From the NCBI RefSeq assembly GCF_001700505.1, contig NZ_MAPV01000013.1, positions 1-64,000 on the forward strand: DNA of 64,000 nucleotides. The letters are read 5' to 3'. Shown here one piece after another: positions 1 through 64,000 of the stretch. The notes below the pieces were generated by a model, which was not told where the DNA came from, searched no databases, and was given only the letters and a program-made list of their open reading frames with translations. The position numbers were made by a program, and so were the translations under genes. Source of the DNA: Streptomyces mutomycini. GTDB taxonomy: Bacteria > Actinomycetota > Actinomycetes > Streptomycetales > Streptomycetaceae. Numbering within the stretch: the first letter of the stretch is position 1; each line of letters starts with the position of its first letter.

Positions 1-47
1 CGCCGGACCCGCACCCGCACCGCCAAGAGAAGAGAACCCGTCCCCCC

Positions 48-1517
48 ATGAGTCCCACCTCCGTCACCCCGCCAAGCCCCTCGCGCAGGACCGGGGCGCG
101 CATCAAGAGCCCCGACCTGCTGCTGGCCGAGTCCGGAGCCGACCTGGAAGGGCACAACCTCCGGCGCACCATGGGGCTCTTCCAGCTCGTGTGCTTCGGG
201 GTCGGGGCGATCGTCGGCACCGGTATCTTCGTCGGGCTGTCCGACAGTGTCGCCGAGGCCGGTCCCGCCGTGGTGGTCTCGTTCGTCCTGGCCGCCGTCA
301 CCTGCATCTTCACCGCCTTCTCCTTCGCCGAGCTCGGCGGTGCCATCCCGGTCTCAGGCAGTTCCTACTCCTTCGCCTACGCCACGCTGGGGGAGCGGGT
401 CGCGTTCCTCGTCGGCTGGTGCCTGCTTCTCGAGTACGGCGTCTCGGTCTCCGCCGTCGCGGTCGGCTGGAGCCAGTACGTCAACGAACTGCTGGACAGC
501 CTCGTCGGCTGGAGCCTTCCGGCGGCACTCTCCTCGGGACCCGGCGACGGCGGCGTGATCAATCTGCCGGCGGTCGTCGTGGTCATGATGGCGGCCACCC
601 TGCTGGTGCGCGGCGTCAGGGAGAGTGCGAGAGCCACCACGGCGATGGCGGTGCTGAAGATCGGCATCCTCGTCGTGTTCTGCGCGATCGCCTTCACCGC
701 GTTCGAGGACGGGCACCTCTCGCCGTTCGCCCCCCACGGCATGGCCGGGGTTACCGCGGGAGCGTCGGTGGCGTTCTTCTCGTACATCGGCTTCGACGCC
801 ATCACCACCGCGGGCGAGGAGGTCAAGAACCCCCGCCGGAACATCCCGATCGCGATCATGATCTGCATCGGCGTGGTCACCCTGCTCTACTGCGCGGTCG
901 CTCTCGGAGCCATCGGGGCGCTGGGCGCGGACGCCGTGGGGGACAAGCCCGCCGCGCTCTCGCTGGTCGTCGACAAGGTCACCGAATCGAGCGTCGGGGG
1001 CGGGATCATCGCCTTCGGCGCGGTCGTCGCCATCGCGTCCGTCGTCCTCGCGGTGATGTACGGGCAGACCCGGATCCTGATGTCCATGTCCCGCGACGGG
1101 CTGATTCCCCGGGTCTTCGAGCGGGTGTCGCCGAAGACCCGCACGCCGGTCGCCAACACCTGGATCGTGGCCGTCGTCTTCGCCGTCCCGGCCGCGTTCT
1201 CGTCCCTCGACGTCGTCGTGAACCTGACGACCATCGGCACGCTCGCCATCATGGCCGTGGTCAACATCGCGGTGATCGCACTGCGCCGCCGCAACCCGGA
1301 GCTGAAGCGCTCCTTCCGGGTGCCGCTGTACCCCGTCAGCCCGATCCTGGGCGTCGGTTTCTGCCTGTACCTGATGTACGGGACCGGCTGGACGACCTGG
1401 GTGCAGTTCCTGGTCTTCCTGGGTGCGGGTGCCCTGGTGTACGCGGGATACGGCCGCAGCCGCTCCCGGCTCGTCAGGCCGCGGGACCGGGCGGCGTCCG
1501 GCTCGACGGAAGGGTGA
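48..1517 (+). CDS. APC-family amino acid permease
   Basis: A 489-residue integral membrane protein predicted to import amino acids or related amines by cation symport or exchange. After a short cytoplasmic N-terminus the sequence LRRTMGLFQLVCFGVGAIVGTGIF (residues about 38-61) gives the classic APC first helix with its G-AIVGTGIF motif. About twelve hydrophobic segments follow, and FFSYIGFDAITTAGEEVKNP near residue 245 is the conserved helix 6 block of the cationic amino acid transporter-like branch. The ATG at 48 gives a full-length family member; a purine stretch lies a few bases upstream, though spacing is loose. The 3' end overlaps the convergent ATP-binding gene by 44 nt. The substrate cannot be read from sequence. 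Link to the aromatic cluster downstream is possible but unproven. Confidence 0.9.
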   Translation: MSPTSVTPPSPSRRTGARIKSPDLLLAESGADLEGHNLRRTMGLFQLVCFGVGAIVGTGIFVGLSDSVAEAGPAVVVSFVLAAVTCIFTAFSFAELGGAIPVSGSSYSFAYATLGERVAFLVGWCLLLEYGVSVSAVAVGWSQYVNELLDSLVGWSLPAALSSGPGDGGVINLPAVVVVMMAATLLVRGVRESARATTAMAVLKIGILVVFCAIAFTAFEDGHLSPFAPHGMAGVTAGASVAFFSYIGFDAITTAGEEVKNPRRNIPIAIMICIGVVTLLYCAVALGAIGALGADAVGDKPAALSLVVDKVTESSVGGGIIAFGAVVAIASVVLAVMYGQTRILMSMSRDGLIPRVFERVSPKTRTPVANTWIVAVVFAVPAAFSSLDVVVNLTTIGTLAIMAVVNIAVIALRRRNPELKRSFRVPLYPVSPILGVGFCLYLMYGTGWTTWVQFLVFLGAGALVYAGYGRSRSRLVRPRDRAASGSTEG

Positions 1518-1953
1518 ACCAGACCGCCTTGCCGTGCGCGGTGGGGCGGTGGCCACAGGCGGAGCTGAGGGTGCGGATCAGGATCAGCCCCCGGCCGTGT
1601 TCCTGCCACGGGTCCGGAGCGCTGCCGGGCAGCAGGCTGGACAGATCACCGGGTGCTCCCGGGTCGTGATCGTGGACCTCCACCTGGCAGCCGGACGCCA
1701 GAAGCTCGACCACCAGCTCGATGGGCCCCGAGCCGTCGGTGTGCTCCACGGCGTTGGCGACCAGTTCGGCGGTCAGCAGCTCGGCGGTGTCGCTGTCCGC
1801 GGGCGCGTCGAGGTCCGCCAGCGCCGTACGGATGAGAGCGCGGGCGATCGGCACCGCGGCGGTCGAGTGCGGCAGGGCGACTCGCCAGGAGGAGGGCGGG
1901 GGCGCGGGGACGTCGGACAGCAAGGCGGGGGTTTCCGTTCGGGAGCGAGACAT
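1474..1953 (-). CDS. RsbW-like ATP-binding regulatory protein (HATPase_c)
   Basis: A 159-residue single-domain GHKL ATPase of the anti-sigma factor/serine kinase type common in streptomycetes. ELLTAELVANAVEHTDG (mid-protein) is the N-box with the metal-binding Asn, and HGRGLILIRTLS is the G-box lid. There is no sensor or dimerisation domain, so it is the stand-alone regulatory form that usually binds an anti-anti-sigma partner or sigma factor. The ATG at 1953 was chosen because AGG lies just upstream and the domain begins soon after; the frame stays open further upstream but in an unrelated context. The gene is convergent with the permease and overlaps its last 44 nt. Partner unknown. Confidence 0.85.
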   Translation of the reverse strand: MSRSRTETPALLSDVPAPPPSSWRVALPHSTAAVPIARALIRTALADLDAPADSDTAELLTAELVANAVEHTDGSGPIELVVELLASGCQVEVHDHDPGAPGDLSSLLPGSAPDPWQEHGRGLILIRTLSSACGHRPTAHGKAVWFTLPSSRTPPGPAA

Positions 1954-2138
1954 CCTGCGGGGGCCTTCGTTCCGGGCGGCTGCCCGGAACCGCGCTCTCC
2001 GTCGCCGGAGGATGCGGGGCCCGTACCAGGACTTCCTGCGCTCAACCATACGAAGAGCGACGCCCCAGACATAGAGTCGGCCGACCGGCACAAAGGGGAC
2101 CTTCGCCACACTCGACTCCCCGTCCTGTCGCGCATTCA

Positions 2139-2150
2139 TGACGGAAGTCA
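2139..2150. promoter_or_regulatory. Candidate operator TGACGGAAGTCA upstream of the enoyl-CoA hydratase
   Basis: The sequence TGACGGAAGTCA is a TGAC-N4-GTCA inverted repeat about 60 nt before the hydratase start. It matches 11 of 12 positions with the element at 8365-8376 between the divergent ligase and dehydrogenase genes. A possible -10 like GATAGC follows at 2160-2165. The two copies at promoters of the same pathway suggest one regulator, most simply the PaaX-like protein encoded at 5877-6698. The regulator assignment is inference. Confidence 0.5.
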
Positions 2151-2211
2151 CAGATCGGTGATAGCTTCGGAGTGCATCAGCAGCAGCCCGACGGCTGGAG
2201 GGGACCCTTCC

Positions 2212-3039
2212 ATGAGCCCGTTCACCGGCTCCGCCCCGCGCACGGAGCGCTGGGAGCATCTGCGCCTGACCACGGACGACGGCGTGGCGACCGTCACACT
2301 CGCCCGTCCCGAAAAGCTCAACGCACTCACCTTCGGCGCCTACGCCGACCTGCGCGACCTCCTCGCCGAGCTGTCCCGTGAACGCTCCGTGCGGGCCCTC
2401 GTGCTCGCCGGCGAAGGGCGCGGGTTCTGCTCCGGCGGTGACGTCGACGAGATCATCGGTGCCACGCTCGCGATGGACACCGCTCAGCTCCTGGACTTCA
2501 ACCGGATGACCGGACAGGTCGTGCGGGCCCTCCGGGAGTGCCCCTTCCCCGTGATCGCCGCCGTCCACGGGGTGGCGGCGGGCGCCGGGGCGGTCCTCGC
2601 CCTGGCCGCCGACTTCCGGGTCGCCGCCCCCTCCGCACGCTTCGCCTTCCTCTTCACCGCCGTCGGCCTGTCCGGCGGTGACATGGGCGCCGCCTATCTC
2701 CTGCCCCGTGTCGTCGGCCTCGGCCACGCCACCCGCATCCTCATGCTCGGCGAACCAGTCCGTGCCCCCGAGGCCGAGCGCATCGGGCTGATCAGCGAAC
2801 TGACCGGCGAAGGGGAGACCGGCATCCGCTCGGCCGCTCTGGCCAGACGGCTCGCCGACGGACCCGCCCTCGCCCTCGCCCAGACGAAGGCGCTGCTCAC
2901 CGCCGAGCTCGACATGCCTCTCGCCGCGTCCGTGGAGATGGACGCCGCCACCCAGGCCCTCCTGATGCACGGCGAGGACTACGCCGAGTTCCACGCGGCC
3001 TTCACGGAGAAGCGCCCGCCGAAGTGGCGGGGCAGGTAG
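2212..3039 (+). CDS. Enoyl-CoA hydratase/isomerase family protein
   Basis: A 275-residue crotonase-fold enzyme, expected to hydrate or rearrange an unsaturated CoA thioester. The N-terminal half carries LARPEKLNAL and the oxyanion-hole segment GEGRGFCSGGDVDEI (around residue 65). The second oxyanion and active-site loop is near GLSGGDMGAAYLLPRVVG (about residue 160). The ATG at 2212 follows GGAGGGGACC, a strong ribosome binding site, and gives normal family length. It lies 4 nt before the fused monooxygenase/reductase gene, so the two are co-transcribed. Homologous hydratases accompany the fused enzyme in the aerobic 2-aminobenzoyl-CoA clusters of Azoarcus evansii. The role in ring-cleavage or beta-oxidation steps here is inferred from context. 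Confidence 0.9.
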   Translation: MSPFTGSAPRTERWEHLRLTTDDGVATVTLARPEKLNALTFGAYADLRDLLAELSRERSVRALVLAGEGRGFCSGGDVDEIIGATLAMDTAQLLDFNRMTGQVVRALRECPFPVIAAVHGVAAGAGAVLALAADFRVAAPSARFAFLFTAVGLSGGDMGAAYLLPRVVGLGHATRILMLGEPVRAPEAERIGLISELTGEGETGIRSAALARRLADGPALALAQTKALLTAELDMPLAASVEMDAATQALLMHGEDYAEFHAAFTEKRPPKWRGR

Positions 3040-3043
3040 CACG

Positions 3044-5329
3044 ATGTCCTCCTCGGACACGGGGCGGATCGCGGTCATCGGCGGAGGACCCGGCGGGCTC
3101 TACGCCGCCGCCCTCCTCAAGCGGCTGCGCCCCGGCCGTGAGATCACCGTGTGGGAGCGCAACGCCCCCGACGACACCTTCGGATTCGGCGTCGTCCTCT
3201 CCGACGAGACTCTGGGCGGCATCGAGCACGCCGACCCCGTCGTGTACCGGGCGCTGAGCGACGCGTTCGTCCGCTGGGACACCATCGACGTCGTGCACCG
3301 GGGCGCTGTCCAGACCTCCGGCGGCCACGGCTTCGCCGCACTGGGCCGCCGCACGCTGCTCCGGATCCTGCACGAGCGCTGCGCATCCCTCGGCGTAGGG
3401 CTCCGCTTCCGGACCGGGGCGCCGCCCGCCGCGGAGCTCGCCGCCTGCCACGACCTGGTCATCGCCGCCGACGGTGTGCACAGCGCCACCCGTGAGGCCC
3501 ACGCCCGTCACTTCCGGCCCACGGTCACCGACCACCGCAACCGCTACATCTGGCTCGCCGCCGACTTCGCGTTCGACGCCTTCCGCTTCGAGATCGCCGA
3601 GACCGAGTACGGCGTGATGCAGCTGCACGCCTACCCCTTCGAAGGAGGCGCCTCCACCGTCATCGTCGAGATGCGCGAGGAGGTCTGGCGGGCGGCCGGG
3701 CTCGACACCTGCGACACCACGGAGTCCGCCGAGCGCTGCGCCAAGGTCTTCGCCGAGGCCCTCGGAGGCCGGCCGCTGCGGTCCAACAAGTCCTCCTGGC
3801 TCACCTTCGCCACCGTGAGCAACGCGCACTGGTCGCACGGCCGTACGGTCCTCATCGGCGACGCCGCGCACACCGCCCACTTCTCCATCGGCTCCGGCAC
3901 GAAGCTCGCCGTCGAGGACGCCCTCGCCCTGGCGGCCTGCGTCGAGGAACAGCCCGACCTGCCCACCGCCCTCGCAGCCTACGAGGCCGAGCGCCGCCCC
4001 GTCGTCCTGTCCACCCAGCGCGCCGCCGCGGCCAGCCTGCGCTGGTTCGAGGAACTCCCGGGCTACGTCGGCCAGCCGCCCCGGCGGTTCGCCTTCAACC
4101 TCCTCACCCGCAGCCGCCGCGTCACCCACGACAACCTGCGGCTGCGCGACGCCGGCTTCACGGGGGCGGTAGAGGAGGAGTTCGGCTGCCCGCCCGGCAC
4201 CCCGCCGATGTTCACCCCGCTGCGGCTGCGCGGCCTCGAACTCCGCAACCGTGTCGTCGTCTCACCCATGGACGTGTACTCCGCCGTCGACGGGATGCCC
4301 GGCGACTTCCATCTCGTCCACCTCGGCGCCCGCGCGCTCGGCGGCGCCGGTCTCGTCATGACCGAGATGGTCTGCGTCAGCCCCGAGGGCCGCATCACCC
4401 CCGGCTGCACCGGGCTGTGGACCGACGAACAGGCCGGTGCGTGGACCAGGATCACGCGCTTCGTCCACGAGTCCGCCCCCGGCGCCGCGATCGGCGTCCA
4501 GCTCGGCCACTCCGGCCGCAAGGGCTCGACCCGGCTCATGTGGGAGGGCATCGACCAGCCGCTGGACGAGGGCAACTGGCCGGTCAGCGCCGCCTCGCCC
4601 CTCCCGTACGCGCACGGTGTCAACCAGATCCCCCAGGCGCTGGACCGGACAGGGATGGACATGGTCCGGGACCGGTTCACCGAGGCCGCCCGACGGGCCG
4701 CCCGCTGTGGATTCGACCTCCTCGAACTGCACTGTGCCCACGGCTATCTCCTCTCCGGCTTCCTCTCCCCGCTCACCAACGTGCGCACCGACGCCTACGG
4801 CGGGTCCCTGGAGAACCGGCTCCGCTTCCCCCTGGAGGTCTTCGACGCGGTCCGTGCCGTGTGGACACAGGACCGGCCCATGACCGTACGGATCTCCGCG
4901 ACGGACTGGGCCCGGGGCGGCACGAGCGACGAGGACGCCGTGGCGATCGCCCGCGCCTTCGCCGCCCACGGCGCGGACGCCATCGACGTCTCCACCGGCC
5001 AGGTCGTCGCCGACGAACACCCCGAGTACGGCCGCTCCTACCAGGCCCCGTTCGCCGACCGGATCCGCAACGCACTGGACGTGCCCGTCATCGCCGTCGG
5101 TGCCATCTCCTCCTGGGACGACGTCAACTCGCTGCTGCTCGCCGGCCGGGCCGACCTCTGCGCCCTGGCCCGCCCGCACCTCTACGACCCGCACTGGACG
5201 CTGCACGCGGCGGCCGAACAGGGCTACACGGGGCCCGGCGTCTCCTGGCCGCTCCCGTACCGCGCGGGCAGCCGCACTCCGCCGACGGGCCGCACCGACG
5301 GCCCCAAGCCCCGGCTCACCCTCGACTGA
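3044..5329 (+). CDS. Fused FAD monooxygenase/OYE-type reductase (2-aminobenzoyl-CoA monooxygenase/reductase or salicylyl-CoA 5-hydroxylase type)
   Basis: A 761-residue two-domain flavoenzyme. Residues 1 to about 380 form a salicylate-hydroxylase-like FAD monooxygenase: IAVIGGGPGGLYAA near the N-terminus binds the ADP part of FAD, and LIGDAAHTAHFSIGSGTKLA around residue 270 is the second FAD motif. Residues about 388 to 750 form an Old Yellow Enzyme-type FMN reductase, starting at MFTPLRLRGLELRNRVVVSPM and including LLELHCAHGYLLSGFLSPLTN. This fusion is known from 2-aminobenzoyl-CoA monooxygenase/reductase of Azoarcus, which hydroxylates and then reduces the CoA-bound ring; related proteins are annotated as salicylyl-CoA 5-hydroxylase. 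The aryl-CoA ligase and RidA protein nearby favour an amino-aromatic substrate, which is inference. The gene is 4 nt downstream of the hydratase. Confidence 0.9.
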   Translation: MSSSDTGRIAVIGGGPGGLYAAALLKRLRPGREITVWERNAPDDTFGFGVVLSDETLGGIEHADPVVYRALSDAFVRWDTIDVVHRGAVQTSGGHGFAALGRRTLLRILHERCASLGVGLRFRTGAPPAAELAACHDLVIAADGVHSATREAHARHFRPTVTDHRNRYIWLAADFAFDAFRFEIAETEYGVMQLHAYPFEGGASTVIVEMREEVWRAAGLDTCDTTESAERCAKVFAEALGGRPLRSNKSSWLTFATVSNAHWSHGRTVLIGDAAHTAHFSIGSGTKLAVEDALALAACVEEQPDLPTALAAYEAERRPVVLSTQRAAAASLRWFEELPGYVGQPPRRFAFNLLTRSRRVTHDNLRLRDAGFTGAVEEEFGCPPGTPPMFTPLRLRGLELRNRVVVSPMDVYSAVDGMPGDFHLVHLGARALGGAGLVMTEMVCVSPEGRITPGCTGLWTDEQAGAWTRITRFVHESAPGAAIGVQLGHSGRKGSTRLMWEGIDQPLDEGNWPVSAASPLPYAHGVNQIPQALDRTGMDMVRDRFTEAARRAARCGFDLLELHCAHGYLLSGFLSPLTNVRTDAYGGSLENRLRFPLEVFDAVRAVWTQDRPMTVRISATDWARGGTSDEDAVAIARAFAAHGADAIDVSTGQVVADEHPEYGRSYQAPFADRIRNALDVPVIAVGAISSWDDVNSLLLAGRADLCALARPHLYDPHWTLHAAAEQGYTGPGVSWPLPYRAGSRTPPTGRTDGPKPRLTLD

Positions 5330-5822
5330 GCGTCAGGCACTCCTGGCAGCGGCACGGGGTGGGATGAGGCGTGGCCCAGTTCGTGGTGCGGTATTCGGCG
5401 GCCAGCGGGCCGAGGCGGGCCGCGAGCTCCTCGGCGTCCTCGCGGTTCGTCCAGCAGCCGCCCACGTCCGCCTCCTCGCACAGCCGCAGCACGGTCGGGC
5501 TGTGGACCGGCACGGCCCGGAAGGTGTGCAGATTGCGCGTCGACATGTCGATCGTGATGTACGTGCCCGTATGGCGCCCGCGTCCGATCGTCGTCAACTG
5601 CTCATGACCCGTTCCCGCATAGCTCTGGATCACGTACACCTTGGAGCCGCCCCGGTAGGACTTGGTGCCGGGCCGCAACTCCTGGCCACCCTCTCCGTAG
5701 CGCCGCCACCGCACGACGTTCGCGGCGATCAGCCACGCCTGCTCGACCGGTATCTCCCTTTCCCCGGAGTCCACTTGGGCTCCGCGGTGATCAGCAGGCG
5801 GTCGAGGTGCGTTCCAGGTCAT
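5316..5822 (-). CDS. Conserved hypothetical protein, 168 aa
   Basis: A soluble 168-residue protein with no signal peptide or membrane segment and no domain that I recognise. The central part (KSYRGGSKVYVIQSYAGTGHE, then GTYITIDMSTRNLHTFRAVP) looks like an ordered beta-rich fold. The C-terminus carries HPTPCRCQEC, a small Cys cluster that could bind metal. The ATG at 5822 is preceded by CAGGATGAAGC, an acceptable ribosome binding site. The gene is convergent with the fused flavoenzyme and overlaps it by 14 nt. Codon use is typical of the window, which supports a real gene. No role in the aromatic pathway can be claimed. Confidence 0.6.
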   Translation of the reverse strand: MTWNAPRPPADHRGAQVDSGEREIPVEQAWLIAANVVRWRRYGEGGQELRPGTKSYRGGSKVYVIQSYAGTGHEQLTTIGRGRHTGTYITIDMSTRNLHTFRAVPVHSPTVLRLCEEADVGGCWTNREDAEELAARLGPLAAEYRTTNWATPHPTPCRCQECLTLSRG

Positions 5823-5876
5823 GCTTCATCCTGCCGGGTCGCACGGCCTCGGGGCATCCCGGTTTCGGCGGGCGGC

Positions 5877-6698
5877 TCAGGCGCCGGCCCCCACGAAGCC
5901 GGCCCCCACGTCGCGCAGCCGGCCGTGCAGCAGGCCGAACACCTCCGCCGAGCGCCCGCCCGGCCAGTCCTTCGGCAGCAGTTCCCCGGGCAGTCCCGGG
6001 TCCGCGTAGGGCAGCTGCCGCCAGGAGTCGAGCGCGCGGAGGTAGTCCCGGTACGCCTCCTCCGGATCCGTCGTGCCCCCGCCCGCCCGTGACTCCCAGG
6101 TCCGCAGCACCGGCTCCTGCTGCTCCAGGAAATCCAGGTGGAGCCCGGCGATCGCGTCCAGGTCCCACCAGCGTGCCACGGCCTCCTCCGTCGCGGCGAA
6201 ACCGAGGTGTGTACCGCGGAACAGATCGACGTAAGGGGCTAGTTGGAGGCGCTCCAGGGTGTGCCGGGTCTCCTCGTACAGCCCGGCGGGGGCGATCCAC
6301 ACGCCGGGCGCCGCCGTGCCGAAGCCGAGCCGGCCGAGGCGTGAGCGCAGCAGATGCCGCTTGTGGCGCTCGGCCTCCGGCACGGAGAAGACGGCGAGCA
6401 CCCAGCCGTCGCCGGTCCGGGGAGCCGGACGCCGGTAGATCCGCCGGTCGCCGTCGTCCAGCAGCTGACGGGCGTCGGGCGACAGCGCGTACCCGGCCGC
6501 CCCGTCCGCCGTACGGGCGGGGACGAGCAGCCCGCGCCGCTTGAGGCGGGAGACCGACGAGCGTACGGAGGGGGCGTCGACGCCCACCGCGTGCAGCAGC
6601 CGGATCAGCTCGGACACCGCCAGCGGGGCGTTGCCGGGCTGACGGCCGTAGGCGCCGTAGAGGCTGACGATCAGGGAACGCGGGGTGTGCTCGGCCAC
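5877..6698 (-). CDS. PaaX-family transcriptional regulator
   Basis: A 273-residue regulator of the PaaX family, whose founding member represses phenylacetate catabolism and is released by phenylacetyl-CoA. The N-terminal winged helix begins RSLIVSLYGAYGRQPG and contains SVRSSVSRLKRRGLLVP (about residues 42-58), the expected recognition region. The C-terminal two-thirds carries the PaaX dimerisation/effector region with the W-rich segment DGWVLAVFSVPEAERHKRHLLRSRL. The gene uses GTG at 6698 and starts 4 nt after the ligase stop codon, so it is co-transcribed with the ligase. Placed amid aryl-CoA genes, it is the likely repressor of this cluster, sensing an aryl-CoA ester. The two TGACGGWAGTCA elements are candidate binding sites; that link is inference. 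Confidence 0.88.
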   Translation of the reverse strand: MAEHTPRSLIVSLYGAYGRQPGNAPLAVSELIRLLHAVGVDAPSVRSSVSRLKRRGLLVPARTADGAAGYALSPDARQLLDDGDRRIYRRPAPRTGDGWVLAVFSVPEAERHKRHLLRSRLGRLGFGTAAPGVWIAPAGLYEETRHTLERLQLAPYVDLFRGTHLGFAATEEAVARWWDLDAIAGLHLDFLEQQEPVLRTWESRAGGGTTDPEEAYRDYLRALDSWRQLPYADPGLPGELLPKDWPGGRSAEVFGLLHGRLRDVGAGFVGAGA

Positions 6699-6702
6699 GT
6701 GG

Positions 6703-8322
6703 TCACTCTAAGGCGGCGGTGCCCCGCAGCAGAAAGCGCTGGAGCTTTCCCGTCGCGGTCCTCGGGAGCGCGGGCAGGAACTCGAAGGCGCGCGGGCACT
6801 TGTGCGGCGCCAGTTCGGCCTTCATGTGCGTACGCAGGTCGTCGGCCGACAGCAGTGCGCCCTCGCGCGGGACGACGTACGCGGCGACGATCTGCCCGCG
6901 CAGCTCGTCCGCCCGGCCCACCACGGCCGCCTCGGCCACGTCGGGGTGGCGCAGGAGCGCCTCCTCGACCTCCGGGCCCGCGATGTTGTACCCCGCGGAG
7001 ATGATCATGTCGTCGGCGCGGGCGACGTAGCGGAAGTAGCCGTCGGGTTCACGGACATAGGTGTCGCCGGTGATGTTCCAGCCGTGGCGTACGTACACCC
7101 GCTGTCGTTCGTCGGCGAGATACCGGCAGCCGACGGGGCCGCGCACGGCCAGCAGGCCGGGTTCGCCGTCGGGGAGTTCCTCGCCCTCCGCGTCCACCAC
7201 ACGGGCCTGCCAGCCGGGCACGGGAACGCCGGTGGTGCCGGGCCGGATGGCCTCGTCGGCGGCGGAGATGAAGATGTGCAGCAGCTCGGTGGCCCCGATG
7301 CCGTTGATGATGCGCAGCCCCGTCCGCTCGTACCAGGACCGCCAGGTCGCGGCGGGGAGGTTCTCCCCGGCCGAGACGCAGCGGCGCAGCGCGGACAGGT
7401 CATGACCGTCGAGGGCGTCGAGCATCACGCGGTACGCGGTCGGCGCGGTGAACAGGACGGAGACCCGGTGGGCGGCGAGTGCGGGCAACAGCTGCTTGGG
7501 ACCGGCCTGTTCGAGCAGCAGGGCCGAGGCACCCGCCCGCAGGGGGAAGATGACGAGCCCGCCGAGCCCGAAGGTGAAGCCGAGCGGCGGGCTGCCCGTG
7601 AACACGTCGTCCGGGCCCGGCCTCAGGACGTGCCTGGCGAAGGTGTCGGCCACGGCCAGCACGTCACGGTGGGCGTGCATGCAGCCCTTGGGCCGGCCGG
7701 TGGTGCCCGAGGTGAACGCGATGAGGGCGATGTCGTCGGCGGCCGTGTCCACCGCCGGGCAGGGCCCCGGCCGGGCGGCCGCGAGCTGTGTCAGGTCCTC
7801 GGCGGAGCCGCCCCCGTACGTCGTGATGCGCAGTCCGGGCACCCCGGCCCCGGCCAGGTCGTCGGCCGACCTGATGTCGCACAGGGCGTGGCGCACGCGG
7901 GCGATGGAGCAGACGGTGGCCAGTTCCGACGCCCGTTGCCGGTCCAGGACCGTCACGGCGATCGCGCCTGCCTTCATCACGGCCAGCCAGCAGGCCGCCA
8001 GCCAGGGCGTGGTGGGGCCGCGCAGCAATACGCGGTTGCCGGGGACGACGCCGAGATCGTGTGCCAGCACCAGGGCGATCCGGTCCACCCGGTCCCGTAG
8101 CTCGCCGTAGCTCCAGACACCGCCGTCGGCGTTCCGGAAGGCCGGACGGTCGGGGCCGAAGCGGTCGGCGGTGCGGTCGAGCAGCTCGTATCCGCAGTTC
8201 AGCCGGTCCGGGTAGGCCAGTTCGGGGAGGTCGAAGACCAGCTCGGGCCGGTCCTCGGCGGGCGGGAGATGGTCGCGCGCGAAGGTGTCGGTGTGCGCGC
8301 TCGCGGTACCTGACGGCTTCAT
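6703..8322 (-). CDS. Aryl-CoA ligase (benzoate/2-aminobenzoate-CoA ligase type)
   Basis: A 539-residue adenylate-forming enzyme that would activate an aromatic acid with ATP and CoA. IAFTSGTTGRPKGCMH (about residue 180) is the AMP/phosphate loop, FTFGLGGL and NGIGATELLHIF line the aromatic-acid pocket as in benzoate-CoA ligases, and the C-terminal hinge and catalytic Lys lie in PRTATGKLQRF near residue 525. Size and motifs fit the benzoate/2-aminobenzoate-CoA ligase branch. It is divergent from the acyl-CoA dehydrogenase and heads a two-gene unit with the PaaX regulator. Codon 538 of 539 (6709-6711) is TTA, the codon read by the bldA tRNA in streptomycetes. Substrate choice (anthranilate, benzoate or salicylate) is unproven. 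Confidence 0.9.
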   Translation of the reverse strand: MKPSGTASAHTDTFARDHLPPAEDRPELVFDLPELAYPDRLNCGYELLDRTADRFGPDRPAFRNADGGVWSYGELRDRVDRIALVLAHDLGVVPGNRVLLRGPTTPWLAACWLAVMKAGAIAVTVLDRQRASELATVCSIARVRHALCDIRSADDLAGAGVPGLRITTYGGGSAEDLTQLAAARPGPCPAVDTAADDIALIAFTSGTTGRPKGCMHAHRDVLAVADTFARHVLRPGPDDVFTGSPPLGFTFGLGGLVIFPLRAGASALLLEQAGPKQLLPALAAHRVSVLFTAPTAYRVMLDALDGHDLSALRRCVSAGENLPAATWRSWYERTGLRIINGIGATELLHIFISAADEAIRPGTTGVPVPGWQARVVDAEGEELPDGEPGLLAVRGPVGCRYLADERQRVYVRHGWNITGDTYVREPDGYFRYVARADDMIISAGYNIAGPEVEEALLRHPDVAEAAVVGRADELRGQIVAAYVVPREGALLSADDLRTHMKAELAPHKCPRAFEFLPALPRTATGKLQRFLLRGTAALE

Positions 8323-8364
8323 ACAGCATCGCCCCCTTGTCGCCCTTGGAGCGTATCGTTTGAG

Positions 8365-8376
8365 TGACGGTAGTCA
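8365..8376. promoter_or_regulatory. Candidate operator TGACGGTAGTCA in the ligase/dehydrogenase divergent promoter
   Basis: This copy of the TGAC-N4-GTCA palindrome sits centrally in the 91-nt gap between the divergent ligase (start 8322) and acyl-CoA dehydrogenase (start 8414). It is flanked by TTGAG and ACGG, which extends imperfect symmetry to TTGA at 8360 and TCAA ending at 8377. It matches the element at 2139-2150 except at one central base. One protein bound here could control both directions. PaaX binding is inferred from context. Confidence 0.55.
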
Positions 8377-8413
8377 ACGGTCCGCGATAAGTCGTGACAA
8401 GAGAGGCGCCGGT

Positions 8414-9547
8414 ATGACGGCATTCTCCCTCGATCCCGCTCGAACCGCCTGGTGCGACGAGCTGTACGTCCTCGCCCGCGACGAGCTCCGCCCCCTCGCG
8501 GAGAAGGGCGAGCCCGGCCACGTCAACCGCCCGCTCGTCGCCGCCCTCGGCGGGCTGGGGCTCCTGGACCGGCTCTTCGGCTCGGGCGCGCTCGATCTCT
8601 GCCTGCTGCGCGAATCGCTGGCGCGTGGCTGCACCGAGGCGGAGACCGCACTCGCCCTCCAGGGGCTCGGCGCCGGTCCGGTGCGCCGGGCCGGCACCGA
8701 GGCCCAGCGCGCGCGCTGGCTCCCCGAGGTGCGTGCGGGGCGCGCGGTCGCCGCCTTCGCGCTCAGTGAACCGGGCGCCGGATCCGACGCGGCGGCGCTC
8801 GCCCTCGCGGCACGGCCCGCGCCGGGCGGGAACGGCTGGCGGCTCACCGGCGGGAAGTGCTGGATCTCCAACGCCCCCGAAGCCGACTTCTACACCGTCT
8901 TCGCCCGGACGGGTGAAGACGCAGGAGCCCGTGGCGTCACCGCGTTCCTCGTCCCCGCCGACCGCCCGGGGCTCACCGGAACGGCCCTGGACATGCTCTC
9001 CCCGCACCCCGTCGGAGCGCTGGACTTCGACGAGGTGCCGGTGACCGCCGAGGACGTGCTCGGCGAACCCGGCCGGGGGTTCCGGGTCGCCATGGACACC
9101 CTGAACCTCTTCCGCCCCAGCGTCGGGGCGTTCGCCGTCGGCATGGCACGCGCCGCGCTCGAAGCCACCCTGGAACACACCGCGCACCGCACCGCCTTCG
9201 GGGCACCGCTCAAGGACCTGCAGGCCGTCTCGCACCAGGTGGCCGAGATGGCCACCCGCACCGAGGCCGCCCGGCTCCTGGTGTACTCGGCCGCCGCCGC
9301 CCACGACGCGGGTGAGCCGGGCGTGCCCCGGCGCGCCGCCATGGCCAAGCTGTACGCCACCGAGACCGCGCAGTACGTCGTCGACGCCGCCGTCCAGTTG
9401 CACGGCGCCCGCGCCCTGCAACGGGGCCATCTGCTGGAGCACCTCTACCGGGAGGTCCGCGCGCCCCGGATCTACGAGGGCGCCACCGAGGTACAGCGCA
9501 CCATCATCGCCAAGGAGCTGTACGCGACACAGGAGACGCACGCATGA
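8414..9547 (+). CDS. Acyl-CoA dehydrogenase
   Basis: A 377-residue flavoprotein predicted to oxidise a CoA thioester at the alpha-beta position and pass electrons to ETF. AFALSEPGAGSDAAAL (about residue 115) is the conserved FAD/substrate loop and GGKCWISNAPEADFYTVFART follows it. The C-terminal IYEGATEVQRTIIAKELY carries the Glu at the position of the catalytic base of medium-chain dehydrogenases. The ATG at 8414 follows GAGAGGCGCCGGT; a longer frame would run through the divergent promoter and was not used. The stop overlaps the RidA start by 4 nt, so the two genes are translationally coupled. Dehydrogenases of this class occur in the Azoarcus 2-aminobenzoyl-CoA clusters. Confidence 0.9.
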   Translation: MTAFSLDPARTAWCDELYVLARDELRPLAEKGEPGHVNRPLVAALGGLGLLDRLFGSGALDLCLLRESLARGCTEAETALALQGLGAGPVRRAGTEAQRARWLPEVRAGRAVAAFALSEPGAGSDAAALALAARPAPGGNGWRLTGGKCWISNAPEADFYTVFARTGEDAGARGVTAFLVPADRPGLTGTALDMLSPHPVGALDFDEVPVTAEDVLGEPGRGFRVAMDTLNLFRPSVGAFAVGMARAALEATLEHTAHRTAFGAPLKDLQAVSHQVAEMATRTEAARLLVYSAAAAHDAGEPGVPRRAAMAKLYATETAQYVVDAAVQLHGARALQRGHLLEHLYREVRAPRIYEGATEVQRTIIAKELYATQETHA

Positions 9548-9945
9548 ATCCGATCACCCGGATCAACCCCGCCGAACTCGCCCCGCCCACCGGCTTCTCG
9601 CACGCCGTCACGGCCGTCGGCGGCCGGCTGGTCTTCCTGGCCGGCCAGACCGCGCTGGACGGCGACGGCAAGGTCGTCGGCGACACGCTGCCGGAGCAGT
9701 TCGAGACGGCCCTGGTGAATCTGCTCACCGCTCTGCGTGCGGCGGGCGGCGCCCCGACGGCCCTGGCCAGGGTCACCGTGTACGCCACCGATATGGCCGA
9801 CTACCGTGCTCACGCCTCCGAACTGGGCACGATCTGGCGGAGGCTGGCGGGACGTGAGTACCCGGCCATGGCCGTCATCGGGACGGTCAGGCTCTGGGAC
9901 GAGCAGGCCAAGGTCGAGCTGGACGGCATCGCCGTCCTGGACTGA
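9544..9945 (+). CDS. RidA/YjgF-family imine or enamine deaminase
   Basis: A 133-residue RidA-fold protein; the family forms trimers that hydrolyse reactive enamines and imines to carbonyl compounds and ammonia. LVFLAGQTALDGDGKVVG (about residues 33-50) and ALARVTVYATDMADY are typical core strands and helix. The C-terminal LWDEQAKVELDGIAVLD replaces the more usual Arg/Glu-rich end of canonical RidA, so it is a divergent subgroup. ATGA overlap with the dehydrogenase shows they work together. In a pathway from an amino-substituted aromatic ring, such a protein would remove the amino group as ammonia, which supports anthranilate as substrate; that is inference. Confidence 0.85.
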   Translation: MNPITRINPAELAPPTGFSHAVTAVGGRLVFLAGQTALDGDGKVVGDTLPEQFETALVNLLTALRAAGGAPTALARVTVYATDMADYRAHASELGTIWRRLAGREYPAMAVIGTVRLWDEQAKVELDGIAVLD

Positions 9946-9976
9946 CACGGGACACGGAGGAGCTGGACCGACACGG

Positions 9977-10020
9977 CACACGGAGGGGCGGTGCGGCCGG
10001 CCGCACCGCCCCTCCGTGTG
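9977..10020 (+). terminator. Perfect 44-bp palindrome, probable terminator
   Basis: Two 22-nt arms meet without a loop, from 9977-9998 and 9999-10020, and are perfectly complementary. The element lies 32 nt after the RidA stop. There is no T-run, as is common for streptomycete terminators. It could also act on antisense transcripts. Confidence 0.75.
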
Positions 10021-10548
10021 CGTACGCGGTGCGCGCCTCTGCCTGCCGAAGTGTCGGAGATGCCCGTCTGCCCGGGTAGCGGCGTGCACGCTCCGGAGCG
10101 AGGCTGAAGGAGTACGTACGCGTTCTGCCGCACGCGGGGAGGCGACGGCATGACCGGTGGGCCGGCCGCGCACATCGTGGACACGTCGCCCGACGGTGAG
10201 GGTTTCACGGTGTGCGACGAGCTGCGCGGCCACCCGCGCGTCGGCGAAGGCGTCCGTGGAATGCCCGACGAGCTTCCTGACCGGCCGCTGCATCTGCCCC
10301 TGACCGCCGACCGGGTGCTGCGGAGGGGAAGGGGGCACGGGGCGCACCTGCCGGAAAGTCCCCATGCCATGCCGTGTGACCGCGGGCGAACAGGGCAGGC
10401 GCCGTTCTGTGACCACAGCGGGACGAGTGCCGACCACGACCGCCGCGGACCGGAGCAGGCGGGCCGCGGGCCGCGCGGCGCGCCGGACGGGTGAACCGGG
10501 CAAGGCGATATATCACTATTCGGTGCCCTTTGTTCCGGAACACCCGTC
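10021..10548. other. Intergenic stretch, no confident gene
   Basis: This stretch separates the catabolic hairpin from the mrp operon. One open frame on the + strand, 10150-10494 (114 codons, starting MTGGPAAHIVDTSPDGEG), has coding-like codon use in its first half (DELRGHPRVGEGVRGMPDEL) but then turns into low-quality sequence and matches no family that I know. It may be a decayed gene. The last 50 nt before 10549 are A/T-richer (GATATATCACTATT at about 10506) and probably hold the mrp promoter. Confidence 0.4.
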
Positions 10549-13452
10549 GTGATCGTACTCGTCCTCTGCCATTTCGTACTCGCGGCATGCGCGGTGCCGC
10601 TGGTGCGACGGCTCGGCAGATTCGCCTTCGTCGTCCTCGCGCTGCCTCCTGCGGCCGCCACGGTGTGGGCGGTCACCGAGTGGAGCGGCACCGAGTCCGG
10701 CCGGGCGGTCACCTGGTCGTGGGAGTGGATCAGCACCTACGACGTGTCGGTCGCCCTGCGCCTGGACGCCCTCGCCGAGCTGATGGTGCTGCTCGCGGCC
10801 GGCGTGGGCATGCTCGTCCTGCTGTACTGCGCCTCCTACTTCACCGACGACTCGCCCAAGCTGGCTCCCTTCGCCGGGAACCTGCTGGCCTTCGCCGGTG
10901 CCATGCTCGCCCTCGTCCTCGCGGACGACCTGATCACCCTCTACGTGTTCTGGGAACTGACCACCGTCTTCTCCTACCTGCTGATCGGGCACGGCAGCGA
11001 ACTCAAGAAGAACCGGCGCTCCGCGCTCCAGGCGCTCACGGTCACCACACTCGGCGGCCTCGCCATGCTGGTCGGCTTCCTGATCCTCGGTGAGGCGGCG
11101 GGCACCTACCGGATCTCCGCGATCGTCGCCGATCCGCCGCATCAGACCCTCGCCGTGTCCGTGGCCGTCGTCCTCGTGCTGTGCGGGGCCCTGTCCAAGT
11201 CGGCGATCTGGCCCTTCAGCCTCTGGCTGCCGAACGCCATGGCCGCGCCCACCCCCGTCAGCGCCTACCTGCACGCCGCGGCCATGGTCAAGGCCGGTGT
11301 CTACCTGGTGGCGCGGCTCGCTCCCGCCTTCGCCGACGTCCCGGTCTGGCGGCCGGTCGTCCTGGTGCTGGGGGGAGCGACCATGCTCCTCGGGGGCTGG
11401 CGGGCCCTGCGGCTGAACGACCTGAAGCTCGTGCTCGCCTACGGCACCGTCAGCCAGCTCGGCTTCCTCACCGTCCTCGCCGGGGCGGGCAACCGGAACG
11501 CCGCGCTCGCCGCCGTGGCGATGATCCTGGCGCACGCCCTGTTCAAGGCCGCGCTGTTCCTCGTCACCGGCATCGTGGACCACGCGGCCGGGACCCGCGA
11601 TCTGCGCAAGCTCTCCGGCCTCGCCCGCAGCATGCCGTACGTCTGCACGTTCGCGGTGCTCGCCGCGGGGTCCATGGCGGCCCTGCCGCCGTTCCTCGGG
11701 TTCGCCGCGAAAGAGGCGGCCCTCGACGCGTTGCTGCACGGCGACACCGCCGACCGCTGGGTACTGGCCGTCATCGTCGCCGGCTCGGTGCTGACCGTGG
11801 CCTACACCCTCCGCTTCGTATGGGGGGCGTTCGCCCGCAAGCCCGGTGTCGCCGACACCCCAGTCCACCGCGTCGGCGCCGCCCTTCTGGCCCCGCCCGC
11901 CGTGCTCGCCGTCGCCGGACTCGTGCTCGGTCCCGGCGTCGGATGGACGGACCGTCTCTTCGCCGCCTACGCCGACGTCTATCCGGCTCCCGCACACCCC
12001 TACCACCTCGCGCTGTGGCACGGCTTCGGCCTCGTCCTGCTGCTGTCCGCCCTGACGTGGGCCGGGGGTGCGGTGCTCTTCGCGTGGCGGTCGGCGGTCG
12101 CCCGCTTCTCCCGCCGCGCCGCCTGGCCGACCGCCGACAGTGTGTTCGGGCACCTGCTGCTCGGCCTGGAACGTGTAGCCCTCCAGGTCACCGGATTCGT
12201 CCAGCGCGGTTCCCTGCCCGGCTACCTGGCCATCACCCTGATGGTGATGCTGGCCGGCCAGCTGGCGGTCCTCTTCACGGACCGCCCCTGGGAAGGAGCG
12301 GTCGCCCCCCGGGCGTGGGACACCCCGCTCCAGGGGGCGGTGGCCCTGCTGACCTGTGCGGCCGCGCTCTCCTGTCTGACCGTCAGCCGCCGGATGAAGG
12401 CCGTCGTCCTCGCAGGACTGACGGGTTACGGTGCCGCGCTGCTCTTCGTCGTGCAGGGCGCGCCCGACCTGGCGCTCACTCAGTTCTGCGTCGAGACGGT
12501 GTCGATGATCGTGTTCGTGCTGGTCCTGCGCAGGATGCCGGTGCGTTTCGAGGAGTCCATCGGCACATGGCGGCGGGCGCTGCGGATCCCGGTGGCGCTC
12601 GTCGCCGCGGCGACGGTCGGCGTGGCCGTCTGGGTGGCGGGCGCCGCACGCGTGGCCGAGCCCGCGGGCACCCCGATGGTCGAGGAGGTCGCGCACCACG
12701 GCCTCAAGGACGTGGTGGCCACCATCCTGGTCGATCTGCGGGCCTGGGACACGATGGGGGAGTCGGCCGTGCTCGCGGCGGCGGCGATCGGGGTGACCAG
12801 CCTCATCTATCTGCACCGCAGGAGCGAGACCTCCATGAACAGGGAGGAGCTGCGGGGGGAGACCGCCTGGACGCTGTCGGGCGGACGGCTGGCCGGACTT
12901 CCGCAGGGTGACGACACGGCGCCCGAACGCGACTGGCTGGCCGCCGGATCCACCCTCGCCCCCGAACACCGGTCCGTCGTCTTCGAGGTGGTGGGCCGAC
13001 TGGTCTTCCACCCCATCCTGGTGCTCTCCCTGTACCTGCTGTTCTGCGCGGAGAACATGCCGGGCGGCGGCTTCGTGGCCGGACTCGTGGCGGGACTCGG
13101 CCTCATCACCCGCTACCTGGCGGGCGGCAGGTTCGAACTCGCCGAGGCCGCGCCGCTGCAGCCGGGCCTCTTCACCGGGCTCGGACTGTTCCTGTCCACC
13201 GCGGTCGCCCTTGGCGGACTCACGGAGGGGACGGTGCTGCACGCCTGGACCCACTACGGGCACCTGCCCCTGTTCGGTGACTACCACCTGAGCACATCGG
13301 TCCTCTTCGACTTCGGTGTCTACCTGCTGGTACTCGGTGTGGTCCTGGACATCGTGCGGGCCCTGGGTGCCAAGGTCGACCGGCAGATCGAGCGGGCGGC
13401 GGGCGCACTGACACCCGCGTCGGACGCCGGGACGGGGGACCCGAACCGATGA
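10549..13452 (+). CDS. mrpA: Mrp cation/proton antiporter subunit A (fused A-B type)
   Basis: A 967-residue multi-spanning subunit related to NuoL of complex I. The N-terminal two-thirds holds the proton-translocating antiporter domain, with FWELTTVFSYLLIGH and KSAIWPFSLWLPNAMAAPTPVSAYLHAAAMVKAG (about residues 220-253) carrying the conserved Lys and His. The C-terminal part from about residue 600 covers the MrpA-specific region, and residues after about 810 (VVFEVVGRLVFHPILVLSLYLLFCAENMPGGGFVAGL) match MrpB. This A-B fusion is the usual actinobacterial form and explains the absence of a separate mrpB. The start is GTG at 10549. The gene heads six overlapping cistrons and acts in the cytoplasmic membrane for Na+ or K+ efflux and pH homeostasis. 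Confidence 0.95.
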   Translation: MIVLVLCHFVLAACAVPLVRRLGRFAFVVLALPPAAATVWAVTEWSGTESGRAVTWSWEWISTYDVSVALRLDALAELMVLLAAGVGMLVLLYCASYFTDDSPKLAPFAGNLLAFAGAMLALVLADDLITLYVFWELTTVFSYLLIGHGSELKKNRRSALQALTVTTLGGLAMLVGFLILGEAAGTYRISAIVADPPHQTLAVSVAVVLVLCGALSKSAIWPFSLWLPNAMAAPTPVSAYLHAAAMVKAGVYLVARLAPAFADVPVWRPVVLVLGGATMLLGGWRALRLNDLKLVLAYGTVSQLGFLTVLAGAGNRNAALAAVAMILAHALFKAALFLVTGIVDHAAGTRDLRKLSGLARSMPYVCTFAVLAAGSMAALPPFLGFAAKEAALDALLHGDTADRWVLAVIVAGSVLTVAYTLRFVWGAFARKPGVADTPVHRVGAALLAPPAVLAVAGLVLGPGVGWTDRLFAAYADVYPAPAHPYHLALWHGFGLVLLLSALTWAGGAVLFAWRSAVARFSRRAAWPTADSVFGHLLLGLERVALQVTGFVQRGSLPGYLAITLMVMLAGQLAVLFTDRPWEGAVAPRAWDTPLQGAVALLTCAAALSCLTVSRRMKAVVLAGLTGYGAALLFVVQGAPDLALTQFCVETVSMIVFVLVLRRMPVRFEESIGTWRRALRIPVALVAAATVGVAVWVAGAARVAEPAGTPMVEEVAHHGLKDVVATILVDLRAWDTMGESAVLAAAAIGVTSLIYLHRRSETSMNREELRGETAWTLSGGRLAGLPQGDDTAPERDWLAAGSTLAPEHRSVVFEVVGRLVFHPILVLSLYLLFCAENMPGGGFVAGLVAGLGLITRYLAGGRFELAEAAPLQPGLFTGLGLFLSTAVALGGLTEGTVLHAWTHYGHLPLFGDYHLSTSVLFDFGVYLLVLGVVLDIVRALGAKVDRQIERAAGALTPASDAGTGDPNR

Positions 13453-14042
13453 CCATGAGCTTCTCGCTCCTCGCCACGGCCGTCGTCCTGTGTGCCGTCG
13501 GCGGCATCCTCATGCTCACCCGGCCGCTCACCCGCATCCTGCTCGGCGCCGTGATCACGGGCAACGGCATCAACCTGCTGGTGCTCTCGGCCACCGGGCC
13601 GGCCGGCGCGGCACCCCTGCTCTACGGCGTACCGCTGCGCCGGATCACCGACCCCCTGCCCCAGGCCATCGCCCTCACCGCCATCGTCATCACGCTCGCC
13701 ACCACCGCCTTCCTGCTCGCCATGGCCTATCGCAGCTACCAGCTGACCGGCACGGACGAGGTCCACGACGACCTGGAGGACCGGCGGATCTTCCTGCGCG
13801 CGGAGGTGCTGGGGCAGCGTGCCGAACTCCGCGAGGAGTACCGGGCGGAGTCCGGCCGTACGCGCGGCGAGCGCGCCCGATACCGCGCGGAGCACCGCCG
13901 GCTGCGGGCCCGCCTGCGTGCCGACCGGGCCCTGCAGGCCCGGGGCCGGGACGCAGGCGGTGACCTGTGGCACGACGTGCTCGGAGCCGACCCGGAGGAC
14001 TACGTGAACGACAAGGACGCCGACCGAGGAGCCACCGGATGA
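13449..14042 (+). CDS. mrpC: Mrp antiporter subunit C with long charged C-terminus
   Basis: A NuoK-like small subunit. Residues 1 to about 105 form three membrane helices with GAVITGNGINLLVLSATG and PLPQAIALTAIVITLATTAFLLAMAYRSY, both diagnostic of MrpC. The protein is 197 residues, whereas typical MrpC is close to 115. The extra 85 or so residues (from DDLEDRRIFLRAEVLGQ) are hydrophilic, Arg/Glu-rich and likely helical, with a tail rich in Asp. This extension probably lies in the cytoplasm. ATGA overlaps link the gene to mrpA upstream and mrpD downstream, so it is translated as part of the operon. Confidence 0.92.
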   Translation: MTMSFSLLATAVVLCAVGGILMLTRPLTRILLGAVITGNGINLLVLSATGPAGAAPLLYGVPLRRITDPLPQAIALTAIVITLATTAFLLAMAYRSYQLTGTDEVHDDLEDRRIFLRAEVLGQRAELREEYRAESGRTRGERARYRAEHRRLRARLRADRALQARGRDAGGDLWHDVLGADPEDYVNDKDADRGATG

Positions 14043-15688
14043 ACGCGCTCGTTCCGCTGCCTGTCCTGCTGCCGCTCTGCGCCACCGGGCTGAGCCTCGC
14101 CTTCGGTACCAGGCTGGCCCGCTTCCAGCGCTTCATCAGCGTCGCCGTGCTCAGCGCCGTCCTCTGCCTCTCGGTGGCCCTGATGATCGCCGCCGACCGG
14201 CAGGGACCGCTCTCCGTCGACCTCGGCGACTACGCCCCTCCGCTCGGCATCACCCTGGTCGCCGACCGGCTGTCCGGGCTGATGCTGACCGTCTCCTCGG
14301 CGGTCACCCTCGCCGTCCTGGTCTACTCGCTCGGCCAGGGCATGGCGGACCGGGACAAGGAGACCCCCGTCGCCGTCTTCCACCCCGCCTACCTCATCCT
14401 GGTCGCCGGGGTCTCCCTCACCTTCGTCGCGGGTGACCTCGTCAACCTCTACGTCGGCTTCGAGATCATGCTGGTCGCCAGTTTCGTCCTGCTCACGCTG
14501 GGCGGAACCGGCCCCCGGATCCGCGCGGGCTCCACGTACGTGATCATCTCGCTGTTCTCCTCGATGCTGTTCCTCACGGCGATCGCGATGACCTACGCCG
14601 CCGCCGGCACGGTCAACTTCGCCCAGCTGGCCGTCCGGCTGCCCGATCTCCCCCTCGGTGTGCAGACCCTGGTGCAGGCCATGCTGCTCACCGTCTTCGC
14701 CATCAAGGCAGCCGTCTTCCCCCTCGCCGCCTGGCTCCCCGACTCCTACCCGACCGCGCCCGCGCCCGTCACCGCCGTGTTCGCGGGCCTGCTGACGAAG
14801 GTCGGCATCTACTGCATGCTGCGGGTGGAGACCCTGCTCTTCCCCGGGAACCGGCTCGGTGACCTGCTGATGGCCGTCGCCCTCGCCTCGATGACCGTGG
14901 GCATCCTCGGGGCGGTCGCCCAGACCGACCTGAAGCGCCTGTTCTCCTTCACCCTCATCAGCCACATCGGCTACATGGTCTTCGGTATCGGCCTAGCCAC
15001 CCGTGAAGCGTACGGCGGCGCGATCTTCTACGTGGCCCACCACATCACCGTCCAGACCACCCTCTTCCTCGTCGCGGGACTCATCGAACGCCGGGGCGGG
15101 ACCAACGAACTCACCCGGCTCGGCGGACTGGCCAGGGCGGCCCCGCTGCTCGCGGTCCTCTTCTTCGTCCCCGCGATGAACTTCGCCGGGATCCCACCCC
15201 TGTCCGGCTTCATCGGGAAGCTCGGACTCATGCGGGCCGGCGTCGCGGACGGCGGTGTCTGGGCATGGGTCCTCGTCGCCGGCGCGACCGTGACGAGCCT
15301 GCTCACCCTGTACGTGATGGCCAAGATCTGGAATCTGGCCTTCTGGCGGGCCGAACCACCGGGCCAGGCCGCCTACGGCACCGTCCTGGAGGCCGCCGAC
15401 GACAGCGACGACGACGATCCCGACCTCGGGCCCGACCGCATCCCCGGCACGGGCGACGAGGGGGTGGGACCGGCGCCGGCCGGCCAGGCCGTGGCCGCCA
15501 CCCTCCAGGGGCGGGCCGTCACCACCACGATCCGCCCGCCCCGCGCCATGACCGCCGCCACCGCGGGCGCCGTCCTGCTCGGCCTCGCCTTCACCGTCCT
15601 GGCCGGTCCGCTGACGGCCTTCACCGACCGCTCGGCAGCCGAACTCATCGCGCGCCGGCCCTATGTGGAGGAGGTGCTCGGCCGGTGA
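14039..15688 (+). CDS. mrpD: Mrp antiporter subunit D
   Basis: A 549-residue NuoM/N-like antiporter subunit with about fourteen membrane segments. YVGFEIMLVASFVLLTLGG carries the conserved Glu in helix 5, and KAAVFPLAAWLPDSYPTAPAPVTAVFAGLLTKVG carries the Lys and loop of the proton channel. A hydrophilic insert of about 45 residues follows FWRAEPPG (from about residue 440). It contains an acidic run DDSDDDDPDLGPD before the final membrane helix; such an insert is larger than in Bacillus MrpD. The ATG at 14039 overlaps the mrpC stop. The GTGA overlap at its end couples it to mrpE. Confidence 0.94.
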   Translation: MNALVPLPVLLPLCATGLSLAFGTRLARFQRFISVAVLSAVLCLSVALMIAADRQGPLSVDLGDYAPPLGITLVADRLSGLMLTVSSAVTLAVLVYSLGQGMADRDKETPVAVFHPAYLILVAGVSLTFVAGDLVNLYVGFEIMLVASFVLLTLGGTGPRIRAGSTYVIISLFSSMLFLTAIAMTYAAAGTVNFAQLAVRLPDLPLGVQTLVQAMLLTVFAIKAAVFPLAAWLPDSYPTAPAPVTAVFAGLLTKVGIYCMLRVETLLFPGNRLGDLLMAVALASMTVGILGAVAQTDLKRLFSFTLISHIGYMVFGIGLATREAYGGAIFYVAHHITVQTTLFLVAGLIERRGGTNELTRLGGLARAAPLLAVLFFVPAMNFAGIPPLSGFIGKLGLMRAGVADGGVWAWVLVAGATVTSLLTLYVMAKIWNLAFWRAEPPGQAAYGTVLEAADDSDDDDPDLGPDRIPGTGDEGVGPAPAGQAVAATLQGRAVTTTIRPPRAMTAATAGAVLLGLAFTVLAGPLTAFTDRSAAELIARRPYVEEVLGR

Positions 15689-16317
15689 GGCGCCTGATCA
15701 CCCTGTCGTACCGGAACCCCGACCTGCCGCCTTTCAGCGTAGAGTTCGCCGGCCGCAGGCGCCGCGTGCTCGACCTCCCGCTGATCGCCTGGCTCACCCT
15801 GATCTGGGTCCTGCTGTGGTCCACCCTGACCTGGGCCAACGTCGTCACCGGTGCGGTCGTCGCGGTCGCGGTCTGCCTCGCGTTCCCGCTGCCGCAGGTC
15901 GATCTGGGGCTGCGGCTGCATCCGTGGGGCATGGTGCGGCTCGCCGCCTATCTGCTCTACGACATGTACACCTCGGGGGTGAAGGTCACCCGGCAGATCT
16001 TCGCCGACCGTCCGCACCGGCCCGCCGTCATCGGCGTACCCCTGCGCTGCCGCAGCGACCTGATGCTCGCCGCGACGGCCGTCACCGTGTCCAACCTGCC
16101 GGGCGGGTCCGTCGTCGAGGTGCGCAGGGCCACGGCCACGCTCTTCCTGCACGTCCTGGACGCCGACCGGCCGGCGGAGCTGGAGCGGGCCCGGCGCTCC
16201 GTCTGGAGGCTGGAGGAGCTGACGGTCCGGGCCTTCGGTACGCCGGAGGAGATCGGACGGGTCTCCGGGCCGCCACCGCAGGTCGCCGGGTCCGACGTCG
16301 GAGAGGAGGAATCATGA
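15685..16317 (+). CDS. mrpE: Mrp antiporter subunit E
   Basis: A 210-residue subunit with two N-terminal membrane helices (LIAWLTLIWVLLWSTLTWANVVTGAVVAVAVCLAFPL) followed by the MrpE soluble domain, with YLLYDMYTSGVKVTRQIF and LAATAVTVSNLPGGSVVEV as family landmarks. The GTG at 15685 overlaps the mrpD stop as GTGA and yields a normal N-terminus; upstream extension of the frame would run into mrpD. The C-terminus is somewhat extended with a flexible Pro/Gly/Glu tail. MrpE is needed for assembly or stability of the Mrp complex rather than ion conduction. Confidence 0.92.
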   Translation: MRRLITLSYRNPDLPPFSVEFAGRRRRVLDLPLIAWLTLIWVLLWSTLTWANVVTGAVVAVAVCLAFPLPQVDLGLRLHPWGMVRLAAYLLYDMYTSGVKVTRQIFADRPHRPAVIGVPLRCRSDLMLAATAVTVSNLPGGSVVEVRRATATLFLHVLDADRPAELERARRSVWRLEELTVRAFGTPEEIGRVSGPPPQVAGSDVGEEES

Positions 16318-16637
16318 GCGGTCCCGAGACCGTCGACCGGGTGCTGATGACCGCGGCCGTGGTGTTCGTCGTCGTCGCTGGCGCGCTGCTGCTGTTCCGG
16401 ATCAGCCGCGGGCCCTCCATGCTGGACCGGGCCATCGCCCTCGATGTGTTCGCGGCCGTGGTCATCGCCGGCCTCGGCGCGAAGTCCGCGTTCGCGCGGG
16501 ACCCGTTCTACTTCCCGATCATGCTGGTGCTGGCGTTCCTCGGCTTCACCGGATCGGTGGGCATCGCCCGCTTCATCGCCGTACGCGACAAGCCGTTGCC
16601 ACGCCGGAAGCCCGCCGGCAAGGAGGAGAGCAAGTGA
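16314..16637 (+). CDS. mrpF: Mrp antiporter subunit F
   Basis: A 107-residue small membrane subunit with three helices. The block LLFRISRGPSMLDRAIALDVFAAVVIAGLG (about residues 24-53) is the MrpF signature, with the Arg-Gly-Pro and Asp residues conserved. FYFPIMLVLAFLGFTGSVGIARFI forms the last helix. The ATG at 16314 follows GAGAGGAGGAATC, a strong ribosome binding site, and overlaps the mrpE stop. The C-terminus is Lys/Arg-rich and faces the cytoplasm. Confidence 0.93.
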   Translation: MSGPETVDRVLMTAAVVFVVVAGALLLFRISRGPSMLDRAIALDVFAAVVIAGLGAKSAFARDPFYFPIMLVLAFLGFTGSVGIARFIAVRDKPLPRRKPAGKEESK

Positions 16638-17035
16638 ACGTCTGGCTGCAGATCACGGACACGGCCGGGGCCGTGCTGGTGTTCCTCGGTGCCGCGATCT
16701 GCCTCCTCGGGGTGGTCGGCATGGTGAAGCTGCCCGACGTCCTGTCGCGCAGTCACGCGGCGACCAAGCCGCAGACCCTCGGGCTGCTGCTGGTGCTGGC
16801 CGGGGTCGCGCTGCGGCTGCGCAGCGGGATGGACCTGGCAACGCTCGTCCTCATCGGTTTCTTCCAGCTGATGACAAGCCCGGTCGCGGCCCACCTGGTG
16901 GCGCGGTCGGCGTACCGGACGGGGCAGGTCGAGCGGGGGGAACTGCTCTTCGACGACCTGGACGCCCAGCTCAGCGAGCCGCGGCGCGAACCGGGTCCGG
17001 CCCGGGAGCCGGACACCGGGCCCGAGCGGGACTGA
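16634..17035 (+). CDS. mrpG: Mrp antiporter subunit G
   Basis: A 133-residue final subunit of the Mrp complex. ITDTAGAVLVFLGAAICLLGVVGMVKLPDVLSRSHAATKPQTLGLLL (residues 6-52) contains the family motif with the D-x-x-x-R-x-H-A-x-x-K-x-x-T pattern. Two further helices follow, then a hydrophilic tail. GTG at 16634 overlaps the mrpF stop and is preceded by AAGGAGGAG. It ends 7 nt before the convergent phosphatase gene, with no clear hairpin in between. Confidence 0.92.
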   Translation: MNVWLQITDTAGAVLVFLGAAICLLGVVGMVKLPDVLSRSHAATKPQTLGLLLVLAGVALRLRSGMDLATLVLIGFFQLMTSPVAAHLVARSAYRTGQVERGELLFDDLDAQLSEPRREPGPAREPDTGPERD

Positions 17036-17041
17036 GGGCCC

Positions 17042-17785
17042 TCAGCCGTCGAGCAGCCGGTCGCGCAGCGCGCCGACCGTGGCGTCGGTGACCCCGAGCC
17101 GGCCGGTGACGTACCCGTGCACCGAGCCGTACTCGGCCGTCAGACCGGCGAGGAACAGGCGGATGACCTCCTTGGGTGCCCGCCCGTAGCCCGGCCAGGA
17201 CGGCGTGCGGCCGTCGTGGGCCGCAGTCCAGTCGGCGACCAGCAGCTCGGTGGCGGCCTCGGTGAGGGCGAAGTCCTCGGCCACGCCGTTCTCGTCGACG
17301 CCGAGCAGGGACAGCACCAGCGCGGCCACCAGACCTGTGCGGTCCTTCCCGGACGCGCAGTGGAAGACCAGGGGGCCCTCTGCCTCCGCGATCGTCTTCA
17401 GCGTCTGCCGCAGCTCCAGCGCCCCGTCCTCGGCGACCTCGGCGTAACGGTCGGCGAGATAGCGCCACGGGTCGAGTCCCGGGTCGATCACGGCCTGGTC
17501 GTAGGGGCGGTGCTCGATGCTCAGATTGAGGTAGGCGAACCGGTCGCTGACCGGGACCCGGCCCCTGGCCGCTATCTCCCACGGGTAGCGAAGATCGATC
17601 ACGGTACGGACACCGAGGGCGAGGAAGCGTTCCCAGTCGCTCCCTTCGAGCTTGGCGAGCGAGTCCGAGCGGTACAGCAGGCCGGGGCGGACCGTGCGGC
17701 CGTCCACGGACCTGCGGCCGCCCAGATCGCGGAAGTTGTGCAGCCGGTCGAACGAGATGCGTCTCTGTATGTCCACGCCGGTCAC
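17042..17785 (-). CDS. Tyrosine-protein phosphatase (Tyr_phosphatase3/MptpB type)
   Basis: A 247-residue member of the Cys-based phosphatase family related to mycobacterial MptpB. The P-loop HCASGKDRTGLVAALVLSLLGV (about residues 118-139) gives HC-x5-R with Cys and Arg in place. The N-terminal FDRLHNFRDLGG is the typical opening of this family. The start is GTG at 17785, with no strong competing start. Members dephosphorylate phosphotyrosine, sometimes phosphoserine or phosphoinositides. It sits beside the polysaccharide locus, where a Wzz-like protein is encoded, but that protein shows no tyrosine cluster, so a functional link is weak. Confidence 0.88.
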   Translation of the reverse strand: MTGVDIQRRISFDRLHNFRDLGGRRSVDGRTVRPGLLYRSDSLAKLEGSDWERFLALGVRTVIDLRYPWEIAARGRVPVSDRFAYLNLSIEHRPYDQAVIDPGLDPWRYLADRYAEVAEDGALELRQTLKTIAEAEGPLVFHCASGKDRTGLVAALVLSLLGVDENGVAEDFALTEAATELLVADWTAAHDGRTPSWPGYGRAPKEVIRLFLAGLTAEYGSVHGYVTGRLGVTDATVGALRDRLLDG

Positions 17786-17834
17786 AGTAATTCTGCGATG
17801 ATGCGGCGGGGATCAACCGGGCGCTGGGGGGCGT

Positions 17835-18566
17835 ATGTCGGATACGGGTACGGTGCTGCGCGAACTGCGCGGCGCACAGAAGTCGTCCAAGGGTGTCTCG
17901 CTCTACTCGCGCTACGTGAACCGGCCGGCCGGCCGCCTGCTCGCGGCGTGCGCGTACCGCGTGGGGCTGACGCCCAATCAGGTAACCATGACCAGTGCCG
18001 TGTTCACCTTCGCCGCGATCTCGGCCGTGGCGCTCGTGGAGCCGTCCTGGTGGCTCGGGGTGCTCGTCCACGCGGGACTGGCAGTCGGCTTCGCCTTCGA
18101 CTCGGCCGACGGGCAGCTCGCGCGGCTGACCGGTCGTGGCGGGCCGGACGGTGAGTGGCTCGACCATGTCGTGGACTGCGCGAAGATGATCCTCGTCCAC
18201 GCCGCCGTGCTGATCTCGTTCCACCGCTTCGGCGGCCTGCCCGGCGAGGGCTGGCTCCTGCTGCCGCTCGGCTTCCTCTTCGTCGCCGTGCTCGCCTTCT
18301 GCGCGGGACTGCTCCGGGAGCAGCTCGGCAAGGCGGCGGCCCGCACCGCACCGGCCGCCACGGGCCCCGCAGCCCCGGTGTCCCGGGTGCGGGCCGTGGC
18401 GCTGCTGCCCGCGGACTACGGGGTCTTCTGCCTGGTCTTCCTGCTGCTCGGCGCACCGGGGGCCTTCAGGGCCGGGTACGCCGCGCTCGCGGCCGTGCAC
18501 GCCCTGTTCCTCGTGGCGTTCCTCGTCAAGTGGTTCAGGGAGCTGAAAGCGCTCCGTCCCGGCTGA
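17835..18566 (+). CDS. CDP-alcohol phosphatidyltransferase family protein
   Basis: A 243-residue membrane enzyme expected to transfer a phospho-group from a CDP-alcohol or CDP-lipid to an alcohol acceptor. The full CDP-OH-P motif is present: D89, D92, G93, A96, R97, G106, D110 and D114 in FDSADGQLARLTGRGG and the following GEWLDHVVD. Around six membrane helices follow the pattern of the family. The next gene, convergent with a 32-nt overlap, encodes a nucleotidyltransferase of the glycerol-3-phosphate cytidylyltransferase type, which could make the CDP-activated donor. Together they may decorate a polymer or build an unusual phospholipid; the substrate is unknown. Confidence 0.85.
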   Translation: MSDTGTVLRELRGAQKSSKGVSLYSRYVNRPAGRLLAACAYRVGLTPNQVTMTSAVFTFAAISAVALVEPSWWLGVLVHAGLAVGFAFDSADGQLARLTGRGGPDGEWLDHVVDCAKMILVHAAVLISFHRFGGLPGEGWLLLPLGFLFVAVLAFCAGLLREQLGKAAARTAPAATGPAAPVSRVRAVALLPADYGVFCLVFLLLGAPGAFRAGYAALAAVHALFLVAFLVKWFRELKALRPG

Positions 18567-18984
18567 CGAGCACGTCCAGCGCCCGGCGCAGCTGGGTGCT
18601 GGACGTGTGCACGGTGTACGGGAAGTAGACGACCTCCACCCCGACCGCGGCGAAGTCCCGCTCCAGGCGATGGCCCTTCTCCGTGCCACGCCAGTCGTCG
18701 CCCTTGAAGATGACGTCGAAGCGGACCTGCTGCCAGGTCTCGACCTTGTCCGGAACGGTCTCCACGAACGCCGCGTCCACGTAACGCACGCTGCGCACGA
18801 TCTCCAGCCGTTCGGGCAGCGGGATCACCGGTGTGTGGCCCTTGGCCAGCGCGGCCATCTCGTCGGAGACGACTCCGGCCACCAGGTAGTCGCACTGACT
18901 GCGGGCGTGCCGCAGGATGTTCAGGTGTCCTACGTGGAACAGGTCGTACACCCCCGGCGCGTAACCGACTCTGTGCTGCACCAT
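18535..18984 (-). CDS. Cytidylyltransferase-like nucleotidyltransferase (TagD family)
   Basis: A 149-residue single-domain nucleotidyltransferase. GVYDLFHVGHLNILRHAR (about residues 11-28) contains the HxGH motif. VIFKGDDWRGTEKG resembles the substrate loop and YTVHTSSTQLR is the S/T-S-T-x-L/I-R motif. This pattern matches glycerol-3-phosphate cytidylyltransferase (TagD) and relatives. The ATG at 18984 is preceded by GGGGGGAGAGAA, a strong site, so the longer frame was rejected. It is divergent from the glycosyltransferase gene with a short promoter gap and convergent with the CDP-alcohol transferase. Supply of a CDP-alcohol donor for the polysaccharide locus is a reasonable inference. Confidence 0.85.
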   Translation of the reverse strand: MVQHRVGYAPGVYDLFHVGHLNILRHARSQCDYLVAGVVSDEMAALAKGHTPVIPLPERLEIVRSVRYVDAAFVETVPDKVETWQQVRFDVIFKGDDWRGTEKGHRLERDFAAVGVEVVYFPYTVHTSSTQLRRALDVLVSRDGALSAP

Positions 18985-19099
18985 TTCTCTCCCCCCACGG
19001 TGGAACTGGTGCAACGACCTTACTGTGAAGAACACTTGTGCATCCCGTGAACGGATAAGCTCGGAGAAGAGGCTGTTCCGGGGGGAAGGCGATCATCCG

Positions 19100-20392
19100 T
19101 TGTCCGCTGCTGAGCATCAGAGACCGTTCGAAAACCGCCACCTTCTCGTGGTCTCCACCAACTACGCTCCCGAGCTGACGGGCATAGGCCCGTACGCCAC
19201 GCAGCTCGCCGAGCACTGGGCGGCGTCCGGGGCCAGGACCGAGGTCCTGACGGGTATGCCGCACTACCCCGCCTGGAGCGTGGACGAGCGGTACCGGGGG
19301 CTGTGGCGCAAGGAGGAGAACCGTGAGGGGGTGCGCGTGCACCGGCGCAGACACTATGTGCCGCCCCGTCAGACGGCCCTGCGCCGGGCCGCGTTCGAGG
19401 CATCCGTCCTCGTCCACGGGATCCTCGCTCCGCCGCCCGGCCGCCCGGACGCGGTGATCTCCCAGATGCCGAGCCTCGCGGGCGGCGTGATCGCCGCCCG
19501 GCTGGCGCGCCGTCACCGCGTCCCCCACATACCCGTCGTCCAGGACCTGATGGGCGCCGCCGCCGCGCAGAGCGGCATCCGCGGGGGAGGCAGGGCGGCG
19601 GCCGTCGCCGCGAAGGCCGAGCGTCACGCACTGCGCGGAGCCGCCCTCGTCGGCGTCATCCACGAGAGCTTCGTGGACGGCGTCACCGCCCTCGGAGTGG
19701 ACCCAGGACGCATCCGGGTGGTTCCCAACTGGACTCATGTGCAGCCCCCTTCGGCCGACCGCGCAGCCACCCGCGCCAGGCTGGGCTGGGCCGAGGACAC
19801 CCCCGTACTGCTGCACTCCGGGAACATGGGCCTCAAGCAGGGGCTCGACGTCCTGGTCGGCCTCGCACGTCTGGCCCCGGACATCCGGGTCGTCCTGATG
19901 GGCGACGGCAACCAGCGCGACGGACTGCGCGAGCGGGCCGCGGGCCTGCCCAACCTCGAATTCCTCCCGCCGGCGGGCGCCGACGACTTCACCGATGTGC
20001 TCGCCGCCGCCGATGTGCTCGCGGTGACCCAGCGGGCATCCGTACTCGACATGAGCGTGCCGTCCAAGCTCACCTCCTACTTCGTCTCCGGACGCCCCGT
20101 CGTCGCCTCGGTGGCCGGTGAGGGCGGCACCGCCGACGAGGTGCGCCGCTCGGGCGCGGGCGTCCTCGTGCGCCCCGAGGACCCGGCCGCGCTCCTCGCC
20201 GCCGTACGCCGGCTGGCCGCCGAGCCCGCGGCGGCGGAGGCACTGGGCGCGCACGGGCCGCACTACGTCGCACAGCACCTGAGCAGGGAGGCGGGCCTCG
20301 CCCGCTTCGACGCCCTGCTCACCGAGGCACTCGGGGACGCAGGAACCGGCGCCACGCGAACCGGGGACACACGAGGGGGAGCACACCCATGA
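19100..20392 (+). CDS. Glycosyltransferase family 4, WbuB/WcaI-like
   Basis: A GT-B fold glycosyltransferase of about 430 residues. LLVVSTNYAPELTGIGPYATQLAEHW at the N-terminus is the acceptor-domain opening seen in colanic acid WcaI and WbuB proteins. The C-terminal donor domain has LLHSGNMGLKQGLDVLVGLA and VLAVTQRASVLDMSVPSKLTSYFVSGRPVVAS, matching the nucleotide-sugar site. I chose TTG at 19100, preceded by GGGGGGAAGG at 11 nt; the frame is open back to GTG at 19025, which lacks a ribosome binding site, so the start is uncertain. The stop overlaps the Wzz-like gene by 4 nt. It likely adds a sugar during repeat-unit assembly. Confidence 0.88.
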   Translation: MSAAEHQRPFENRHLLVVSTNYAPELTGIGPYATQLAEHWAASGARTEVLTGMPHYPAWSVDERYRGLWRKEENREGVRVHRRRHYVPPRQTALRRAAFEASVLVHGILAPPPGRPDAVISQMPSLAGGVIAARLARRHRVPHIPVVQDLMGAAAAQSGIRGGGRAAAVAAKAERHALRGAALVGVIHESFVDGVTALGVDPGRIRVVPNWTHVQPPSADRAATRARLGWAEDTPVLLHSGNMGLKQGLDVLVGLARLAPDIRVVLMGDGNQRDGLRERAAGLPNLEFLPPAGADDFTDVLAAADVLAVTQRASVLDMSVPSKLTSYFVSGRPVVASVAGEGGTADEVRRSGAGVLVRPEDPAALLAAVRRLAAEPAAAEALGAHGPHYVAQHLSREAGLARFDALLTEALGDAGTGATRTGDTRGGAHP

Positions 20393-22077
20393 CGCACCAG
20401 ATCCGTCCCCTGGACGACCAGGACGAACCGGCGTTGCTGCGCGACCAGTTCCGCCAGCTCCTGCGCTACCGGGCGCTGCTCGCCGGCGGCATCGTCGCGG
20501 GCCTTCTCGGCGGTGGTCTCCTCGCCCTGAGCGGCGACGACACCTACACGGCCACCGGCGAGGTGCAGGTGCGGTCCGCCACCGCGGATCCCTTCTCCAC
20601 CGGAGCGTCCGCCGACAAGGGCATCAACATCGGCTCAGAACGGCAGACCGCGGTCAGTGACACCGTGGGCGACCTGGCCGCCGGGACCCTGCTCAAGAAG
20701 GGCGACGACGTCACCGCCCGCAAGCTGCTCACCGGCCTCCAGGTCACCAACCCGCCCAACACCCTGACCCTCCGCTTCTCCTACACCGGCGCATCCCCCG
20801 AGCAGGCCCGGGTCCGCGCGGAAGCCCTGGCCAACGGCTACCTCGCCCACCGCAAGGCGCGCACCCAGGAAAGCATCGACAACATGGCGAACGGCTACCG
20901 CGCCCAGCTCGAACCGCTGGAGGAGAAGCGCGACCTGCTGGAGGAACGGACCGGAGTCGGTGCCGAGGACGACGTCAGCAGCGCACGCGCCAACATCATC
21001 GTCTCCATCTCCGAACTGAGCCGGAAGATCTCCGAACTCAAGGCACTCGACACCACCCCCGGCTACCTCAACAAGAAGCCCGTCGCCCCAACCGAGCCCG
21101 CGGGCGCCGGTCTCCCGCTGCTCCTGGGGCTCGGCGCGGTCGTCGGCCTCGCCCTCGGACTGCTGCTTTCCTGGGTGCGTCTCGTCTTCGACCCCGCCGT
21201 GCGCTCCCCCCGCGAACTCGTCCGCTCCCTCGGGGCACCGCTGCTCGGCACCCTGCCCAGGGAACGCGCCGCCGCCGGCGCCCTGCTCGCCATCGGGCGC
21301 AGCGGTTCCCGGCTCGCCGAGGAGTACCGAGCGGTCGCCTTCCGGCTCGCCTACGACCCGTCGTTCGCGGAGAGGCGCCGGCTCCTGGTCACCGCCCCGC
21401 GGGGGGACAACGCCGCTGCGGCCGCCGCGGCGGTCAACCTGGCCGCCGCCTTCGCCGAGATGGGCCGCGACGTCCTGCTCGTGGAGGCCGACCTGCGCAC
21501 CCCCTCGCTGGCCCGTGACCTGGGGCCGGCCGCCCATGAGGTCCGGCCGCCGAGCTGGGCCGCCGACGAGAAGGACCGCAGCTGGCCGGCGGGCGGCCGC
21601 TCCAACGTCGACGTGCCGGGGTCCGGGGCGTTCGCGCTGGTGGCGGGGACCATGGCGGACAACGTGCCGCGCGCCCTGACCTCCGCGTCCGTCGGCAGGA
21701 TCGTCGCCGAGGCCGACCGCCCCGGCGCCGTGGTCATCGTCCTCGCCCCGCCGGTGCTGTCGTACGCCGACGCGGTCGCCCTCGTCGACCGGGTCGAGGG
21801 CGTCGTGATCGTCTGTGACCCGCGCGAGGTGCACCGCAGCGACCTGGAACGCATCCGGGAGATCATCGGAGCCTCCGGCGGCTCGGTGCTCGGCGCCCTG
21901 CTCCACTCCGGCCGGGGCCGGCTGGGCCGCACCGAACGCCGGACCGAGCCCGGCCGGCGCCGGGGCGGCCGTGGGCCGGGCGCTCCGGCCCTCGAAGCGG
22001 ACGCGCCGGAGATCACCCGGAATCCGGACGAGACCATGGGGCTGCGCTCCTTCACCCTCCCGGGGGCGCACCGGTGA
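20389..22077 (+). CDS. Wzz-like polysaccharide co-polymerase with degenerate kinase domain
   Basis: A 562-residue protein with Wzz topology: membrane helices at about residues 30-50 and 240-262, a periplasmic-side region with coiled-coil tendency (DLLEERTGVG to ISELSRKISEL), and a cytoplasmic domain resembling a bacterial tyrosine kinase. In BY-kinases the cytoplasmic P-loop carries G-K-S/T. Here the matching place, near residues 334-345, reads VTAPRGDNAAAAAAAVNLA and lacks the Lys. The Walker A' strand VLLVEADLRTPSL is retained. The C-terminus has no tyrosine cluster. It is therefore probably a catalytically dead, structural regulator of chain length. It is coupled by ATGA/GTGA overlaps to the glycosyltransferase and flippase. 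Confidence 0.85.
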   Translation: MTHQIRPLDDQDEPALLRDQFRQLLRYRALLAGGIVAGLLGGGLLALSGDDTYTATGEVQVRSATADPFSTGASADKGINIGSERQTAVSDTVGDLAAGTLLKKGDDVTARKLLTGLQVTNPPNTLTLRFSYTGASPEQARVRAEALANGYLAHRKARTQESIDNMANGYRAQLEPLEEKRDLLEERTGVGAEDDVSSARANIIVSISELSRKISELKALDTTPGYLNKKPVAPTEPAGAGLPLLLGLGAVVGLALGLLLSWVRLVFDPAVRSPRELVRSLGAPLLGTLPRERAAAGALLAIGRSGSRLAEEYRAVAFRLAYDPSFAERRRLLVTAPRGDNAAAAAAAVNLAAAFAEMGRDVLLVEADLRTPSLARDLGPAAHEVRPPSWAADEKDRSWPAGGRSNVDVPGSGAFALVAGTMADNVPRALTSASVGRIVAEADRPGAVVIVLAPPVLSYADAVALVDRVEGVVIVCDPREVHRSDLERIREIIGASGGSVLGALLHSGRGRLGRTERRTEPGRRRGGRGPGAPALEADAPEITRNPDETMGLRSFTLPGAHR

Positions 22078-23318
22078 GAGCCCGGACCGCGATCCTCTGC
22101 TCGGTCGCGGACCAGGGCGTGGCCGCGCTCACCAACATCCTGGTGCTCGTGGCCGCGGCCCGGCTCTCCACCCTGGCCGACTTCGCCCGCTTCTCCGCGG
22201 TCTACCTCGTCTTCACGGTGCTGCTGGGCGTCTTCGGCGCGTACACCGGGCAGCCGCTGGTCCTCCGGCGCGGCGCGGGCGAGGACACCAGGGGGGCCTG
22301 CCGCTCGGCCGTCGTGTTCACCGTCGGGGCCTCGGCCGCTCTCGGCGCTCTGCTCGCCGCCGTCTGCCTGTTCGTCCCGGGTGGCACCGCCCGCGCCCTC
22401 GTGATGCTCGGCCTCGTCCTGCCCGTCGTCATGGGACAGGACGCCCTGCGCTACGCCTTCTCCACCCTCCAGCGGCCCCATCTCGCGCTGGGCGCCGACC
22501 TGTTGAGGCTGGTCTGCGTCCTCGCCGCGCTGTCCGTGCAGGAGCACGGGGCCGCCCCCGCCCGGCTGATCGCGGTCTGGGGGCTGTCCGCCCTGCCGGC
22601 CCTCCTGCTGTCAGCCGTGCTGCTGCACCGCTCGACGGCCGGGACCCCGCTGCTGCTGCGCCCGTTGCTGCGGCGCGGCCACCTGGGGCAGCGGTTCGTC
22701 GTCGAGTTCGGTGTCGGCAACGCGACCAGCCAGCTCTCCGTCCTCGGCCTCGGGGCCGTCGGCAACCCGCTCCTGGTCGGTGCCCTGCGCGGGGCGACCA
22801 CTCTGTTCGGCCCGCTCAACGTGCTGTTCACCTCCGCCACGTCCTTCGGCCCGCCGCTGCTGAGCCGCATCGGCGACGAGCGGCGCCGGACACGGGCCAC
22901 CGCGGGACTCGCCGCCGTACTCGCCGCCACCGCCGCGCTCTGGGCCACCGCACTGGCCCTGCTGCCCGAGGCGGCGGGACGCGAACTCCTCGGTGAAACC
23001 TGGCCGGCGGCCGCCGCCCTGCTCCCGGCGACCGGCAGCCAGTACGCGGCGATGGCCGTGGGCACGTGCGGGCTGCTCGCCCTGCGCGTGCTCGACCCAC
23101 GCACGACGCTGAGCATCCAGGTGGTCTTCTCGCTCACCGCCGTGGCGTTCATGGCAGGGGGCTACGCCCTCGGCGGGGTCCCCGGAGCCGCCTGGGGCCT
23201 GTGCCTCGGATCGGTCTGCAAGGCCGCCGCCACCTGGACCAGGGTGGCCCGGCTGCGCCGCCGCAAGCCGGCGCCCGACGAGACCGTCACCGCCGACGCG
23301 CTGCCCTCTGCTCCTTGA
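22074..23318 (+). CDS. Polysaccharide flippase-like membrane protein (Wzx type)
   Basis: A 414-residue protein with about twelve hydrophobic segments and few conserved motifs, as is usual for Wzx/MOP-superfamily flippases. The N-terminal RTAILCSVADQGVAALTNILVLVAAARLSTLADFARF resembles the first two helices of oligosaccharide exporters. GVGNATSQLSVLGLGAVGNPLLVGALRGA marks the start of the second half. The GTG at 22074 overlaps the co-polymerase stop. Position between a Wzz-like and a Wzy-like gene supports export of lipid-linked repeat units. It overlaps the convergent polymerase gene by 32 nt. Confidence 0.8.
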   Translation: MRARTAILCSVADQGVAALTNILVLVAAARLSTLADFARFSAVYLVFTVLLGVFGAYTGQPLVLRRGAGEDTRGACRSAVVFTVGASAALGALLAAVCLFVPGGTARALVMLGLVLPVVMGQDALRYAFSTLQRPHLALGADLLRLVCVLAALSVQEHGAAPARLIAVWGLSALPALLLSAVLLHRSTAGTPLLLRPLLRRGHLGQRFVVEFGVGNATSQLSVLGLGAVGNPLLVGALRGATTLFGPLNVLFTSATSFGPPLLSRIGDERRRTRATAGLAAVLAATAALWATALALLPEAAGRELLGETWPAAAALLPATGSQYAAMAVGTCGLLALRVLDPRTTLSIQVVFSLTAVAFMAGGYALGGVPGAAWGLCLGSVCKAAATWTRVARLRRRKPAPDETVTADALPSAP

Positions 23319-24828
23319 ACGTGCTGATCAGCAGCAGACACAGCGCGGCGATGGCCAGCTTCCCCGCCGCCTGCAGGAGCGGGCCGCGCAGCAGGATGAA
23401 GGTGTATCCGGCGATCAGCGGCGCGGCGATGGCCAGCACGCTCCCGGGGCCGGGTCCCGCCCGGGTGACGGCCAGCGCGTACCGGCGGTCGGTGCGCGCC
23501 ACCGAGTAACCGATCAGTGCGAGCCCGCCGATCACCCCGGAGGCGCCGAAGTCGACCCAGAACTCGGTCCACAGCGGGGCCGAGAGGTTGGTCATCCGCA
23601 GCCCCATCCACTGCCCGACCCGGACCCCGGTGTCCTCCGGCTTCCCGCTCCACACCGCGCGCGGCACGAAGAACAGTGCGGAGCCCGTCAGTTGGCGGCC
23701 GTAGGTGTGGCCCCGGGTGTCGACCCACGAGATGGTGTTGGCGAACATCACCATCTGGTCGTAGTCCTTGGTCACCAGCGGCTCGAAGACCGAGGCCGAC
23801 TGTGCGGGCCGCTGTGCTTCGTCGTCGTACCGGAACTTGTCGGCGTACGGGAACACCACCAGTGCCCCCACCACCCCCGTCGCCAGCACCATGCGGTAGA
23901 TCGCCGCACTGCTCGGGAACGCGGTGAACACGAAGGCCATCAGCACCGTCAGGAACCAGTAACGGGCGTTGGAGACCGGATTGTTCACCACAAGGTTCAG
24001 CGCCACCAGTGCCACCCACACGAGCGCCGTCGACGGGGTGCGCCGGGCCCGGTAGGAGGTTGCCAGACGGCGGGTGTAGAAGAGCAGCGCCAGCAGTGCC
24101 GGGACCTGGCCGAAGCCTTTGATGAACGCCGAGCCGACATTGGACCCTTCCGAGACCACCCCGCTCGCCGCGACGGTCTCGTTGATCTCCTGCCGGCTGG
24201 AGAAGAAGACCGAGGGCCCGCCCAGCTTCATCACGTAGAACGCGCTCGCCGCGAACGCCAGCAGCACCAGCAGTCGCAGCCGCAGCGGATGGGCCACGGC
24301 CGGTCCTCCGCCCGGGCTCCGCGCGGAGGGCGTACGGCGCCGCAGCGGGCGCCGAGAGGCCAGCAGCGCCCCCAGGTCGAAGGCGGCACACCCCACCAGG
24401 ACCATCGCGATGGCCGTGATCAGGTCCTGGCGCGGTCCCACCATCGGCGTCGGCGTCTGCCCGATCACCACCTGGGCGAACGGCGCCACGCCCATCGCGA
24501 TGTACACGAACATCCAGAAGACGCCCTGGAGCAGCCGCCGCCGGGTGGAGAGGATCATCGTCGCCAGCCGGGCCCCCGCATAGCAGGTCAGCACCAACTG
24601 GAGCCAGTACGCGGTGTCCCGGACCCCGCTGCCGGGCTGGGCGGCGATCACCGCGGGCAGGAAGCACACCAGGCCGAGGATGAGCGGCACGGACAGGGCC
24701 CGCGACAGCATCGACCAGACGATCGGCCGCTCGGGCGGCTCCGGGACGCCACCTTGGGCCCGTGCCCACTCCGGACGCGCGACCGCGCGGGCGGCCCCCT
24801 CCTGCGCCGATGTGTGCACCGACGTCAT
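23287..24828 (-). CDS. O-antigen polymerase-like membrane protein (Wzy type)
   Basis: A 513-residue polytopic protein with around eleven to twelve membrane helices. A large extracytoplasmic loop between RYDDEAQRPAQSASVFEP and LWTEFWVDFGASGVIGGL contains TGSALFFVPRAVWSGKPEDTG, a pattern typical of Wzy and oligosaccharide repeat polymerases. Sequence identity in this family is low, so topology and context carry the call. The ATG at 24828 follows GGGGGGGCGC. It is divergent from the glycosyltransferase at 24937 and convergent with the flippase. It would polymerise repeat units on the outer face of the membrane. Confidence 0.8.
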   Translation of the reverse strand: MTSVHTSAQEGAARAVARPEWARAQGGVPEPPERPIVWSMLSRALSVPLILGLVCFLPAVIAAQPGSGVRDTAYWLQLVLTCYAGARLATMILSTRRRLLQGVFWMFVYIAMGVAPFAQVVIGQTPTPMVGPRQDLITAIAMVLVGCAAFDLGALLASRRPLRRRTPSARSPGGGPAVAHPLRLRLLVLLAFAASAFYVMKLGGPSVFFSSRQEINETVAASGVVSEGSNVGSAFIKGFGQVPALLALLFYTRRLATSYRARRTPSTALVWVALVALNLVVNNPVSNARYWFLTVLMAFVFTAFPSSAAIYRMVLATGVVGALVVFPYADKFRYDDEAQRPAQSASVFEPLVTKDYDQMVMFANTISWVDTRGHTYGRQLTGSALFFVPRAVWSGKPEDTGVRVGQWMGLRMTNLSAPLWTEFWVDFGASGVIGGLALIGYSVARTDRRYALAVTRAGPGPGSVLAIAAPLIAGYTFILLRGPLLQAAGKLAIAALCLLLISTFKEQRAARRR

Positions 24829-24936
24829 GCGCCCCCCCGGGATCAGTGAACCGCTGAACACTCTAACGAATCAGCCCACTTGAGGGGGCGCGATGACTAC
24901 CCTGTGAATTATTGGCCGCAGTCGAGGGGAACTCTG

Positions 24937-26100
24937 GTGAAAGTCCTGCACGTTGTCACGCTCCACACCCCGGACCATGCCTTCGGCGGGCCGACCCGGG
25001 TGGCGTTCAACCTCTCCAAGGTCCAGCGGGCGAACGGCGACGACGCACGCGTCATGGCCCTCGGCGACGGCTTCCCCGGCGGTGTACTGCCGAGCCACGT
25101 GGAGGGAGTTCCCGTCCACCTCTTCCAGGCGCGGCACCTGCTCCCGATGTTCGAGGTCAGTGGCATCACCTCCGCCGCGCTGCTGCGCACCGCACGCCGC
25201 ATGATGCGCGGCGCCGACCTCGTGCACGTCCATCTGATGCGGGACCTGGTGACCCTGCCGGCGGCGCTCCTCGCGCTCGCGACCCGCACACCCCTTGTCG
25301 TCCAGACCCACGGCATGATCGACCCCACCGAGAAGAAGGTCGCCCAGCTCACCGACGTCCTCGGGGTCCGCAAGGTGCTGCGCGAGGCCGACGCCGTCCT
25401 GCACCTCACCGAGATGGAGCGGGTCGACGTGAACGCCGTCGCCGCCCCCGTACCGCTCACCCGTACCGTACGGCTGGTCAACGGTGTTCGCCCGCAGGAG
25501 CGCAAGCCCGCCCGCGACCCCGGCCGCCCCCCGACCGTGCTGTACCTCGCCCGCATCCAGGAGCGCAAGCGGCCCGAGGACTTCGTCGCCGCGATGCCGC
25601 ACGTCCTCGCCCGCCACCCGGACGCCCGCTTCGTGCTGGCCGGCCCGGACACCGGCGCGCTGGCCGGCACCCTCGCCCTCGCCCGGAAGCTGGGCGTCAC
25701 GGACTCCCTCGACCATGTGGGCCCGCTGGAGCACGACGAGGTCCTCGCCGCCGGGCGCGAGGCCGATGTGTACGTACTGCCGGCGATCGAGGAGCCGTTC
25801 CCGGTCTCGGTCCTGGAGGCGATGTCGGTCGGCACTCCGGTCGTCATCACCCGCACCTGCGGGCAGGGCCCCGATGTGTCGGGGGCCGGTGCGGGCCGGG
25901 TCATCGACAGCCGGGTCGGCGAGGACGCGGCCAACGCCCGTAAGGTCGCCGACGCGATCCTGGAGCTGCTGGAGCCGGAGGCCGCCGAGCAGGCGGGCAA
26001 GGCCGCCTGGCAGCTGGTCAACGACCAGTTCACCATCGAGGCCGTCACCGCCACCCTCCGGCGGACCTACGAGGACGTGGTCCGCCGGAGGCGAGGGTGA
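24937..26100 (+). CDS. Glycosyltransferase family 4
   Basis: A 387-residue GT-B glycosyltransferase. The N-terminal KVLHVVTLHTPDHAFGGPTRVAFNLSKVQRANGDD gives the Gly-rich acceptor loop. The donor half has VLYLARIQERKRPEDFVAAMPHV and VYVLPAIEEPFPVSVLEAMSVGTPVVITRTCGQG, with the E-x7-E retaining motif in EEPFPVSVLE. The GTG at 24937 follows GAGGGGAACTCTG and starts the first beta strand correctly. Divergent promoter space of about 108 nt separates it from the polymerase. It ends 13 nt before the convergent GT2 gene. Sugar specificity is unknown; fucose is one option given gmd and fcl. Confidence 0.9.
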   Translation: MKVLHVVTLHTPDHAFGGPTRVAFNLSKVQRANGDDARVMALGDGFPGGVLPSHVEGVPVHLFQARHLLPMFEVSGITSAALLRTARRMMRGADLVHVHLMRDLVTLPAALLALATRTPLVVQTHGMIDPTEKKVAQLTDVLGVRKVLREADAVLHLTEMERVDVNAVAAPVPLTRTVRLVNGVRPQERKPARDPGRPPTVLYLARIQERKRPEDFVAAMPHVLARHPDARFVLAGPDTGALAGTLALARKLGVTDSLDHVGPLEHDEVLAAGREADVYVLPAIEEPFPVSVLEAMSVGTPVVITRTCGQGPDVSGAGAGRVIDSRVGEDAANARKVADAILELLEPEAAEQAGKAAWQLVNDQFTIEAVTATLRRTYEDVVRRRRG

Positions 26101-26112
26101 GGGATCGGCCCG

Positions 26113-26940
26113 TCAACGTACGGGTTTCTCGCGGGACTTGAGAGCGATCTGCCAGCGGTAGAAGCTCATCGCCAGTGCGAAGTCGAATCCGGCGCGGCCG
26201 TCCAGGAAGCCCCGCCGGTAGACGTACATGTAGGCGAAGGACACCAGCGGCTTGAACGGCGCCTTGTGGAAGAGCTGCCCCTGACGGGACTTCACCTTCC
26301 GCACCTGCTCCTTGACGTCGGGGTGGTGTTCCAGCCACGCCTCCCAGTCCGAGTACCGGTTGTGCCGCTCGAACCAGGCGGTGACGGGGTCGAGGTCCTG
26401 GTGCTCGATGGGGTTGCTCAGCGCCTCGGCCGTCGCCGCGACCGGCTGGTAGTGCCCCTCGACCTCACCGATGCCGGGGGCCGCGAGATCGCCGACCTCC
26501 GGGTAGTAGCACCTGGTCCGGTCGGTCAGGGACCGCTTGCGGATGGTGTAGCCGTGCCGCAGCCGCTTCCCGGAGAACCAGTAGCCCAGCGGTATGTCGT
26601 ACGCCGCCGGCTTCGGGCTGTCCCGGTCGGCGAAGATCCTCCGCAGCTCCGCCAGCAGCCCTGGGCTGAGCCGCTCGTCACCGTCGAGCAGCAGGATCCA
26701 GTCCAGGTCCGTGCGGACGTTCTCCAGGCACCACTGCTTCTTGCGCGGATGTCCTCCGTCCCAGGTGTACGTGACCACTTCGGCCCCGCACTCCCCGGCG
26801 ATCTTCGCCGTGTCGTCGGTGCTGTGGGAGTCCACCACGACGACCGCCTCGAAGTGGCCCAGGACCGACTTCACCGCCTCGGCGATGTTCAGTCCCTCGT
26901 TCTTCGTGGGGATCGCGACGGCGATGGGCAGCTTGGTCAT
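26113..26940 (-). CDS. Glycosyltransferase family 2
   Basis: A 275-residue GT-A enzyme. AVAIPTKNEGLNIAEAVKSVL opens the fold, VVVVDSHSTDDT binds the nucleotide, and LLLDGDERLSPGL (about residue 90) supplies the DxD-like metal site. The C-terminal half (FERHNRYSDWEAWLEHH, then FKPLVSFAYMYVYRRGFLDGRAGFDFALAMSFYRW) matches the lipopolysaccharide core heptosyl/WaaE-KdtX-like GT2 subgroup. ATG at 26940 is preceded by AAGGAGACAACGG. It is the last gene of the gmd operon, joined by ATGA overlap to the lipoprotein gene. Its ending is convergent with the GT4 gene. Confidence 0.9.
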   Translation of the reverse strand: MTKLPIAVAIPTKNEGLNIAEAVKSVLGHFEAVVVVDSHSTDDTAKIAGECGAEVVTYTWDGGHPRKKQWCLENVRTDLDWILLLDGDERLSPGLLAELRRIFADRDSPKPAAYDIPLGYWFSGKRLRHGYTIRKRSLTDRTRCYYPEVGDLAAPGIGEVEGHYQPVAATAEALSNPIEHQDLDPVTAWFERHNRYSDWEAWLEHHPDVKEQVRKVKSRQGQLFHKAPFKPLVSFAYMYVYRRGFLDGRAGFDFALAMSFYRWQIALKSREKPVR

Positions 26941-27638
26941 CCGTTGTCTCCTTGAGGCAGCCAGGCGTAGCAGCCTGTGGAGGTGAAGGTGCGGGCGGAT
27001 TCCGGGACGGTGATCTCCACTGCCTTGCCGGTGGCGGAGGAGCCCGAGTCGAGCTCCTTGCCGCCGGCCCCGGTCAGCTGCCAGCCGCACGCCTTGGTGG
27101 GGGAGGCGGCCGTGTACCGTCCCGGCCTGACCTTCGCGCCCTCGTGCGTGCCGTCGGCGTAACCGAGCGCCGCCTCGTCGACGAGGCCCTGGTGCTGGGG
27201 GCAGAGGTGGGCCACGGCCGGTTTCGCGTCCGGGACCTCGCCGGAGACGATCGCGCCGACGGCGATGTCCCGGTCGGCTTTGACCAGGTAGCGGAGCCTG
27301 TCACAGGTCTCCTGGCCCGTCTGGAGCACTGCGGCCGGGTCCATCCCCTTGGGTACGCGGTCGGTCAGGTACTCCTTCTGCTTCTTGGTGAAGGACCCCG
27401 TGGCCGGGGTGATGTCCCCGGCGGGTGCCTTCGGTGTGCTGCCGGACTTCTGAGGGCTCGGGGCCGTAGTGCCGGCCGCGGGACCGGTTACGGAGGGCGC
27501 GGGGGAGGCCGCGACGGACGGCTTGCCGCCTGCCTCGGCCTTCTTGCCCCCGTCGCCCGGCCCGTCGGCGGAGCCGCAGGCGGCCAGCACCGCCGTCGCG
27601 AGGGCGACGGCGGCACCGGTCAGGAACGGATGTCTCAT
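26937..27638 (-). CDS. Secreted lipoprotein of unknown function
   Basis: A 233-residue predicted lipoprotein. The signal MRHPFLTGAAVALATAVLAACGS ends in the lipobox LAAC with Cys21. A Pro/Ala/Ser/Gly-rich linker of about 60 residues follows. The mature domain begins near FTKKQKEYLTDRVPKG and includes TCDRLRYLVKADRDIAVGAI and KVRPGRYTAASPTKACGWQLTG, a stretch resembling small actinobacterial surface proteins that lack a named function. Four-nucleotide overlaps join it to the LamG-domain gene upstream and the GT2 gene downstream. Its place in the gmd operon suggests an envelope role tied to the polysaccharide, for example anchoring or sensing it. Confidence 0.75.
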   Translation of the reverse strand: MRHPFLTGAAVALATAVLAACGSADGPGDGGKKAEAGGKPSVAASPAPSVTGPAAGTTAPSPQKSGSTPKAPAGDITPATGSFTKKQKEYLTDRVPKGMDPAAVLQTGQETCDRLRYLVKADRDIAVGAIVSGEVPDAKPAVAHLCPQHQGLVDEAALGYADGTHEGAKVRPGRYTAASPTKACGWQLTGAGGKELDSGSSATGKAVEITVPESARTFTSTGCYAWLPQGDNG

Positions 27639-29890
27639 TCACCCGTCCTCAGGGCGTAGTGCGCGCTGACCTGGGAAGCGCTCAGGGCGGTCGGATACAC
27701 GGCGGTCTCGTCGATCTGACCGGCGAAGAAGTTGCTGGTCGGGCGATTGGCCCAGTTGCTCAGGTTGTCCCCGCCCACCCTCCAGTAGCCGGGGTAGCTC
27801 TCGCTGCCCGTGAAGAGGAGATTCGACGCGCGCAGCTGCCCGTCGACGTACAGCCTCATGCCGCCGGTGCCCTGGGTGGCTACGACATGGTGCCAGGCGC
27901 CGTCGTTGTAGGCACCGGTCGTGGTCACCGTGCGCCGTCCGCCGCTGCTGACACCGAAGACCAGCCGCCCGTCGTTGGCCATGTACACGTGCTTGTCGAA
28001 GCGGGTGCTGTTCTGCATGGTCAGATTGCCGAACCCGATGATCCTGCCGCCCCGGGTGGTGGTGGTCCTGATCCAGGTCTCCACGGAGAAGCGGGTGGGC
28101 TGCGGGTGCAGCTTGTTGCTGTACGCGTACTCGGTGGCGCCGTCGAAACCGATGGCCGTCGAGTCGCCCGCGATCGCGGCAGGAGTCTGCCGGTAGGCGG
28201 GCGAGTTGCGCAGGAAGCCGTTGTTCATCCCACCGGTGGTGTCCGCCGCGAAGGTGGAGGTGCCCTCGTCGTAGCGCCAGTAGAGCGAGGCGCCGTCGGA
28301 CAGCACCCGCGCCGGATAGGCCTGCGTCGAGGCGGCCACGGTCGCCGACTGCGCGGGGGACTTGGCGCTGGTGTTGGTGCCGTCGCTCGCGGTGATGCGG
28401 TACGAGTGCGTCTCGCCCACCGCCACGTCGGTGTCGGTCCACTTCAGCTGCGGGCGGTCCCAGAAGAGCGAGTAACCCGTCACGGTGTGCACGGGTGTGC
28501 TCGCGCCGTCCTTGTAGATCCGGTAGGTCAGCTCACCGTCGTCGGTGTCGAAGCTTGTCTGCCAGTTGACGTCGATCCGCCCCGGCGCGACGGTCGAGAG
28601 ACTGACGTTGGGCACCCACGGCGCCCCGGTGTCCGGGCCGTCGGCGAACCGGGTAAGACCCTGCTGGCCGGCGCCGTTGACGGTGGTGAACTCCCCGCCG
28701 ACCCAGAGGTAGTGGTGGCCGCCCTTGTCGGTCTGCGCCATCACCCGCGGCCCCACCGGCTCACCGATGCCGTCGTTCGTGTCGGGGAACCAGGGCAGGA
28801 GCGTCGGGTCGTCGACGGACTGGGCCAGCAGGTGCTTGCGCGGCTGGTCGGGGAACCCGCCCATGCTGGCGCAGTCGTGGGCGTGGCTGCCGCTGTACAG
28901 CACGCCCGAGTGGACCAGGACGGCCTGGGTGGCGCCCAGGCAGGTGTCCCGCCAGCGCTGCTGGTAGTCGTCGAGGTCGATGGCGATCCGGCCGTCGAAC
29001 ACCCCGCCGCCCGTACCCTCGTTGGCGGTGTACAGCCCGGTCGCGTCCGTCGTGAGGTCCTGCACCGTCGAGGTGTTGGGGATGAAGCCGGGGTAGCTCT
29101 TCGTCAGCGCGCCCGTGGTGGCGTCCACCACGGCCAGGGCGTGCGAGGTGGTGCCGTTGACGGTGAAGAAGTCACCGCCGAGTGCCACGTGCTGCCCGTC
29201 GGGAGTCACCTGGACGGCCCGCGCCACCTCGTCCGCGTTGGCTGTCCACGGCAACAGGTCGGCGCCCGTGGTGACCGCGGCGAACTTGTTTCGCGTCTGG
29301 CCGCCCACACTGTTGAAGTCACCGGCCAGGTAGACGGTGTCCGCGGTGACGTCCAGGGCACGTACCGTCGCCGAGACGGAGATCTTGAAGTCCTGGCGGG
29401 GCGTGCAGGTGGCGGTGTCGACGGCCGTGATGTTGCTGACACCCACCCCGTTCACCGCGCCGAACTGCCCGCCGGCGTACAGGGTTTCGCCGTCGGGCGA
29501 GAGAGCCAGCGCCCGTACGGTGGCGGTCCCCGATGAGAGGGTGAACGACAGGCTGCACCCCGTCGGTGCGCCCGTCGCCGCATCGAACGCCGCGAAGTTC
29601 ACCGCGGGCTGTTCGGAGGTGCCCGCCGCCGCGTCCGGCGGCCGGACGGTGGAGAAGGTGCCGCCGGCGTAGACGACCCCGGCCGTCGCGGCCATGGACC
29701 AGACGATGCCGTTGGTCTGCCAGGTGGTGAGGTCGTCCGCGGTGATCGACACCGGAGGTGTCAGCGCCGCCGCCGGGGAGGCCCCTGCCGCTGTCGCGGT
29801 CAGGGCTCCGGCGAACAGGCAGAGCGCGGCGGACGCGGCCCGCACGCGGCCGCTCCCCCCATGTCTCCGCCCAGTGCTTCCGTTCATCAT
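27635..29890 (-). CDS. Secreted beta-propeller/FN3-like/LamG-domain protein
   Basis: A 751-residue secreted protein. After a cleavable signal (to about residue 42, ASPAAA) there is a repeated blade pattern to about residue 390 (VVYAGGTFSTV, ETLYAGGQFGAVNGVG, TVYLAGDFNSVGGQTRN, HVALGGDFFTVNGTT), typical of a beta-propeller. An FN3-like segment follows (GRIDVNWQTSFDTDDGELTYRIYKDG, to about residue 510). The C-terminal 230 residues form a LamG/concanavalin-like domain with FSVETWIRTTTTRGGRIIGFG and GAWHHVVATQGTGGMRLYVDG. Such modules bind carbohydrates or cell surfaces. It is coupled on both sides by ATGA overlaps in the gmd operon, so it may interact with the exported polymer. Confidence 0.88.
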   Translation of the reverse strand: MMNGSTGRRHGGSGRVRAASAALCLFAGALTATAAGASPAAALTPPVSITADDLTTWQTNGIVWSMAATAGVVYAGGTFSTVRPPDAAAGTSEQPAVNFAAFDAATGAPTGCSLSFTLSSGTATVRALALSPDGETLYAGGQFGAVNGVGVSNITAVDTATCTPRQDFKISVSATVRALDVTADTVYLAGDFNSVGGQTRNKFAAVTTGADLLPWTANADEVARAVQVTPDGQHVALGGDFFTVNGTTSHALAVVDATTGALTKSYPGFIPNTSTVQDLTTDATGLYTANEGTGGGVFDGRIAIDLDDYQQRWRDTCLGATQAVLVHSGVLYSGSHAHDCASMGGFPDQPRKHLLAQSVDDPTLLPWFPDTNDGIGEPVGPRVMAQTDKGGHHYLWVGGEFTTVNGAGQQGLTRFADGPDTGAPWVPNVSLSTVAPGRIDVNWQTSFDTDDGELTYRIYKDGASTPVHTVTGYSLFWDRPQLKWTDTDVAVGETHSYRITASDGTNTSAKSPAQSATVAASTQAYPARVLSDGASLYWRYDEGTSTFAADTTGGMNNGFLRNSPAYRQTPAAIAGDSTAIGFDGATEYAYSNKLHPQPTRFSVETWIRTTTTRGGRIIGFGNLTMQNSTRFDKHVYMANDGRLVFGVSSGGRRTVTTTGAYNDGAWHHVVATQGTGGMRLYVDGQLRASNLLFTGSESYPGYWRVGGDNLSNWANRPTSNFFAGQIDETAVYPTALSASQVSAHYALRTGE

Positions 29891-30624
29891 TCATCTCCGA
29901 AGGTGAGGACGAGCTGCGGCCGGCAGGCCGCGGTTGCCTCGCTCGGCCAGATGCGGAGACTGTCCGTCCCGCTGCTGGTCAGGGCGAGTGAGAAGATGGA
30001 GCCGAGGGCCCCGTCGAGTGCGGACGCGTTCAGCTCCGCCGAGTATCCGGTGGAGACCGAGGCCGCGCCGGTGATGGTCCCCAGCACTGACGTGGAGAGC
30101 GCCGGCCGGGTGTTGTGGGTGACCGCCGATTCGGTCCACGTACCGGTGACCGGCACGATGCTGTGGCTGTCGGCCGACCCCGCCGTGGAATCCGACGAGG
30201 TACGGAAGGTGAGCCGCGCGCTCCTGAGCACCTGGCCGGCCGGAGCCGGCGGCAGCGTGAAGCGCAGAGAGCCCAGATGGGCCGTGGTGCCCCGCGAGGC
30301 GAGCCCGGCGGGCGCACCGGTGGCCGCGTCGAACGCGGCGAAGTTCACCGCGGAGGTCGTGTTGCTCCCGGCGGGCGAGCCGGCCGGCCGGATGCCCGTC
30401 AAGGTGCCGCCCGCGTAGACCACCCCGTCCGCCTCGGCGAGCGCCCGGACGATGCCGTTGGTCTGGCACGTGGACAGGGCGTCGGCGGTGAAGCCGACCG
30501 GAGGGGTGAGCGCGGCCGCCGGGGGAGCGGTGACCGAGGCCGCGCCGAGCGCCCCCGCGGCCACGGCGAGGACCGACGCGGACACGCCGGCCCGGGTGCG
30601 TCTGAGACGTCCTGGCCCGCTCAA
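29887..30624 (-). CDS. Secreted protein: truncated propeller blade joined to a DNRLRE/CBM-like domain
   Basis: A 245-residue secreted protein. Signal peptide and residues to about 100 ([55 protein letters not shown]) are a clear copy of the N-terminus of the protein encoded downstream at 27635-29890. After this single blade-like segment the sequence switches to a beta-sandwich domain ([25 protein letters not shown], then [16 protein letters not shown]) that fits the DNRLRE/CBM96-type family. So it is a paralogue with the propeller largely removed and another domain attached. Four-nucleotide overlaps link it to gmd and to its paralogue. Confidence 0.75.
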
Positions 30625-31634
30625 CGGTCCACCCGGACCGCGGACCCCGTGAGCTGGTCACTCAGCAGTCTGATGTCCGCGTCCACCATGATCCGGGCCA
30701 GCTCCCGCGACTTCACCTCCGGCTTCCAGCCGAGTAGTTCCTCCGCCTTGGACGCGTCCCCGATCAGCGCGTCCACCTCACTGGGGCGCTCGTACTTCGG
30801 GTCGTAGCGGACGTGCTCCGCCCAGTCCAGTCCCGCGTGCTCGAAGGCGTACTCGAGGAACTGCCGGACACTGACCCCCTCGCCGGTGGCCACCACGTAG
30901 TCGTCGGGGGTGTCGCACTGGAGCATCCGCCACATCGCCTCCACGTACTCGGGGGCGTATCCCCAGTCGCGTACGGCGTCCAGGTTGCCCAGGTGCAGCC
31001 GGTCCTGGAGGCCCGCCTTGATCCTGGCCACCCCGCGGGTGATCTTGCGGGTCACGAAGGTCTCTCCCCGGCGCGGGGACTCATGGTTGAAAAGGATGCC
31101 GTTGGTGGCGAACATCCCGTAAGCCTCACGGTAGTTGACCGTTGCCCAGTACGAGTAGACCTTGGCCACGCTGTACGGGCTGCGCGGGTGGAAGGGGGTC
31201 TTCTCGTTCTGCGGGGGCGGGCTCGCGCCGAACATCTCGGACGACGAGGCCTGGTAGACGCGGGTGTCGATCCCGCTGGCACGGACCGCCTCCAGCAGCC
31301 GGACGGTGCCCAGGCCGGTGACGTCACCCGTGTACAGGGGCGCGTCGAAGGACACCCGGACGTGGGACTGGGCGCCCAGGTTGTACACCTCGTCGGGCTG
31401 TATGTCGCGCAGCAGGTTCACCAGCGCCACACCGTCGGAGAGATCGGCGTGATGGAGCACGAAGGAGCGGTTCGCCTCTTCGGGCCCCTGGTAGATGTGG
31501 TCGATGCGCTCCGTGTTGAAGCTCGACGAACGCCGGATCAGCCCGTGGACCGTGTACCCCTTCTCGAGCAGCAGCTCCGACAGGTACGAACCGTCCTGGC
31601 CGGTCACGCCGGTGATGAGTGCGGTCTTCGCCAT
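30621..31634 (-). CDS. gmd: GDP-mannose 4,6-dehydratase
   Basis: A 337-residue extended SDR that converts GDP-D-mannose to GDP-4-keto-6-deoxy-D-mannose. [20 protein letters not shown] (residues 4-23) is the NADP-binding motif. SSSEMFG with Glu133 and [10 protein letters not shown] with Tyr154 and Lys158 provide the catalytic residues. [19 protein letters not shown] is highly conserved in Gmd. The ATG at 31634 follows AGAAGGGGGAGTC. It heads a five-gene unit on this strand and is divergent from fcl across a 114-nt gap, so both steps to GDP-L-fucose can share a promoter region. Function is confident. Confidence 0.96.
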
Positions 31635-31748
31635 GACTCCCCCTTCTGTGGTCGCCCTTGGGGCGGTTTGTGTCACCGAAATTTCAGGATCTGAGTGGAA
31701 TAGGGCAAAGACTCACCCGGGTACCGGGCGGCTGGCAGAATCCGAGCC

Positions 31749-32732
31749 ATGACGACTGACACCCCCGGCCCGGCCCGGGAATCCGCCCGCCCCCTGCTGC
31801 GCCCGGGAGCCCGCATATTCGTCGCGGGCCACCGCGGTCTGGTCGGTTCGGCCCTGGTGCGCCGCCTCACCGCCGACGGCTACGAGGTGATCACCCGCGG
31901 CCGTGACGAACTCGATCTGCGCGAAGCCGCACCGACCGAGGCGTTCCTGCGTGAAGCCCGCCCGGACGCCGTCGTGCTGGCAGCCGCCAAGGTGGGCGGG
32001 ATTATGGCCAACAGCACACGTCCGGTGGAGTTCCTGGAGGACAACCTCCGCATCCAGCTCGCCGTGATCGCCGGTGCGCACGCCGCCGGGATCCAGCGGC
32101 TGCTCTTCCTCGGCTCGTCGTGCATCTACCCCAAGCACGCCGCGCAGCCGATCCGTGAGGACGCGCTGCTGACGGGCCCCCTGGAGCCGACCAACGAGGC
32201 CTACGCGCTGGCCAAGATCGCCGGAATCGTGCAGATCCAGTCCTACCGCCGGCAGTACGGTGCCGCGTACATCAGTGCCATGCCCACCAACCTCTACGGC
32301 CCCGGGGACAACTTCGACCTGGAGACCTCGCACGTACTGCCCGCCCTGATCCGCCGCTTCCACGAGGCGAAGCGGGACGGCGCGGACGAGGTCACCCTGT
32401 GGGGGTCCGGCAGCCCCCGCCGTGAGTTCCTCCATGTCGACGACCTCGCCGCCGCGTGTGTGCTGCTGCTGCAGTCCTACGACGGGGACGAGCCCGTCAA
32501 CGTCGGATGCGGCGAGGACCTCACCATCCGCGAACTCGCCGAAACTGTCCGTGATGTGACGGAGTACCAGGGCCGCATCGTCTGGGACACCTCGAAGCCC
32601 GACGGCACTCCGCGCAAGCTCCTCGACGTGTCCCGGCTCTCCTCCTTCGGCTTCAAGCCCCGGATCGGTCTGCGGGACGGCGTAGCCCGCACCTACGCTT
32701 GGTGGCTGGGCAGCCAGGCCACCCGCGGCTGA
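31749..32732 (+). CDS. fcl: GDP-L-fucose synthase
   Basis: A 327-residue epimerase/reductase that turns GDP-4-keto-6-deoxymannose into GDP-L-fucose. IFVAGHRGLVGSALVRRL (about residues 23-40) is the NADP site. FLGSSCIYPKHAAQPIRED and NEAYALAKIAGI supply the SDR Ser-Tyr-Lys set. NLYGPGDNFDLETSHVLPALIRRFHEAK is the Fcl signature. Divergent placement from gmd and the following sugar transferase complete a fucose supply module. A 16-bp palindrome just past the stop may stop transcription. Confidence 0.95.
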   Translation: MTTDTPGPARESARPLLRPGARIFVAGHRGLVGSALVRRLTADGYEVITRGRDELDLREAAPTEAFLREARPDAVVLAAAKVGGIMANSTRPVEFLEDNLRIQLAVIAGAHAAGIQRLLFLGSSCIYPKHAAQPIREDALLTGPLEPTNEAYALAKIAGIVQIQSYRRQYGAAYISAMPTNLYGPGDNFDLETSHVLPALIRRFHEAKRDGADEVTLWGSGSPRREFLHVDDLAAACVLLLQSYDGDEPVNVGCGEDLTIRELAETVRDVTEYQGRIVWDTSKPDGTPRKLLDVSRLSSFGFKPRIGLRDGVARTYAWWLGSQATRG

Positions 32733-32748
32733 CCGCCCGGCCGGGCGG
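32733..32748. terminator. Short G+C palindrome between convergent genes
   Basis: CCGCCCGG joins directly to its complement CCGGGCGG immediately after the fcl stop codon. The convergent sugar transferase gene ends 57 nt further on. The stem is only eight pairs with no loop, so terminator activity is a weak call. Confidence 0.35.
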
Positions 32749-32804
32749 CCGCGGTACGTCCTGAACCCGTGCACGCGGCCCTCCTCGTGTCCCCCCACCA
32801 CGTC

Positions 32805-34355
32805 TCAGTACGCCCCGCGGCCGTCGGTGACCGCGCGCACCGTCCGGGCCAGCAGTCCCATGTCGCCGGTCACCGACCAGTTGTCGACGTACCAGAGGTC
32901 AAGCGACACCGTCTCCTGCCAGGACAGGTCCGAACGTCCGCTGACCTGCCACAGGCCGGTGAGGCCCGGACGTACCGCCAGCCGCCGCAGCTCCCTCTCG
33001 TCGTAGCGCGAGACCTCCTCCGGGAGCGGTGGACGTGGTCCTACCAGGGACATGTCACCCCGCAGCACGTTGAGGAGCTGGGGGAGCTCGTCCACGGACG
33101 TCCGGCGCAGGGCGTGTCCCACGCGGGTCACCCGGGGATCGCGGCGCATCTTGAACAACGGGCCCTCGCTCTCGTTCGCCGCCGAGAGCTGCTCCTTGCG
33201 GGACTCCGCGTCCGCCACCATCGTGCGGAACTTCCACATGACGAACGGCCTGTTGTGGAGCCCGTGGCGGGTCTGGCGGTGGAACACCGGGCCGGGTGAC
33301 GAGAGCCGTACCGCGAGGGCCACCCCGAAGAGCAGGGGCGCGAGCGCCAGCAGCCCGAGGGCGGCGCAGGCCCGGTCCACGACGGTCTTGAGCACGGCCT
33401 GCGGGCCGCGCCGCAGCGGTGGTGCGACGTGCAGCAGCGTCAGCCCGGCCGCGGAGACCGGCCGCACCCGGGGCGCCGCGACCCCCGACAGGTCCGAGAG
33501 CACGCAGAGGGCCAGCCCGCCGTCGTGCAGGCCCCACGCCAGCCGGCGCAGCCGGTCCTGGCCGAGCTGCGGGCCGGGCGCGACGAGCACCAGATCCGCG
33601 TCGTGGGCGAAGGCGCTGCCGAGCACCGTGGTCACATCGTCGTCGGCGGGTTCGGGCGCCAGCCGCCCCGGCACCGGCGTCCCGCAGTCCGGTACCACCG
33701 GACCCACCGGGACCACGGCCACCGCCGAGTAGGGGTGGTCCTTGCGGGAGTTGAGCAGCTTCACCGCCCGGTCCAGGCCCGCTGCCTCGCCGACCACCAG
33801 GACCCGGCGAGCCCCCCGCCGCCCCGCGGTCCGCAGCAGCCGGCAGGCTGCCCCGGCGAGGACCGCCAGGGCCAGGCCGGGGACCAGAGCCGCGACGGCG
33901 GTCGCCGGGTCGATGCCCCCGCCCGTCACTGCCAGCAGTACGGCAAGCAGCCCGACGAGTACCAGCCAGTCGCCGCAGGAGGCGTGGGCCGCCCCTGTGG
34001 CCTCCCCCGGTAACGGACGCGCGTACCGTCCGCGCGCCGCGCGCACACCGGCCCACACCAGCGCCGCGGCCGCCGCGGCGGCCCACGGCCCCGGCTGACC
34101 GCCGGCCCGCAGCACGAGCCAGGCGGGAACTCCCAGGCCCAGCAGATCCGTCAGTACGAGGAACGGCACCCGCGGATCGGGCTTCTTCCTCGCCCGCGGC
34201 CGCTCGGTGTGGTCGCGCTCAACGGTCTTCGGTGCTCTCCACACACGCTCCGGAGCCACCGTGCGGTTCCGGGACCCGGCGGTACGCGGTCGTGGTGCCC
34301 CCGCGAGCCCGACAGGCCCGGATATATCCGATTCAGGTATTTCGACATGCCCCAT
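32805..34355 (-). CDS. Polyprenyl-phosphate sugar-1-phosphate transferase (initiating enzyme)
   Basis: A 516-residue PHPT-type enzyme that starts repeat units by moving a sugar phosphate onto undecaprenyl phosphate. The N-terminal half holds four or so membrane helices and a Rossmann-like segment (GARRVLVVGEAAGLDRAVKLL). The C-terminal bacterial sugar transferase domain has FHRQTRHGLHNRPFVMWKFRTMVADAE, LRRTSVDELPQLLNVLRGDMSLVGPRPPLPEEV and SGRSDLSWQETVSLDLWYV. The ATG at 34355 follows GGGGGGTTC; the longer open frame upstream is a different remnant. Codon 115 (34011-34013) is TTA, so translation may depend on bldA. It belongs with the Wzx/Wzy pathway upstream. Confidence 0.92.
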   Translation of the reverse strand: MGHVEIPESDISGPVGLAGAPRPRTAGSRNRTVAPERVWRAPKTVERDHTERPRARKKPDPRVPFLVLTDLLGLGVPAWLVLRAGGQPGPWAAAAAAALVWAGVRAARGRYARPLPGEATGAAHASCGDWLVLVGLLAVLLAVTGGGIDPATAVAALVPGLALAVLAGAACRLLRTAGRRGARRVLVVGEAAGLDRAVKLLNSRKDHPYSAVAVVPVGPVVPDCGTPVPGRLAPEPADDDVTTVLGSAFAHDADLVLVAPGPQLGQDRLRRLAWGLHDGGLALCVLSDLSGVAAPRVRPVSAAGLTLLHVAPPLRRGPQAVLKTVVDRACAALGLLALAPLLFGVALAVRLSSPGPVFHRQTRHGLHNRPFVMWKFRTMVADAESRKEQLSAANESEGPLFKMRRDPRVTRVGHALRRTSVDELPQLLNVLRGDMSLVGPRPPLPEEVSRYDERELRRLAVRPGLTGLWQVSGRSDLSWQETVSLDLWYVDNWSVTGDMGLLARTVRAVTDGRGAY

Positions 34356-34549
34356 GAACCCCCCAGCCACAGTCGCATCCCCCACAAACGGGGCGCATCC
34401 GCCGATCCCATGGACTGACGGATGCGCCCTCGCTCGTGCACGATATCCACACACGTGCCATTTCGCTGGAGTTCTCGTGAAGTTCAGACACGGCGGACGG
34501 CGTGATCCGCGTCGCACCGCCCGGGCGCTCGCACAGGGGCCGCAGGGGT

Positions 34550-34808
34550 GGCCGACCTGTGCCGTGTATCGAAACCAGATCAGCCGGCCGGCCCAATGCG
34601 AGGCACGCGGACTTTCTCCAGCACGGGCTCGAACTGCGGCGGGTTCGGTGTACCGGGGTCGCCGGGCCCCAGTGCGACGGGTCCCGGGGGCGGGGGCCGT
34701 CGCCCGGGGTACGGCTGGCTCGGCGGGCCCGCCGAGCAGCGCGGCGCCCCCGGAGAGCATCGAGAGTTCCAGGAGTTGTCTGCGTGTGAGTCGCAGCAAT
34801 GGGGACAC
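34550..34808 (-). pseudogene. 5' remnant of a Tat-exported protein gene, frameshifted
   Basis: On this strand a GTG at 34808, preceded by AAGG, opens LLRLTRRQLLELSMLSGGAALLGG, a good twin-arginine signal peptide. After about 45 residues that frame becomes Arg-rich nonsense. A different frame picks up ordered sequence PGTPNPPQFEPVLEKVRVPRI, as if a base were lost or gained near 34675. Nothing recognisable follows past about 34590. Signals of this form occur on secreted multicopper oxidases and related enzymes, but too little remains to name the family. The remnant sits upstream of the sugar transferase in a stretch of poor coding quality. Confidence 0.45.
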
Positions 34809-35135
34809 CGACCTTCCCGTCCGGCCCATCGCTGATCGCCTTGTCGGCACCCAGCCTGGGTGTGCTCGCTGGCGGGACGTTGGAGTCAAGCTGGTACGGG
34901 CGGCAACGTGCCTGTCGGAAGGGGCGGTTCGAGGGGCGGGGGGACTGTCCAGGTGACGGATCGAGGACTGGTCCGAGACCGTCAGGGAGGCTGACAAAGA
35001 CGTCATTAACGCTTCTAAGCTCGAAGAAGTCAAGAGCGCAGAGCATCTGGCTTTCCCTCAGCCTGCCCCGGTGCCAAGCCGACCGGGCGCGGGCCATGCC
35101 CCCTGATCCGACCCTGAACTCCGTCGGGAGAACCC
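34809..35135. other. Intergenic region before the ABC transporter
   Basis: No gene is supported here. The final 150 nt are less G+C-rich, with ACAAAGACGTCATTAACG near 34994 and CTTCTAAGCTCGAAGAAG at about 35012, a small inverted repeat with five-base arms. These are the likely promoter and operator of the downstream exporter genes. No leader peptide or riboswitch was recognised. Confidence 0.4.
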
Positions 35136-36125
35136 ATGATCCACACCCGCGGGCTCACCCGCAGCTTCCGCGCCAGAGGAGAGACCGTCGAGGCTGTGCG
35201 CGGCCTGGACCTCGACATCGAAGCCGGTTCCGTCGTCGCCTTCCTCGGCCCGAACGGCGCCGGGAAGACCACCAGCCTGCGCATGCTGACCACCCTGCTG
35301 CCGCCGACCTCCGGCACCGCCGTCGTCGCCGGCCACGACGTGATGACCGACCCGTCCGGAGTCCGCCACCGCATCGGCTACCTCGGCCAGGGCAACAGCG
35401 CCGGCAGCAACTTCCGGGTCAGCGAAGAACTGATCACCCAGGGCCGCGCATACGGCCTGAGCCGCGCGAAGTCCCGCACCCGGGCCGAGCGCCTGCTCAC
35501 CGCGTTCGAACTGGATGGCTTGACCAGGCGGACTGTCGGCACCCTCTCGGGGGGCCAGCGCCGCCGCCTGGACATCGCGATGGCCCTGGTCCACGAGCCG
35601 GCCCTGCTCTTCCTCGACGAGCCGACGACCGGACTCGACCCGCACAGCCGCGCCGACATCTGGACCCACGTGCTGCGGCTGCACAAGGAACTCGGCACCA
35701 CGATCGTCTTCACCACCCACTACCTGGAGGAGGCCGACCTGTGGGCCCGCCGGGTGATGGTGGTCGACCACGGCCGGGTGATCGCCGACGACTCCCCCGA
35801 GAAACTCAAGGCCGGCCTGGCGGGCGACCGCATCACCCTGGGGACCGCCGACCGCGCCGACGCCGAACGGGCCGTCGAGCTGGCCCGCGCCCTGCCCATC
35901 GTCCACGAGGTCACCGCCGACGGCACGGAGGTGCGGATCCGCACCCCCCACGGGGACACACAACTCCCGGTGCTGCTGCGGAACCTGGAGGCAGCCGGGG
36001 TACGGGCGCTGACCGCCCGGCTCACCCGCCCCACCCTCGACGACGTATTCCTCAGCCTCACCGGGCGCACCCTGCGAGAGAGAGCCGACGCCGCCGCCCC
36101 GATCACCACGCACGACGGAGCCTGA
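35136..36125 (+). CDS. ABC transporter ATP-binding protein (DrrA family)
   Basis: A 329-residue ATPase of the daunorubicin resistance type. Walker A is LGPNGAGKTT with Lys44, the signature is LSGGQRRRLD, and Walker B is LLFLDEPTTGLD. The extra C-terminal region after about residue 225 (LPVLLRNLEAAGVRALTARLTRPTLDDVFLSLTG) is characteristic of DrrA-like subunits. ATG at 35136 follows GGGAGAACCC. The permease begins 3 nt after the stop. Together they form a two-gene exporter, usually for hydrophobic drugs or lipids; the substrate is not known. Confidence 0.93.
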   Translation: MIHTRGLTRSFRARGETVEAVRGLDLDIEAGSVVAFLGPNGAGKTTSLRMLTTLLPPTSGTAVVAGHDVMTDPSGVRHRIGYLGQGNSAGSNFRVSEELITQGRAYGLSRAKSRTRAERLLTAFELDGLTRRTVGTLSGGQRRRLDIAMALVHEPALLFLDEPTTGLDPHSRADIWTHVLRLHKELGTTIVFTTHYLEEADLWARRVMVVDHGRVIADDSPEKLKAGLAGDRITLGTADRADAERAVELARALPIVHEVTADGTEVRIRTPHGDTQLPVLLRNLEAAGVRALTARLTRPTLDDVFLSLTGRTLRERADAAAPITTHDGA

Positions 36126-36127
36126 CC

Positions 36128-36901
36128 ATGAAGGTACTCAACGACACCCGCACCGCGTTCGCCCGCGAGCTGGGGCCCGAGCTGCGCCAGCCGGCCGGAC
36201 TCCTTTTCACGATGCTCCTCCCCTTCCTCTTCCTCGCTCTCTTCGCCCCGCTGCTCTCCGCCGCGGGCCCGGCGGGCGGGGGCACGGGAACAAGCTCCTC
36301 CTGGCAGTGGTTCGTGCCGGGCATGCTCGTCCTGCTTGCCCTCTCCGCCACCGCAGGGGCCGGGGCCTCGCTGCTCAACGAGATGTTTTCGGGGGCCTTC
36401 GAACGGATGCTCGTGACCCCGCTCAACCGGGTGGCCATGCTCGTCGGGCGGACGCTGAAGGAGGTCGTGATCCTGCTGACGCAGGCCCTGCTGATCCTGG
36501 TCCTGCTGCTGCCGACCGGCTTCCGGCTCCACCCGCTCGGCGCGCTCGCGGGTCTGGCCCTGCTCACCGTCTTCGGGGTGGGGATCGGCGCCCTCTCCTT
36601 CGCCCTGGCGCTCCACTCCCGCAAGCAGCAGACCCTGTTCTACGGTGTGCAGCAGATGATCTTCTTCCCACTACTGCTGCTCTCCGGCGTCCTGCTGCCG
36701 ATCACCCAGGCCTCGGCGCCCACCTGGCTCTACGTGCTGAGCCGGATCAACCCGGCCACCTACGTCGTCGAGGCCGAACGCGCGCTGTTCGACGGCAGGT
36801 TCGCCGAAACGAGCGTGCTGTACGGGCTCCTCGCGGCGACGGCCATCGCGGTGCTCGGGGTATTTGCGGGCATCCGCGGTATGCGCAACGCCTCCGTGTG
36901 A
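36128..36901 (+). CDS. ABC-2 type transporter permease (DrrB-like)
   Basis: A 257-residue membrane permease with six predicted helices. FARELGPELRQPAGLLFTMLLPFLFLALFAPLL is the N-terminal helix, and the motif GAFERMLVTPLNRVAMLVGRTLKE in the loop is the ABC-2 family EAA-like region. FFPLLLLSGVLLPI and LYVLSRINPATYVVEAER come near the C-terminus. ATG at 36128 is the natural start, 3 nt after the ATPase stop. Pairing with the DrrA-like ATPase is certain from layout. The MarR regulator about 1.3 kb downstream could control it. Confidence 0.92.
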   Translation: MKVLNDTRTAFARELGPELRQPAGLLFTMLLPFLFLALFAPLLSAAGPAGGGTGTSSSWQWFVPGMLVLLALSATAGAGASLLNEMFSGAFERMLVTPLNRVAMLVGRTLKEVVILLTQALLILVLLLPTGFRLHPLGALAGLALLTVFGVGIGALSFALALHSRKQQTLFYGVQQMIFFPLLLLSGVLLPITQASAPTWLYVLSRINPATYVVEAERALFDGRFAETSVLYGLLAATAIAVLGVFAGIRGMRNASV

Positions 36902-37007
36902 GCCCGCCGGACGCAGTCCGAGTCCGCCCACCACCGTCAGCATCCGAACACATCAAGACACACCTGGACGCATCAGAAGGCATCTGTACGCGAAGGAGCA
37001 CCGAGCC

Positions 37008-37712
37008 GTGACAGCAGAAGCCCTACCTGGCGGCCCCCGCCCCCGGTCCCGGTCCCGCACCGTGGACGTCTGGTTCGATCCCGCCTGCCCGTACACCTGG
37101 CTGACCGCCCGCTGGCTGCGGGAGGCCGCCCGGGTCCGGCCCCTGGATCTGCGCTGGCAACTGATGAGCCTGACCCTCCTCAATGATGGCCGGGAGGACG
37201 ACCCCGAGAGCGACCCCGACGGGTACCTGAGGATCCCGGTGCGGATCGGCACCGCCGTCCGCCACCACCACGGACAGGAGGCCCTGGGCCGCTTCCACGC
37301 CTCCCTCTGGTCCGACCTCGATCCCCCTGGGGAGCACGGCAGGACCGCGAGGAAGTGGATCAACGACCCGGCCCTCGCCCTGGCCCACGCGGGCTTGCCG
37401 CCGGAGCTGTTGGCGGCCGGCGGATCAACCGCCTACGACGAGGAGCTGCGGGCCTCGCACGCGGAGGCCCTGGAGCTGCTCGGCCCCCGGCCCGGCACAC
37501 CAGTGGTGGCCGTCGGGGAGCCCTCGGGGCCCTCCCGTCCGCCGCTGGCCTTCTACGGGCCCGTCATTTCCCGAGTGCCGAGGGGCGAGGACGCCGGGCG
37601 GCTGTGGGACGGGACGCTCCTCGTAGCCGGGACCCCCGGGTTCCACGCGCTCAAGGGACGGCCCGCCGACCCGGACCCGGACATGACCGGACCGGACGTC
37701 GATCCGGCGTGA
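37008..37712 (+). CDS. Mycothiol-dependent nitroreductase-like protein (Rv2466c family)
   Basis: A 234-residue DsbA/thioredoxin-fold protein similar to mycobacterial Rv2466c, a mycothiol-dependent reductase that activates nitro compounds. VDVWFDPACPYTWLTARWLREAARVRPLDLRWQLMSLTLLN (about residues 18-58) matches the family opening. In Rv2466c the active site is CPWC; here it is CPYT, so only one Cys remains and a monothiol mechanism is implied. GTG at 37008 follows GAAGGAGCACC. The middle of the protein (HHHGQEALGRFHASLW) is normal. The 3' end abuts the NmrA-like remnant. Exact substrate unknown. Confidence 0.82.
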   Translation: MTAEALPGGPRPRSRSRTVDVWFDPACPYTWLTARWLREAARVRPLDLRWQLMSLTLLNDGREDDPESDPDGYLRIPVRIGTAVRHHHGQEALGRFHASLWSDLDPPGEHGRTARKWINDPALALAHAGLPPELLAAGGSTAYDEELRASHAEALELLGPRPGTPVVAVGEPSGPSRPPLAFYGPVISRVPRGEDAGRLWDGTLLVAGTPGFHALKGRPADPDPDMTGPDVDPA

Positions 37713-38130
37713 CCGGGCCCGCGCGGGCGGGGCTCGCGGAGGCTTCCGGCCTCCCGGGGGCAGTAGTTGCCGAGGCCGCCGAGGCGGACATCGCCGACAT
37801 GGCGGTGGCGGCGCTCCTCCAGGACGGGCACGCGGGGAAGGCGTACTCCTTCTCCGGCCCGGAGTCCCTGCCAAGGCCGAGCAGGTCCGCGTCCTCGCCG
37901 CGCGCGGAGCGGACCCGGTTGGCGGGGGCGGCCCTGACGTGCCCGCCCGAGCGGCTGACGCCCTGCCGGCTGCGGACAATGATGCGGCAGGTGCTGGACG
38001 ACCCGTCGTTCGCGCGGCGGCGGCCCGGGTCCGCGGCGAGATGCTCCGGACGCCGTCTCCCGCGGAAGTCGTCCCTGTCCTGGAACAACTGGTCAACGAC
38101 CTCTGGACCGGGCTTCCCCGAGACGCATGA
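37709..38130 (+). pseudogene. Frameshifted remnant of an NmrA-like NAD(P)-binding protein gene
   Basis: One frame encodes ADIADMAVAALLQDGHAGKAYSFSGPESL, a stretch typical of the substrate-binding half of NmrA-like atypical SDR proteins. Just after it, the homologous continuation AEQVRVLAARGAD jumps to another frame. The end TPSPAEVVPVLEQLVNDLW stays in that second frame up to 38130. The N-terminal Rossmann half with the GxxGxxG motif is absent. It therefore is a decayed 3' fragment with at least one frameshift. It lies between the Rv2466c-like gene and the MarR gene. Confidence 0.6.
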
Positions 38131-38184
38131 CATACCGTCGGAGCGGACAGGACCACGGTCTCCGACGGTCGAGGTGACACCGCC

Positions 38185-38622
38185 TTGAGGACACACATCC
38201 CATATCTCCTGGCAGTGGCGAGCACCGTCGCGACCCACAGGGTTGACGAGCGGCTGGCTGCGTACGACCTGACAGTGCGCCAGTACGGACTGCTGACGAT
38301 GCTCTCCCTGGAACCCGAGCTTACGATGGCGGAACTGGCACGGCAGTTGGGCATAGCCCGGCAGTCGGTGCACCAGCTGATCAACGACCTCGTCGAAGCC
38401 GGGCACGTGCGCCGCCGTCCGGGCGCAGACGACCGCTCGCGCCGGCTGGAGATCACCGACACCGCGCAGTATTTGCTGACCCGGATCGCCGGGCCCCTGG
38501 GGCGGGTCGAGGCGGAACTCCTCGGCGACCTCGCTCCTGAGGAGGCGGAGGCCCTGCGCGGTCTCCTCCAGCGCGTCGTGGCCCACATCACCGACGACGA
38601 GGCATGGCTGCCCGTCCGTTGA
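38185..38622 (+). CDS. MarR-family transcriptional regulator
   Basis: A 145-residue winged helix-turn-helix regulator. DLTVRQYGLLTMLSLEPELTMAELARQLGIARQSVHQLINDLVEAGHVRRRPGADDRSRRLEITD (about residues 28-92) is a complete MarR DNA-binding domain with the recognition helix and the D-x-R-x-R wing. Flanking helices form the dimer region. The start is TTG at 38185 with GAGGTG upstream; a GTG or ATG with a better site was not found. Its target could be the ABC exporter or the vanished NmrA-like gene, both common MarR partners. Confidence 0.88.
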   Translation: MRTHIPYLLAVASTVATHRVDERLAAYDLTVRQYGLLTMLSLEPELTMAELARQLGIARQSVHQLINDLVEAGHVRRRPGADDRSRRLEITDTAQYLLTRIAGPLGRVEAELLGDLAPEEAEALRGLLQRVVAHITDDEAWLPVR

Positions 38623-38664
38623 CCGCGTACCAACGGGAGTCGAGGCCCCGTCGAGGGCCGGCAC

Positions 38665-39023
38665 CTAGGTGTATTGACCCGAAGCGTTGTTGACTCGGCT
38701 GATCGGGGGCTGGCCTCCGAGTGCGGTGCGGCAGCGGTCGTGGTTGCAGGTGTGGAGCAAGTCTGCCAGGAATGCGGTGTGTTCGGCGTTGGTGGTGCAG
38801 GGCCGCAGGTAGGCCCGCTCCTCCAGCAGGGTGCGGTTGAAGCGTTCGGCCTTGCCGTTGGTCTTCGGTCGGTAGGGGCGGGTGCACTTGTGGGCGATGC
38901 CGTCTGCGGTTGGGGCTTGGGTGAAGAGTTTGGGCTTGTAGTAGGTGCCGTCGTCGGCCAGGACCCGTTCGACGGTGATGCCGTGGCCGGTGAAGATGCT
39001 CTGGGCGCGCTGCTCGGTCCGCC
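38665..39023 (-). mobile_element. IS481-family transposase C-terminal fragment
   Basis: On the minus strand this segment reads FTGHGITVERVLADDGTYYK, then CTRPYRPKTNGKAERFNRTL, then ERAYLRPC and finally ISRVNNASGQYT before a TAG stop at 38665-38667. These are the hallmark C-terminal blocks of IS481-type transposases with rve/integrase core, including the second Asp and the Glu of the DDE triad. The N-terminal part including the HTH and first Asp is missing; homology ends abruptly near 39023, next to the ankyrin gene promoter. No terminal inverted repeats could be paired. It is an immobile scar. Confidence 0.8.
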
Positions 39024-39035
39024 TAGCATGAGGGT

Positions 39036-39413
39036 ATGGAACCGCTTTCCGAGGAACAGACCGGCCGGCTCGTCGCGATCGTGATGGATCTGGCCAGGCA
39101 GGGCCGTGCGCAGGAGCTGCTGGAGTTCTTCGACCACGGGCTGCCGGTCGACGTCCAGGACCAGGAGGGCAACACGGCCCTCATGCTCGCCGCGTACCAC
39201 GGGCACACGGAGACGGTGCGGGCGCTCGTCGGACGCGGCGCCGATGTCGACCGGCGCAACGGCCGGGACCAGTCGCCTGTCGCGGGTGCACTGTTCAAGG
39301 GGGAGGACGCGATCGTCGCGATGCTGATCGAGGCGGGCGCGGACCTCGAAGCGGGGACGCCGAGTGCGCGGGCCACGGCCGAGATGTTCGGGAGGACGGC
39401 ACTGCTCGAATAG
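39036..39413 (+). CDS. Ankyrin-repeat protein
   Basis: A 125-residue soluble protein made of about three ankyrin repeats. ELLEFFDHGLPVDVQDQEGNTALMLAAYHGHTETVRALVGRGADVDRRN is a textbook pair, and AIVAMLIEAGADLEAGTPSARATAEMFG ends the array. ATG at 39036 has a weak upstream site. Small ankyrin proteins are often found next to catalase genes in bacteria (AnkB with KatB in Pseudomonas), where they support catalase activity. Here it is convergent with a catalase gene, so a similar role is possible. The adjacent IS fragment lies just 13 nt upstream, so its promoter may have been altered. Confidence 0.85.
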   Translation: MEPLSEEQTGRLVAIVMDLARQGRAQELLEFFDHGLPVDVQDQEGNTALMLAAYHGHTETVRALVGRGADVDRRNGRDQSPVAGALFKGEDAIVAMLIEAGADLEAGTPSARATAEMFGRTALLE

Positions 39414-39439
39414 CCGGGCCGGGCCTCACCGCACCACAA

Positions 39440-39472
39440 GGGCCCCGGGCGGCTTCGCGTCGCCCGGGGCCC
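39440..39472. terminator. Bidirectional hairpin between ankyrin and catalase genes
   Basis: Arms GGGCCCCGGGCG (39440-39451) and CGCCCGGGGCCC (39461-39472) pair perfectly around a 9-nt loop GCTTCGCGT. It sits between the convergent ankyrin and catalase genes and can serve both. Confidence 0.8.
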
Positions 39473-39490
39473 CTCACATGTGACCGTCGA

Positions 39491-40963
39491 TCAGGCCTGC
39501 TTGGCGGCCTGCAGGGCCTCGATGGCCTTGCGGACACCCTCGCCGTAGGCCGGGTCGGCCTGCGTGCAGTGGCCGATGTGGCGCTCGATGGTGGCCTGGG
39601 AGGCACCGTCGATGGCCCGGGCGGTGTTGCCGAACAGGGCGTCCTGCTCCTCCGGCGTCATCCCCCGGAACAGGTTCCCCGGCTGCTCGAAGTAGTTGTC
39701 GTCGTCCTCGCGGTAGTCGAACCGGTCGGCCGCGGCACCGTCGAGCGCCAGGCCCGGCTCGGCGAACTGCGGCTGCTCCGCCCAGCGGCCGTAGCTGTTC
39801 GGGGTGTAGCCGGGCACGGCGCCCTGGTTGCCGTCCACGCGCAGCTGGCCGTCACGGTGGTAGGTGTTCACGTTCTTCGCGCCGCGGGGCTGGTTCACCG
39901 GGATCTGGTGGTGGTTGACACCCACGCGGTAGCGGGCGGCGTCACCGTACGAGAAGAGCCGGCCCTGCAGCATGCGGTCGGGCGAGGCGCCCACGCCGGG
40001 AACGAGGTTGGCCGGGGTGAAGGCGGCCTGCTCCACGTCGGCGAAGTAGTTCTCCGGGTTGCGGTTGAGTTCGAACTCGCCGACCTCGATGAGCGGGTAG
40101 TCCTTCTTGGACCAGACCTTGGTGAGGTCGAACGGGTGGTAGCGGTACGTCGCCGCGTCCGCCTCCGGCATGACCTGGATGTAGAAGGTCCACTTCGGGT
40201 GGTCGCCGCGCTCGATGGCGTCGAACAGGTCCGCCTGCGAGGACTCGCGGTCGTCGGCGACGACCGCGGCGGCCTCCGCGTCGGTCAGGTTCTTGATGCC
40301 CTGCTGCGTACGGAAGTGGAACTTCACCCAGAAACGCTCGTTGCTCTCGTTGATGAACGAGTAGGTGTGCGAGCCGAAGCCGTGCATGTGGCGGTAGCCG
40401 TCGGGGATGCCGCGGTCCGACATCACGATGGTGATCTGGTGCAGGGCCTCGGGAAGGTTGGTCCAGAAGTCCCAGTTGTTCTCCGCCGAGCGCAGGTTGG
40501 TGCGCGGGTCGCGCTTCACGGCGCGGTTCAGGTCGGGGAAGTGGTGGGGGTCGCGGTGGAAGAACACCGGCGTGTTGTTGCCGACGACGTCCCAGTTGCC
40601 CTCCTCGGTGTAGAAGCGGAGGGCGAAACCGCGGATGTCGCGCTCCGCGTCCGCCGCGCCGCGCTCACCGGCGACGGTCGAGAACCGGGCGAAGAGCTCG
40701 GTCTCCTTGCCGACCTCGGAGAAGAGCGCGGCCCTGGAGTAGCGGGTGATGTCCTGCGTCACCTTGAAGGTGCCGAAGGCGCCGGATCCCTTGGCGTGCA
40801 TACGGCGCTCAGGGATGACCTCGCGGCTGAAGTGCGCCAGCTTCTCCAGGAACCAGACGTCCTGGAGAAGCATCGGGCCGCGCGGGCCGGCCGTGACGGC
40901 GTTCTCGTTGTTCGCGACCGGCGCGCCGGCGGCAGTGGTCAGCGGCTTCGTGTTGTCAGAAAT
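39491..40963 (-). CDS. Monofunctional heme catalase, apparent ATT start codon
   Basis: A 490-residue clade-type catalase that breaks down hydrogen peroxide. [13 protein letters not shown] holds the essential His56, [14 protein letters not shown] holds the distal Asn, and [23 protein letters not shown] holds the proximal heme Tyr. Family N-termini (S[15 protein letters not shown]) are encoded up to [20 protein letters not shown]. The codon before them is ATT at 40963-40961, set 7 nt after GGAGGAG. No in-frame ATG, GTG or TTG exists between that site and ATG at 40873, which would remove 30 conserved residues. So ATT seems to be the start. It follows catR by 25 nt and is probably its main target. 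Confidence 0.93.
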
Positions 40964-40988
40964 TTTCCTGCTCCTCCGTGTGAAAACT

Positions 40989-41435
40989 TCAGTGCACCGA
41001 CTCCGGATCCAGCTGACCGCGCTCGGTCCGACATCCGGGGCACAGGCCCCAGTACGTCACCTCTACGTGGTCGACGGTGAACCCGTGATCATGGGGCGCC
41101 TCGAGGCGCGGAGAGCCCTGCGGGGCATCGACGTCGGCGATCGTGCCGCAGGAGCGGCAGACCACGTGCTGATGGTTGTCCCAGGACTGCCCCTCGTACC
41201 GTGCCGGGGAATTCGGCAGGTCGATCCGCCGCGCCAGGCCGGCGTCGACAAGCGTCTTGAGTACGTCGTAGACGGCTTGGGTCGAGACCGCTCCGATGCG
41301 TGTGCGTACCAGGGTGAGGAGGGTACTGACATCGGAGTGCGGGGCCTCGTGGACCGCCGAGAGCACGGCGACCCTGGGGCGGGTCACTCGCAATGACGCT
41401 CCGCGCAGGAGGGTCCTGGCCTCGGTTTCGATCAC
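40989..41435 (-). CDS. catR: Fur-family peroxide-responsive repressor (CatR/PerR type)
   Basis: A 148-residue Fur-family regulator. The winged helix occupies residues about 10-80 ([55 protein letters not shown]). The metal/regulatory segment includes [18 protein letters not shown] and the C-terminal CPGC, the two CxxC pairs of structural zinc sites. In Streptomyces coelicolor CatR, a PerR-like repressor, lies just upstream of the catalase gene catA; this arrangement is the same. The start is GTG at 41435. A perfect palindrome 22 nt upstream (41457-41469) is a likely autoregulatory operator. Gene symbol rests on context plus family. Confidence 0.88.
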
Positions 41436-41456
41436 CTACGCAGTGAACCACCTTTC

Positions 41457-41469
41457 TGGAATGATTCCA
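41457..41469. promoter_or_regulatory. TGGAAT-G-ATTCCA palindrome, candidate CatR operator
   Basis: A perfect 6-1-6 inverted repeat lies just upstream of the catR start, in A/T-richer DNA between catR and the divergent ada-alkA gene. It has the size and symmetry of a PerR/Fur-type half-site pair. CatR binding is expected from autoregulation known for this family but is inferred here. Confidence 0.6.
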
Positions 41470-41596
41470 ATCAATGGGGGAGCGAAGTCCCGGGGCATCG
41501 CCATCCGGCGCACCCCGGGTGCTCGTGGCCCGGGACCGCCCACGCGATGTCCGATTCCCGCCAGCGCGGCTCCTTGCGATGCCGCACCCTGGAGGC

Positions 41597-43123
41597 ATGA
41601 CCAGCGACGACAGCAGATACGAGGCGGTGACCAGCCGCGATGCCCGGTTCGACGGAGAGTTCTTCTTCGCCGTGTCCACGACCGGCATCTACTGCCGCCC
41701 GAGCTGTCCCGCCACCACGCCCCGCCGCCGGAACGTGACGTTCTTCCCCACCGCGGCCGCCGCCCAGAACGGCGGGTTCCGCGCCTGCCGGCGCTGCCGC
41801 CCCGACGCGGTCCCCGGCTCCGCCGGCTGGAACGTGCGCGCGGATCTCGTGGGCCGGGCGATGCGGCTCATCGGCGACGGGGTCGTCGACCGCGAAGGCG
41901 TCGCAGGGCTGGCCGCACGCCTCGGATACAGCGCCCGCCAGGTGCAGCGCCAGCTGAACGCCGAGGTCGGAGCGGGGCCCATCGCGCTCGCCCGCGCCCA
42001 GCGGGCCCACACCGCGCGCGTCCTGCTGCAGACCACCTCGCTCCGGGCCGCGGAGATCGCGTTCGCCGCGGGCTTCGCCAGCGTGCGGCAGTTCAACGAC
42101 ACGGTGCGGGAGATCTACGCGCTCACCCCGGGCGAGCTGCGCGCCGCCCGCCCCGGCCGGGCCTCCCGTTTCGGCTCCGCCGGCATCGCGGACGGTGCCG
42201 GGGGAGTGCCGCTGCGGCTCGCCCACCGGGGTCCGTACGCCGCCGTCGAGGTCTTCGACCACCTCGCGGCCCGTGCTCTCACCGGCATCGAGGAGATCGT
42301 CGGCGAGCGGGGCGACCGCACCTACCGGCGGACCCTGAGCCTGCCCCACGGCACAGGCATCGCCGAGGTCCGCGAGAGGACCGGCGAGGGATGGCTGGAA
42401 TGCAGACTGCACCTGGACGATCTGAGCGATCTGACGACCGCCACCCAGCGGATGCGCCGTCTCTTCGACCTCGACGCCGACCCCCACGCCGTCGCCGAGC
42501 GCCTCGGCACGCATCCCGCACTGGCCCGGCTCGTCACCCGTACGCCGGGGCTGCGTGCACCGGGCGCCGCCGACGTTCACGAACTGACCGTCCGGGCGGT
42601 CCTCGGGGAGCAGGGCTCCCCGGCGGCCGGGCGCCGGCTCGGCAGTGCGCTGGTGACGGCGTACGGCGCGCCGCTCCGGGCGCCCAGCGGCGGCCTCACC
42701 CGGACGTTCCCCGAATCCGCCGTCCTGGCCGAGGCGGGTCTGGAGGCGCTCGGGATGCCGGACTCGCGGCGGGCCGCCCTGCGTGGCCTCGCCGCGGCCC
42801 TCGCCGAGGGCCGGATCCGCCTGGACCCGGGCGCTGACCGGGACAGGGCCGAGAAGGAGTTGCTCGGCCTGCGGGGTGTCGGGCCCCGGACGGCCGGATA
42901 CGTCCGGATGCGGGCGCTCGGCGACCCCGACGTGCTGCTGACCGGCGATGCGGCGGTCGGCGCCGGGATGCGGCACGTGGGTGCCGAGGCGGTGGACGCC
43001 GAGGCATGGCGCCCCTGGCGCACGTACGCCATGCACCACTTCTGGAACGTGGCGGCCGACCGGCGCCGCACCGCTTCGGCGGGACGGATCAGGACGACGA
43101 CATCGGAAGGACCCATACGATGA
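41597..43123 (+). CDS. Ada-AlkA fusion: methylphosphotriester sensor with 3-methyladenine DNA glycosylase
   Basis: A 508-residue alkylation-repair protein. Residues about 10-75 form the Ada zinc domain with Cys33, Cys37, Cys64 and Cys67 (GIYCRPSCPATTPRR, FRACRRCRPDAVPG); Cys33 aligns with the methyl-accepting Cys38 of E. coli Ada. An AraC-type HTH follows (LAARLGYSARQVQRQLNAEVG, then AAEIAFAAGFASVRQFND). From about residue 185 an AlkA domain begins, with the helix-hairpin-helix LLGLRGVGPRTAGYVRM and the nearby catalytic Asp in GDPDVLLTGDAAVG. The ATG at 41597 follows GGAGGC. It can sense methylation, activate its own operon and excise damaged bases. ATGA overlap leads into ogt. Confidence 0.93.
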   Translation: MTSDDSRYEAVTSRDARFDGEFFFAVSTTGIYCRPSCPATTPRRRNVTFFPTAAAAQNGGFRACRRCRPDAVPGSAGWNVRADLVGRAMRLIGDGVVDREGVAGLAARLGYSARQVQRQLNAEVGAGPIALARAQRAHTARVLLQTTSLRAAEIAFAAGFASVRQFNDTVREIYALTPGELRAARPGRASRFGSAGIADGAGGVPLRLAHRGPYAAVEVFDHLAARALTGIEEIVGERGDRTYRRTLSLPHGTGIAEVRERTGEGWLECRLHLDDLSDLTTATQRMRRLFDLDADPHAVAERLGTHPALARLVTRTPGLRAPGAADVHELTVRAVLGEQGSPAAGRRLGSALVTAYGAPLRAPSGGLTRTFPESAVLAEAGLEALGMPDSRRAALRGLAAALAEGRIRLDPGADRDRAEKELLGLRGVGPRTAGYVRMRALGDPDVLLTGDAAVGAGMRHVGAEAVDAEAWRPWRTYAMHHFWNVAADRRRTASAGRIRTTTSEGPIR

Positions 43124-43142
43124 CAAGGACCCATACGATGAC
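43107..43142 (+). repeat. Perfect 18-bp tandem duplication carrying RBS and start codon of ogt
   Basis: AAGGACCCATACGATGAC occurs twice back to back (43107-43124 and 43125-43142). Each copy holds an AAGGA site and an ATG, both in the ogt frame because 18 is a multiple of three. The first ATG overlaps the ada-alkA stop codon as ATGA. The second adds six codons fewer to ogt. Confidence 0.95.
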
Positions 43143-43659
43143 ACTGATGAAGACGCTTTACACCACGGTGGACAGCCCGCTGGGCGAACTGCTGCTGGCC
43201 GGCGAGAAGTCGGCCACCGCACCGGGCGGCACCGCCCTGGCCTCACTCTCCGTGCCCGGCCAGAAGGGCGGCGCTACGGTCCAGGACGACTGGACCGAGA
43301 GCGCGGAGTCGTTCACCGCGATCGCCGCCGAACTGCGAGCGTACTTCGACGGCAGCCGGACCGGCTTCGGCATCGAGTACGCCGCCGGGCGCGGCACCGA
43401 CTTCCAGCGGCGGGTGTGGACCGCCCTGGAGGCCATTCCGTACGGCACCACGCTCAGCTACGGCGAGATCGCTGCGCGGATCGGCGCGCCGCGCGCCGCG
43501 GTGCGCTCGGTGGGCACCGCGATCGGCGCCAACCCGCTGCTGGTCGTGCGCCCATGCCACCGCGTGATCGGCGCGAGCGGAGCCCTGACCGGGTATTCGG
43601 GCGGCCTCGACCGCAAGCGGCAGCTGCTGGACCTGGAGAACCGCCGCCAGGAGGCGTGA
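43120..43659 (+). CDS. ogt: Methylated-DNA--protein-cysteine S-methyltransferase
   Basis: A 179-residue O6-alkylguanine repair protein. The active-site motif VVRPCHRVIGASG includes Cys146, the methyl acceptor. FQRRVWTALEAIPYGTTLSYGEIAARIGAPRAAVRSVG (from about residue 95) is the DNA-binding helix-turn-helix with the Arg finger region. Three in-frame ATGs are possible: 43120, 43138 and 43147. The first two come from an 18-bp duplication. Homologues start near MKTLYTTVDSPLG, so true translation may begin at 43138 or 43147; the first is listed for full reach. It forms an adaptive-response unit with ada-alkA and alkB. Confidence 0.93.
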   Translation: MTRTHTMTLMKTLYTTVDSPLGELLLAGEKSATAPGGTALASLSVPGQKGGATVQDDWTESAESFTAIAAELRAYFDGSRTGFGIEYAAGRGTDFQRRVWTALEAIPYGTTLSYGEIAARIGAPRAAVRSVGTAIGANPLLVVRPCHRVIGASGALTGYSGGLDRKRQLLDLENRRQEA

Positions 43660-43753
43660 CGGCCCCGGGCCGATCGACCGCCAAGATGTCCGGAAAGCAA
43701 CCCCGTTGGCAGGAGAGTCCCCCCATGAAAACCTCCACCGGCGACACCTCCCC

Positions 43754-44410
43754 ATGAACGCCCTGATCCCGCGTCCCGCCATGGAGGTCGCCCCGGGAGC
43801 ATGGCACGTGCCCGGCTGGCTCGGCACCGCGCAGCAGCGGGAGCTGGTGACGGCCTGTCGCGCCTGGGCCACCGGGCCCGTCCCGATCCGGCACACCCGC
43901 CTGCCGCGCGGCGGCGTCATGTCCGTTCAGACCGTCTGCGTCGGCTGGCACTGGCGACCGTACGAATACACCCGCACGGCGGACGACGTGAACGGCCGGC
44001 GGGTCGCCGATTTCCCGGACTGGCTGGTCCGGCTGGGACGCCGCGCCCTGCTGGAGGCGTACGGCGACGAGGAGGCCGCGCGGGACTACACGCCGGACAC
44101 CGCGCTCATCAACTTCTACGACGGGCAGGCCAGGATGGGCATGCACCAGGACAAGGACGAGCGGTCGTCCGCCCCGGTTGTTTCCCTGTCCGTCGGCGAC
44201 ACCTGTGTCTTCCGGGTGGGCAACACCGAGACCCGCACCAAGCCGTACACCGACATCGAACTCTCCTCGGGCGACCTCTTCGTCCTCGGCGGCCCCTCAC
44301 GGTTCGCGTACCACGGGGTGCCCAGGGTCCACGAAGGCACCGGCGACCCGGCCACCGGGCTGCGCTCGGGGCGGCTGAACATCACGATGCGGGTCACCGG
44401 GCTCGCGTGA
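43754..44410 (+). CDS. alkB: Alpha-ketoglutarate-dependent DNA repair dioxygenase AlkB
   Basis: A 218-residue Fe(II)/2-oxoglutarate dioxygenase that removes methyl groups from 1-methyladenine and 3-methylcytosine. MGMHQDKDE gives His131 and Asp133, FAYHGVPRVHEG gives His187, and LRSGRLNITMRVTG supplies the Arg residues for 2-oxoglutarate; the spacing matches E. coli AlkB. ALINFYDGQARMG is the conserved strand before the HxD motif. ATG at 43754 follows a weak purine run; it is separated from ogt by 94 nt, so it may be in the same transcript. A 20-bp tandem repeat starts at its stop codon. Confidence 0.95.
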   Translation: MNALIPRPAMEVAPGAWHVPGWLGTAQQRELVTACRAWATGPVPIRHTRLPRGGVMSVQTVCVGWHWRPYEYTRTADDVNGRRVADFPDWLVRLGRRALLEAYGDEEAARDYTPDTALINFYDGQARMGMHQDKDERSSAPVVSLSVGDTCVFRVGNTETRTKPYTDIELSSGDLFVLGGPSRFAYHGVPRVHEGTGDPATGLRSGRLNITMRVTGLA

Positions 44411-44464
44411 CCGGGGCCGGGCCCGCGTGACCGGGGCCGGGTTCGCGTGGCCGGGGCCGGGCCC
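44405..44464 (+). repeat. Three tandem 20-bp repeats after alkB
   Basis: Units at 44405-44424, 44425-44444 and 44445-44464 begin GCGTGRCCGGGGCCGGG and differ at a few bases only. The first unit contains the alkB stop codon. It is a small G+C minisatellite and can form GGCC-type hairpins. Confidence 0.9.
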
Positions 44465-44573
44465 TCTCCTCCACCCCCGCGACGACGGCGTTGTCAGTGC
44501 CCGCCAGTAGGTTCATTCGTGTTCCGCCGATCCGGCGGGGACGACACCTCAGTTGTGCATGGGAGATGGCGCG

Positions 44574-45077
44574 TTGTCGCATTGGGAGAGGTCGAGCACG
44601 GCACGGGTGGTACCACCCGCGCGGCCGCGCAAGCTCGCCAAGGTTCCGTTCGTCGAGCTGGCCGACGGGCGTCTGCAGGGTGTGGTGTCCAGTGGCTCGG
44701 ACATCGGGCGGGTCTATGTGTCGTCCGTCGCCACGGGCACCTTCGCGTTCGCCTGCAGCACCAACAACAACCGGCCCTGCGGCGGGGCGCACGGATCGTT
44801 CTGCAACCACATAGGTGCTCTGATCAACGAAGCGGTCCTGCAGTACGGCGCCCCGCGCGTCGTCCGGTATCTGAAGGCCGACGCCCCGGAGGGGGACACG
44901 GACGGTGCCGGGCTGGCCTCGGCCATGAGGAGCACCCGTCCGCAGGCTGACACGACGAAGGCCGCCGCGTCCGTCTTCAGCCGGTTCCTGCGTCACCTGG
45001 CCTATCTCGAACACGCTCCGGTCACGGCGCCGTTGCCCGAGATGCAGTTCTTCCCGCCGACCCGGGCGGTGGCGTGA
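44574..45077 (+). CDS. Small Cys/His-cluster protein of a MoxR-VWA operon (SWIM-like)
   Basis: A protein of about 167 residues, first in a five-gene operon. It opens with SHWERSSTARVVPPARPRKLAKVPFVELADGRLQG and then has a putative metal site ACSTNNNRPCGGAHGSFCNH, spaced Cys-x7-Cys-x7-Cys-x-His (Cys61, Cys69, Cys77, His79). This resembles, but does not exactly match, the SWIM pattern CxCxnCxH. The C-terminus is helical, including ASVFSRFLRHLAYLEHAPV. TTG at 44574 is chosen because GGGAG lies 8 nt before it; ATG at 44559 is an option without such a site. The stop overlaps the next start. SWIM-like proteins commonly neighbour MoxR/VWA genes. Confidence 0.7.
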   Translation: MSHWERSSTARVVPPARPRKLAKVPFVELADGRLQGVVSSGSDIGRVYVSSVATGTFAFACSTNNNRPCGGAHGSFCNHIGALINEAVLQYGAPRVVRYLKADAPEGDTDGAGLASAMRSTRPQADTTKAAASVFSRFLRHLAYLEHAPVTAPLPEMQFFPPTRAVA

Positions 45078-46468
45078 TGCGCGCCGACCTGCTCGCCGGA
45101 CCCGTAGAAGGACTGGACGAAGCCCTGGAGGCCGTCGACGCCTTCGACCAGGCCCTCGTCGCGGGCCTGCTCCGTCCCCAGCCCGCCGGGACCGCCGGCC
45201 CGACACGGCTCGCCGACGCCGTGCTGGGGACGCCACTGGCAGCCGGAGTCGCCGAGGCGGCCGCGAAGGCGGCGGCCGGAGCGGCGGGTGAGGACCACTT
45301 CGTGGCCCTGGCCGCCGCACGGACCGCACTGCACGGCTCGGTCCACGACGCCCTGCTGACCCGTGTCGACGAGGCGGCCGGACGTCAGCGCGGTGCGGAC
45401 GTGGTCCCGGTGGCCGCCGGGCAGCCGACGGCCAATCTGCTGACGGCCGCCCGCGCCTGGCTGTCCGACCTGGCGCGCTGCGGATGGCAGGGGCTCGACC
45501 ACGAGGTGGTGTCCGGGGCGGCGGAGGTCGTCTCCGCGATGCTTCCCGACCCGTCCCTGCGCCGTCTGGCCACGCTTCTCGACGGCTTCGCCGCCGAACT
45601 CGCCGCTTCCTGCCCCGGTGCGTCGCTCGAGCGTTTTCCCCTGCGTCGCTGGGGAGACCTCTGGTCGCGCGGGATGCTGCTGACGGTTCCCGGCGCTGCA
45701 GTCGCGCCGGTCACCGGTACCGCCGACGGACGTCTGCTGCCCCTCGGCATCGACGTGACCGAGCACGCGACCGCCGCACAGGCTCAGGTGCACGCGGTGT
45801 TCGAGCCCGCTGACGGCTCGGCGCCCCGGCTCGTGCGCGCCAGTGTGTCGGTTCCCAAGCCCGACACGGTCGTCGGGGCCGGGATCTGGCAGCTGATGCG
45901 CCCGCACATGTCGCTCCTCGCCGCCGCCGGTGAGGGCTGCTCGATGGATCTCACCGGTATGCCGGTCACCGCGGAGGGCGACCTCGTCTGGAGCGACGAG
46001 CACGCACGTCCCGGGGAGCCGGCGGAGGCGTTCGCCACCGCACGCGTGGCCCTGCCCACCGCGACCGCCCCGGTGACAGCGCCTCTTGACCGGCATCCGG
46101 CACGCATCGCCGTACCCGTCTTCCTGGAGGGCTACACCACCCGGACGGATGACGAGGGCCGGCTGACCTTCACCGTCGCCGGGCTCGACCTGGTCGTCGA
46201 CACCGACCGCATACCGGCCGCCGGTCCCCTCACACCCGAGGCCGTCGCCAAGTCCGGCGCGTGCATCGGGCTGATCCGCTGGGACGCCGGTTCGTTCGGC
46301 GTGCAGCCCCTCGCCGTCGAGACCACGGTGCGGAAGAAGGTGACCGCGGTGCACGCCGGGGCGTGGGCCGGAGGGACGACGGACAAGGCCGGAGCCAGGG
46401 CGGAGAAGGCCGCCACCGACGCCGCGAAGGTGCTGAGCGAGCGCGCGGGAAGGCTGCTGCGGAAATGA
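45074..46468 (+). CDS. Unassigned protein of the MoxR-VWA operon
   Basis: A 464-residue soluble protein, no signal and no membrane helices. I cannot assign a known domain. The first 250 residues look helical, with Ala/Leu-rich stretches; residues about 190-440 show alternating strand patterns (RASVSVPKPDTVVGAGIWQLMRPH, TFTVAGLDLVVDTDRIP). The C-terminal 40 residues are Ala/Lys-rich and helical. GTG at 45074 overlaps the stop of the preceding gene, and the stop overlaps the VWA gene, so it is translationally coupled on both sides. Large unassigned proteins of this kind are typical adaptors or targets in MoxR-VWA modules. Function unknown. Confidence 0.75.
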   Translation: MMRADLLAGPVEGLDEALEAVDAFDQALVAGLLRPQPAGTAGPTRLADAVLGTPLAAGVAEAAAKAAAGAAGEDHFVALAAARTALHGSVHDALLTRVDEAAGRQRGADVVPVAAGQPTANLLTAARAWLSDLARCGWQGLDHEVVSGAAEVVSAMLPDPSLRRLATLLDGFAAELAASCPGASLERFPLRRWGDLWSRGMLLTVPGAAVAPVTGTADGRLLPLGIDVTEHATAAQAQVHAVFEPADGSAPRLVRASVSVPKPDTVVGAGIWQLMRPHMSLLAAAGEGCSMDLTGMPVTAEGDLVWSDEHARPGEPAEAFATARVALPTATAPVTAPLDRHPARIAVPVFLEGYTTRTDDEGRLTFTVAGLDLVVDTDRIPAAGPLTPEAVAKSGACIGLIRWDAGSFGVQPLAVETTVRKKVTAVHAGAWAGGTTDKAGARAEKAATDAAKVLSERAGRLLRK

Positions 46469-47889
46469 CCGGACAACAGAGTTCCGAGGTGACCGCGGAG
46501 ACCTCGCACGACAACCGCCGCCAGGTCATGTACTGGCGCCTCCTCGCCCGGCTCTTCGACCACGAGGAGCAGGCGGCCCTGGAATCAGCGAGCCTCGCCG
46601 TGGTCGAGGACATCGGCCTGCCGGCCAAGCTGCTCGATCCGCAGGCGTCGGTCGACTCCGTGGTGCAGCGCCATCCCGAACTGGCCGCCGAGTTCGACGG
46701 TCTGATGGTGCCGGAGGACGAGACCGATGGTGAAGCAGCGGACGGCGACACCCGCGACCGGGCCGCCGAGGTGCGGCGCGCCGCGCTCGTGTCGAAGGTC
46801 CTGCTGAACGTCTTCCACTCCCCGCCCGGCACCGTCACCGCGGGACAGCTGTCCCGGTGGCAGTCCGACGCCGGCTGGCTGGAGCGCTCGCTCGGCTGCA
46901 GGCCAGGGGAGCTGCGCGGCGGACGCGCCGGAGGAACGGGCGTCAGCCCGACAGGTACGGGAGGCGGCGGCCGTACGCCCGACCTGAGCCGGCTCATCCC
47001 GGAGATCGGCCCGGAGCTCGGCTCCATCGAGGCCGGGCTCGTCAAGCGCATGCGGCTGCGCGAAGTGCTCGCCGATCCACAGCTGGCCGGGCAGCTGACG
47101 CCGAGCATGTCGCTGATCGAACAGCTGCTGCGCGACAAGGACAACCTGTCCGGTGTGGCCCTGGCCAACGCCAAGGCGCTGATCCGCCGCTTCGTCGACG
47201 AGGTCGCCGAGGTGCTGCGTACGCAGGTGGAGAAGTCGACAGTCGGTGCCCTGGACCGCTCGGTCCCGCCGAAGCGGGTGTTCCGCAACCTGGACCTCGA
47301 CCGCACCATCTGGAAGAACCTCACCAACTGGAGCCCCGAAGAGGAACGGCTCTACGTGGACCGCCTCTTCTACCGCCACACCGCCCGCAAGACGACGCCG
47401 CAGCGGCTGATCGTGGTCGTCGACCAGTCGGGCTCGATGGTGGACTCGATGGTCAACTGCACCATCCTCGCCTCGATCTTCGCGGGCCTGCCCAAGGTGG
47501 ACGTCCACCTCATCGCGTACGACACCCAGGCACTCGACCTCACCCCGTGGGTGCACGACCCGTTCGAGACCCTGCTGCGCACCAACCTCGGGGGCGGCAC
47601 CGACGGCACGGTCGCCATGGCACTGGCCCAGCCGAAGATCGCCGAGCCGCGCAACACGGTCGTGGTGTGGATCTCGGACTTCTACGAATGGCAGACCGAG
47701 CCCCTGTTCGAGAGCATGGCCGCCATCCACCGCTCCGGCGCCAAGTTCATCCCCGTCGGCTCCGTGACCAGCTCCGGCCGCGCCAGTGTCAACCCGTGGT
47801 TCCGGGAGCGTTTCAAGGACCAGGGGACTCCGGTGCTCTCCGGACACATCCGCAAGCTCGTCCACGAGCTCAAGACCTTCCTCACCTGA
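46465..47889 (+). CDS. VWA-domain protein partnering a MoxR ATPase
   Basis: A 474-residue protein. Residues about 300-470 form a von Willebrand A domain with the full metal-ion site: LIVVVDQSGSMVDSM (Asp320, Ser322, Ser324), the Thr in NLGGGTDGTVAMALA and the Asp in VVVWISDFYEW. The N-terminal 300 residues are helical (YWRLLARLFDHEEQAALESASLA) with a Gly-rich hinge near residue 155. ATG at 46465 overlaps the previous stop. In MoxR systems the VWA protein binds the ATPase hexamer and delivers substrate. It is separated from the MoxR gene by 55 nt. Confidence 0.9.
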   Translation: MTGQQSSEVTAETSHDNRRQVMYWRLLARLFDHEEQAALESASLAVVEDIGLPAKLLDPQASVDSVVQRHPELAAEFDGLMVPEDETDGEAADGDTRDRAAEVRRAALVSKVLLNVFHSPPGTVTAGQLSRWQSDAGWLERSLGCRPGELRGGRAGGTGVSPTGTGGGGRTPDLSRLIPEIGPELGSIEAGLVKRMRLREVLADPQLAGQLTPSMSLIEQLLRDKDNLSGVALANAKALIRRFVDEVAEVLRTQVEKSTVGALDRSVPPKRVFRNLDLDRTIWKNLTNWSPEEERLYVDRLFYRHTARKTTPQRLIVVVDQSGSMVDSMVNCTILASIFAGLPKVDVHLIAYDTQALDLTPWVHDPFETLLRTNLGGGTDGTVAMALAQPKIAEPRNTVVVWISDFYEWQTEPLFESMAAIHRSGAKFIPVGSVTSSGRASVNPWFRERFKDQGTPVLSGHIRKLVHELKTFLT

Positions 47890-47944
47890 AGCCCCTCGGC
47901 TCCGGTGCAGTCGAACCCAAAATTCTCAGAAAGGCTCCACACAC

Positions 47945-49057
47945 ATGTCCGACCTGTTGCGCGCCCCCGCCGAGATCAAGTACGCCGAGGAGCTCGACTG
48001 GCTCGAGTCGGTCGACGACGGCCCCAAGCCCTTCTCCTGGCGGCTGTCGCCGAAGATGGTCCGCCTGTTCATCCTGGGATCCGAGCGCTCCGACGGCCTC
48101 GACCGGGAGATCTCCCAGAAGTGGTACGGCGACCGCAGCTTCGTCGAGCGCTCCATCGTCACGCTGGCCTCCGACCGGGGCCTGCTGCTCATCGGTGACC
48201 CGGGCACGGGCAAGAGCTGGCTGGCGGAGCTGCTGTCCGCCGCCATATCCCGTAACTCCACCCTCGTGGTGCAGGGCACGGCCGGCACCACCGAGGACCA
48301 CATCAAGTACTCCTGGAACGTGTCCATGGTGATCTCCAAGGGCCAGTCGCGGGAGTCGATGATCCCCTCACCGATCATGACCGCGATGGAGACCGGGGCG
48401 ATCGGCCGTTTCGAGGAACTCACCCGTTCCACCAGCGACGTCCAGGACGCACTGATCTCGATCCTGTCGGAGAAGTACATCTCGGTCCCGGAGATGGACA
48501 GCGACAACATCGTCTTCGCCAAGCCGGGCTTCTCCGTCATCGCCACGGCCAACAGCCGCGACCGGGGAGTCAACGACCTGTCGTCCGCGCTGAAGCGCCG
48601 CTTCAACTTCGTCCGCATCCCGGTGGTGACGAACAAGAAGAGCGAGGCGGAGATCGTCCGCTTCCGCACCGAGGAACTGCTGCGCCGCCACCAGATCGAG
48701 CTGGACGTGCCGCCGACCCTGCTCGACGTACTGCTGCAGAGTTTCGCCGACCTGCGGGCCTCCGCCGCGGCCGCCGGCAGCGACGACGAGAAGCTGGAGT
48801 CCGCCCTGTCGAGCGCCGAGCAGATCGGTGTGCTGGAGGACGCGATCCTGCACAGCAACTTCTTCGGCGAACGCGCTCTGACCGCCCGCACGCTGGCCTC
48901 CTCCCTCGTCGGATCGCTGGCACGGCGCGAGCCCGAGGACCTGGCCATCCTCAACAAGTACCTGCACGGCGTCGTCGAGCCCCGCAGCAAGGAAGAGGGC
49001 GGCTCCTGGCCGGAGTTCCTGGAGGGCGGCCGCGACGCGATCGCCACCCTGTCATGA
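47945..49057 (+). CDS. MoxR-type AAA+ ATPase
   Basis: A 370-residue AAA+ protein. Walker A is GDPGTGKSW at residues 84-92 with Lys90. In place of the usual Walker B (hhhDE) the aligned segment reads AIGRFEELTRSTSDVQDALISILSEK. Sensor 1 is VIATANSRDRG, and ALKRRFNFVRIPV contains the arginine finger. The C-terminal lid has FFGERALTARTLASSLVGSLAR. Such ATPases remodel partner proteins; the VWA protein next door is the expected partner. The ATG at 47945 is preceded by AGAAAGG. The stop overlaps the next start by 4 nt. Confidence 0.9.
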   Translation: MSDLLRAPAEIKYAEELDWLESVDDGPKPFSWRLSPKMVRLFILGSERSDGLDREISQKWYGDRSFVERSIVTLASDRGLLLIGDPGTGKSWLAELLSAAISRNSTLVVQGTAGTTEDHIKYSWNVSMVISKGQSRESMIPSPIMTAMETGAIGRFEELTRSTSDVQDALISILSEKYISVPEMDSDNIVFAKPGFSVIATANSRDRGVNDLSSALKRRFNFVRIPVVTNKKSEAEIVRFRTEELLRRHQIELDVPPTLLDVLLQSFADLRASAAAAGSDDEKLESALSSAEQIGVLEDAILHSNFFGERALTARTLASSLVGSLARREPEDLAILNKYLHGVVEPRSKEEGGSWPEFLEGGRDAIATLS

Positions 49058-51849
49058 GCGCCCCGGACGAGGGCACGCCCTTCGAGGCGCTGCGAGGCCA
49101 ACTGCAGGACGCGGCGACGGAGTTCGCCGACGGCCCGGACGCATTGCAGGGCATCCTCCTCGGCATCGTCGACGACGTCGACCGCGCGGTGCGCGAGCCG
49201 CTGGAGATCTTCCCCGTCTGCCACCACTCACCCGCGTCAGCGGTCGCCATGGCACGGCGGCTGCGCGAGAAGCAGCCGAAGGTGGTGTACCTGGAGCTGT
49301 GCGAGGACATGGCGCCCCTCCTGCCCGAGCTCCGCAACTGCCGTCTGCCGGTGGCCGTCCAGGCGTTCGCGAGCGACGTCAAGGGCTTCCCCGCGGAATG
49401 GGCACCCCTGTCGGTCGTCGCCCCGATCACCGAGGCGTCGGCCGAATACCAGGCCATCGCCTACGCACTGGACACCCCGGGTGTCGAGCTGGTCCTCGTC
49501 GACCGTTCCTCGGACCACGTGTTCCAGTGGCAGGCGGGCGACAAGGAGCCCACCGGTCCGGACGACCGGCCCGCGGAGGAGGAGGCGGCGCTGCACGGCG
49601 ACGCCGTCGGGGTGGAGATCGGTGACCTGAGGCCCCGCTTCGCCGAACTCGAGGAGCACCTCCTGCACCACGGTCGCGTGCGGCACTGGTCGGAGTGGTG
49701 GCACCAGTACGTCGAGCTGCCGCTCGGCGACAGCGACCACGACACCTACCGCCAGGTCATGCTCCTGATCGGCAGCCTCTTCCGCCGTCTGGCCCCCGGG
49801 GACACCGGCCGGGTCCGGGTGGACGAGGACCGCGAGCGCTACATGTGGACGCGGATGCGCGAGCACCTCGCCGCGACCGGCACCGATCCCGGGGACTGCC
49901 TCTACGTCTGCGGTGCCTTCCACGCGTCCAGCCGCGTCGAGGAGTTCGGTGTCCACGGCAGCGACACCTTCGAGATCACTCCGCCGAGCGAGAGCACCTG
50001 GCAGCACGGCCTGATCCCGTCCAGCCACGCGGCGATCGAGGCACAGTTCGGCCTCGCCGCCGGGTCCGTCTCCATCGCCGCCACCCAGTGGGCGAAGAAC
50101 CTCAGGCGCACCAGGGTGCAGCCCTTCCGGCTCGCGGGTCAGGCGGGCGCGAAGAAGGCGGCGAAACCGGGGAGGGCCGCAGCGGCGGCCGTCCCCGTGG
50201 CACCGGAAGCACCCTCCGACAAGCTCTCCGGCTTCCTGCAGAGCCCGCCGGCCCTCGACCGGCTGGACGAGGCCGAACTCCTCGGCTGGTCGGTGGAGAT
50301 CGTGCGCTCCGCCCGCCGCAACGGCTATCTCGCCTCCACCGCCGACGCCATCGCCGTGTTCGAGACGTCGATCCTGCTGGCCGGCATGCGGGACCGGGCC
50401 AGGCCCACCCCGTACGACTTCCAGGACGCGGCGGTCACCTGCATCGAGAAGGAGACCGTGCCGGGCAGGCGCGATGTGCGCCGCCTCGTGGAGATCCTGA
50501 TGGGCGGCGACCGGATCGGCCAGGTCGGCTACGACGCGCTGCCGCCCCTCGCCCGGGACGTGCACGACCGCCTCGCCCCACTCGGCCTCAAGCTCCAGCA
50601 GCGCGGCGTCCGGCGGGCTCTGCTGGACATGACCACCCAGCCTGAACTGCGGCAGTGCTCCGATGTGCTGTGGATGCTGCGCCACCTGATGCCGCACGGT
50701 GCCGCGAGGCCGATCATGGGTGAGCGGGAGCTCGGCAAGCAGTCGGCGCAGGAGTCCTGGGACCTTGCGCTGGGCACACACCAGAGGGCGCTCATCGAGC
50801 TCGGTTACGAGGGCGTCAGCATCGAGCAGGTCCTGGAGCAGCGCCTGCGCCGCGCCGCCTACGCCCCGAACGCCACCACGGCGCAGGTACTCGGAGCCGT
50901 CGAGGACGCCGTGCTGCATCTGCGCAGCGGCCGCCTCGCCGACGAGCTCGGCACCCGAGCCCTGGAGGTGCTGGCCACCGAGCGCAGCGTCGACGGGGCG
51001 CCGGAGGTCCTGCGGAGGGTGCGCCGGCTCCTGGCGTACTACCGGATCAGCCGACCGGTGCTGCCGTCGTGGATCGAGTCGTTCGCCAAGACGGGTTACG
51101 CGCACTACTGCACGCTCCTGCCGACGGCGTTCACCGACGAGGACGCGACCGTGCGGCAGGTCGCCGCGATGCTGGGATTCCTCTTCAGCATGGAGAGCCT
51201 GGCCCTGTCGCTCGGCTGCGACCGGACCCAGCTGGATCTGGCCTTCGCACAGTCGCATCCGCGGGAGCCCTCCAGGGTGGCACTGCTGTGGGCGGCCCAG
51301 GTGCAGCTCGGACAGCTGTCCCGGGCCGAGCTGCGGCAGCGGTGCGACGGTCTGCTGGCCGACCCGCTGGTGGTGCCCGCATACCCGCGCTATCTCAGCG
51401 GATTCCTGCACGCGCTGGAGCCGGTGCCACAGCTGGCCGACTTCGTCGTGGAGGCGGTCTCGAATGCCTTCGCACGGCTCCCGGATCCGGTGCTGCTGCC
51501 CTGGCTGCCGAAGCTGATCACCACCCTGCGGTCCGAGGGCGCCGATCTGGCCCCGTTGCTCATCCGTGAGGCCGGCCGGGTCTTTCCGGGCCGGCTCGCG
51601 ACGCTGGACACCTGGGTCCCACCGTGGCAGGCCGTCCCGCAAGCGCCTGCCGAGCCGGCTCCCGGGGGCGCCACGGCAGGCCGCGCGGTCCTGCTCACCG
51701 CCCACCCGGAGACGTGCGACAGCCTTGCGGAACTGCTGGGCTGGGAGGGCGCCTGGGAGGCGGAGGCGGCGGAACCTTCGGGGGCGGTACTGGTCGGCCG
51801 GTACCCGGAGACAGCGGTGGCACTGGATGCGCTGCTGACGGGAGCATGA
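49054..51849 (+). CDS. DUF5682-like large protein of the MoxR-VWA operon
   Basis: A 931-residue soluble protein. The N-terminal 300 residues look like an EreA/ChaN-type fold: EIFPVCHHSPASAVAMARRL with CHHSP at residues 56-60, then KVVYLELCEDM with acidic residues, and CLYVCGAFHASSRV with His290. These His/Glu sets suggest a metal-dependent or hydrolytic site. Residues about 380-870 are helical, HEAT-like, with repeated LxxLL-type segments. The short C-terminal part (VLLTAHPETCDSLAELLGWEGAWEAE) is distinct. The call as DUF5682 rests on layout next to VWA and MoxR genes and on the CHHSP and GAFHAS motifs. ATGA overlap connects it to MoxR. Activity is unknown. Confidence 0.8.
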   Translation: MSAPDEGTPFEALRGQLQDAATEFADGPDALQGILLGIVDDVDRAVREPLEIFPVCHHSPASAVAMARRLREKQPKVVYLELCEDMAPLLPELRNCRLPVAVQAFASDVKGFPAEWAPLSVVAPITEASAEYQAIAYALDTPGVELVLVDRSSDHVFQWQAGDKEPTGPDDRPAEEEAALHGDAVGVEIGDLRPRFAELEEHLLHHGRVRHWSEWWHQYVELPLGDSDHDTYRQVMLLIGSLFRRLAPGDTGRVRVDEDRERYMWTRMREHLAATGTDPGDCLYVCGAFHASSRVEEFGVHGSDTFEITPPSESTWQHGLIPSSHAAIEAQFGLAAGSVSIAATQWAKNLRRTRVQPFRLAGQAGAKKAAKPGRAAAAAVPVAPEAPSDKLSGFLQSPPALDRLDEAELLGWSVEIVRSARRNGYLASTADAIAVFETSILLAGMRDRARPTPYDFQDAAVTCIEKETVPGRRDVRRLVEILMGGDRIGQVGYDALPPLARDVHDRLAPLGLKLQQRGVRRALLDMTTQPELRQCSDVLWMLRHLMPHGAARPIMGERELGKQSAQESWDLALGTHQRALIELGYEGVSIEQVLEQRLRRAAYAPNATTAQVLGAVEDAVLHLRSGRLADELGTRALEVLATERSVDGAPEVLRRVRRLLAYYRISRPVLPSWIESFAKTGYAHYCTLLPTAFTDEDATVRQVAAMLGFLFSMESLALSLGCDRTQLDLAFAQSHPREPSRVALLWAAQVQLGQLSRAELRQRCDGLLADPLVVPAYPRYLSGFLHALEPVPQLADFVVEAVSNAFARLPDPVLLPWLPKLITTLRSEGADLAPLLIREAGRVFPGRLATLDTWVPPWQAVPQAPAEPAPGGATAGRAVLLTAHPETCDSLAELLGWEGAWEAEAAEPSGAVLVGRYPETAVALDALLTGA

Positions 51850-51906
51850 CGGACCGGAGGCAGGGATGCCGGTACTTCCTTGGCTGAGGAAGCAGACGCG
51901 TTGAAA

Positions 51907-51954
51907 GCGAAGGCCCGTCGCCGTCATCGGGAGATGACGGCGACGGGCCTTCGC
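51907..51954. terminator. Strong hairpin terminator after the MoxR-VWA operon
   Basis: Perfect 22-nt arms at 51907-51928 and 51933-51954 enclose a 4-nt loop, GGGA. It begins 58 nt after the last stop codon of the operon. There is no downstream T-run. Confidence 0.88.
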
Positions 51955-52552
51955 GCGGGTCGGGGGCGCCTGCTGGCAACGGCCCGCGTTCTCACGCCGC
52001 CTGTGCGGGGTCGCGGCCGAACTGCGCGCCTCGCCCACCGTGCCACCGACCGCCGGGGTCTCAGATGGCCGGGGGACGGGGGCGCGTACCCGGCGCATGG
52101 GAGCTTGGCGCGATTTTCACCGATGCGGGGGAGTGCGCGGGCGCACACCGGCGACTATCCGAAAATGGCCGGTTCATATCAAGTTCTACCAGCACCATAA
52201 GGACATGGGGTGGCTGAATTTCTTCGAACAGTGCGGGTCGGCATATTCCGCGGGCCGGTGCGCTTCCTGGCGCCCGTCTGAATACTTGTCGGTAATCGGG
52301 CGAACACGTGCCGTTCGCAGCCGTGGGTCCTCTAATGTGATTGGCGTGAACGGGTTACGTCGGGTTGACCCCGGATCGGACACAGGTATGTCGGCGGTAT
52401 GGAGGCGTAACGTATCTCCGTTCCGCGTGACCGGAACCGCATTGAGGGGCCGGGGCTCGGAAGGTGTGCCGCGGAAAGGACCGAAGCGGTGCACCCCGGA
52501 CATGGCTGATGACAGTGTCGTAAATGGAGTGAGAACAAGTGGGGGGACAGCC
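51955..52552. other. Long 5' region upstream of mbtH
   Basis: About 600 nt without a supported gene. The open frame that continues upstream of mbtH on the + strand has no coding-like codon bias. Base composition falls from about 52150 to 52560, with TATCAAGTTCTACCAG, GGTAATCGGGCG and CTCTAATGTGATTGG as A/T-richer islands; TAATGT near 52334 is a -10-like candidate. Likely promoter and regulatory DNA for the mbtH/NRPS operon. No iron-box (DmdR/IdeR type) was seen. Confidence 0.5.
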
Positions 52553-52771
52553 GTGACCAATCCTTTCGATGACGAGTCGGGACGGTTCGTGGCGTTGGTG
52601 AACGACGAGGGCCAGTATTCCTTGTGGCCCTCGCACATCGACGTTCCGGGTGGCTGGCGCACCGCCGGCCCCGAAGGGTCGCGTCAGGAGTGTCTCGACG
52701 CGATCGAGGGCGCCTGGACCGATATGCGGCCCGCCGGCCTGGTGCGTGCGATGAGGGCTGACGCCGGATAG
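52553..52771 (+). CDS. MbtH-like protein
   Basis: A 72-residue MbtH-fold chaperone that activates NRPS adenylation domains. TNPFDDESGRFVALVNDEGQYSLWP then IDVPGGWRTAGPEGSRQECLDAI and WTDMRP are the three signature blocks, including the NxE/D, SLWP, P-x-GW and WTDxRP motifs. GTG at 52553 follows GGGGGGACAGCC, a strong ribosome binding site, so the longer upstream reading was discarded. The NRPS starts about 390 nt downstream. MbtH partners usually bind A domains of the same cluster. Confidence 0.95.
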   Translation: MTNPFDDESGRFVALVNDEGQYSLWPSHIDVPGGWRTAGPEGSRQECLDAIEGAWTDMRPAGLVRAMRADAG

Positions 52772-53164
52772 GCGGGCGGCGGGGCATCGAAGGCGCCTTC
52801 CCAGGTCGAGTGCCGGGTCGGCGCTCCCGCCTGATCGACTTCGCTCCAATCTGAGCAGATTCGATCAGGTGTGACGGATAACTTTCGCCATTTGATCACC
52901 CCTGCCCATTTTCTTCATGTGGCATTCATGAAGCGTCGACGGGCCGACTCCTGGCCGCCCTTGATGCGCGAGGACATTGCGGCCTCCTGTCGAGACGACA
53001 TGTCCCTTTACGGTGCCCGATCGAACCGGATCCCACGGGTGCCGTGAAGTTCCCCGCTCGGCTTACGTCTCGTCCCGGCGTCGACGATCGGTGCACTGGC
53101 GTGGCCGGATTCACCCGGCCCTTCTTCACCGTCCCCAAATCTCTCCCCAAAGGTGTGGACCGGC
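52772..53164. promoter_or_regulatory. mbtH-NRPS spacer with two inverted repeats
   Basis: Unusually long for an mbtH-NRPS junction. AATCTG-AG-CAGATT (52848-52861) and CTTCATG-TGGCATT-CATGAAG (52913-52933) are perfect inverted repeats in an A/T-richer stretch (52845-52935). They may be operators for a separate NRPS promoter. The 3' half has no gene. The AAAGGTG before the NRPS start serves as ribosome binding site. Confidence 0.5.
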
Positions 53165-56100
53165 ATGCAGGAAAACCGTTCTCTTCCGACCCTTCCGGCG
53201 CCCGCAGCCGAGGAGGAGTTCCTCGAACTGAGTACGGCCCAGCAGGGCGTCTGGTACGGGCAACTCGTCGACCCGGACAGTCCCAAATACAACATCGGGG
53301 AATGCTTCGAGATCCGTGGTGACCTCGACGAGGAATTGTTCGCCGCAGCCCTGCACCGGGCCGTGGCGCTGTGTGACAGCCTCAACCTCGAGTTCGTCAC
53401 CCGGGGCGAGACGGTGTGCCAGTACGTCGCTCACCGCCCCGCGGAGGGCACCGGCCGGCTCAGCCTGGCCGATCTGTCCGGCGCGGACGATCCCGCAGCC
53501 GCAGCCGAGCGCTACATGGCCGACGACATGTCCACCGTCGACCGGCTCGACGCCCCGCGCCACCACTTCGCCCTGCTGCGTCTCGGCCCGCGGCTGCACT
53601 ACTGGTACGTCCGCTTCCACCACATCGCCGTCGACGGACTCGGCGGCTCGGTGTTCGGCCGTCTCGTGGCCGACCTCTACGGGCGGGCGGCCCGCGGCGA
53701 GGACCTCGCCGAGGCCGTGCTGCCCGCCGCACCCCTGCGCGACCTCATGGCCGACGAGGCGGCCTACCGCGGCTCGGACCGCTTCGAGGCCGACCGCGCC
53801 TACTGGACGGGCAGGTTCGCCGACCGGGCGGGCGGCGGTGCGGGGGCCACCGCCGAAGCCGGGGAGGACACGTACACGCGCGCCGGCGCCGCGCTCGTGC
53901 GCCGGCGCACCGACGCGGCGACACCGGCGGTGACCGCCGGAGCGGACGTCCGGATGCACACCGGGGAGACCCTGCCCGTCGCCGTCCTCGACGACCTGCG
54001 CCGGCTCGCCGCCGAGAACCGCAGCAGATGGACCGCCGTCCTCGTGAGCGCGGTCGCCGCCTATGTCGGCCGGGTCACCGGCGCCCAGGACGTCACGGTG
54101 GGCCTCGCCTCCAACGGCCGTCACGGCGGGCTGCGGCACATCGTCGGTATGACCGCCAACATCCTGCCGCTGCGCATCGGCGTCACCGCCGACATGACGG
54201 TGGGCGCCCTCGTGCGTGCCGTCACCGCCGAGATGGGCGGCGCACTGCGCCACCGCCGGTTCTCCCGCGAACAACTCGCCCGCGAGCTGAACATGACCGA
54301 GGACGCGGCACATCTGACCGACGTCGTCGTCAACATCATGGGCTACGACTACGACCTGGACTTCGCGGGCAGCCCCGCCTCCTCCCGCGTGCTGTCCATC
54401 GGCCCGGTCGACGACGTCTCCCTCTTCGTATCCGAACGGGCCGAGGAGAAGGGGCCGTTGATCGGATTCGACGCCAACCCGGAGCTCTACCACCCCGAGG
54501 ACGTACGGCTGCTCCAGCAGACCCTCGTCCCCTTCCTGACGGCTCTTGCAGGCGCGGACGCCGATACCCCCCTCCGTGACCTGCCCTTCCTCGACGACAC
54601 CGCCGCGCAGGCGCTGCTCGCCCAGGGGCGTGGCGCCGTCCTGCCGGTGCGCACCACCGGTCCGGGCCTGCCGGAGGCATTCGCCGCGCGGGCCCGGCTG
54701 ACCCCCGACGCCCCGGCGGTGGTGGAGGGCGCTGTCACACTCTCCTACCGGGAGCTGGCGCGGACGGCGGGCGACCTCGCCGGTGCCCTGGCCGGCTGGG
54801 GGATCGGCGCGGAGGACGGCGTCGGTGTCCTCATGGGCCGCTCGGCGGCCGTGGTGTCCGCCACGCTCGGCACGGTCGAAGCGGGTGCCGCGTACGTACC
54901 CATGGACGCGGCCTGGCCGGTGGAGCGGCTGGACCGCGTCGCCGAAGTGGCACGCTTCCGCGCTCTGGTGGTGGACGAGGCCGGCGCCGGTCAGGCCTGG
55001 GTGGAGGCAGCGGCCGCTTCACTGCCGGTGCTCGTCCTGGACGGTCTCGGCGTCGTCGTACGGGGCGCTCCGCAGCAGCGCGGACGGCCGGCTGATGTGA
55101 CCCGCGCCGACCGGCTCGCCTACGTGATGTTCACCTCCGGCTCCACCGGTCTGCCCAAGGGCGTGGGCGTCACCCACGCCGACGTCCTCGCACTGACCGC
55201 TGACACCGCCTGGTCCGACGGGGCGTGCGAGGCGGTGCTGCTCCACTCGGCCTACGTGTTCGACGCCTCCACGTTCGAGATCTGGGTGCCGCTCCTGAAC
55301 GGCGGCCGTGTGGTCGTCGCGCCCGGTGGCGTGCTGGAGGCGCCTGCCCTCAGGGACGTGGTGGACCGGCACGGGGTGACCGCGCTGTTCCTGACGACGG
55401 CTCTGTTCAACGTGGTGGCCGAGGCCGACCCCGCGGCGTTCGCCGGCTTACGCCTGGTCGCCGCGGGCGGCGAGTCCGCGACCCCGGACCTGATGCAGCG
55501 GGTGGCCGAGGCCGCGTGCGACACGCGCGTCCTGCACGTGTACGGTCCGACGGAGACCACGACCTTCGCCACCCGCCACCAGGTCACCGCCGGCAGGCCC
55601 GGCGTGCCGCCCATCGGCCGGGCCCTCGACGGGATGCGTCTCCACGTGCTCGACGCCGAACTCGCAATGGTGCCGCCCGGCGTCGTGGGCGAGCTGTACC
55701 TGAGCGGGCACGGTGTCGCCCGCGGTTACCAGGGCCGGCCGGCGCTGACCGCCACCCGGTTCGTCGCCGATCCGTACGACACGCGCGGCGCCCGCATGTA
55801 CCGCACCGGTGACCTCGTGCGCTGGACCGCGCGCGGTGACCTCGAGTACGTCGGACGCGCGGACGGGCAGGTCAAACTCCGCGGTTTCCGCATCGAGCCC
55901 GCAGAGATCGAGAACACCCTGCTCACCGACCCGGACGTGCGGGCCGCCTGCGTCCTGGTCCGTGAGGACATACCCGGCGACCGGCGACTGGTCGCCTATG
56001 TCGTGGGGACACCCGGCGCCCGGCCGGGCGACGCCGCCCTGGCCCGGCGCGTGGGGCGCGCCCTGCCCGCCTACATGGTGCCCTCCGTGTTCGTCCTGCT

Positions 56101-59100
56101 CGACGCACTGCCACTGAACCCCAACGGCAAGGTCGACCGCCGTGCCCTGCCCGCCCCTCGCGCCGTCACCGCCACGGGCCGGGCACCGCGCACGGCCTAC
56201 GAGGAAGTCCTGGCCGGTCTGTTCGCCGATGTCCTGGGAGTCGCGGCCGTCGGCATCGACGACAACTTCTTCTCCCTGGGCGGCCACTCCCTGCTCGCCA
56301 CCCGCCTCACGGGAAGAGCGCGGGCCGCGCTGGGCGCGGAAGTGGGTATGCGTACCCTCTTCGACCACCCCACGGTGGCCGCTCTCGCCGCCACCCTCGA
56401 CACCACCGCGACGACCCGGCCGGCCCTCGTCCCGCAGCGGCGGCCCGGAACGGTACCGCTCTCCTACGCGCAGCAGCGCCTCTGGTTCCTCAACCGCGCC
56501 GAGGGGCCCGGCGACACCTACACGATCCCGCTCGTCCTCGAACTCGAAGGCATCCTGGACCCGGACGCCCTGCGCGGCGCCCTGGCGGACGTCGTCGTCC
56601 GGCACGAGAGCCTGCGCACGGTCTTCGCCGAGCACGACGGAGTGGCCCGCCAGGACGTACTCGACGCATCCGCCGCCGCTGCGCTCGTCCCCCTCGCCGT
56701 GGAGCTCCCGCCTGCCGGGGAGAGTGCCGAGGTCTGGGCCGAGGCAACCGTGCACCGCCTGTCCGCGGCGCCCTTCGACCTCGCGGGCGATCTCGGTGTC
56801 CGCGCCCATCTGCTCCGCCTGGGCCCCGACCGCCACGTCCTGGTGCTCGTCCTCCACCATGTCGTCGCCGACGGCTGGTCGCTCGCTCCGCTCAGCCGTG
56901 ACCTCGGCGCCGCCTACCGCGCACGTGTCTCCGGAACGGACACGCCCGACTGGCCCGCACTGAGCGTGCAGTACGCCGACTACACCCTCTGGCAGCGCCA
57001 ACTGCTCGGCGACGCCGACGACCCGGACAGCCTGGCCGCACGCCAGCTCGCCTTCTGGCAGGAGGCGCTGCGCGGCGCCCCCGACCTGCTCGACCTGCCG
57101 CTCGACCGTCCCCGCCCGGCCGTGGCCGGCCACCGGGGCGACGCGGTCCCCTTCGAGCTGCCCGCGCCCGCGCACGCCGGGCTCACCCGGCTCGCCCGCG
57201 CCACCGGCTGCACCCCCTTCATGGTGCTCCAGGCGGCCCTCGCCGTGACGCTGCACGCCCACGGCGCCGGCACCGACATCACGATGGGCGCCGCGGTGGC
57301 CGGACGCACCGACGAGGCACTCGACGACCTGGTCGGGTTCTTCGTCAACACCGTCGTCCTGCGCACGGACGTCTCCGGCGACCCGACCTTCCGCGAACTG
57401 CTGCGGAGGGTGGCGGAGTTCGACATCGCCGCATTCAGCCACGGCGACGTCCCCTTCGAACGGATCGTGGAGGCGGTCAACCCCGAGCGTTCCGGCGACC
57501 ACCACCCGCTCTTCCAGACCATGCTGGTCCTCCAGAACCAGGAGCGGGCGGGGCTCGATCTCCCCGGCGTCATCGCACACGACCGGTCCCGGCACACCGG
57601 GGTCAGCAAGTTCGACCTGACGTTCTCGCTGACGGAGACCACCGAGAGAACCGAGACCACCGAGAGAGCCGAGACCACCGAGAGAGCCGAGACCACCGAG
57701 AGAGCCGAGACCACCGAAGCCCCCGGCGGAATCGGGGGATACCTGGAATACGCCACCGACCTCTTCGACGCCGGCACGGCCCGCGCACTGTGTGCCCGCT
57801 TCGCCCGCGTCCTCACCCGGGCCGTGGCGGACCCCGACCGTACAGTCGGTGACCTCGACCCCCTCACGCCGGACGAGCGGGACCGCGTCCTCGGCCAGGG
57901 GCGAGGCGCCGAGCTTCCACTGCACGTGCCCACCGCCCCCGTGGCGGTCCGGGAGTGGGCCGCGCGCACACCCCGCGCCGTCGCCGTCCGCGACGCGCAC
58001 ACGAGCCTCACCTACGCCGAGCTCGACTCCCGCGCCGACGCCCTCGCCCACGTCCTGCGCGAGCGGGGCGCGGGCCGTGAGGACCGGGTGGCCCTCGCCG
58101 CGCCGCCGTCCGTGGACACCGTCGTCGCCATGCTGGCCGTACTGCGAACCGGCGCCGCCTACCTGCCCGTCGACCCGCAGTATCCGCCCGCCCGCATCCG
58201 GCACATGCTCGACGACGCCCGGCCCGCCCTGCTGCTCACCACCACGGACGTCCACGCGGACCTGCCCGCCTGCGACGTACCGTGGCTCGCCCTCGACGAT
58301 CCCGCCGCCCGGCCAGCCGGGCCCACCACGGCCGTACAGGACACCCCGCACCCGGCGGACCCCGCGTACGTCATTTACACCTCCGGCTCCACCGGCCGTC
58401 CCAAGGGCGTGGTCGTGACGCACGAAGCGCTGGCCGGCCACATGGCCTGGATGGCGCGGTACCTGACCGTCACACCGGACGACCGGGTCCTCGCCCGCAC
58501 CTCCACCAGTTTCGACGCCTCCGGGTGGGAGCTGTGGCTCCCGCTGATGAACGGCGCCGAAGTCTGTGTGCTGCCGCACGAAGCCAACCGGGAACCGGAC
58601 GCCCTCGTCTCCTGGATGAGCCGGTTCGGCGTCACCGTCGCCCAGTTCGTGCCCTCGCACCTGACCCTCGTCCTCGCCGAGTCGGCGCACGCCGCGCCGC
58701 TCCCCTCCCTGCGCGCCGTCCTGTGCGGCGGCGAACCGCTGCCGCGCGCCCTCGCCCGCGACGCCGCCGAGCTGTGGCAGGCCGAGGTGCACAACCTCTA
58801 CGGCCCGACCGAAACCACCATCGACGCCACCGCCCACCGCGTCGTCGCCGGCCCGGCGGCCGGCGGGCAGGGGAACGCCCGCACATCGTCCGAGACCGTG
58901 CCGATCGGCCTTCCCGTCGACACCATGCGCGCCTACGTCCTCGACGGCCGGCTGCGGCCCGTACCTCCCGGCGTCACCGGGGAGCTGTACCTGTCGGGCC
59001 CCAACCTCGCCCGCGGTTACCTGAACCGCCCGGGTCCGACCGCCGCGCGGTTCGTGGCCGACCCGTTCGACGCCACCGGCGCCCGCATGTACCGGACGGG

Positions 59101-62100
59101 TGACCTCGTACGGTGGAACCGGGACGGTCTGCTCGACCACGTCGCCCGCGCCGACGACCAGGTCAAACTACGCGGCTTCCGCATCGAGCTGGGCGAGGTC
59201 GAGGCCGCGCTCCTGGCCCTGCCCGGCGTCACGGCCGCCTGCGCCGTGATCCGCGAGGACATACCCGGACGGCGCCGGCTCGTCGCCTACGCCGTCTCCG
59301 GCGACCCGGCCCCGCGCCCCGCCGCCCTGCGCGACGCCCTCGCCGAGACCCTGCCGCACTACATGGTGCCCGGCGCCGTCGTCGTCCTGGACGTCCTCCC
59401 CGTCCTGCCCAACGGCAAGGTGGACCGGCGCGCCCTGCCCGAGCCCGGGACGGACGCCGACGCCCCCGCCGGACCGGGACGGCGCACCCTCCCGGAGGAG
59501 CTGCTCGCCGGGATCTTCGCCGACGTCCTGCACCGGCCCCTCGTCGGCCCGCACGACAGCTTCTTCGACCTCGGCGGGCACTCCCTCCTCGCGATGCGCG
59601 TCGTCAGCCGTGTCCGCGCCGTCCTGGGCGCGGAGATCGCCGTACGCACCCTCTTCGAGCACCCGACCGTCGCGGGCCTTGCCCGCGTCCTGGACGCGCC
59701 GGGAAGCGCCCGCCCGCCCGTACTGCCCGTGGCACAGCGGCCCGATCCTCTGCCACTGTCCTACGCGCAGAAGCGCCTGTGGTTCCTCAACCGGCTCGAA
59801 GGCCCCGGCTCCGCCTACAACATCCCGCTCGTCCTCGAACTCGACGGCACCCTGGACACCGACGCCCTGCGGGCCGCCCTGCGCGACGTCGTACGGCGCC
59901 ACGAGGCGTTGCGCACACTGTTCCCCGAACAGGACGGCGTACCGCATCAGCTGATCCTTCCCGTCGACGCCGCCGCGCCCCGCCTGCCGGTCGTGGCGAT
60001 GGCCCCCGGTGACGTGGAGGCAGCCGTCCTGGCCGCGGTCCGCGAGCCGTTCGACGTCGTCGTGGACCCACCGCTGCGGGCGCTGCTGCTGCGCTCCGCG
60101 CCCGGCCACCACGTCCTGGTGCTCGTCGTGCACCACATCGCGGGCGACGGCTGGTCCCTCGCCCCGCTCGTCCGCCATCTCGGTGACGCGTACCGGGCCC
60201 GTCTCGAGGGCCGGGAGCCCGCGACGGTGAGCGGTACCCCGCTCCAGTACGCCGACTACACCCTCTGGCAGCACGCGGTTCTGGGCGACGGCGAGGCGCC
60301 GGAGAGCCTGCTGCGGCAGCAACTCGACCACTGGCACACCGCCCTGGCGGGTCTGCCCGGTCTGATCGACCTGCCGCTGGACCGGCCGCGCCCGGTCACC
60401 ACCGACCCCAGGGGGGCCGTCCACACCTTCGACGTGCCGCCCGCCGTCCACGCACAACTCCTGCGACTGGCAGCCGAGTCGGGCAGCAGCCTGTTCATGG
60501 TGCTCCAGGCGGCGGTCGCCACCCTGCTGCACCGGCACGGCGCTGGCGACGACATCCCGCTCGGCTCGCCCGTCGCCGGCCGCACGGACGAGGCGCTGGA
60601 GGACCTGGTCGGGTTCTTCGTCAACACGCTCGTCCTGCGCACGGATCTCTCGGGACGCCCGACCTTCCGCGAACTCCTCGTGCGAGTGAGGGAGTTCGAC
60701 CTGGCGGCCTTCGCGCATCAGGACGTGCCCTTCGAGCGTCTCGTCGAGAGTGCCAACCCCGTCCGGGCACGCAACCACCACCCGCTGTTCCAGACCATGC
60801 TGGTCCTGCAGAACCAGGAGACCGACCGGCCCGACCTGCCGGGCCTCGCCGTCGAGGACCGGCTCGTCCACAACGGCCTGAGCAAGTTCGACCTCACCTT
60901 CGCCTTCACCGAGGAGCGCGCCGCCGGCGGTCTCACCGCCGGGATCGAGTACGCCACCGCCCTCTTCGACCGGACCACCGTCGAAACCCTCGCCGCCCGT
61001 CTGGTCCGCCTCCTGGAACAGGTGGCCGCCGACCCCGGTCTGCCGCTCACGGGCTACGGCCTGATGACCCCGCACGAGCACACCCGGGTCACCCACTCGG
61101 GCACCGGGCGCGCCCTGCCCGCGGGCAGGGCGGACGCCACCCTGCCCGCACTCTTCGCCGACCGGGCACGCCGCGCACCGGGCGTCGTCGCCGTGACCGG
61201 CGACGACGCCACCCTCACCTACGCCGAACTGGACGAGGTCTCCGACCGCCTCGCCCGCGCCCTGGCCGGCCTCGGCGTGGGCCCCGAGTGCGGGGTCGGT
61301 GTGCTGCTCACCCGGGCACCGGCCGTCGTGGCGGTGTCCCTGGGCGCGGTCCGCGCGGCGGGCGCCTACGTCCCGCTGGACGCGCGCTGGCCCCGGGAAC
61401 GGCTCGACCGGGCCGCCGAGGTGGCGGCCGTGCGGGTCCTCGTCGTCGACGAGGAGGCATCGTCCTCCCCGTGGGTCACCGCGACGGGCCGACGGGTACC
61501 GGTCGTGGTCGTGGACCGGGCCGGCCGGATCCTGCGGGGCGCACCCGAGCGGCCGGGCCGCCCAGCCGCCGTGCCGGGCCCCGGCGCGCTCGCCTACGTG
61601 ATGTTCACATCCGGCTCGACCGGCCTGCCCAAGGGCGTAGGCGTCACACACGCCGACGTGGCCGCGCTCGCGGCCGATTCCGCCTGGAGCGGCGGCGCCG
61701 CCGACGCGGTCCTGATGCACTCGGCGTACGTCTTCGACGCCTCCACGTTCGAGATCTGGGCGCCGCTCCTGAACGGCGGCCGGATCGTCGTCGCACCGGA
61801 GGGCGTCCTGGAGGCCCGAGTCCTCGGCGACGCCGTGCGTGAGCACGGGGCGACCGCCGTGTTCCTGACGACGGCCCTGTTCAACGTGATCGCCGAGACC
61901 GATCCGGGCGCGTTCGCCGGCCTCCGGCTCGTCTGCGCGGGCGGGGAACTGGCATCGCCGGATGCGATGCAGCGGGTCGCCGGGACCGCACCGGACGTTC
62001 GGGTCCTCCATGTGTACGGACCCACCGAGACCACCACCTTCGCCACCCGCTACGACGTCACGGCAGACCTGCCGTCCGGCCCCCCGCCCATCGGCCGTCC

Positions 62101-64000
62101 CCTGGACGGCATGCGCGTATACGTACTCGACGGCGCCCTGGGCGCGGTCCCGCCGGGAGTCGTGGGCGAGCTCTATCTGGCCGGACCCGGTGTGGCACGC
62201 GGCTACACCGGGCTGCCGGGCCTGACCGCCACGCGTTTCGTGGCCGACCCGTTCGACCCGGCCGGCGGGCGCATGTACCGCACCGGCGACCTCGTCCGAT
62301 GGACCGGTGACGGGCAGATCGCCTACGTGAACCGGGCCGACGGGCAGGTGAAGCTGCGCGGGTACCGCATCGAACCCGGCGAGATCGAGGGCGTGCTCGC
62401 CTGCTGCGAGGGCGTGGCCGACTCCTTCGCCGTCGTCCGCGAGGACACCCCCGGCGACCGGCGGCTGGTCTCCTACGTGGTGCCCGCCCCCGGCGGGCGC
62501 CCCGAACCCGGCGACCTCGCCCGGGCCGTCGGCCGGTCCCTGCCCGCCTACATGGTGCCCTCCGCGTTCGTCCTGCTCGACGCGCTGCCGCTGACCGTCA
62601 ACGGCAAGGTGGACCGGGGTGCCCTGCCCGCCCCCGAGCACCACGCACCGGGCCGCGGACGCTCCGCCCGCACCGTCCGCGAGGAGATCCTCTGCGGCCT
62701 CTTCGCGGACGTGCTCGGCCTCGACGGGGCGGGCGCCGAAGACGACTTCTTCGCCCTGGGCGGCCACTCGCTGCTCGCCACCCGCCTCGCCGCGCGCATC
62801 CGTACCGCGCTCGGAGTGGAGGTCCAGGTCAAGGCCCTCTTCGAACACCCCACCCCGGCGGCACTGGCCGCCACGCTGGAGGGCGCCGAAGCGGCCAGGA
62901 GACCGCTCGAACGTGCCGCGAGCCGCCCCGATCCGATGCCGCTGTCCTTCGCGCAGCAACGCCTGTGGTTCCTCAACCGGTTCGAGGGTCCCAGCGCCAC
63001 CTACAACGTGCCGCTCGTGCTGCGGCTGCACGGGCCGCTCGACGCGGACGCCCTGGAGAGCGCGCTCGCGGACGTCGTCGAACGCCATGAGAGCCTGCGC
63101 ACCGTCTTTCCCGAGACCGACGGCGTGGCGCGCCAGCTCGTCCTCGACGCCGACGGCGCGGACCTCGACCTGACGCCCCGCGACACCGGCCACGCCCGTC
63201 TCGACGAGATCCTGCGTGCCGAGGTCGCGCACGCCTTCGACGTGAGCGCGGACATCCCCGTACGGGCCAGGCTGCTGCGGTCGGGCGCCGAGGACCACGT
63301 CCTCGTACTGGTCGTCCACCACATCGCGGGCGACGGCTGGTCCCTCGCCCCGCTCGCCCGCGACCTGGGCGTGGCCTACCGGGCGCGTACCGAGGGCGTG
63401 GAGCCCTCCTGGACGGAACTCGGCGTCCAGTACGCCGACTACACCCTGTGGCAGCGGGCGCTGCTCGGCGACGAGGGCGACCCGGCCGGACAGGCGGCCC
63501 GCCAGCTGGACTTCTGGCGCACCGCACTCGCCGGGGCCCCCGACCTGCTCGACCTGCCCTGCGACCACCCGCGCCCCGCCGTCACGGCGCACCGCGGCGA
63601 CGCGTTCGCCTTCCCCGTCGACGCGGGCACCCACCGGCTGCTGGCGGAACTCGCCCGCGCCCGCGGGTGCAGCCTCTTCATGGTGCTCCAGGCGGCCCTG
63701 TCGGTGCTCCTCTCCCGGCACGGCGCCGGCGAGGACATCCCGCTCGGTACCGCCGTCGCCGGGCGCACCGACGAAGCCCTCGACGACCTGGTCGGCTTCT
63801 TCGTCAACACCCTCGTCCTGCGCACCGACCTGAGCGGCGACCCCACCTTCCACGAGGTGCTGGACCGGGTGCGGGAGTTCGACCTGGCGGCCTACGCGCA
63901 CCAGGACGTGCCGTTCGAGCGGCTGGTGGACTCCCTGAGCCCGGTCCGGGCCCAGAACCACCACCCGCTGTTCCAGACCATGCTCGTCCTCCAGAACCAC
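53165..64000 (+). CDS. Multimodular nonribosomal peptide synthetase, 3' end outside window
   Basis: At least 3612 codons, in frame to the window edge. Domain order: C1 (about residues 15-450, HHIAVDG with His152/His153, EntF-like), A1 (about 490-985), T1 (Ser1042 in LGGHSLL), C2 (HHVVADG, His1231/His1232), A2, T2 (Ser2140), C3 (HHIAGDG, His2323/His2324), A3, T3 (Ser3202), C4 (HHIAGDG, His3385), cut off. No epimerase or thioesterase is seen. My hand-aligned ten-residue codes are A1 DAFFAGVTFK, A2 DAWQLGLIDK and A3 DAFFCGVTFK. A2 resembles glutamine codes; A1 and A3 look hydrophobic, uncertain. Codon 762 is TTA. ATG at 53165 follows AAAGGTGTGG. C2 carries a hexapeptide insertion. Starting with C suggests lipo-initiation or an upstream partner. 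Confidence 0.95.
57635..57718 (+). repeat. In-frame 18-bp minisatellite within NRPS C2 domain
   Basis: The unit GAGACCACCGAGAGAGCC (first copy with ACC at its end) is repeated 4.7 times without loss of frame and encodes ETTERA hexapeptides. Copies start at 57635, 57653, 57671, 57689 and 57707. It lies between FDLTFSLT and [12 protein letters not shown]; the matching place in C3 has only a short loop ([13 protein letters not shown]), so it is an insertion. Confidence 0.95.

What the first reader, a model, noticed from the sequence alone, without database searches (positions are those of the whole stretch)
44574..51849. Five-gene MoxR-VWA system with Cys/His protein and EreA/ChaN-like DUF5682 effector
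Overlapping genes encode a Cys-His metal protein, an unassigned 464-aa protein, a VWA protein with complete metal site, a MoxR ATPase with an atypical Walker B (RFEEL) and a 931-aa protein with CHHSP, ELCEDM and GAFHAS motifs plus HEAT-like helices. MoxR-VWA modules have been proposed as NTP-dependent conflict or stress systems, yet the role of this set is undefined. It could be a defence or protein-remodelling machine in which DUF5682 is the enzyme.
Basis: partly seen in the sequence, partly recalled or inferred. Interest (0 to 1): 0.75.

Follow-up and report, generated by a model that had tools for sequence, protein, structure and literature searches.

The report
Accessory MoxR-VWA-DUF5682 gene cassette in Streptomyces
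Five overlapping bacterial genes form a portable cassette in which an ATP-driven protein-remodelling pair probably controls a hydrolase-like protein (DUF5682); it is a new branch of an uncharacterised gene family also found in E. coli (yehL-M-P-Q), and what it protects against or acts on is unknown.

Summary
Five same-strand genes (44574-51849) encode a small Cys3His protein (SW), a 464-aa orphan (X), a CoxE-type VWA protein, a MoxR ATPase and a 931-aa DUF5682 protein (D). The five occur in the same order in all 78 loci complete enough to show them; flanking genes are not conserved. DUF5682 membership is confirmed (143.6 bits against a profile built here; N-terminal part 63.9 bits against Pfam). 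The cassette is one of four branches of MoxR-VWA-DUF5682 modules: the same genome also carries the core branch (SWIM/DUF5691), and E. coli yehLMPQ represents another. The 'atypical' Walker B (RFEEL) is normal for the family. The His-Glu-His motifs are conserved in all branches and resemble the TIKI (EreA/ChaN/TraB) superfamily, but that link is only suggestive. X has no known family; its model (pLDDT 78) shows a helical domain and two OB-like barrels. SW and X are fused in some genomes; in another branch DUF5682 and VWA are fused. The cassette is patchy, favours chromosome arms and occurs on plasmids, but flanking defence genes are rare. Best guess: the MoxR-VWA motor gates or remodels D, with SW-X as recognition subunit. 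Defence is possible but unproven. New variant of a known, uncharacterised kind.

The parts
44574..45077 (+). SW: 167-aa Cys3His protein, SWIM-like
   Evidence: Invariant C-x7-C-x7-C-x-H in 23 relatives; no Pfam match, SWIM included; fused to X in L049, L052, L112; TTG start with shared RBS
44754..44810 (+). Putative metal-binding motif C61, C69, C77, H79 of SW
45074..46468 (+). X: 464-aa orphan subunit, N-terminal helical domain and two OB-like barrels
   Evidence: No Pfam, NCBIfam, PADLOC or PDB sequence match; AF2 model pLDDT 78.2, pTM 0.79
45710..46021 (+). OB-like barrel 1 of X (residues 213-316; strands 1-3, helix, strands 4-5)
   Evidence: DSSP of the model; weak OB-fold neighbours
46109..46318 (+). 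OB-like barrel 2 of X (residues 346-415)
   Evidence: DSSP of the model
46465..47889 (+). VWA protein, CoxE type, 474 aa
   Evidence: PF05762 E=1.1e-28; start corrected from 46261
47422..47436 (+). MIDAS DQSGS of the VWA domain
   Evidence: DxSGS in 81/81 proteins
47945..49057 (+). MoxR AAA+ ATPase, 370 aa
   Evidence: PF07728 E=7.3e-37; start corrected from 47786
48194..48217 (+). Walker A GDPGTGKS
48407..48421 (+). Walker B RFEEL, normal for this family
   Evidence: Same EE motif in all branches and in E. coli YehL
49054..51849 (+). D: 931-aa DUF5682 protein, putative TIKI-like hydrolase domain plus alpha-solenoid
   Evidence: 106.8 bits to PF18934, 63.9 bits for the N-terminal part, 143.6 bits to a profile built here, hhalign 99.7%
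49219..49242 (+). Motif 1 of D, CHHSPASA (H57)
   Evidence: Invariant in 56; RHHxP in the other branches
49288..49308 (+). Motif 2 of D, YLELCED (E81)
49912..49926 (+). Motif 3 of D, GAFHA (H290)

Best explanation
The set is an accessory, horizontally mobile version (here 'branch B') of the MoxR-VWA-DUF5682 module, the family of E. coli yehL-yehM-yehP-yehQ. SHOWN: one co-inherited five-gene unit; homology of MoxR, VWA and D to the other branches; conserved ATPase and metal-site residues and a conserved His/Glu/His set in D. INFERRED: MoxR forms a hexamer into whose pore the VWA protein is inserted, as in NorQD. ATP hydrolysis twists the VWA protein and so remodels its bound client, which is D. 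D's N-terminal domain is a TIKI-like hydrolase (peptide or ester bonds) held inactive on its alpha-solenoid until it is remodelled. SW-X is the recognition subunit: a small zinc-type knuckle and two OB-like barrels that may bind nucleic acid or a protein-nucleic acid complex and deliver the trigger or the substrate. The accessory distribution makes a conflict or stress role more likely than a housekeeping one.
For: Five genes in fixed order in 78/78 loci, with no conserved neighbour. The X and D genes occur in the same genomes in two separate surveys. D is DUF5682 along its length. The motif triad is kept in all branches. DUF5682 and VWA are one polypeptide in another branch, which places D next to VWA. 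SW and X are fused in L049, L052 and L112. MoxR tree: branch B is its own clade, 100/100. Patchy in Streptomycetaceae, 52/150, while the core branch is in all 12 Streptomyces genomes sampled. On plasmids. 21/29 copies lie within 20% of a chromosome end, p=4e-4. OB-like topology of X and OB/ssDNA-binding neighbours in two libraries. The finger-in-pore mechanism is shown for NorQD (PMC13036017).
Against: No activity, substrate or phenotype is known for any member; the papers searched contain no functional study. TIKI kinship is not statistically established and D's N-terminal model is poor. OB matches are individually insignificant (best PDB match of that fold E=0.33). Protein conservation is very high (MoxR mostly 85-98%), unlike fast-evolving defence sensors. 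Defence genes are rare in the flanks.
Confidence: 0.5

Rival explanations
1. Maturation chaperone: the MoxR-VWA pair inserts a metal or cofactor into a client enzyme, as NorQD, CoxDE and RavA-ViaA do; D and SW-X are adaptor subunits rather than effectors.
For: The VWA is CoxE type and all well-studied relatives do this (PMC7159879 section 8; PMC13036017). A Cys3His protein could carry metal.
Against: No metalloenzyme or other client gene is conserved next to the five genes in 80 loci; the client, if there is one, seems to be inside the cassette (DUF5682-VWA fusion).
Confidence: 0.2
2. Dedicated anti-phage or anti-plasmid defence system in which infection triggers D to cleave a cellular or phage protein.
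For: Patchy and mobile distribution; MoxR-vWA pairs are recruited into conflict systems (PMC7159879; PMC12839542); OB-like barrels could sense foreign nucleic acid.
Against: No strong PADLOC match for any of the five proteins; few defence genes among 138 flanking proteins, mostly one kinase; very slow protein evolution; not in phage or viral collections.
Confidence: 0.25
3. Stress or DNA-damage protein-remodelling system with a conserved endogenous target, spread horizontally because it is useful in soil.
For: High conservation argues for a constant host target. Its close kin have an alkylation-repair cluster next door. DUF4132 sits with MoxR-DUF5682-VWA in the E. coli-like branch, and a DUF4132 gene is strongly upregulated on depletion of the DNA-damage repressor DdrO in Deinococcus (PMC8533742).
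Against: The repair neighbours are found in only about 4 of 80 loci, and the DUF4132 gene itself is absent from this branch.
Confidence: 0.3
4. D is a catalytically dead scaffold and the MoxR-VWA pair simply assembles a structure with it.
For: The first Glu of the TIKI 2His/2Glu set is missing (V55/C56 in its place; the set is described in PMC6254334); no activity has been shown.
Against: The remaining His, Glu and His are conserved in all four branches across distant bacteria, as expected of an active site.
Confidence: 0.2

Closest known systems
E. coli K-12 yehL-yehM-yehP-yehQ (MoxR, DUF5682, VWA, SWIM), with yehI (DUF4132) upstream
   Same: Same MoxR, DUF5682 and VWA families (42%, 29% and 33% identity); a Cys/His-knuckle protein in the set
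   Different: The E. coli set has a true SWIM protein of 614 aa and DUF4132; here there is a SWIM-like small protein plus the orphan X; gene order differs
Core actinobacterial SWIM / DUF5691 / MoxR-DUF5682-VWA cluster (own genome, G000:C360, L003)
   Same: Same three core families (MoxR 44%, VWA 30%, D 30% identity); co-resident in the same genome
   Different: Has DUF5691, which X does not match; found in all 12 Streptomyces genomes sampled and next to sucCD-like genes, not accessory
MoxR-vWA ternary conflict systems (VMAP, iSTAND, FtsH, beta-propeller; PMC7159879)
   Same: MoxR plus MIDAS-bearing VWA plus a further partner
   Different: None of their third components; only 12.8 bits to bpMoxR, below its cut-off of 27; DUF5682 and SWIM are not mentioned in that paper
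NorQ-NorD, CoxD-CoxE, RavA-ViaA
   Same: MoxR-VWA motor; CoxE-type VWA domain
   Different: Their clients are respiratory or metal enzymes that are not part of the MoxR-VWA unit; here DUF5682 is part of the cassette
TIKI superfamily (TraB/PrgY, ChaN, EreA, RRSP)
   Same: Order and spacing of GxxH, E and GxxH motifs; sub-threshold Pfam matches on those motifs
   Different: No significant sequence match to EreA relatives; first catalytic Glu missing; long alpha-solenoid added

Membership tests
DUF5682 (PF18934) | Score above the curated cut-off of 26 bits | tested here: met
   106.8 bits in the genome search; 63.9 bits for residues 43-339. The full-length hmmscan listed nothing, taken as a filter artefact, since a profile built here gives 143.6 bits over residues 47-820 with default filters
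MoxR-VWA-DUF5682 module (yehLMP family) | MoxR, VWA and DUF5682 genes adjacent and homologous to YehL, YehP and YehM | tested here: met
MoxR AAA+ of this family | Walker A, EE-type Walker B, conserved ATAN/RD sensor region and RRF motif | tested here: met
VWA, CoxE type (PF05762) | Score above cut-off and complete MIDAS | tested here: met
   100.6 bits against 26.4; DxSGS and SD in 81/81, T loop LGGGTDG in 60/81
SWIM zinc finger (PF04434) | CxC-x(n)-CxH motif and a Pfam match | tested here: not met
   SW has C-x7-C-x7-C-x-H and no Pfam match at E<=10; E. coli YehQ scores 31.5 bits and the core-branch protein 18.3. SWIM-like at most
DUF5691 | X homologous to DUF5691 | tested here: not met
   hhalign probability 0.2%
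C-terminal part of YehQ-type SWIM proteins | SW-X homologous to YehQ along its length | tested here: inconclusive
   Similar total length and domain order, but hhalign not significant
TIKI superfamily (EreA/ChaN/TraB) | 2His/2Glu active site on a parallel beta-sheet fold | tested here: inconclusive
   Three of four residues by motif; sub-threshold Pfam matches; hhalign with EreA relatives E about 0.2; N-terminal model pLDDT about 35
MoxR-vWA ternary conflict systems | VMAP, iSTAND, FtsH-like or beta-propeller third component | tested here: not met
   No such domain in any of the five proteins
Known or candidate anti-phage systems (PADLOC 2.0) | Strong match of the system's proteins to PADLOC models | tested here: not met
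   Best matches TerY E=4e-4 for VWA and mad8 E=1e-5 for MoxR, generic domain similarity; none for SW, X, D
OB-fold nucleic-acid-binding proteins | Significant fold match and nucleic-acid binding | tested here: inconclusive
   Correct strand-helix order twice; RPA70, SSB and HIN and LEF-3 and DUF669 among the neighbours, none below E=0.001; binding not testable here

The most novel reading that the evidence does not exclude
The cassette is an ATP-gated protease of a type not yet described: SW-X senses single-stranded nucleic acid or a stalled complex through two OB-like barrels, and the MoxR-VWA motor then unlocks a TIKI-family protease (DUF5682). The E. coli yeh operon would work on the same principle.
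Probability: 0.2. Interest if true: 0.8.

Novelty: new variant of a known kind. Interest (0 to 1): 0.5.

Why it matters
DUF5682 modules occur in E. coli K-12, Deinobacterium, Actinobacteria and a gut-bacterial contig, yet I found no paper that gives any of them a function. The branch seen here is compact, self-contained and portable, with its recognition subunit split off, so it is a tractable entry point: five genes that can be moved into a laboratory strain and tested. A MoxR-VWA motor that carries its own hydrolase-like client would extend a chaperone class known mostly for cofactor insertion.

Tried and rejected
(1) X as DUF5691: rejected. (2) SW-X as a split YehQ: attractive by length and order, but not significant in any profile comparison. 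(3) SW as a true SWIM finger: motif and Pfam test failed. (4) Walker B as a special feature: rejected. (5) AlphaFold of D to show the EreA/ChaN site: N-terminal half unusable, mean pLDDT 50, so its fold search speaks only for the solenoid. (6) EreA-family profile comparison: not significant, although the weak alignment has the expected register. A ChaN survey found no members in 60 actinobacterial genomes, and a TraB survey too few for a profile. (7) Phage carriage: the one 'phage' record, MT835988, is a bacterial contig; none in viral contigs. (8) Defence island: 138 flanking proteins from 17 loci gave mainly one kinase and a few mad-type matches; no control set was run. One search failed on the server.

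Full report
WHAT IS THERE. Five genes on the + strand fill 44574-51849. Junction sequences show 4-bp GTGA/ATGA overlaps between SW and X, X and VWA, and MoxR and D, and a 55-bp gap before MoxR. The first ORF uses TTG at 44574 behind a GGAGA site that its relatives share. The VWA and MoxR ORFs were over-extended by first-start calling: conservation begins at 46465 and 47945.

CO-INHERITANCE. A scan of 84,980 species genomes found 328 stretches with a relative of D; the best 80 were fetched. In 78 of them all five genes lie in the same order. The other two are contigs too short to hold the missing genes. No further gene family is conserved beside them. D and X were surveyed separately in overlapping genome samples, and the genomes of the window's genus with a strong D match also have an X match.

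WHAT THE PROTEINS ARE. MoxR: AAA_5, E=7e-37; VWA: CoxE type, E=1e-28. D belongs to DUF5682: 106.8 bits in the genome search, 63.9 bits for the N-terminal 297 aa, 143.6 bits over residues 47-820 against a profile built from the other branches, and hhalign 99.7% over 720 columns. The full-length hmmscan against Pfam listed nothing, which I take as a filter artefact. SW has an invariant C-x7-C-x7-C-x-H motif but is not a Pfam SWIM finger. X has no match in Pfam, NCBIfam, PADLOC or PDB sequences.

FOUR BRANCHES. The window's genome also has a core cluster with SWIM, DUF5691, MoxR, DUF5682 and VWA genes at G000:C360. Comparing loci gives branch A (that core cluster), branch E (E. coli-like: DUF4132, MoxR, DUF5682, VWA, SWIM; E. 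coli K-12 itself), branch C (MoxR plus a fused DUF5682-VWA protein) and branch B (the window). A MoxR tree makes A, B and C each one side of a well-supported branch; branch E was not recovered as a single group, and long branches limit deeper reading. Branch A is in all 12 genomes of the window's genus that were sampled, branch B in 52 of 150 of its family, a count that includes a few weak, possibly spurious matches, and in 6 of 296 of its phylum.

ACTIVE-SITE MOTIFS. All branches keep [RC]H[HL]xP, E in the second motif, and G[AG][FWY]H. Of the TIKI 2His/2Glu set (PMC6254334), three of four residues have counterparts. Scans of isolated N-terminal parts gave weak non-DUF5682 Pfam matches; two of the three are TIKI members and both lie on the right motif: TraB E=0.21 on the first motif of the window protein, and ChaN E=0.037 on the last motif of a branch E protein. 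The third, a carbohydrate-binding module on YehM (E=0.005), shows how loosely such matches should be read. Profile comparison with EreA relatives was not significant, and the model of D is poor in this half. TIKI kinship is therefore likely by motif but not established.

X AND SW. The model of X (mean pLDDT 78.2, pTM 0.79) has an N-terminal helical domain and two units of strand-strand-strand-helix-strand-strand, the order of an OB fold. Fold searches returned no significant match, but OB-fold proteins recur among the neighbours: RPA70, human SSB, HIN domains and bacterial toxin B subunits in PDB, and LEF-3 and DUF669 among viral models. That these neighbours are OB-fold proteins is my own knowledge, not a tool label. 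SW and X are one ORF in L049, L052 and L112.

MOBILITY. The cassette is patchy; it lies within 20% of a chromosome end in 21 of 29 near-complete genomes (p=4e-4; approximate lengths); it is on plasmids of Streptomyces fungicidicus, S. cadmiisoli and Embleya; and its D tree mixes Pseudonocardiales with Streptomycetaceae. Flanking proteins are ordinary regulators, dehydrogenases and transporters, with few PADLOC matches. A defence-island context is therefore not supported.

HOW IT MOST LIKELY WORKS. MoxR-VWA pairs act by inserting a VWA finger into the MoxR pore and transmitting force to a client (PMC13036017; general scheme in PMC7159879). Because DUF5682 is fused to VWA in branch C, D is the best candidate client. 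D then is a hydrolase-like effector gated by the motor, and SW-X the recognition subunit. Shown: the gene set, the homologies, the motifs and the fusions. Inferred: complex formation, catalysis, nucleic-acid binding, and any biological role. The searched literature has no functional study of DUF5682, DUF5691 or the yeh genes.

LIMITS. X and D alignments are shallow (about 70-93% identity), which weakens profile comparisons and folding. The fold library of cellular predicted structures was not available. No control was run for the flank scan.

Noticed in passing
window 41474-44410: DNA alkylation-repair cluster directly upstream: Ada-AlkA fusion (41474-43123), Ogt-type methyltransferase (43006-43659), AlkB-like protein (43706-44410). 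It is next to the cassette only in the closest relatives.
   Followed up: partly
window 39491-41435: Catalase gene beside a Fur-family regulator gene, on the strand opposite to the repair cluster.
   Followed up: no
L003 3545-5632 and 5921-13914 (G000:C360): The core branch A cluster of the same genome lies next to sucC-sucD-like genes.
   Followed up: partly
L197 (MT835988.1) 253-4879: A record labelled 'Bacteriophage sp.' carries a MoxR-DUF5682-VWA module and looks like a bacterial gut contig, not a phage.
   Followed up: yes
L158, L159, L160: Branch C fuses DUF5682 and VWA into one protein of roughly 1,220 aa or more, next to a MoxR gene; an even more compact, unstudied version.
   Followed up: partly
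window 49054-51849: Full-length hmmscan of D against Pfam reports nothing although its N-terminal part alone scores 63.9 bits for DUF5682; such proteins may be missed by annotation pipelines.
   Followed up: yes

What the first reader, a model, noticed from the sequence alone, without database searches (positions are those of the whole stretch)
57635..57718. Hexapeptide (ETTERA) minisatellite inside an NRPS condensation domain
Five 18-bp units insert about 24 charged residues into a surface loop near the end of C2. Length would change by slippage without frameshift, so the enzyme may have a variable loop, possibly at a docking surface.
Basis: seen in the sequence. Interest (0 to 1): 0.6.

Follow-up and report, generated by a model that had tools for sequence, protein, structure and literature searches.

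The report
Regrown repeat loop in peptide synthetase
A small stretch of repeated DNA lengthens one surface loop of a bacterial peptide-building enzyme, and comparison with related species shows that this same loop has a different, often repetitive, sequence in nearly every species while the rest of the enzyme stays much the same.

Summary
At 57635-57717 there are 4.6 in-frame 18-bp units (98% matches) in the second condensation domain (C2) of an NRPS, at one place in the genome. The hexapeptide is a higher-order form of a 9-bp (three-residue) unit, [15 protein letters not shown], in register with the codons of the conserved strand end "SLTE".

Among 45 distinct orthologous C2 sequences the segment spanning this turn is 30-91 residues (median 48), with different sequence in almost every species. 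In 32 genes compared directly C2 exceeds C3 in 32, and C3 is 28-29 residues in 27. C2 loops show 9-bp periodicity over codon shuffles, strongest next to the LTE codons and confined to one 27-sequence clade. The closest relatives mostly differ by three-residue steps.

AlphaFold puts the array at the low-confidence tip of an otherwise normal hairpin; an outgroup C2 has a confident 5-residue turn there.

Best explanation: a weakly constrained hairpin tip where strand-end codons are repeatedly copied by 9-bp slippage and then decay. Short-loop orthologues argue against an essential docking role. No activity or strain-level data exist. New variant of the known class of in-frame coding minisatellites; moderately interesting.

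The parts
57635..57718 (+). 18-bp tandem array (4.6 copies), [28 protein letters not shown]; 9-bp sub-unit in register with LTE
   Evidence: TRF; codons; single place in genome
57629..57637 (+). Putative seed: CTG ACG GAG, the Leu-Thr-Glu codons at the end of the conserved strand [10 protein letters not shown]
   Evidence: codon reading; in-register similarity of loops to own LTE codons
57617..57643 (+). Beta-strand before the tip (model residues 395-403)
   Evidence: AlphaFold model
57644..57721 (+). Low-confidence tip (model residues 404-429)
   Evidence: AlphaFold model, pLDDT blocks 70, 53, 64
57722..57754 (+). Beta-strand after the tip (model residues 430-440)
   Evidence: AlphaFold model
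56435..57871 (+). C2 condensation domain as modelled (479 residues; HHxxxDG columns H141 H142 D146 G147 invariant in 95 aligned sequences)
   Evidence: Pfam PF00668; alignment; fold match
53153..64000 (+). NRPS reading frame C-A-T-C-A-T-C-A-T-C..., continuing to 67651 in the contig
52040..52771 (+). ORF whose residues 173-223 match MbtH, just upstream of the NRPS

Best explanation
The array is the current, recently expanded state of a hypervariable hairpin tip in C2 of one NRPS family. The nine bases that encode the end of the preceding beta-strand (Leu-Thr-Glu) are copied in tandem by replication slippage. Copies mutate and are recopied as higher-order units (mostly 9, 18, 27, 36 or 45 bp), and older copies decay away from the strand. 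Because the unit is a multiple of three and the tip is weakly constrained, growth is tolerated and the frame is kept. The loop is therefore mostly a mutational by-product that turns over between species. Shown by sequence: in-frame position, variation mainly in C2, 9-bp register in one clade, decay with distance, unit-step differences in the closest pairs. Inferred: slippage as the process, solvent exposure, and absence of a strong function.
For: 45 distinct C2 orthologues: 30-91 residues, median 48, against C3 at 28-29 in 27 of 32 genes with both and 33 in 131 of 173 other C domains. Lag 9, 18, 27 matching z 11.8, 14.3, 8.9 over codon shuffles, not at 3, 6, 12, 15, 21, 24; kept without the three clearest arrays and in 17 representatives. 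Loop 9-mers match their own LTE codons 3.77 of 9 in register against 2.42 and 2.73 out of register (null 3.01, sd 0.072), falling with distance. Same-residue codons in register identical 301 of 460, out of register 875 of 1850. In-register Glu codons equal the own seed codon in 58 of 70, permuted mean 38.1 (p 0.0012). Closest pairs (flank identity 0.926 or more): 10 of 11 length differences are multiples of three residues. TRF periods divisible by 9: 15 of 19 in the loop, 29 of 131 elsewhere. An orthologue found after the idea was formed reads LTE-ATE-ATE-ATE-AAE-VTE (L216). Low model confidence at the tip only, confident short turn in an outgroup.
Against: 16 of the 36 loops tested singly are not significant. 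The 9-bp signal is absent in the 13 orthologues outside the 27-row clade (lag 9 z 0.9; they show 6- and 18-base signals). The Thr-codon test is not significant (50 of 68, p 0.11). Over all pairs at 85% or more, only 48 of 124 length differences are multiples of three. Shuffles ignore relatedness, and conserved ordinary turns also give lag signals (z 4.1 at 9, 10.5 at 12). Why C2 and not C3 or C4, which also carry TE codons at the strand end, is unexplained; a function is not excluded.
Confidence: 0.72

Rival explanations
1. The tip is a docking or insulating element: its fast change is diversifying selection that keeps C2 matched to its own neighbouring domains and mismatched with those of other assembly lines in the cell.
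For: Turnover is strong in C2 only mildly shared by C3, nearly every species has its own charged or polar tip, and the enzyme around it stays conserved.
Against: Eight orthologues have segments of only 30-36 residues; no conserved motif; synonymous codons are copied too, which selection on protein sequence does not require; other loops of the same enzymes also collect repeats.
Confidence: 0.12
2. A three-residue periodic protein structure is selected, and the DNA periodicity only follows from it.
For: Three-residue register with Thr and Glu or Asp/Gly recurring.
Against: Synonymous codon identity in register (301 of 460 against 875 of 1850; Glu codon test), exact copies of the strand codons in L028, low model confidence of the tip.
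Confidence: 0.06
3. The window array is an assembly artefact.
For: The genome is in 410 contigs.
Against: The array is only 83 bases; analogous loops occur in genomes of one contig (G209).
Confidence: 0.03
4. The rare AGA codons of the array pause translation after C2 and help folding.
For: 4 of the 7 AGA codons in the ORF stretch 53153-64000, which holds 323 Arg codons, lie in the array.
Against: The ten other orthologue loops printed codon by codon contain no in-frame AGA; one loop printed, L024, does.
Confidence: 0.03

Closest known systems
In-frame coding minisatellites / intragenic VNTRs (a review title, Verstrepen 2005, seen only as a reference-list entry)
   Same: Short tandem units, multiples of three, length varying without frameshift, disordered polar sequence
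   Different: Inside the turn of a catalytic NRPS domain, regrown many times at one site with different units that share a register with the strand-end codons
Canonical NRPS condensation domain (PF00668; solved relatives DhbF 5u89, FscG C3 7kvw)
   Same: Whole fold and active-site motif
   Different: Tip of the hairpin after the latch enlarged by 21 residues here; DhbF has a short tip
Flavopeptin-type peptide-aldehyde NRPS (read about in passages of PMC8009326 and PMC4071589)
   Same: Streptomyces NRPS line whose orthologue ends in a reductase domain
   Different: Cluster identity not tested; the original flavopeptin paper is not held

Membership tests
In-frame coding minisatellite | Tandem units of about 9 bp or more, several copies | tested here: met
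   4.6 copies of 18 bp, 98% matches
In-frame coding minisatellite | Unit length divisible by three inside an open frame | tested here: met
In-frame coding minisatellite | Copy number varies between strains of one species | not testable with these tools
   One genome per species in the searched set; only between-species variation seen
NRPS condensation domain (PF00668) | Profile match, HHxxxDG motif and fold | tested here: met
Docking / COM-type recognition element | Conserved contact sequence | tested here: not met
   Tip sequence not conserved among 45 orthologues and short in eight
Docking / COM-type recognition element | Physical contact with a partner domain | not testable with these tools
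   No coordinates or complex model available
Peptide-aldehyde (flavopeptin-type) cluster | Terminal reductase domain | tested here: met
   NAD_binding_4 at the end of the second NRPS of orthologue G271; in the window's own genome the contig ends at 70817, so not seen there
Peptide-aldehyde (flavopeptin-type) cluster | Same gene cluster as in strain NRRL F-6652 | not tested
   Reference sequence not compared; original paper not held

The most novel reading that the evidence does not exclude
One structural site in one enzyme family acts as a standing nursery for new protein sequence: codons of a conserved strand are continually re-templated into the adjoining turn, giving nearly every species its own polar tip, and selection uses these tips as species-specific insulation between assembly lines.
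Probability: 0.1. Interest if true: 0.7.

Novelty: new variant of a known kind. Interest (0 to 1): 0.45.

Why it matters
It marks a place inside a catalytic NRPS domain where natural orthologues carry up to about 60 extra residues, useful as a candidate insertion point in assembly-line engineering. It is also a natural series for measuring how coding minisatellites arise next to a fixed seed and decay, and a warning against reading a repeat in one genome as a functional motif.

Tried and rejected
Literature: searches (open-licence PMC library only) showed, in the listings seen, no paper that describes a minisatellite or regrown loop in a condensation domain. Subscription papers are not covered, and searches listed only 20 of 585 and 12 of 39 papers. 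From papers I saw passages only. The original flavopeptin paper was not held, so cluster identity stays open.

A role on the other strand or as RNA was not pursued, since the array is in frame and its register follows codons. Rare-codon pausing was considered and set aside (see rivals). Strain-level copy number could not be tested. A reading of A-domain specificity made by eye from recalled code positions was not used.

Rows dropped or missed: rest on 40 C2 sequences. One search repeats the length and period tests on 45; the added rows are L024, L109/L138, L175/L193, L216, and one further row that the script printed as new with loci L177/L195 (a 31-residue segment of the same locus was printed but its sequence was classed otherwise). 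Why these were missed was not traced. The per-loop test covered 36 of 40 loops, the rest being too short. One search found no C2 with its stricter pattern in 4 of the 49 loci given (L032, L200, L201, L202) and kept 44 distinct genes. The tree used 40 C2 rows plus 3 outgroup rows. The independent-difference count (8 of 9) tested was thinned by hand from the listing. Two of the five 'other' domains with segments of 38 or more look like pattern artefacts with an early start (L008/L089 and L051).

Full report
What was reported and whether it is there. The window holds, at 57635-57717, 4.6 copies of an 18-bp unit with 98% matches, the highest-scoring tandem array of the window. It is in frame in a long NRPS reading frame that begins at 53153 and runs to 67651 in the full contig, inside the second of the four condensation domains seen in the window. 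The longest exact periodic run is 49 bases, against at most 14 in 30 codon shuffles. A query from the array has one match in the genome.

The true unit. Read from the strand end, the codons run [30 protein letters not shown]. The basic unit is nine bases, and ETTERA is a doubled, higher-order form. TRF also reports period 9.

Relatives. Orthologous C2 domains were collected from whole-genome searches, a scan of named genomes and one plasmid. There are 45 distinct C2 sequences; the segment from KFDL to the end of the next strand is 30 to 91 residues, median 48, with 37 of 45 at 38 or more. The next condensation domain of the same enzymes is nearly fixed: in 32 genes with both measured, C2 is longer in 32 and C3 is 28-29 residues in 27. 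Of 173 other C domains, 131 have exactly 33. Outgroup C2 domains, such as that of S. noursei (L032), have a canonical 33-residue segment.

Nearly every species has its own loop. Examples are LTE copied from the strand several times over (L028), ATE repeats (L047, L107, and L216 on an S. microflavus plasmid), a 27-bp unit (L113/L142) and a 24-bp unit (L112/L141). Among pairs with flanks 90% or more identical, 22 of 24 differ in C2 length, against 5 of 22 for C3. On a 43-row tree at least 35 changes of length are needed. The nearest relative of the window copy, Streptomyces sp. HB132, has 93% identical flanks and a loop without the array.

Signs of DNA copying. Over all 45 loops, with the seed codons left out, matching at lags 9, 18 and 27 exceeds codon shuffles by z 11.8, 14.3 and 8.9, and is at or below the null at 3, 6, 12, 15, 21 and 24. 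The signal survives removal of the three clearest arrays and thinning to 17 representatives. Loop 9-mers match their own LTE codons best in register, and the match falls with distance. Same-residue codons in register are identical in 301 of 460 cases against 875 of 1850 out of register. In-register Glu codons equal the synonymous codon of the local seed in 58 of 70 cases (p 0.0012), while the Thr test is not significant (50 of 68, p 0.11). Among the closest pairs, 10 of 11 length differences are multiples of three residues (8 of 9 after thinning by hand, p 0.001). This fades when all pairs at 85% or more are used (48 of 124). Singly, 20 of 36 loops tested reach p below 0.05. The lag-9 signal lies in one clade of 27 sequences; the other 13 show z 0.9 at lag 9 and stronger 6- and 18-base signals. 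Shuffles do not model relatedness, and conserved ordinary turns also give some lag signal (z 4.1 at 9, 10.5 at 12), so single z values should not be read as probabilities.

Place and specificity. TRF on 44 of these NRPS reading frames finds 19 arrays in 6.8 kb of loop segment and 131 elsewhere in 568 kb in all; 15 of 19 and 29 of 131 have periods divisible by nine. Other loops of the same enzymes also carry repeats in single species: an A-domain loop in L194, A-domain loops in L144 and L143, and the C3 hairpin in L128. So the C2 tip is the hottest permissive site found, not the only one.

Structure. The AlphaFold model of the window C2 is confident (mean pLDDT 93.0); the tip between strands 395-403 and 430-440 falls to blocks of 70, 53 and 64. 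The outgroup C2 model has strands 395-403 and 409-419 with blocks of 96-97 there. The fold matches solved condensation domains. From the FscG C3 bridge limits in PMC8097023 (passages) and the alignment I place the latch just before AKFDL, so the variable tip is the far end of the strand that follows the latch; that mapping is mine. Distances to carrier-protein sites were not measured.

Context. The gene follows an ORF with an MbtH match. In orthologue G271 the next NRPS ends in a reductase domain, and the S. microflavus plasmid has MbtH and two NRPS genes in the same order. This suggests a peptide-aldehyde line, perhaps of the flavopeptin type, not proven.

Interpretation. The evidence favours a weakly constrained hairpin tip where strand-end codons are repeatedly copied by slippage in units of nine bases and then decay. 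A docking function is not excluded but is not needed, and orthologues with canonical-length loops make it less likely. Searches of the open paper library showed no earlier description in the listings seen. Coding minisatellites as such are well known, so this is a new variant of a known kind.

Noticed in passing
L128 (G394), C3 hairpin, residue about 2630 of its ORF: The C3 hairpin of one species carries its own repeat (EGQGSGG-like, 42-bp period), so the neighbouring domain can expand at the same structural place.
   Followed up: partly
L194 residue about 1716; L144 residues about 1932 and 3884; L143 residue about 821 of their ORFs: A-domain surface loops of the same NRPS carry species-specific in-frame repeats (for example DPSVRAE four times in L194).
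   Followed up: partly
L196, L197, L199 (genus code g42): Their orthologous NRPS genes hold 11-15 tandem arrays outside the C2 tip, far more than most others.
   Followed up: no
window 44397-44462: A 20-bp tandem repeat, 3.3 copies, score 111, between genes upstream of the cluster.
   Followed up: no
NZ_CP054927.1 351777-366293 (L216): The orthologous NRPS lies on a 608-kb linear plasmid of S. microflavus typed as mobilizable, so the cluster may move between strains.
   Followed up: no
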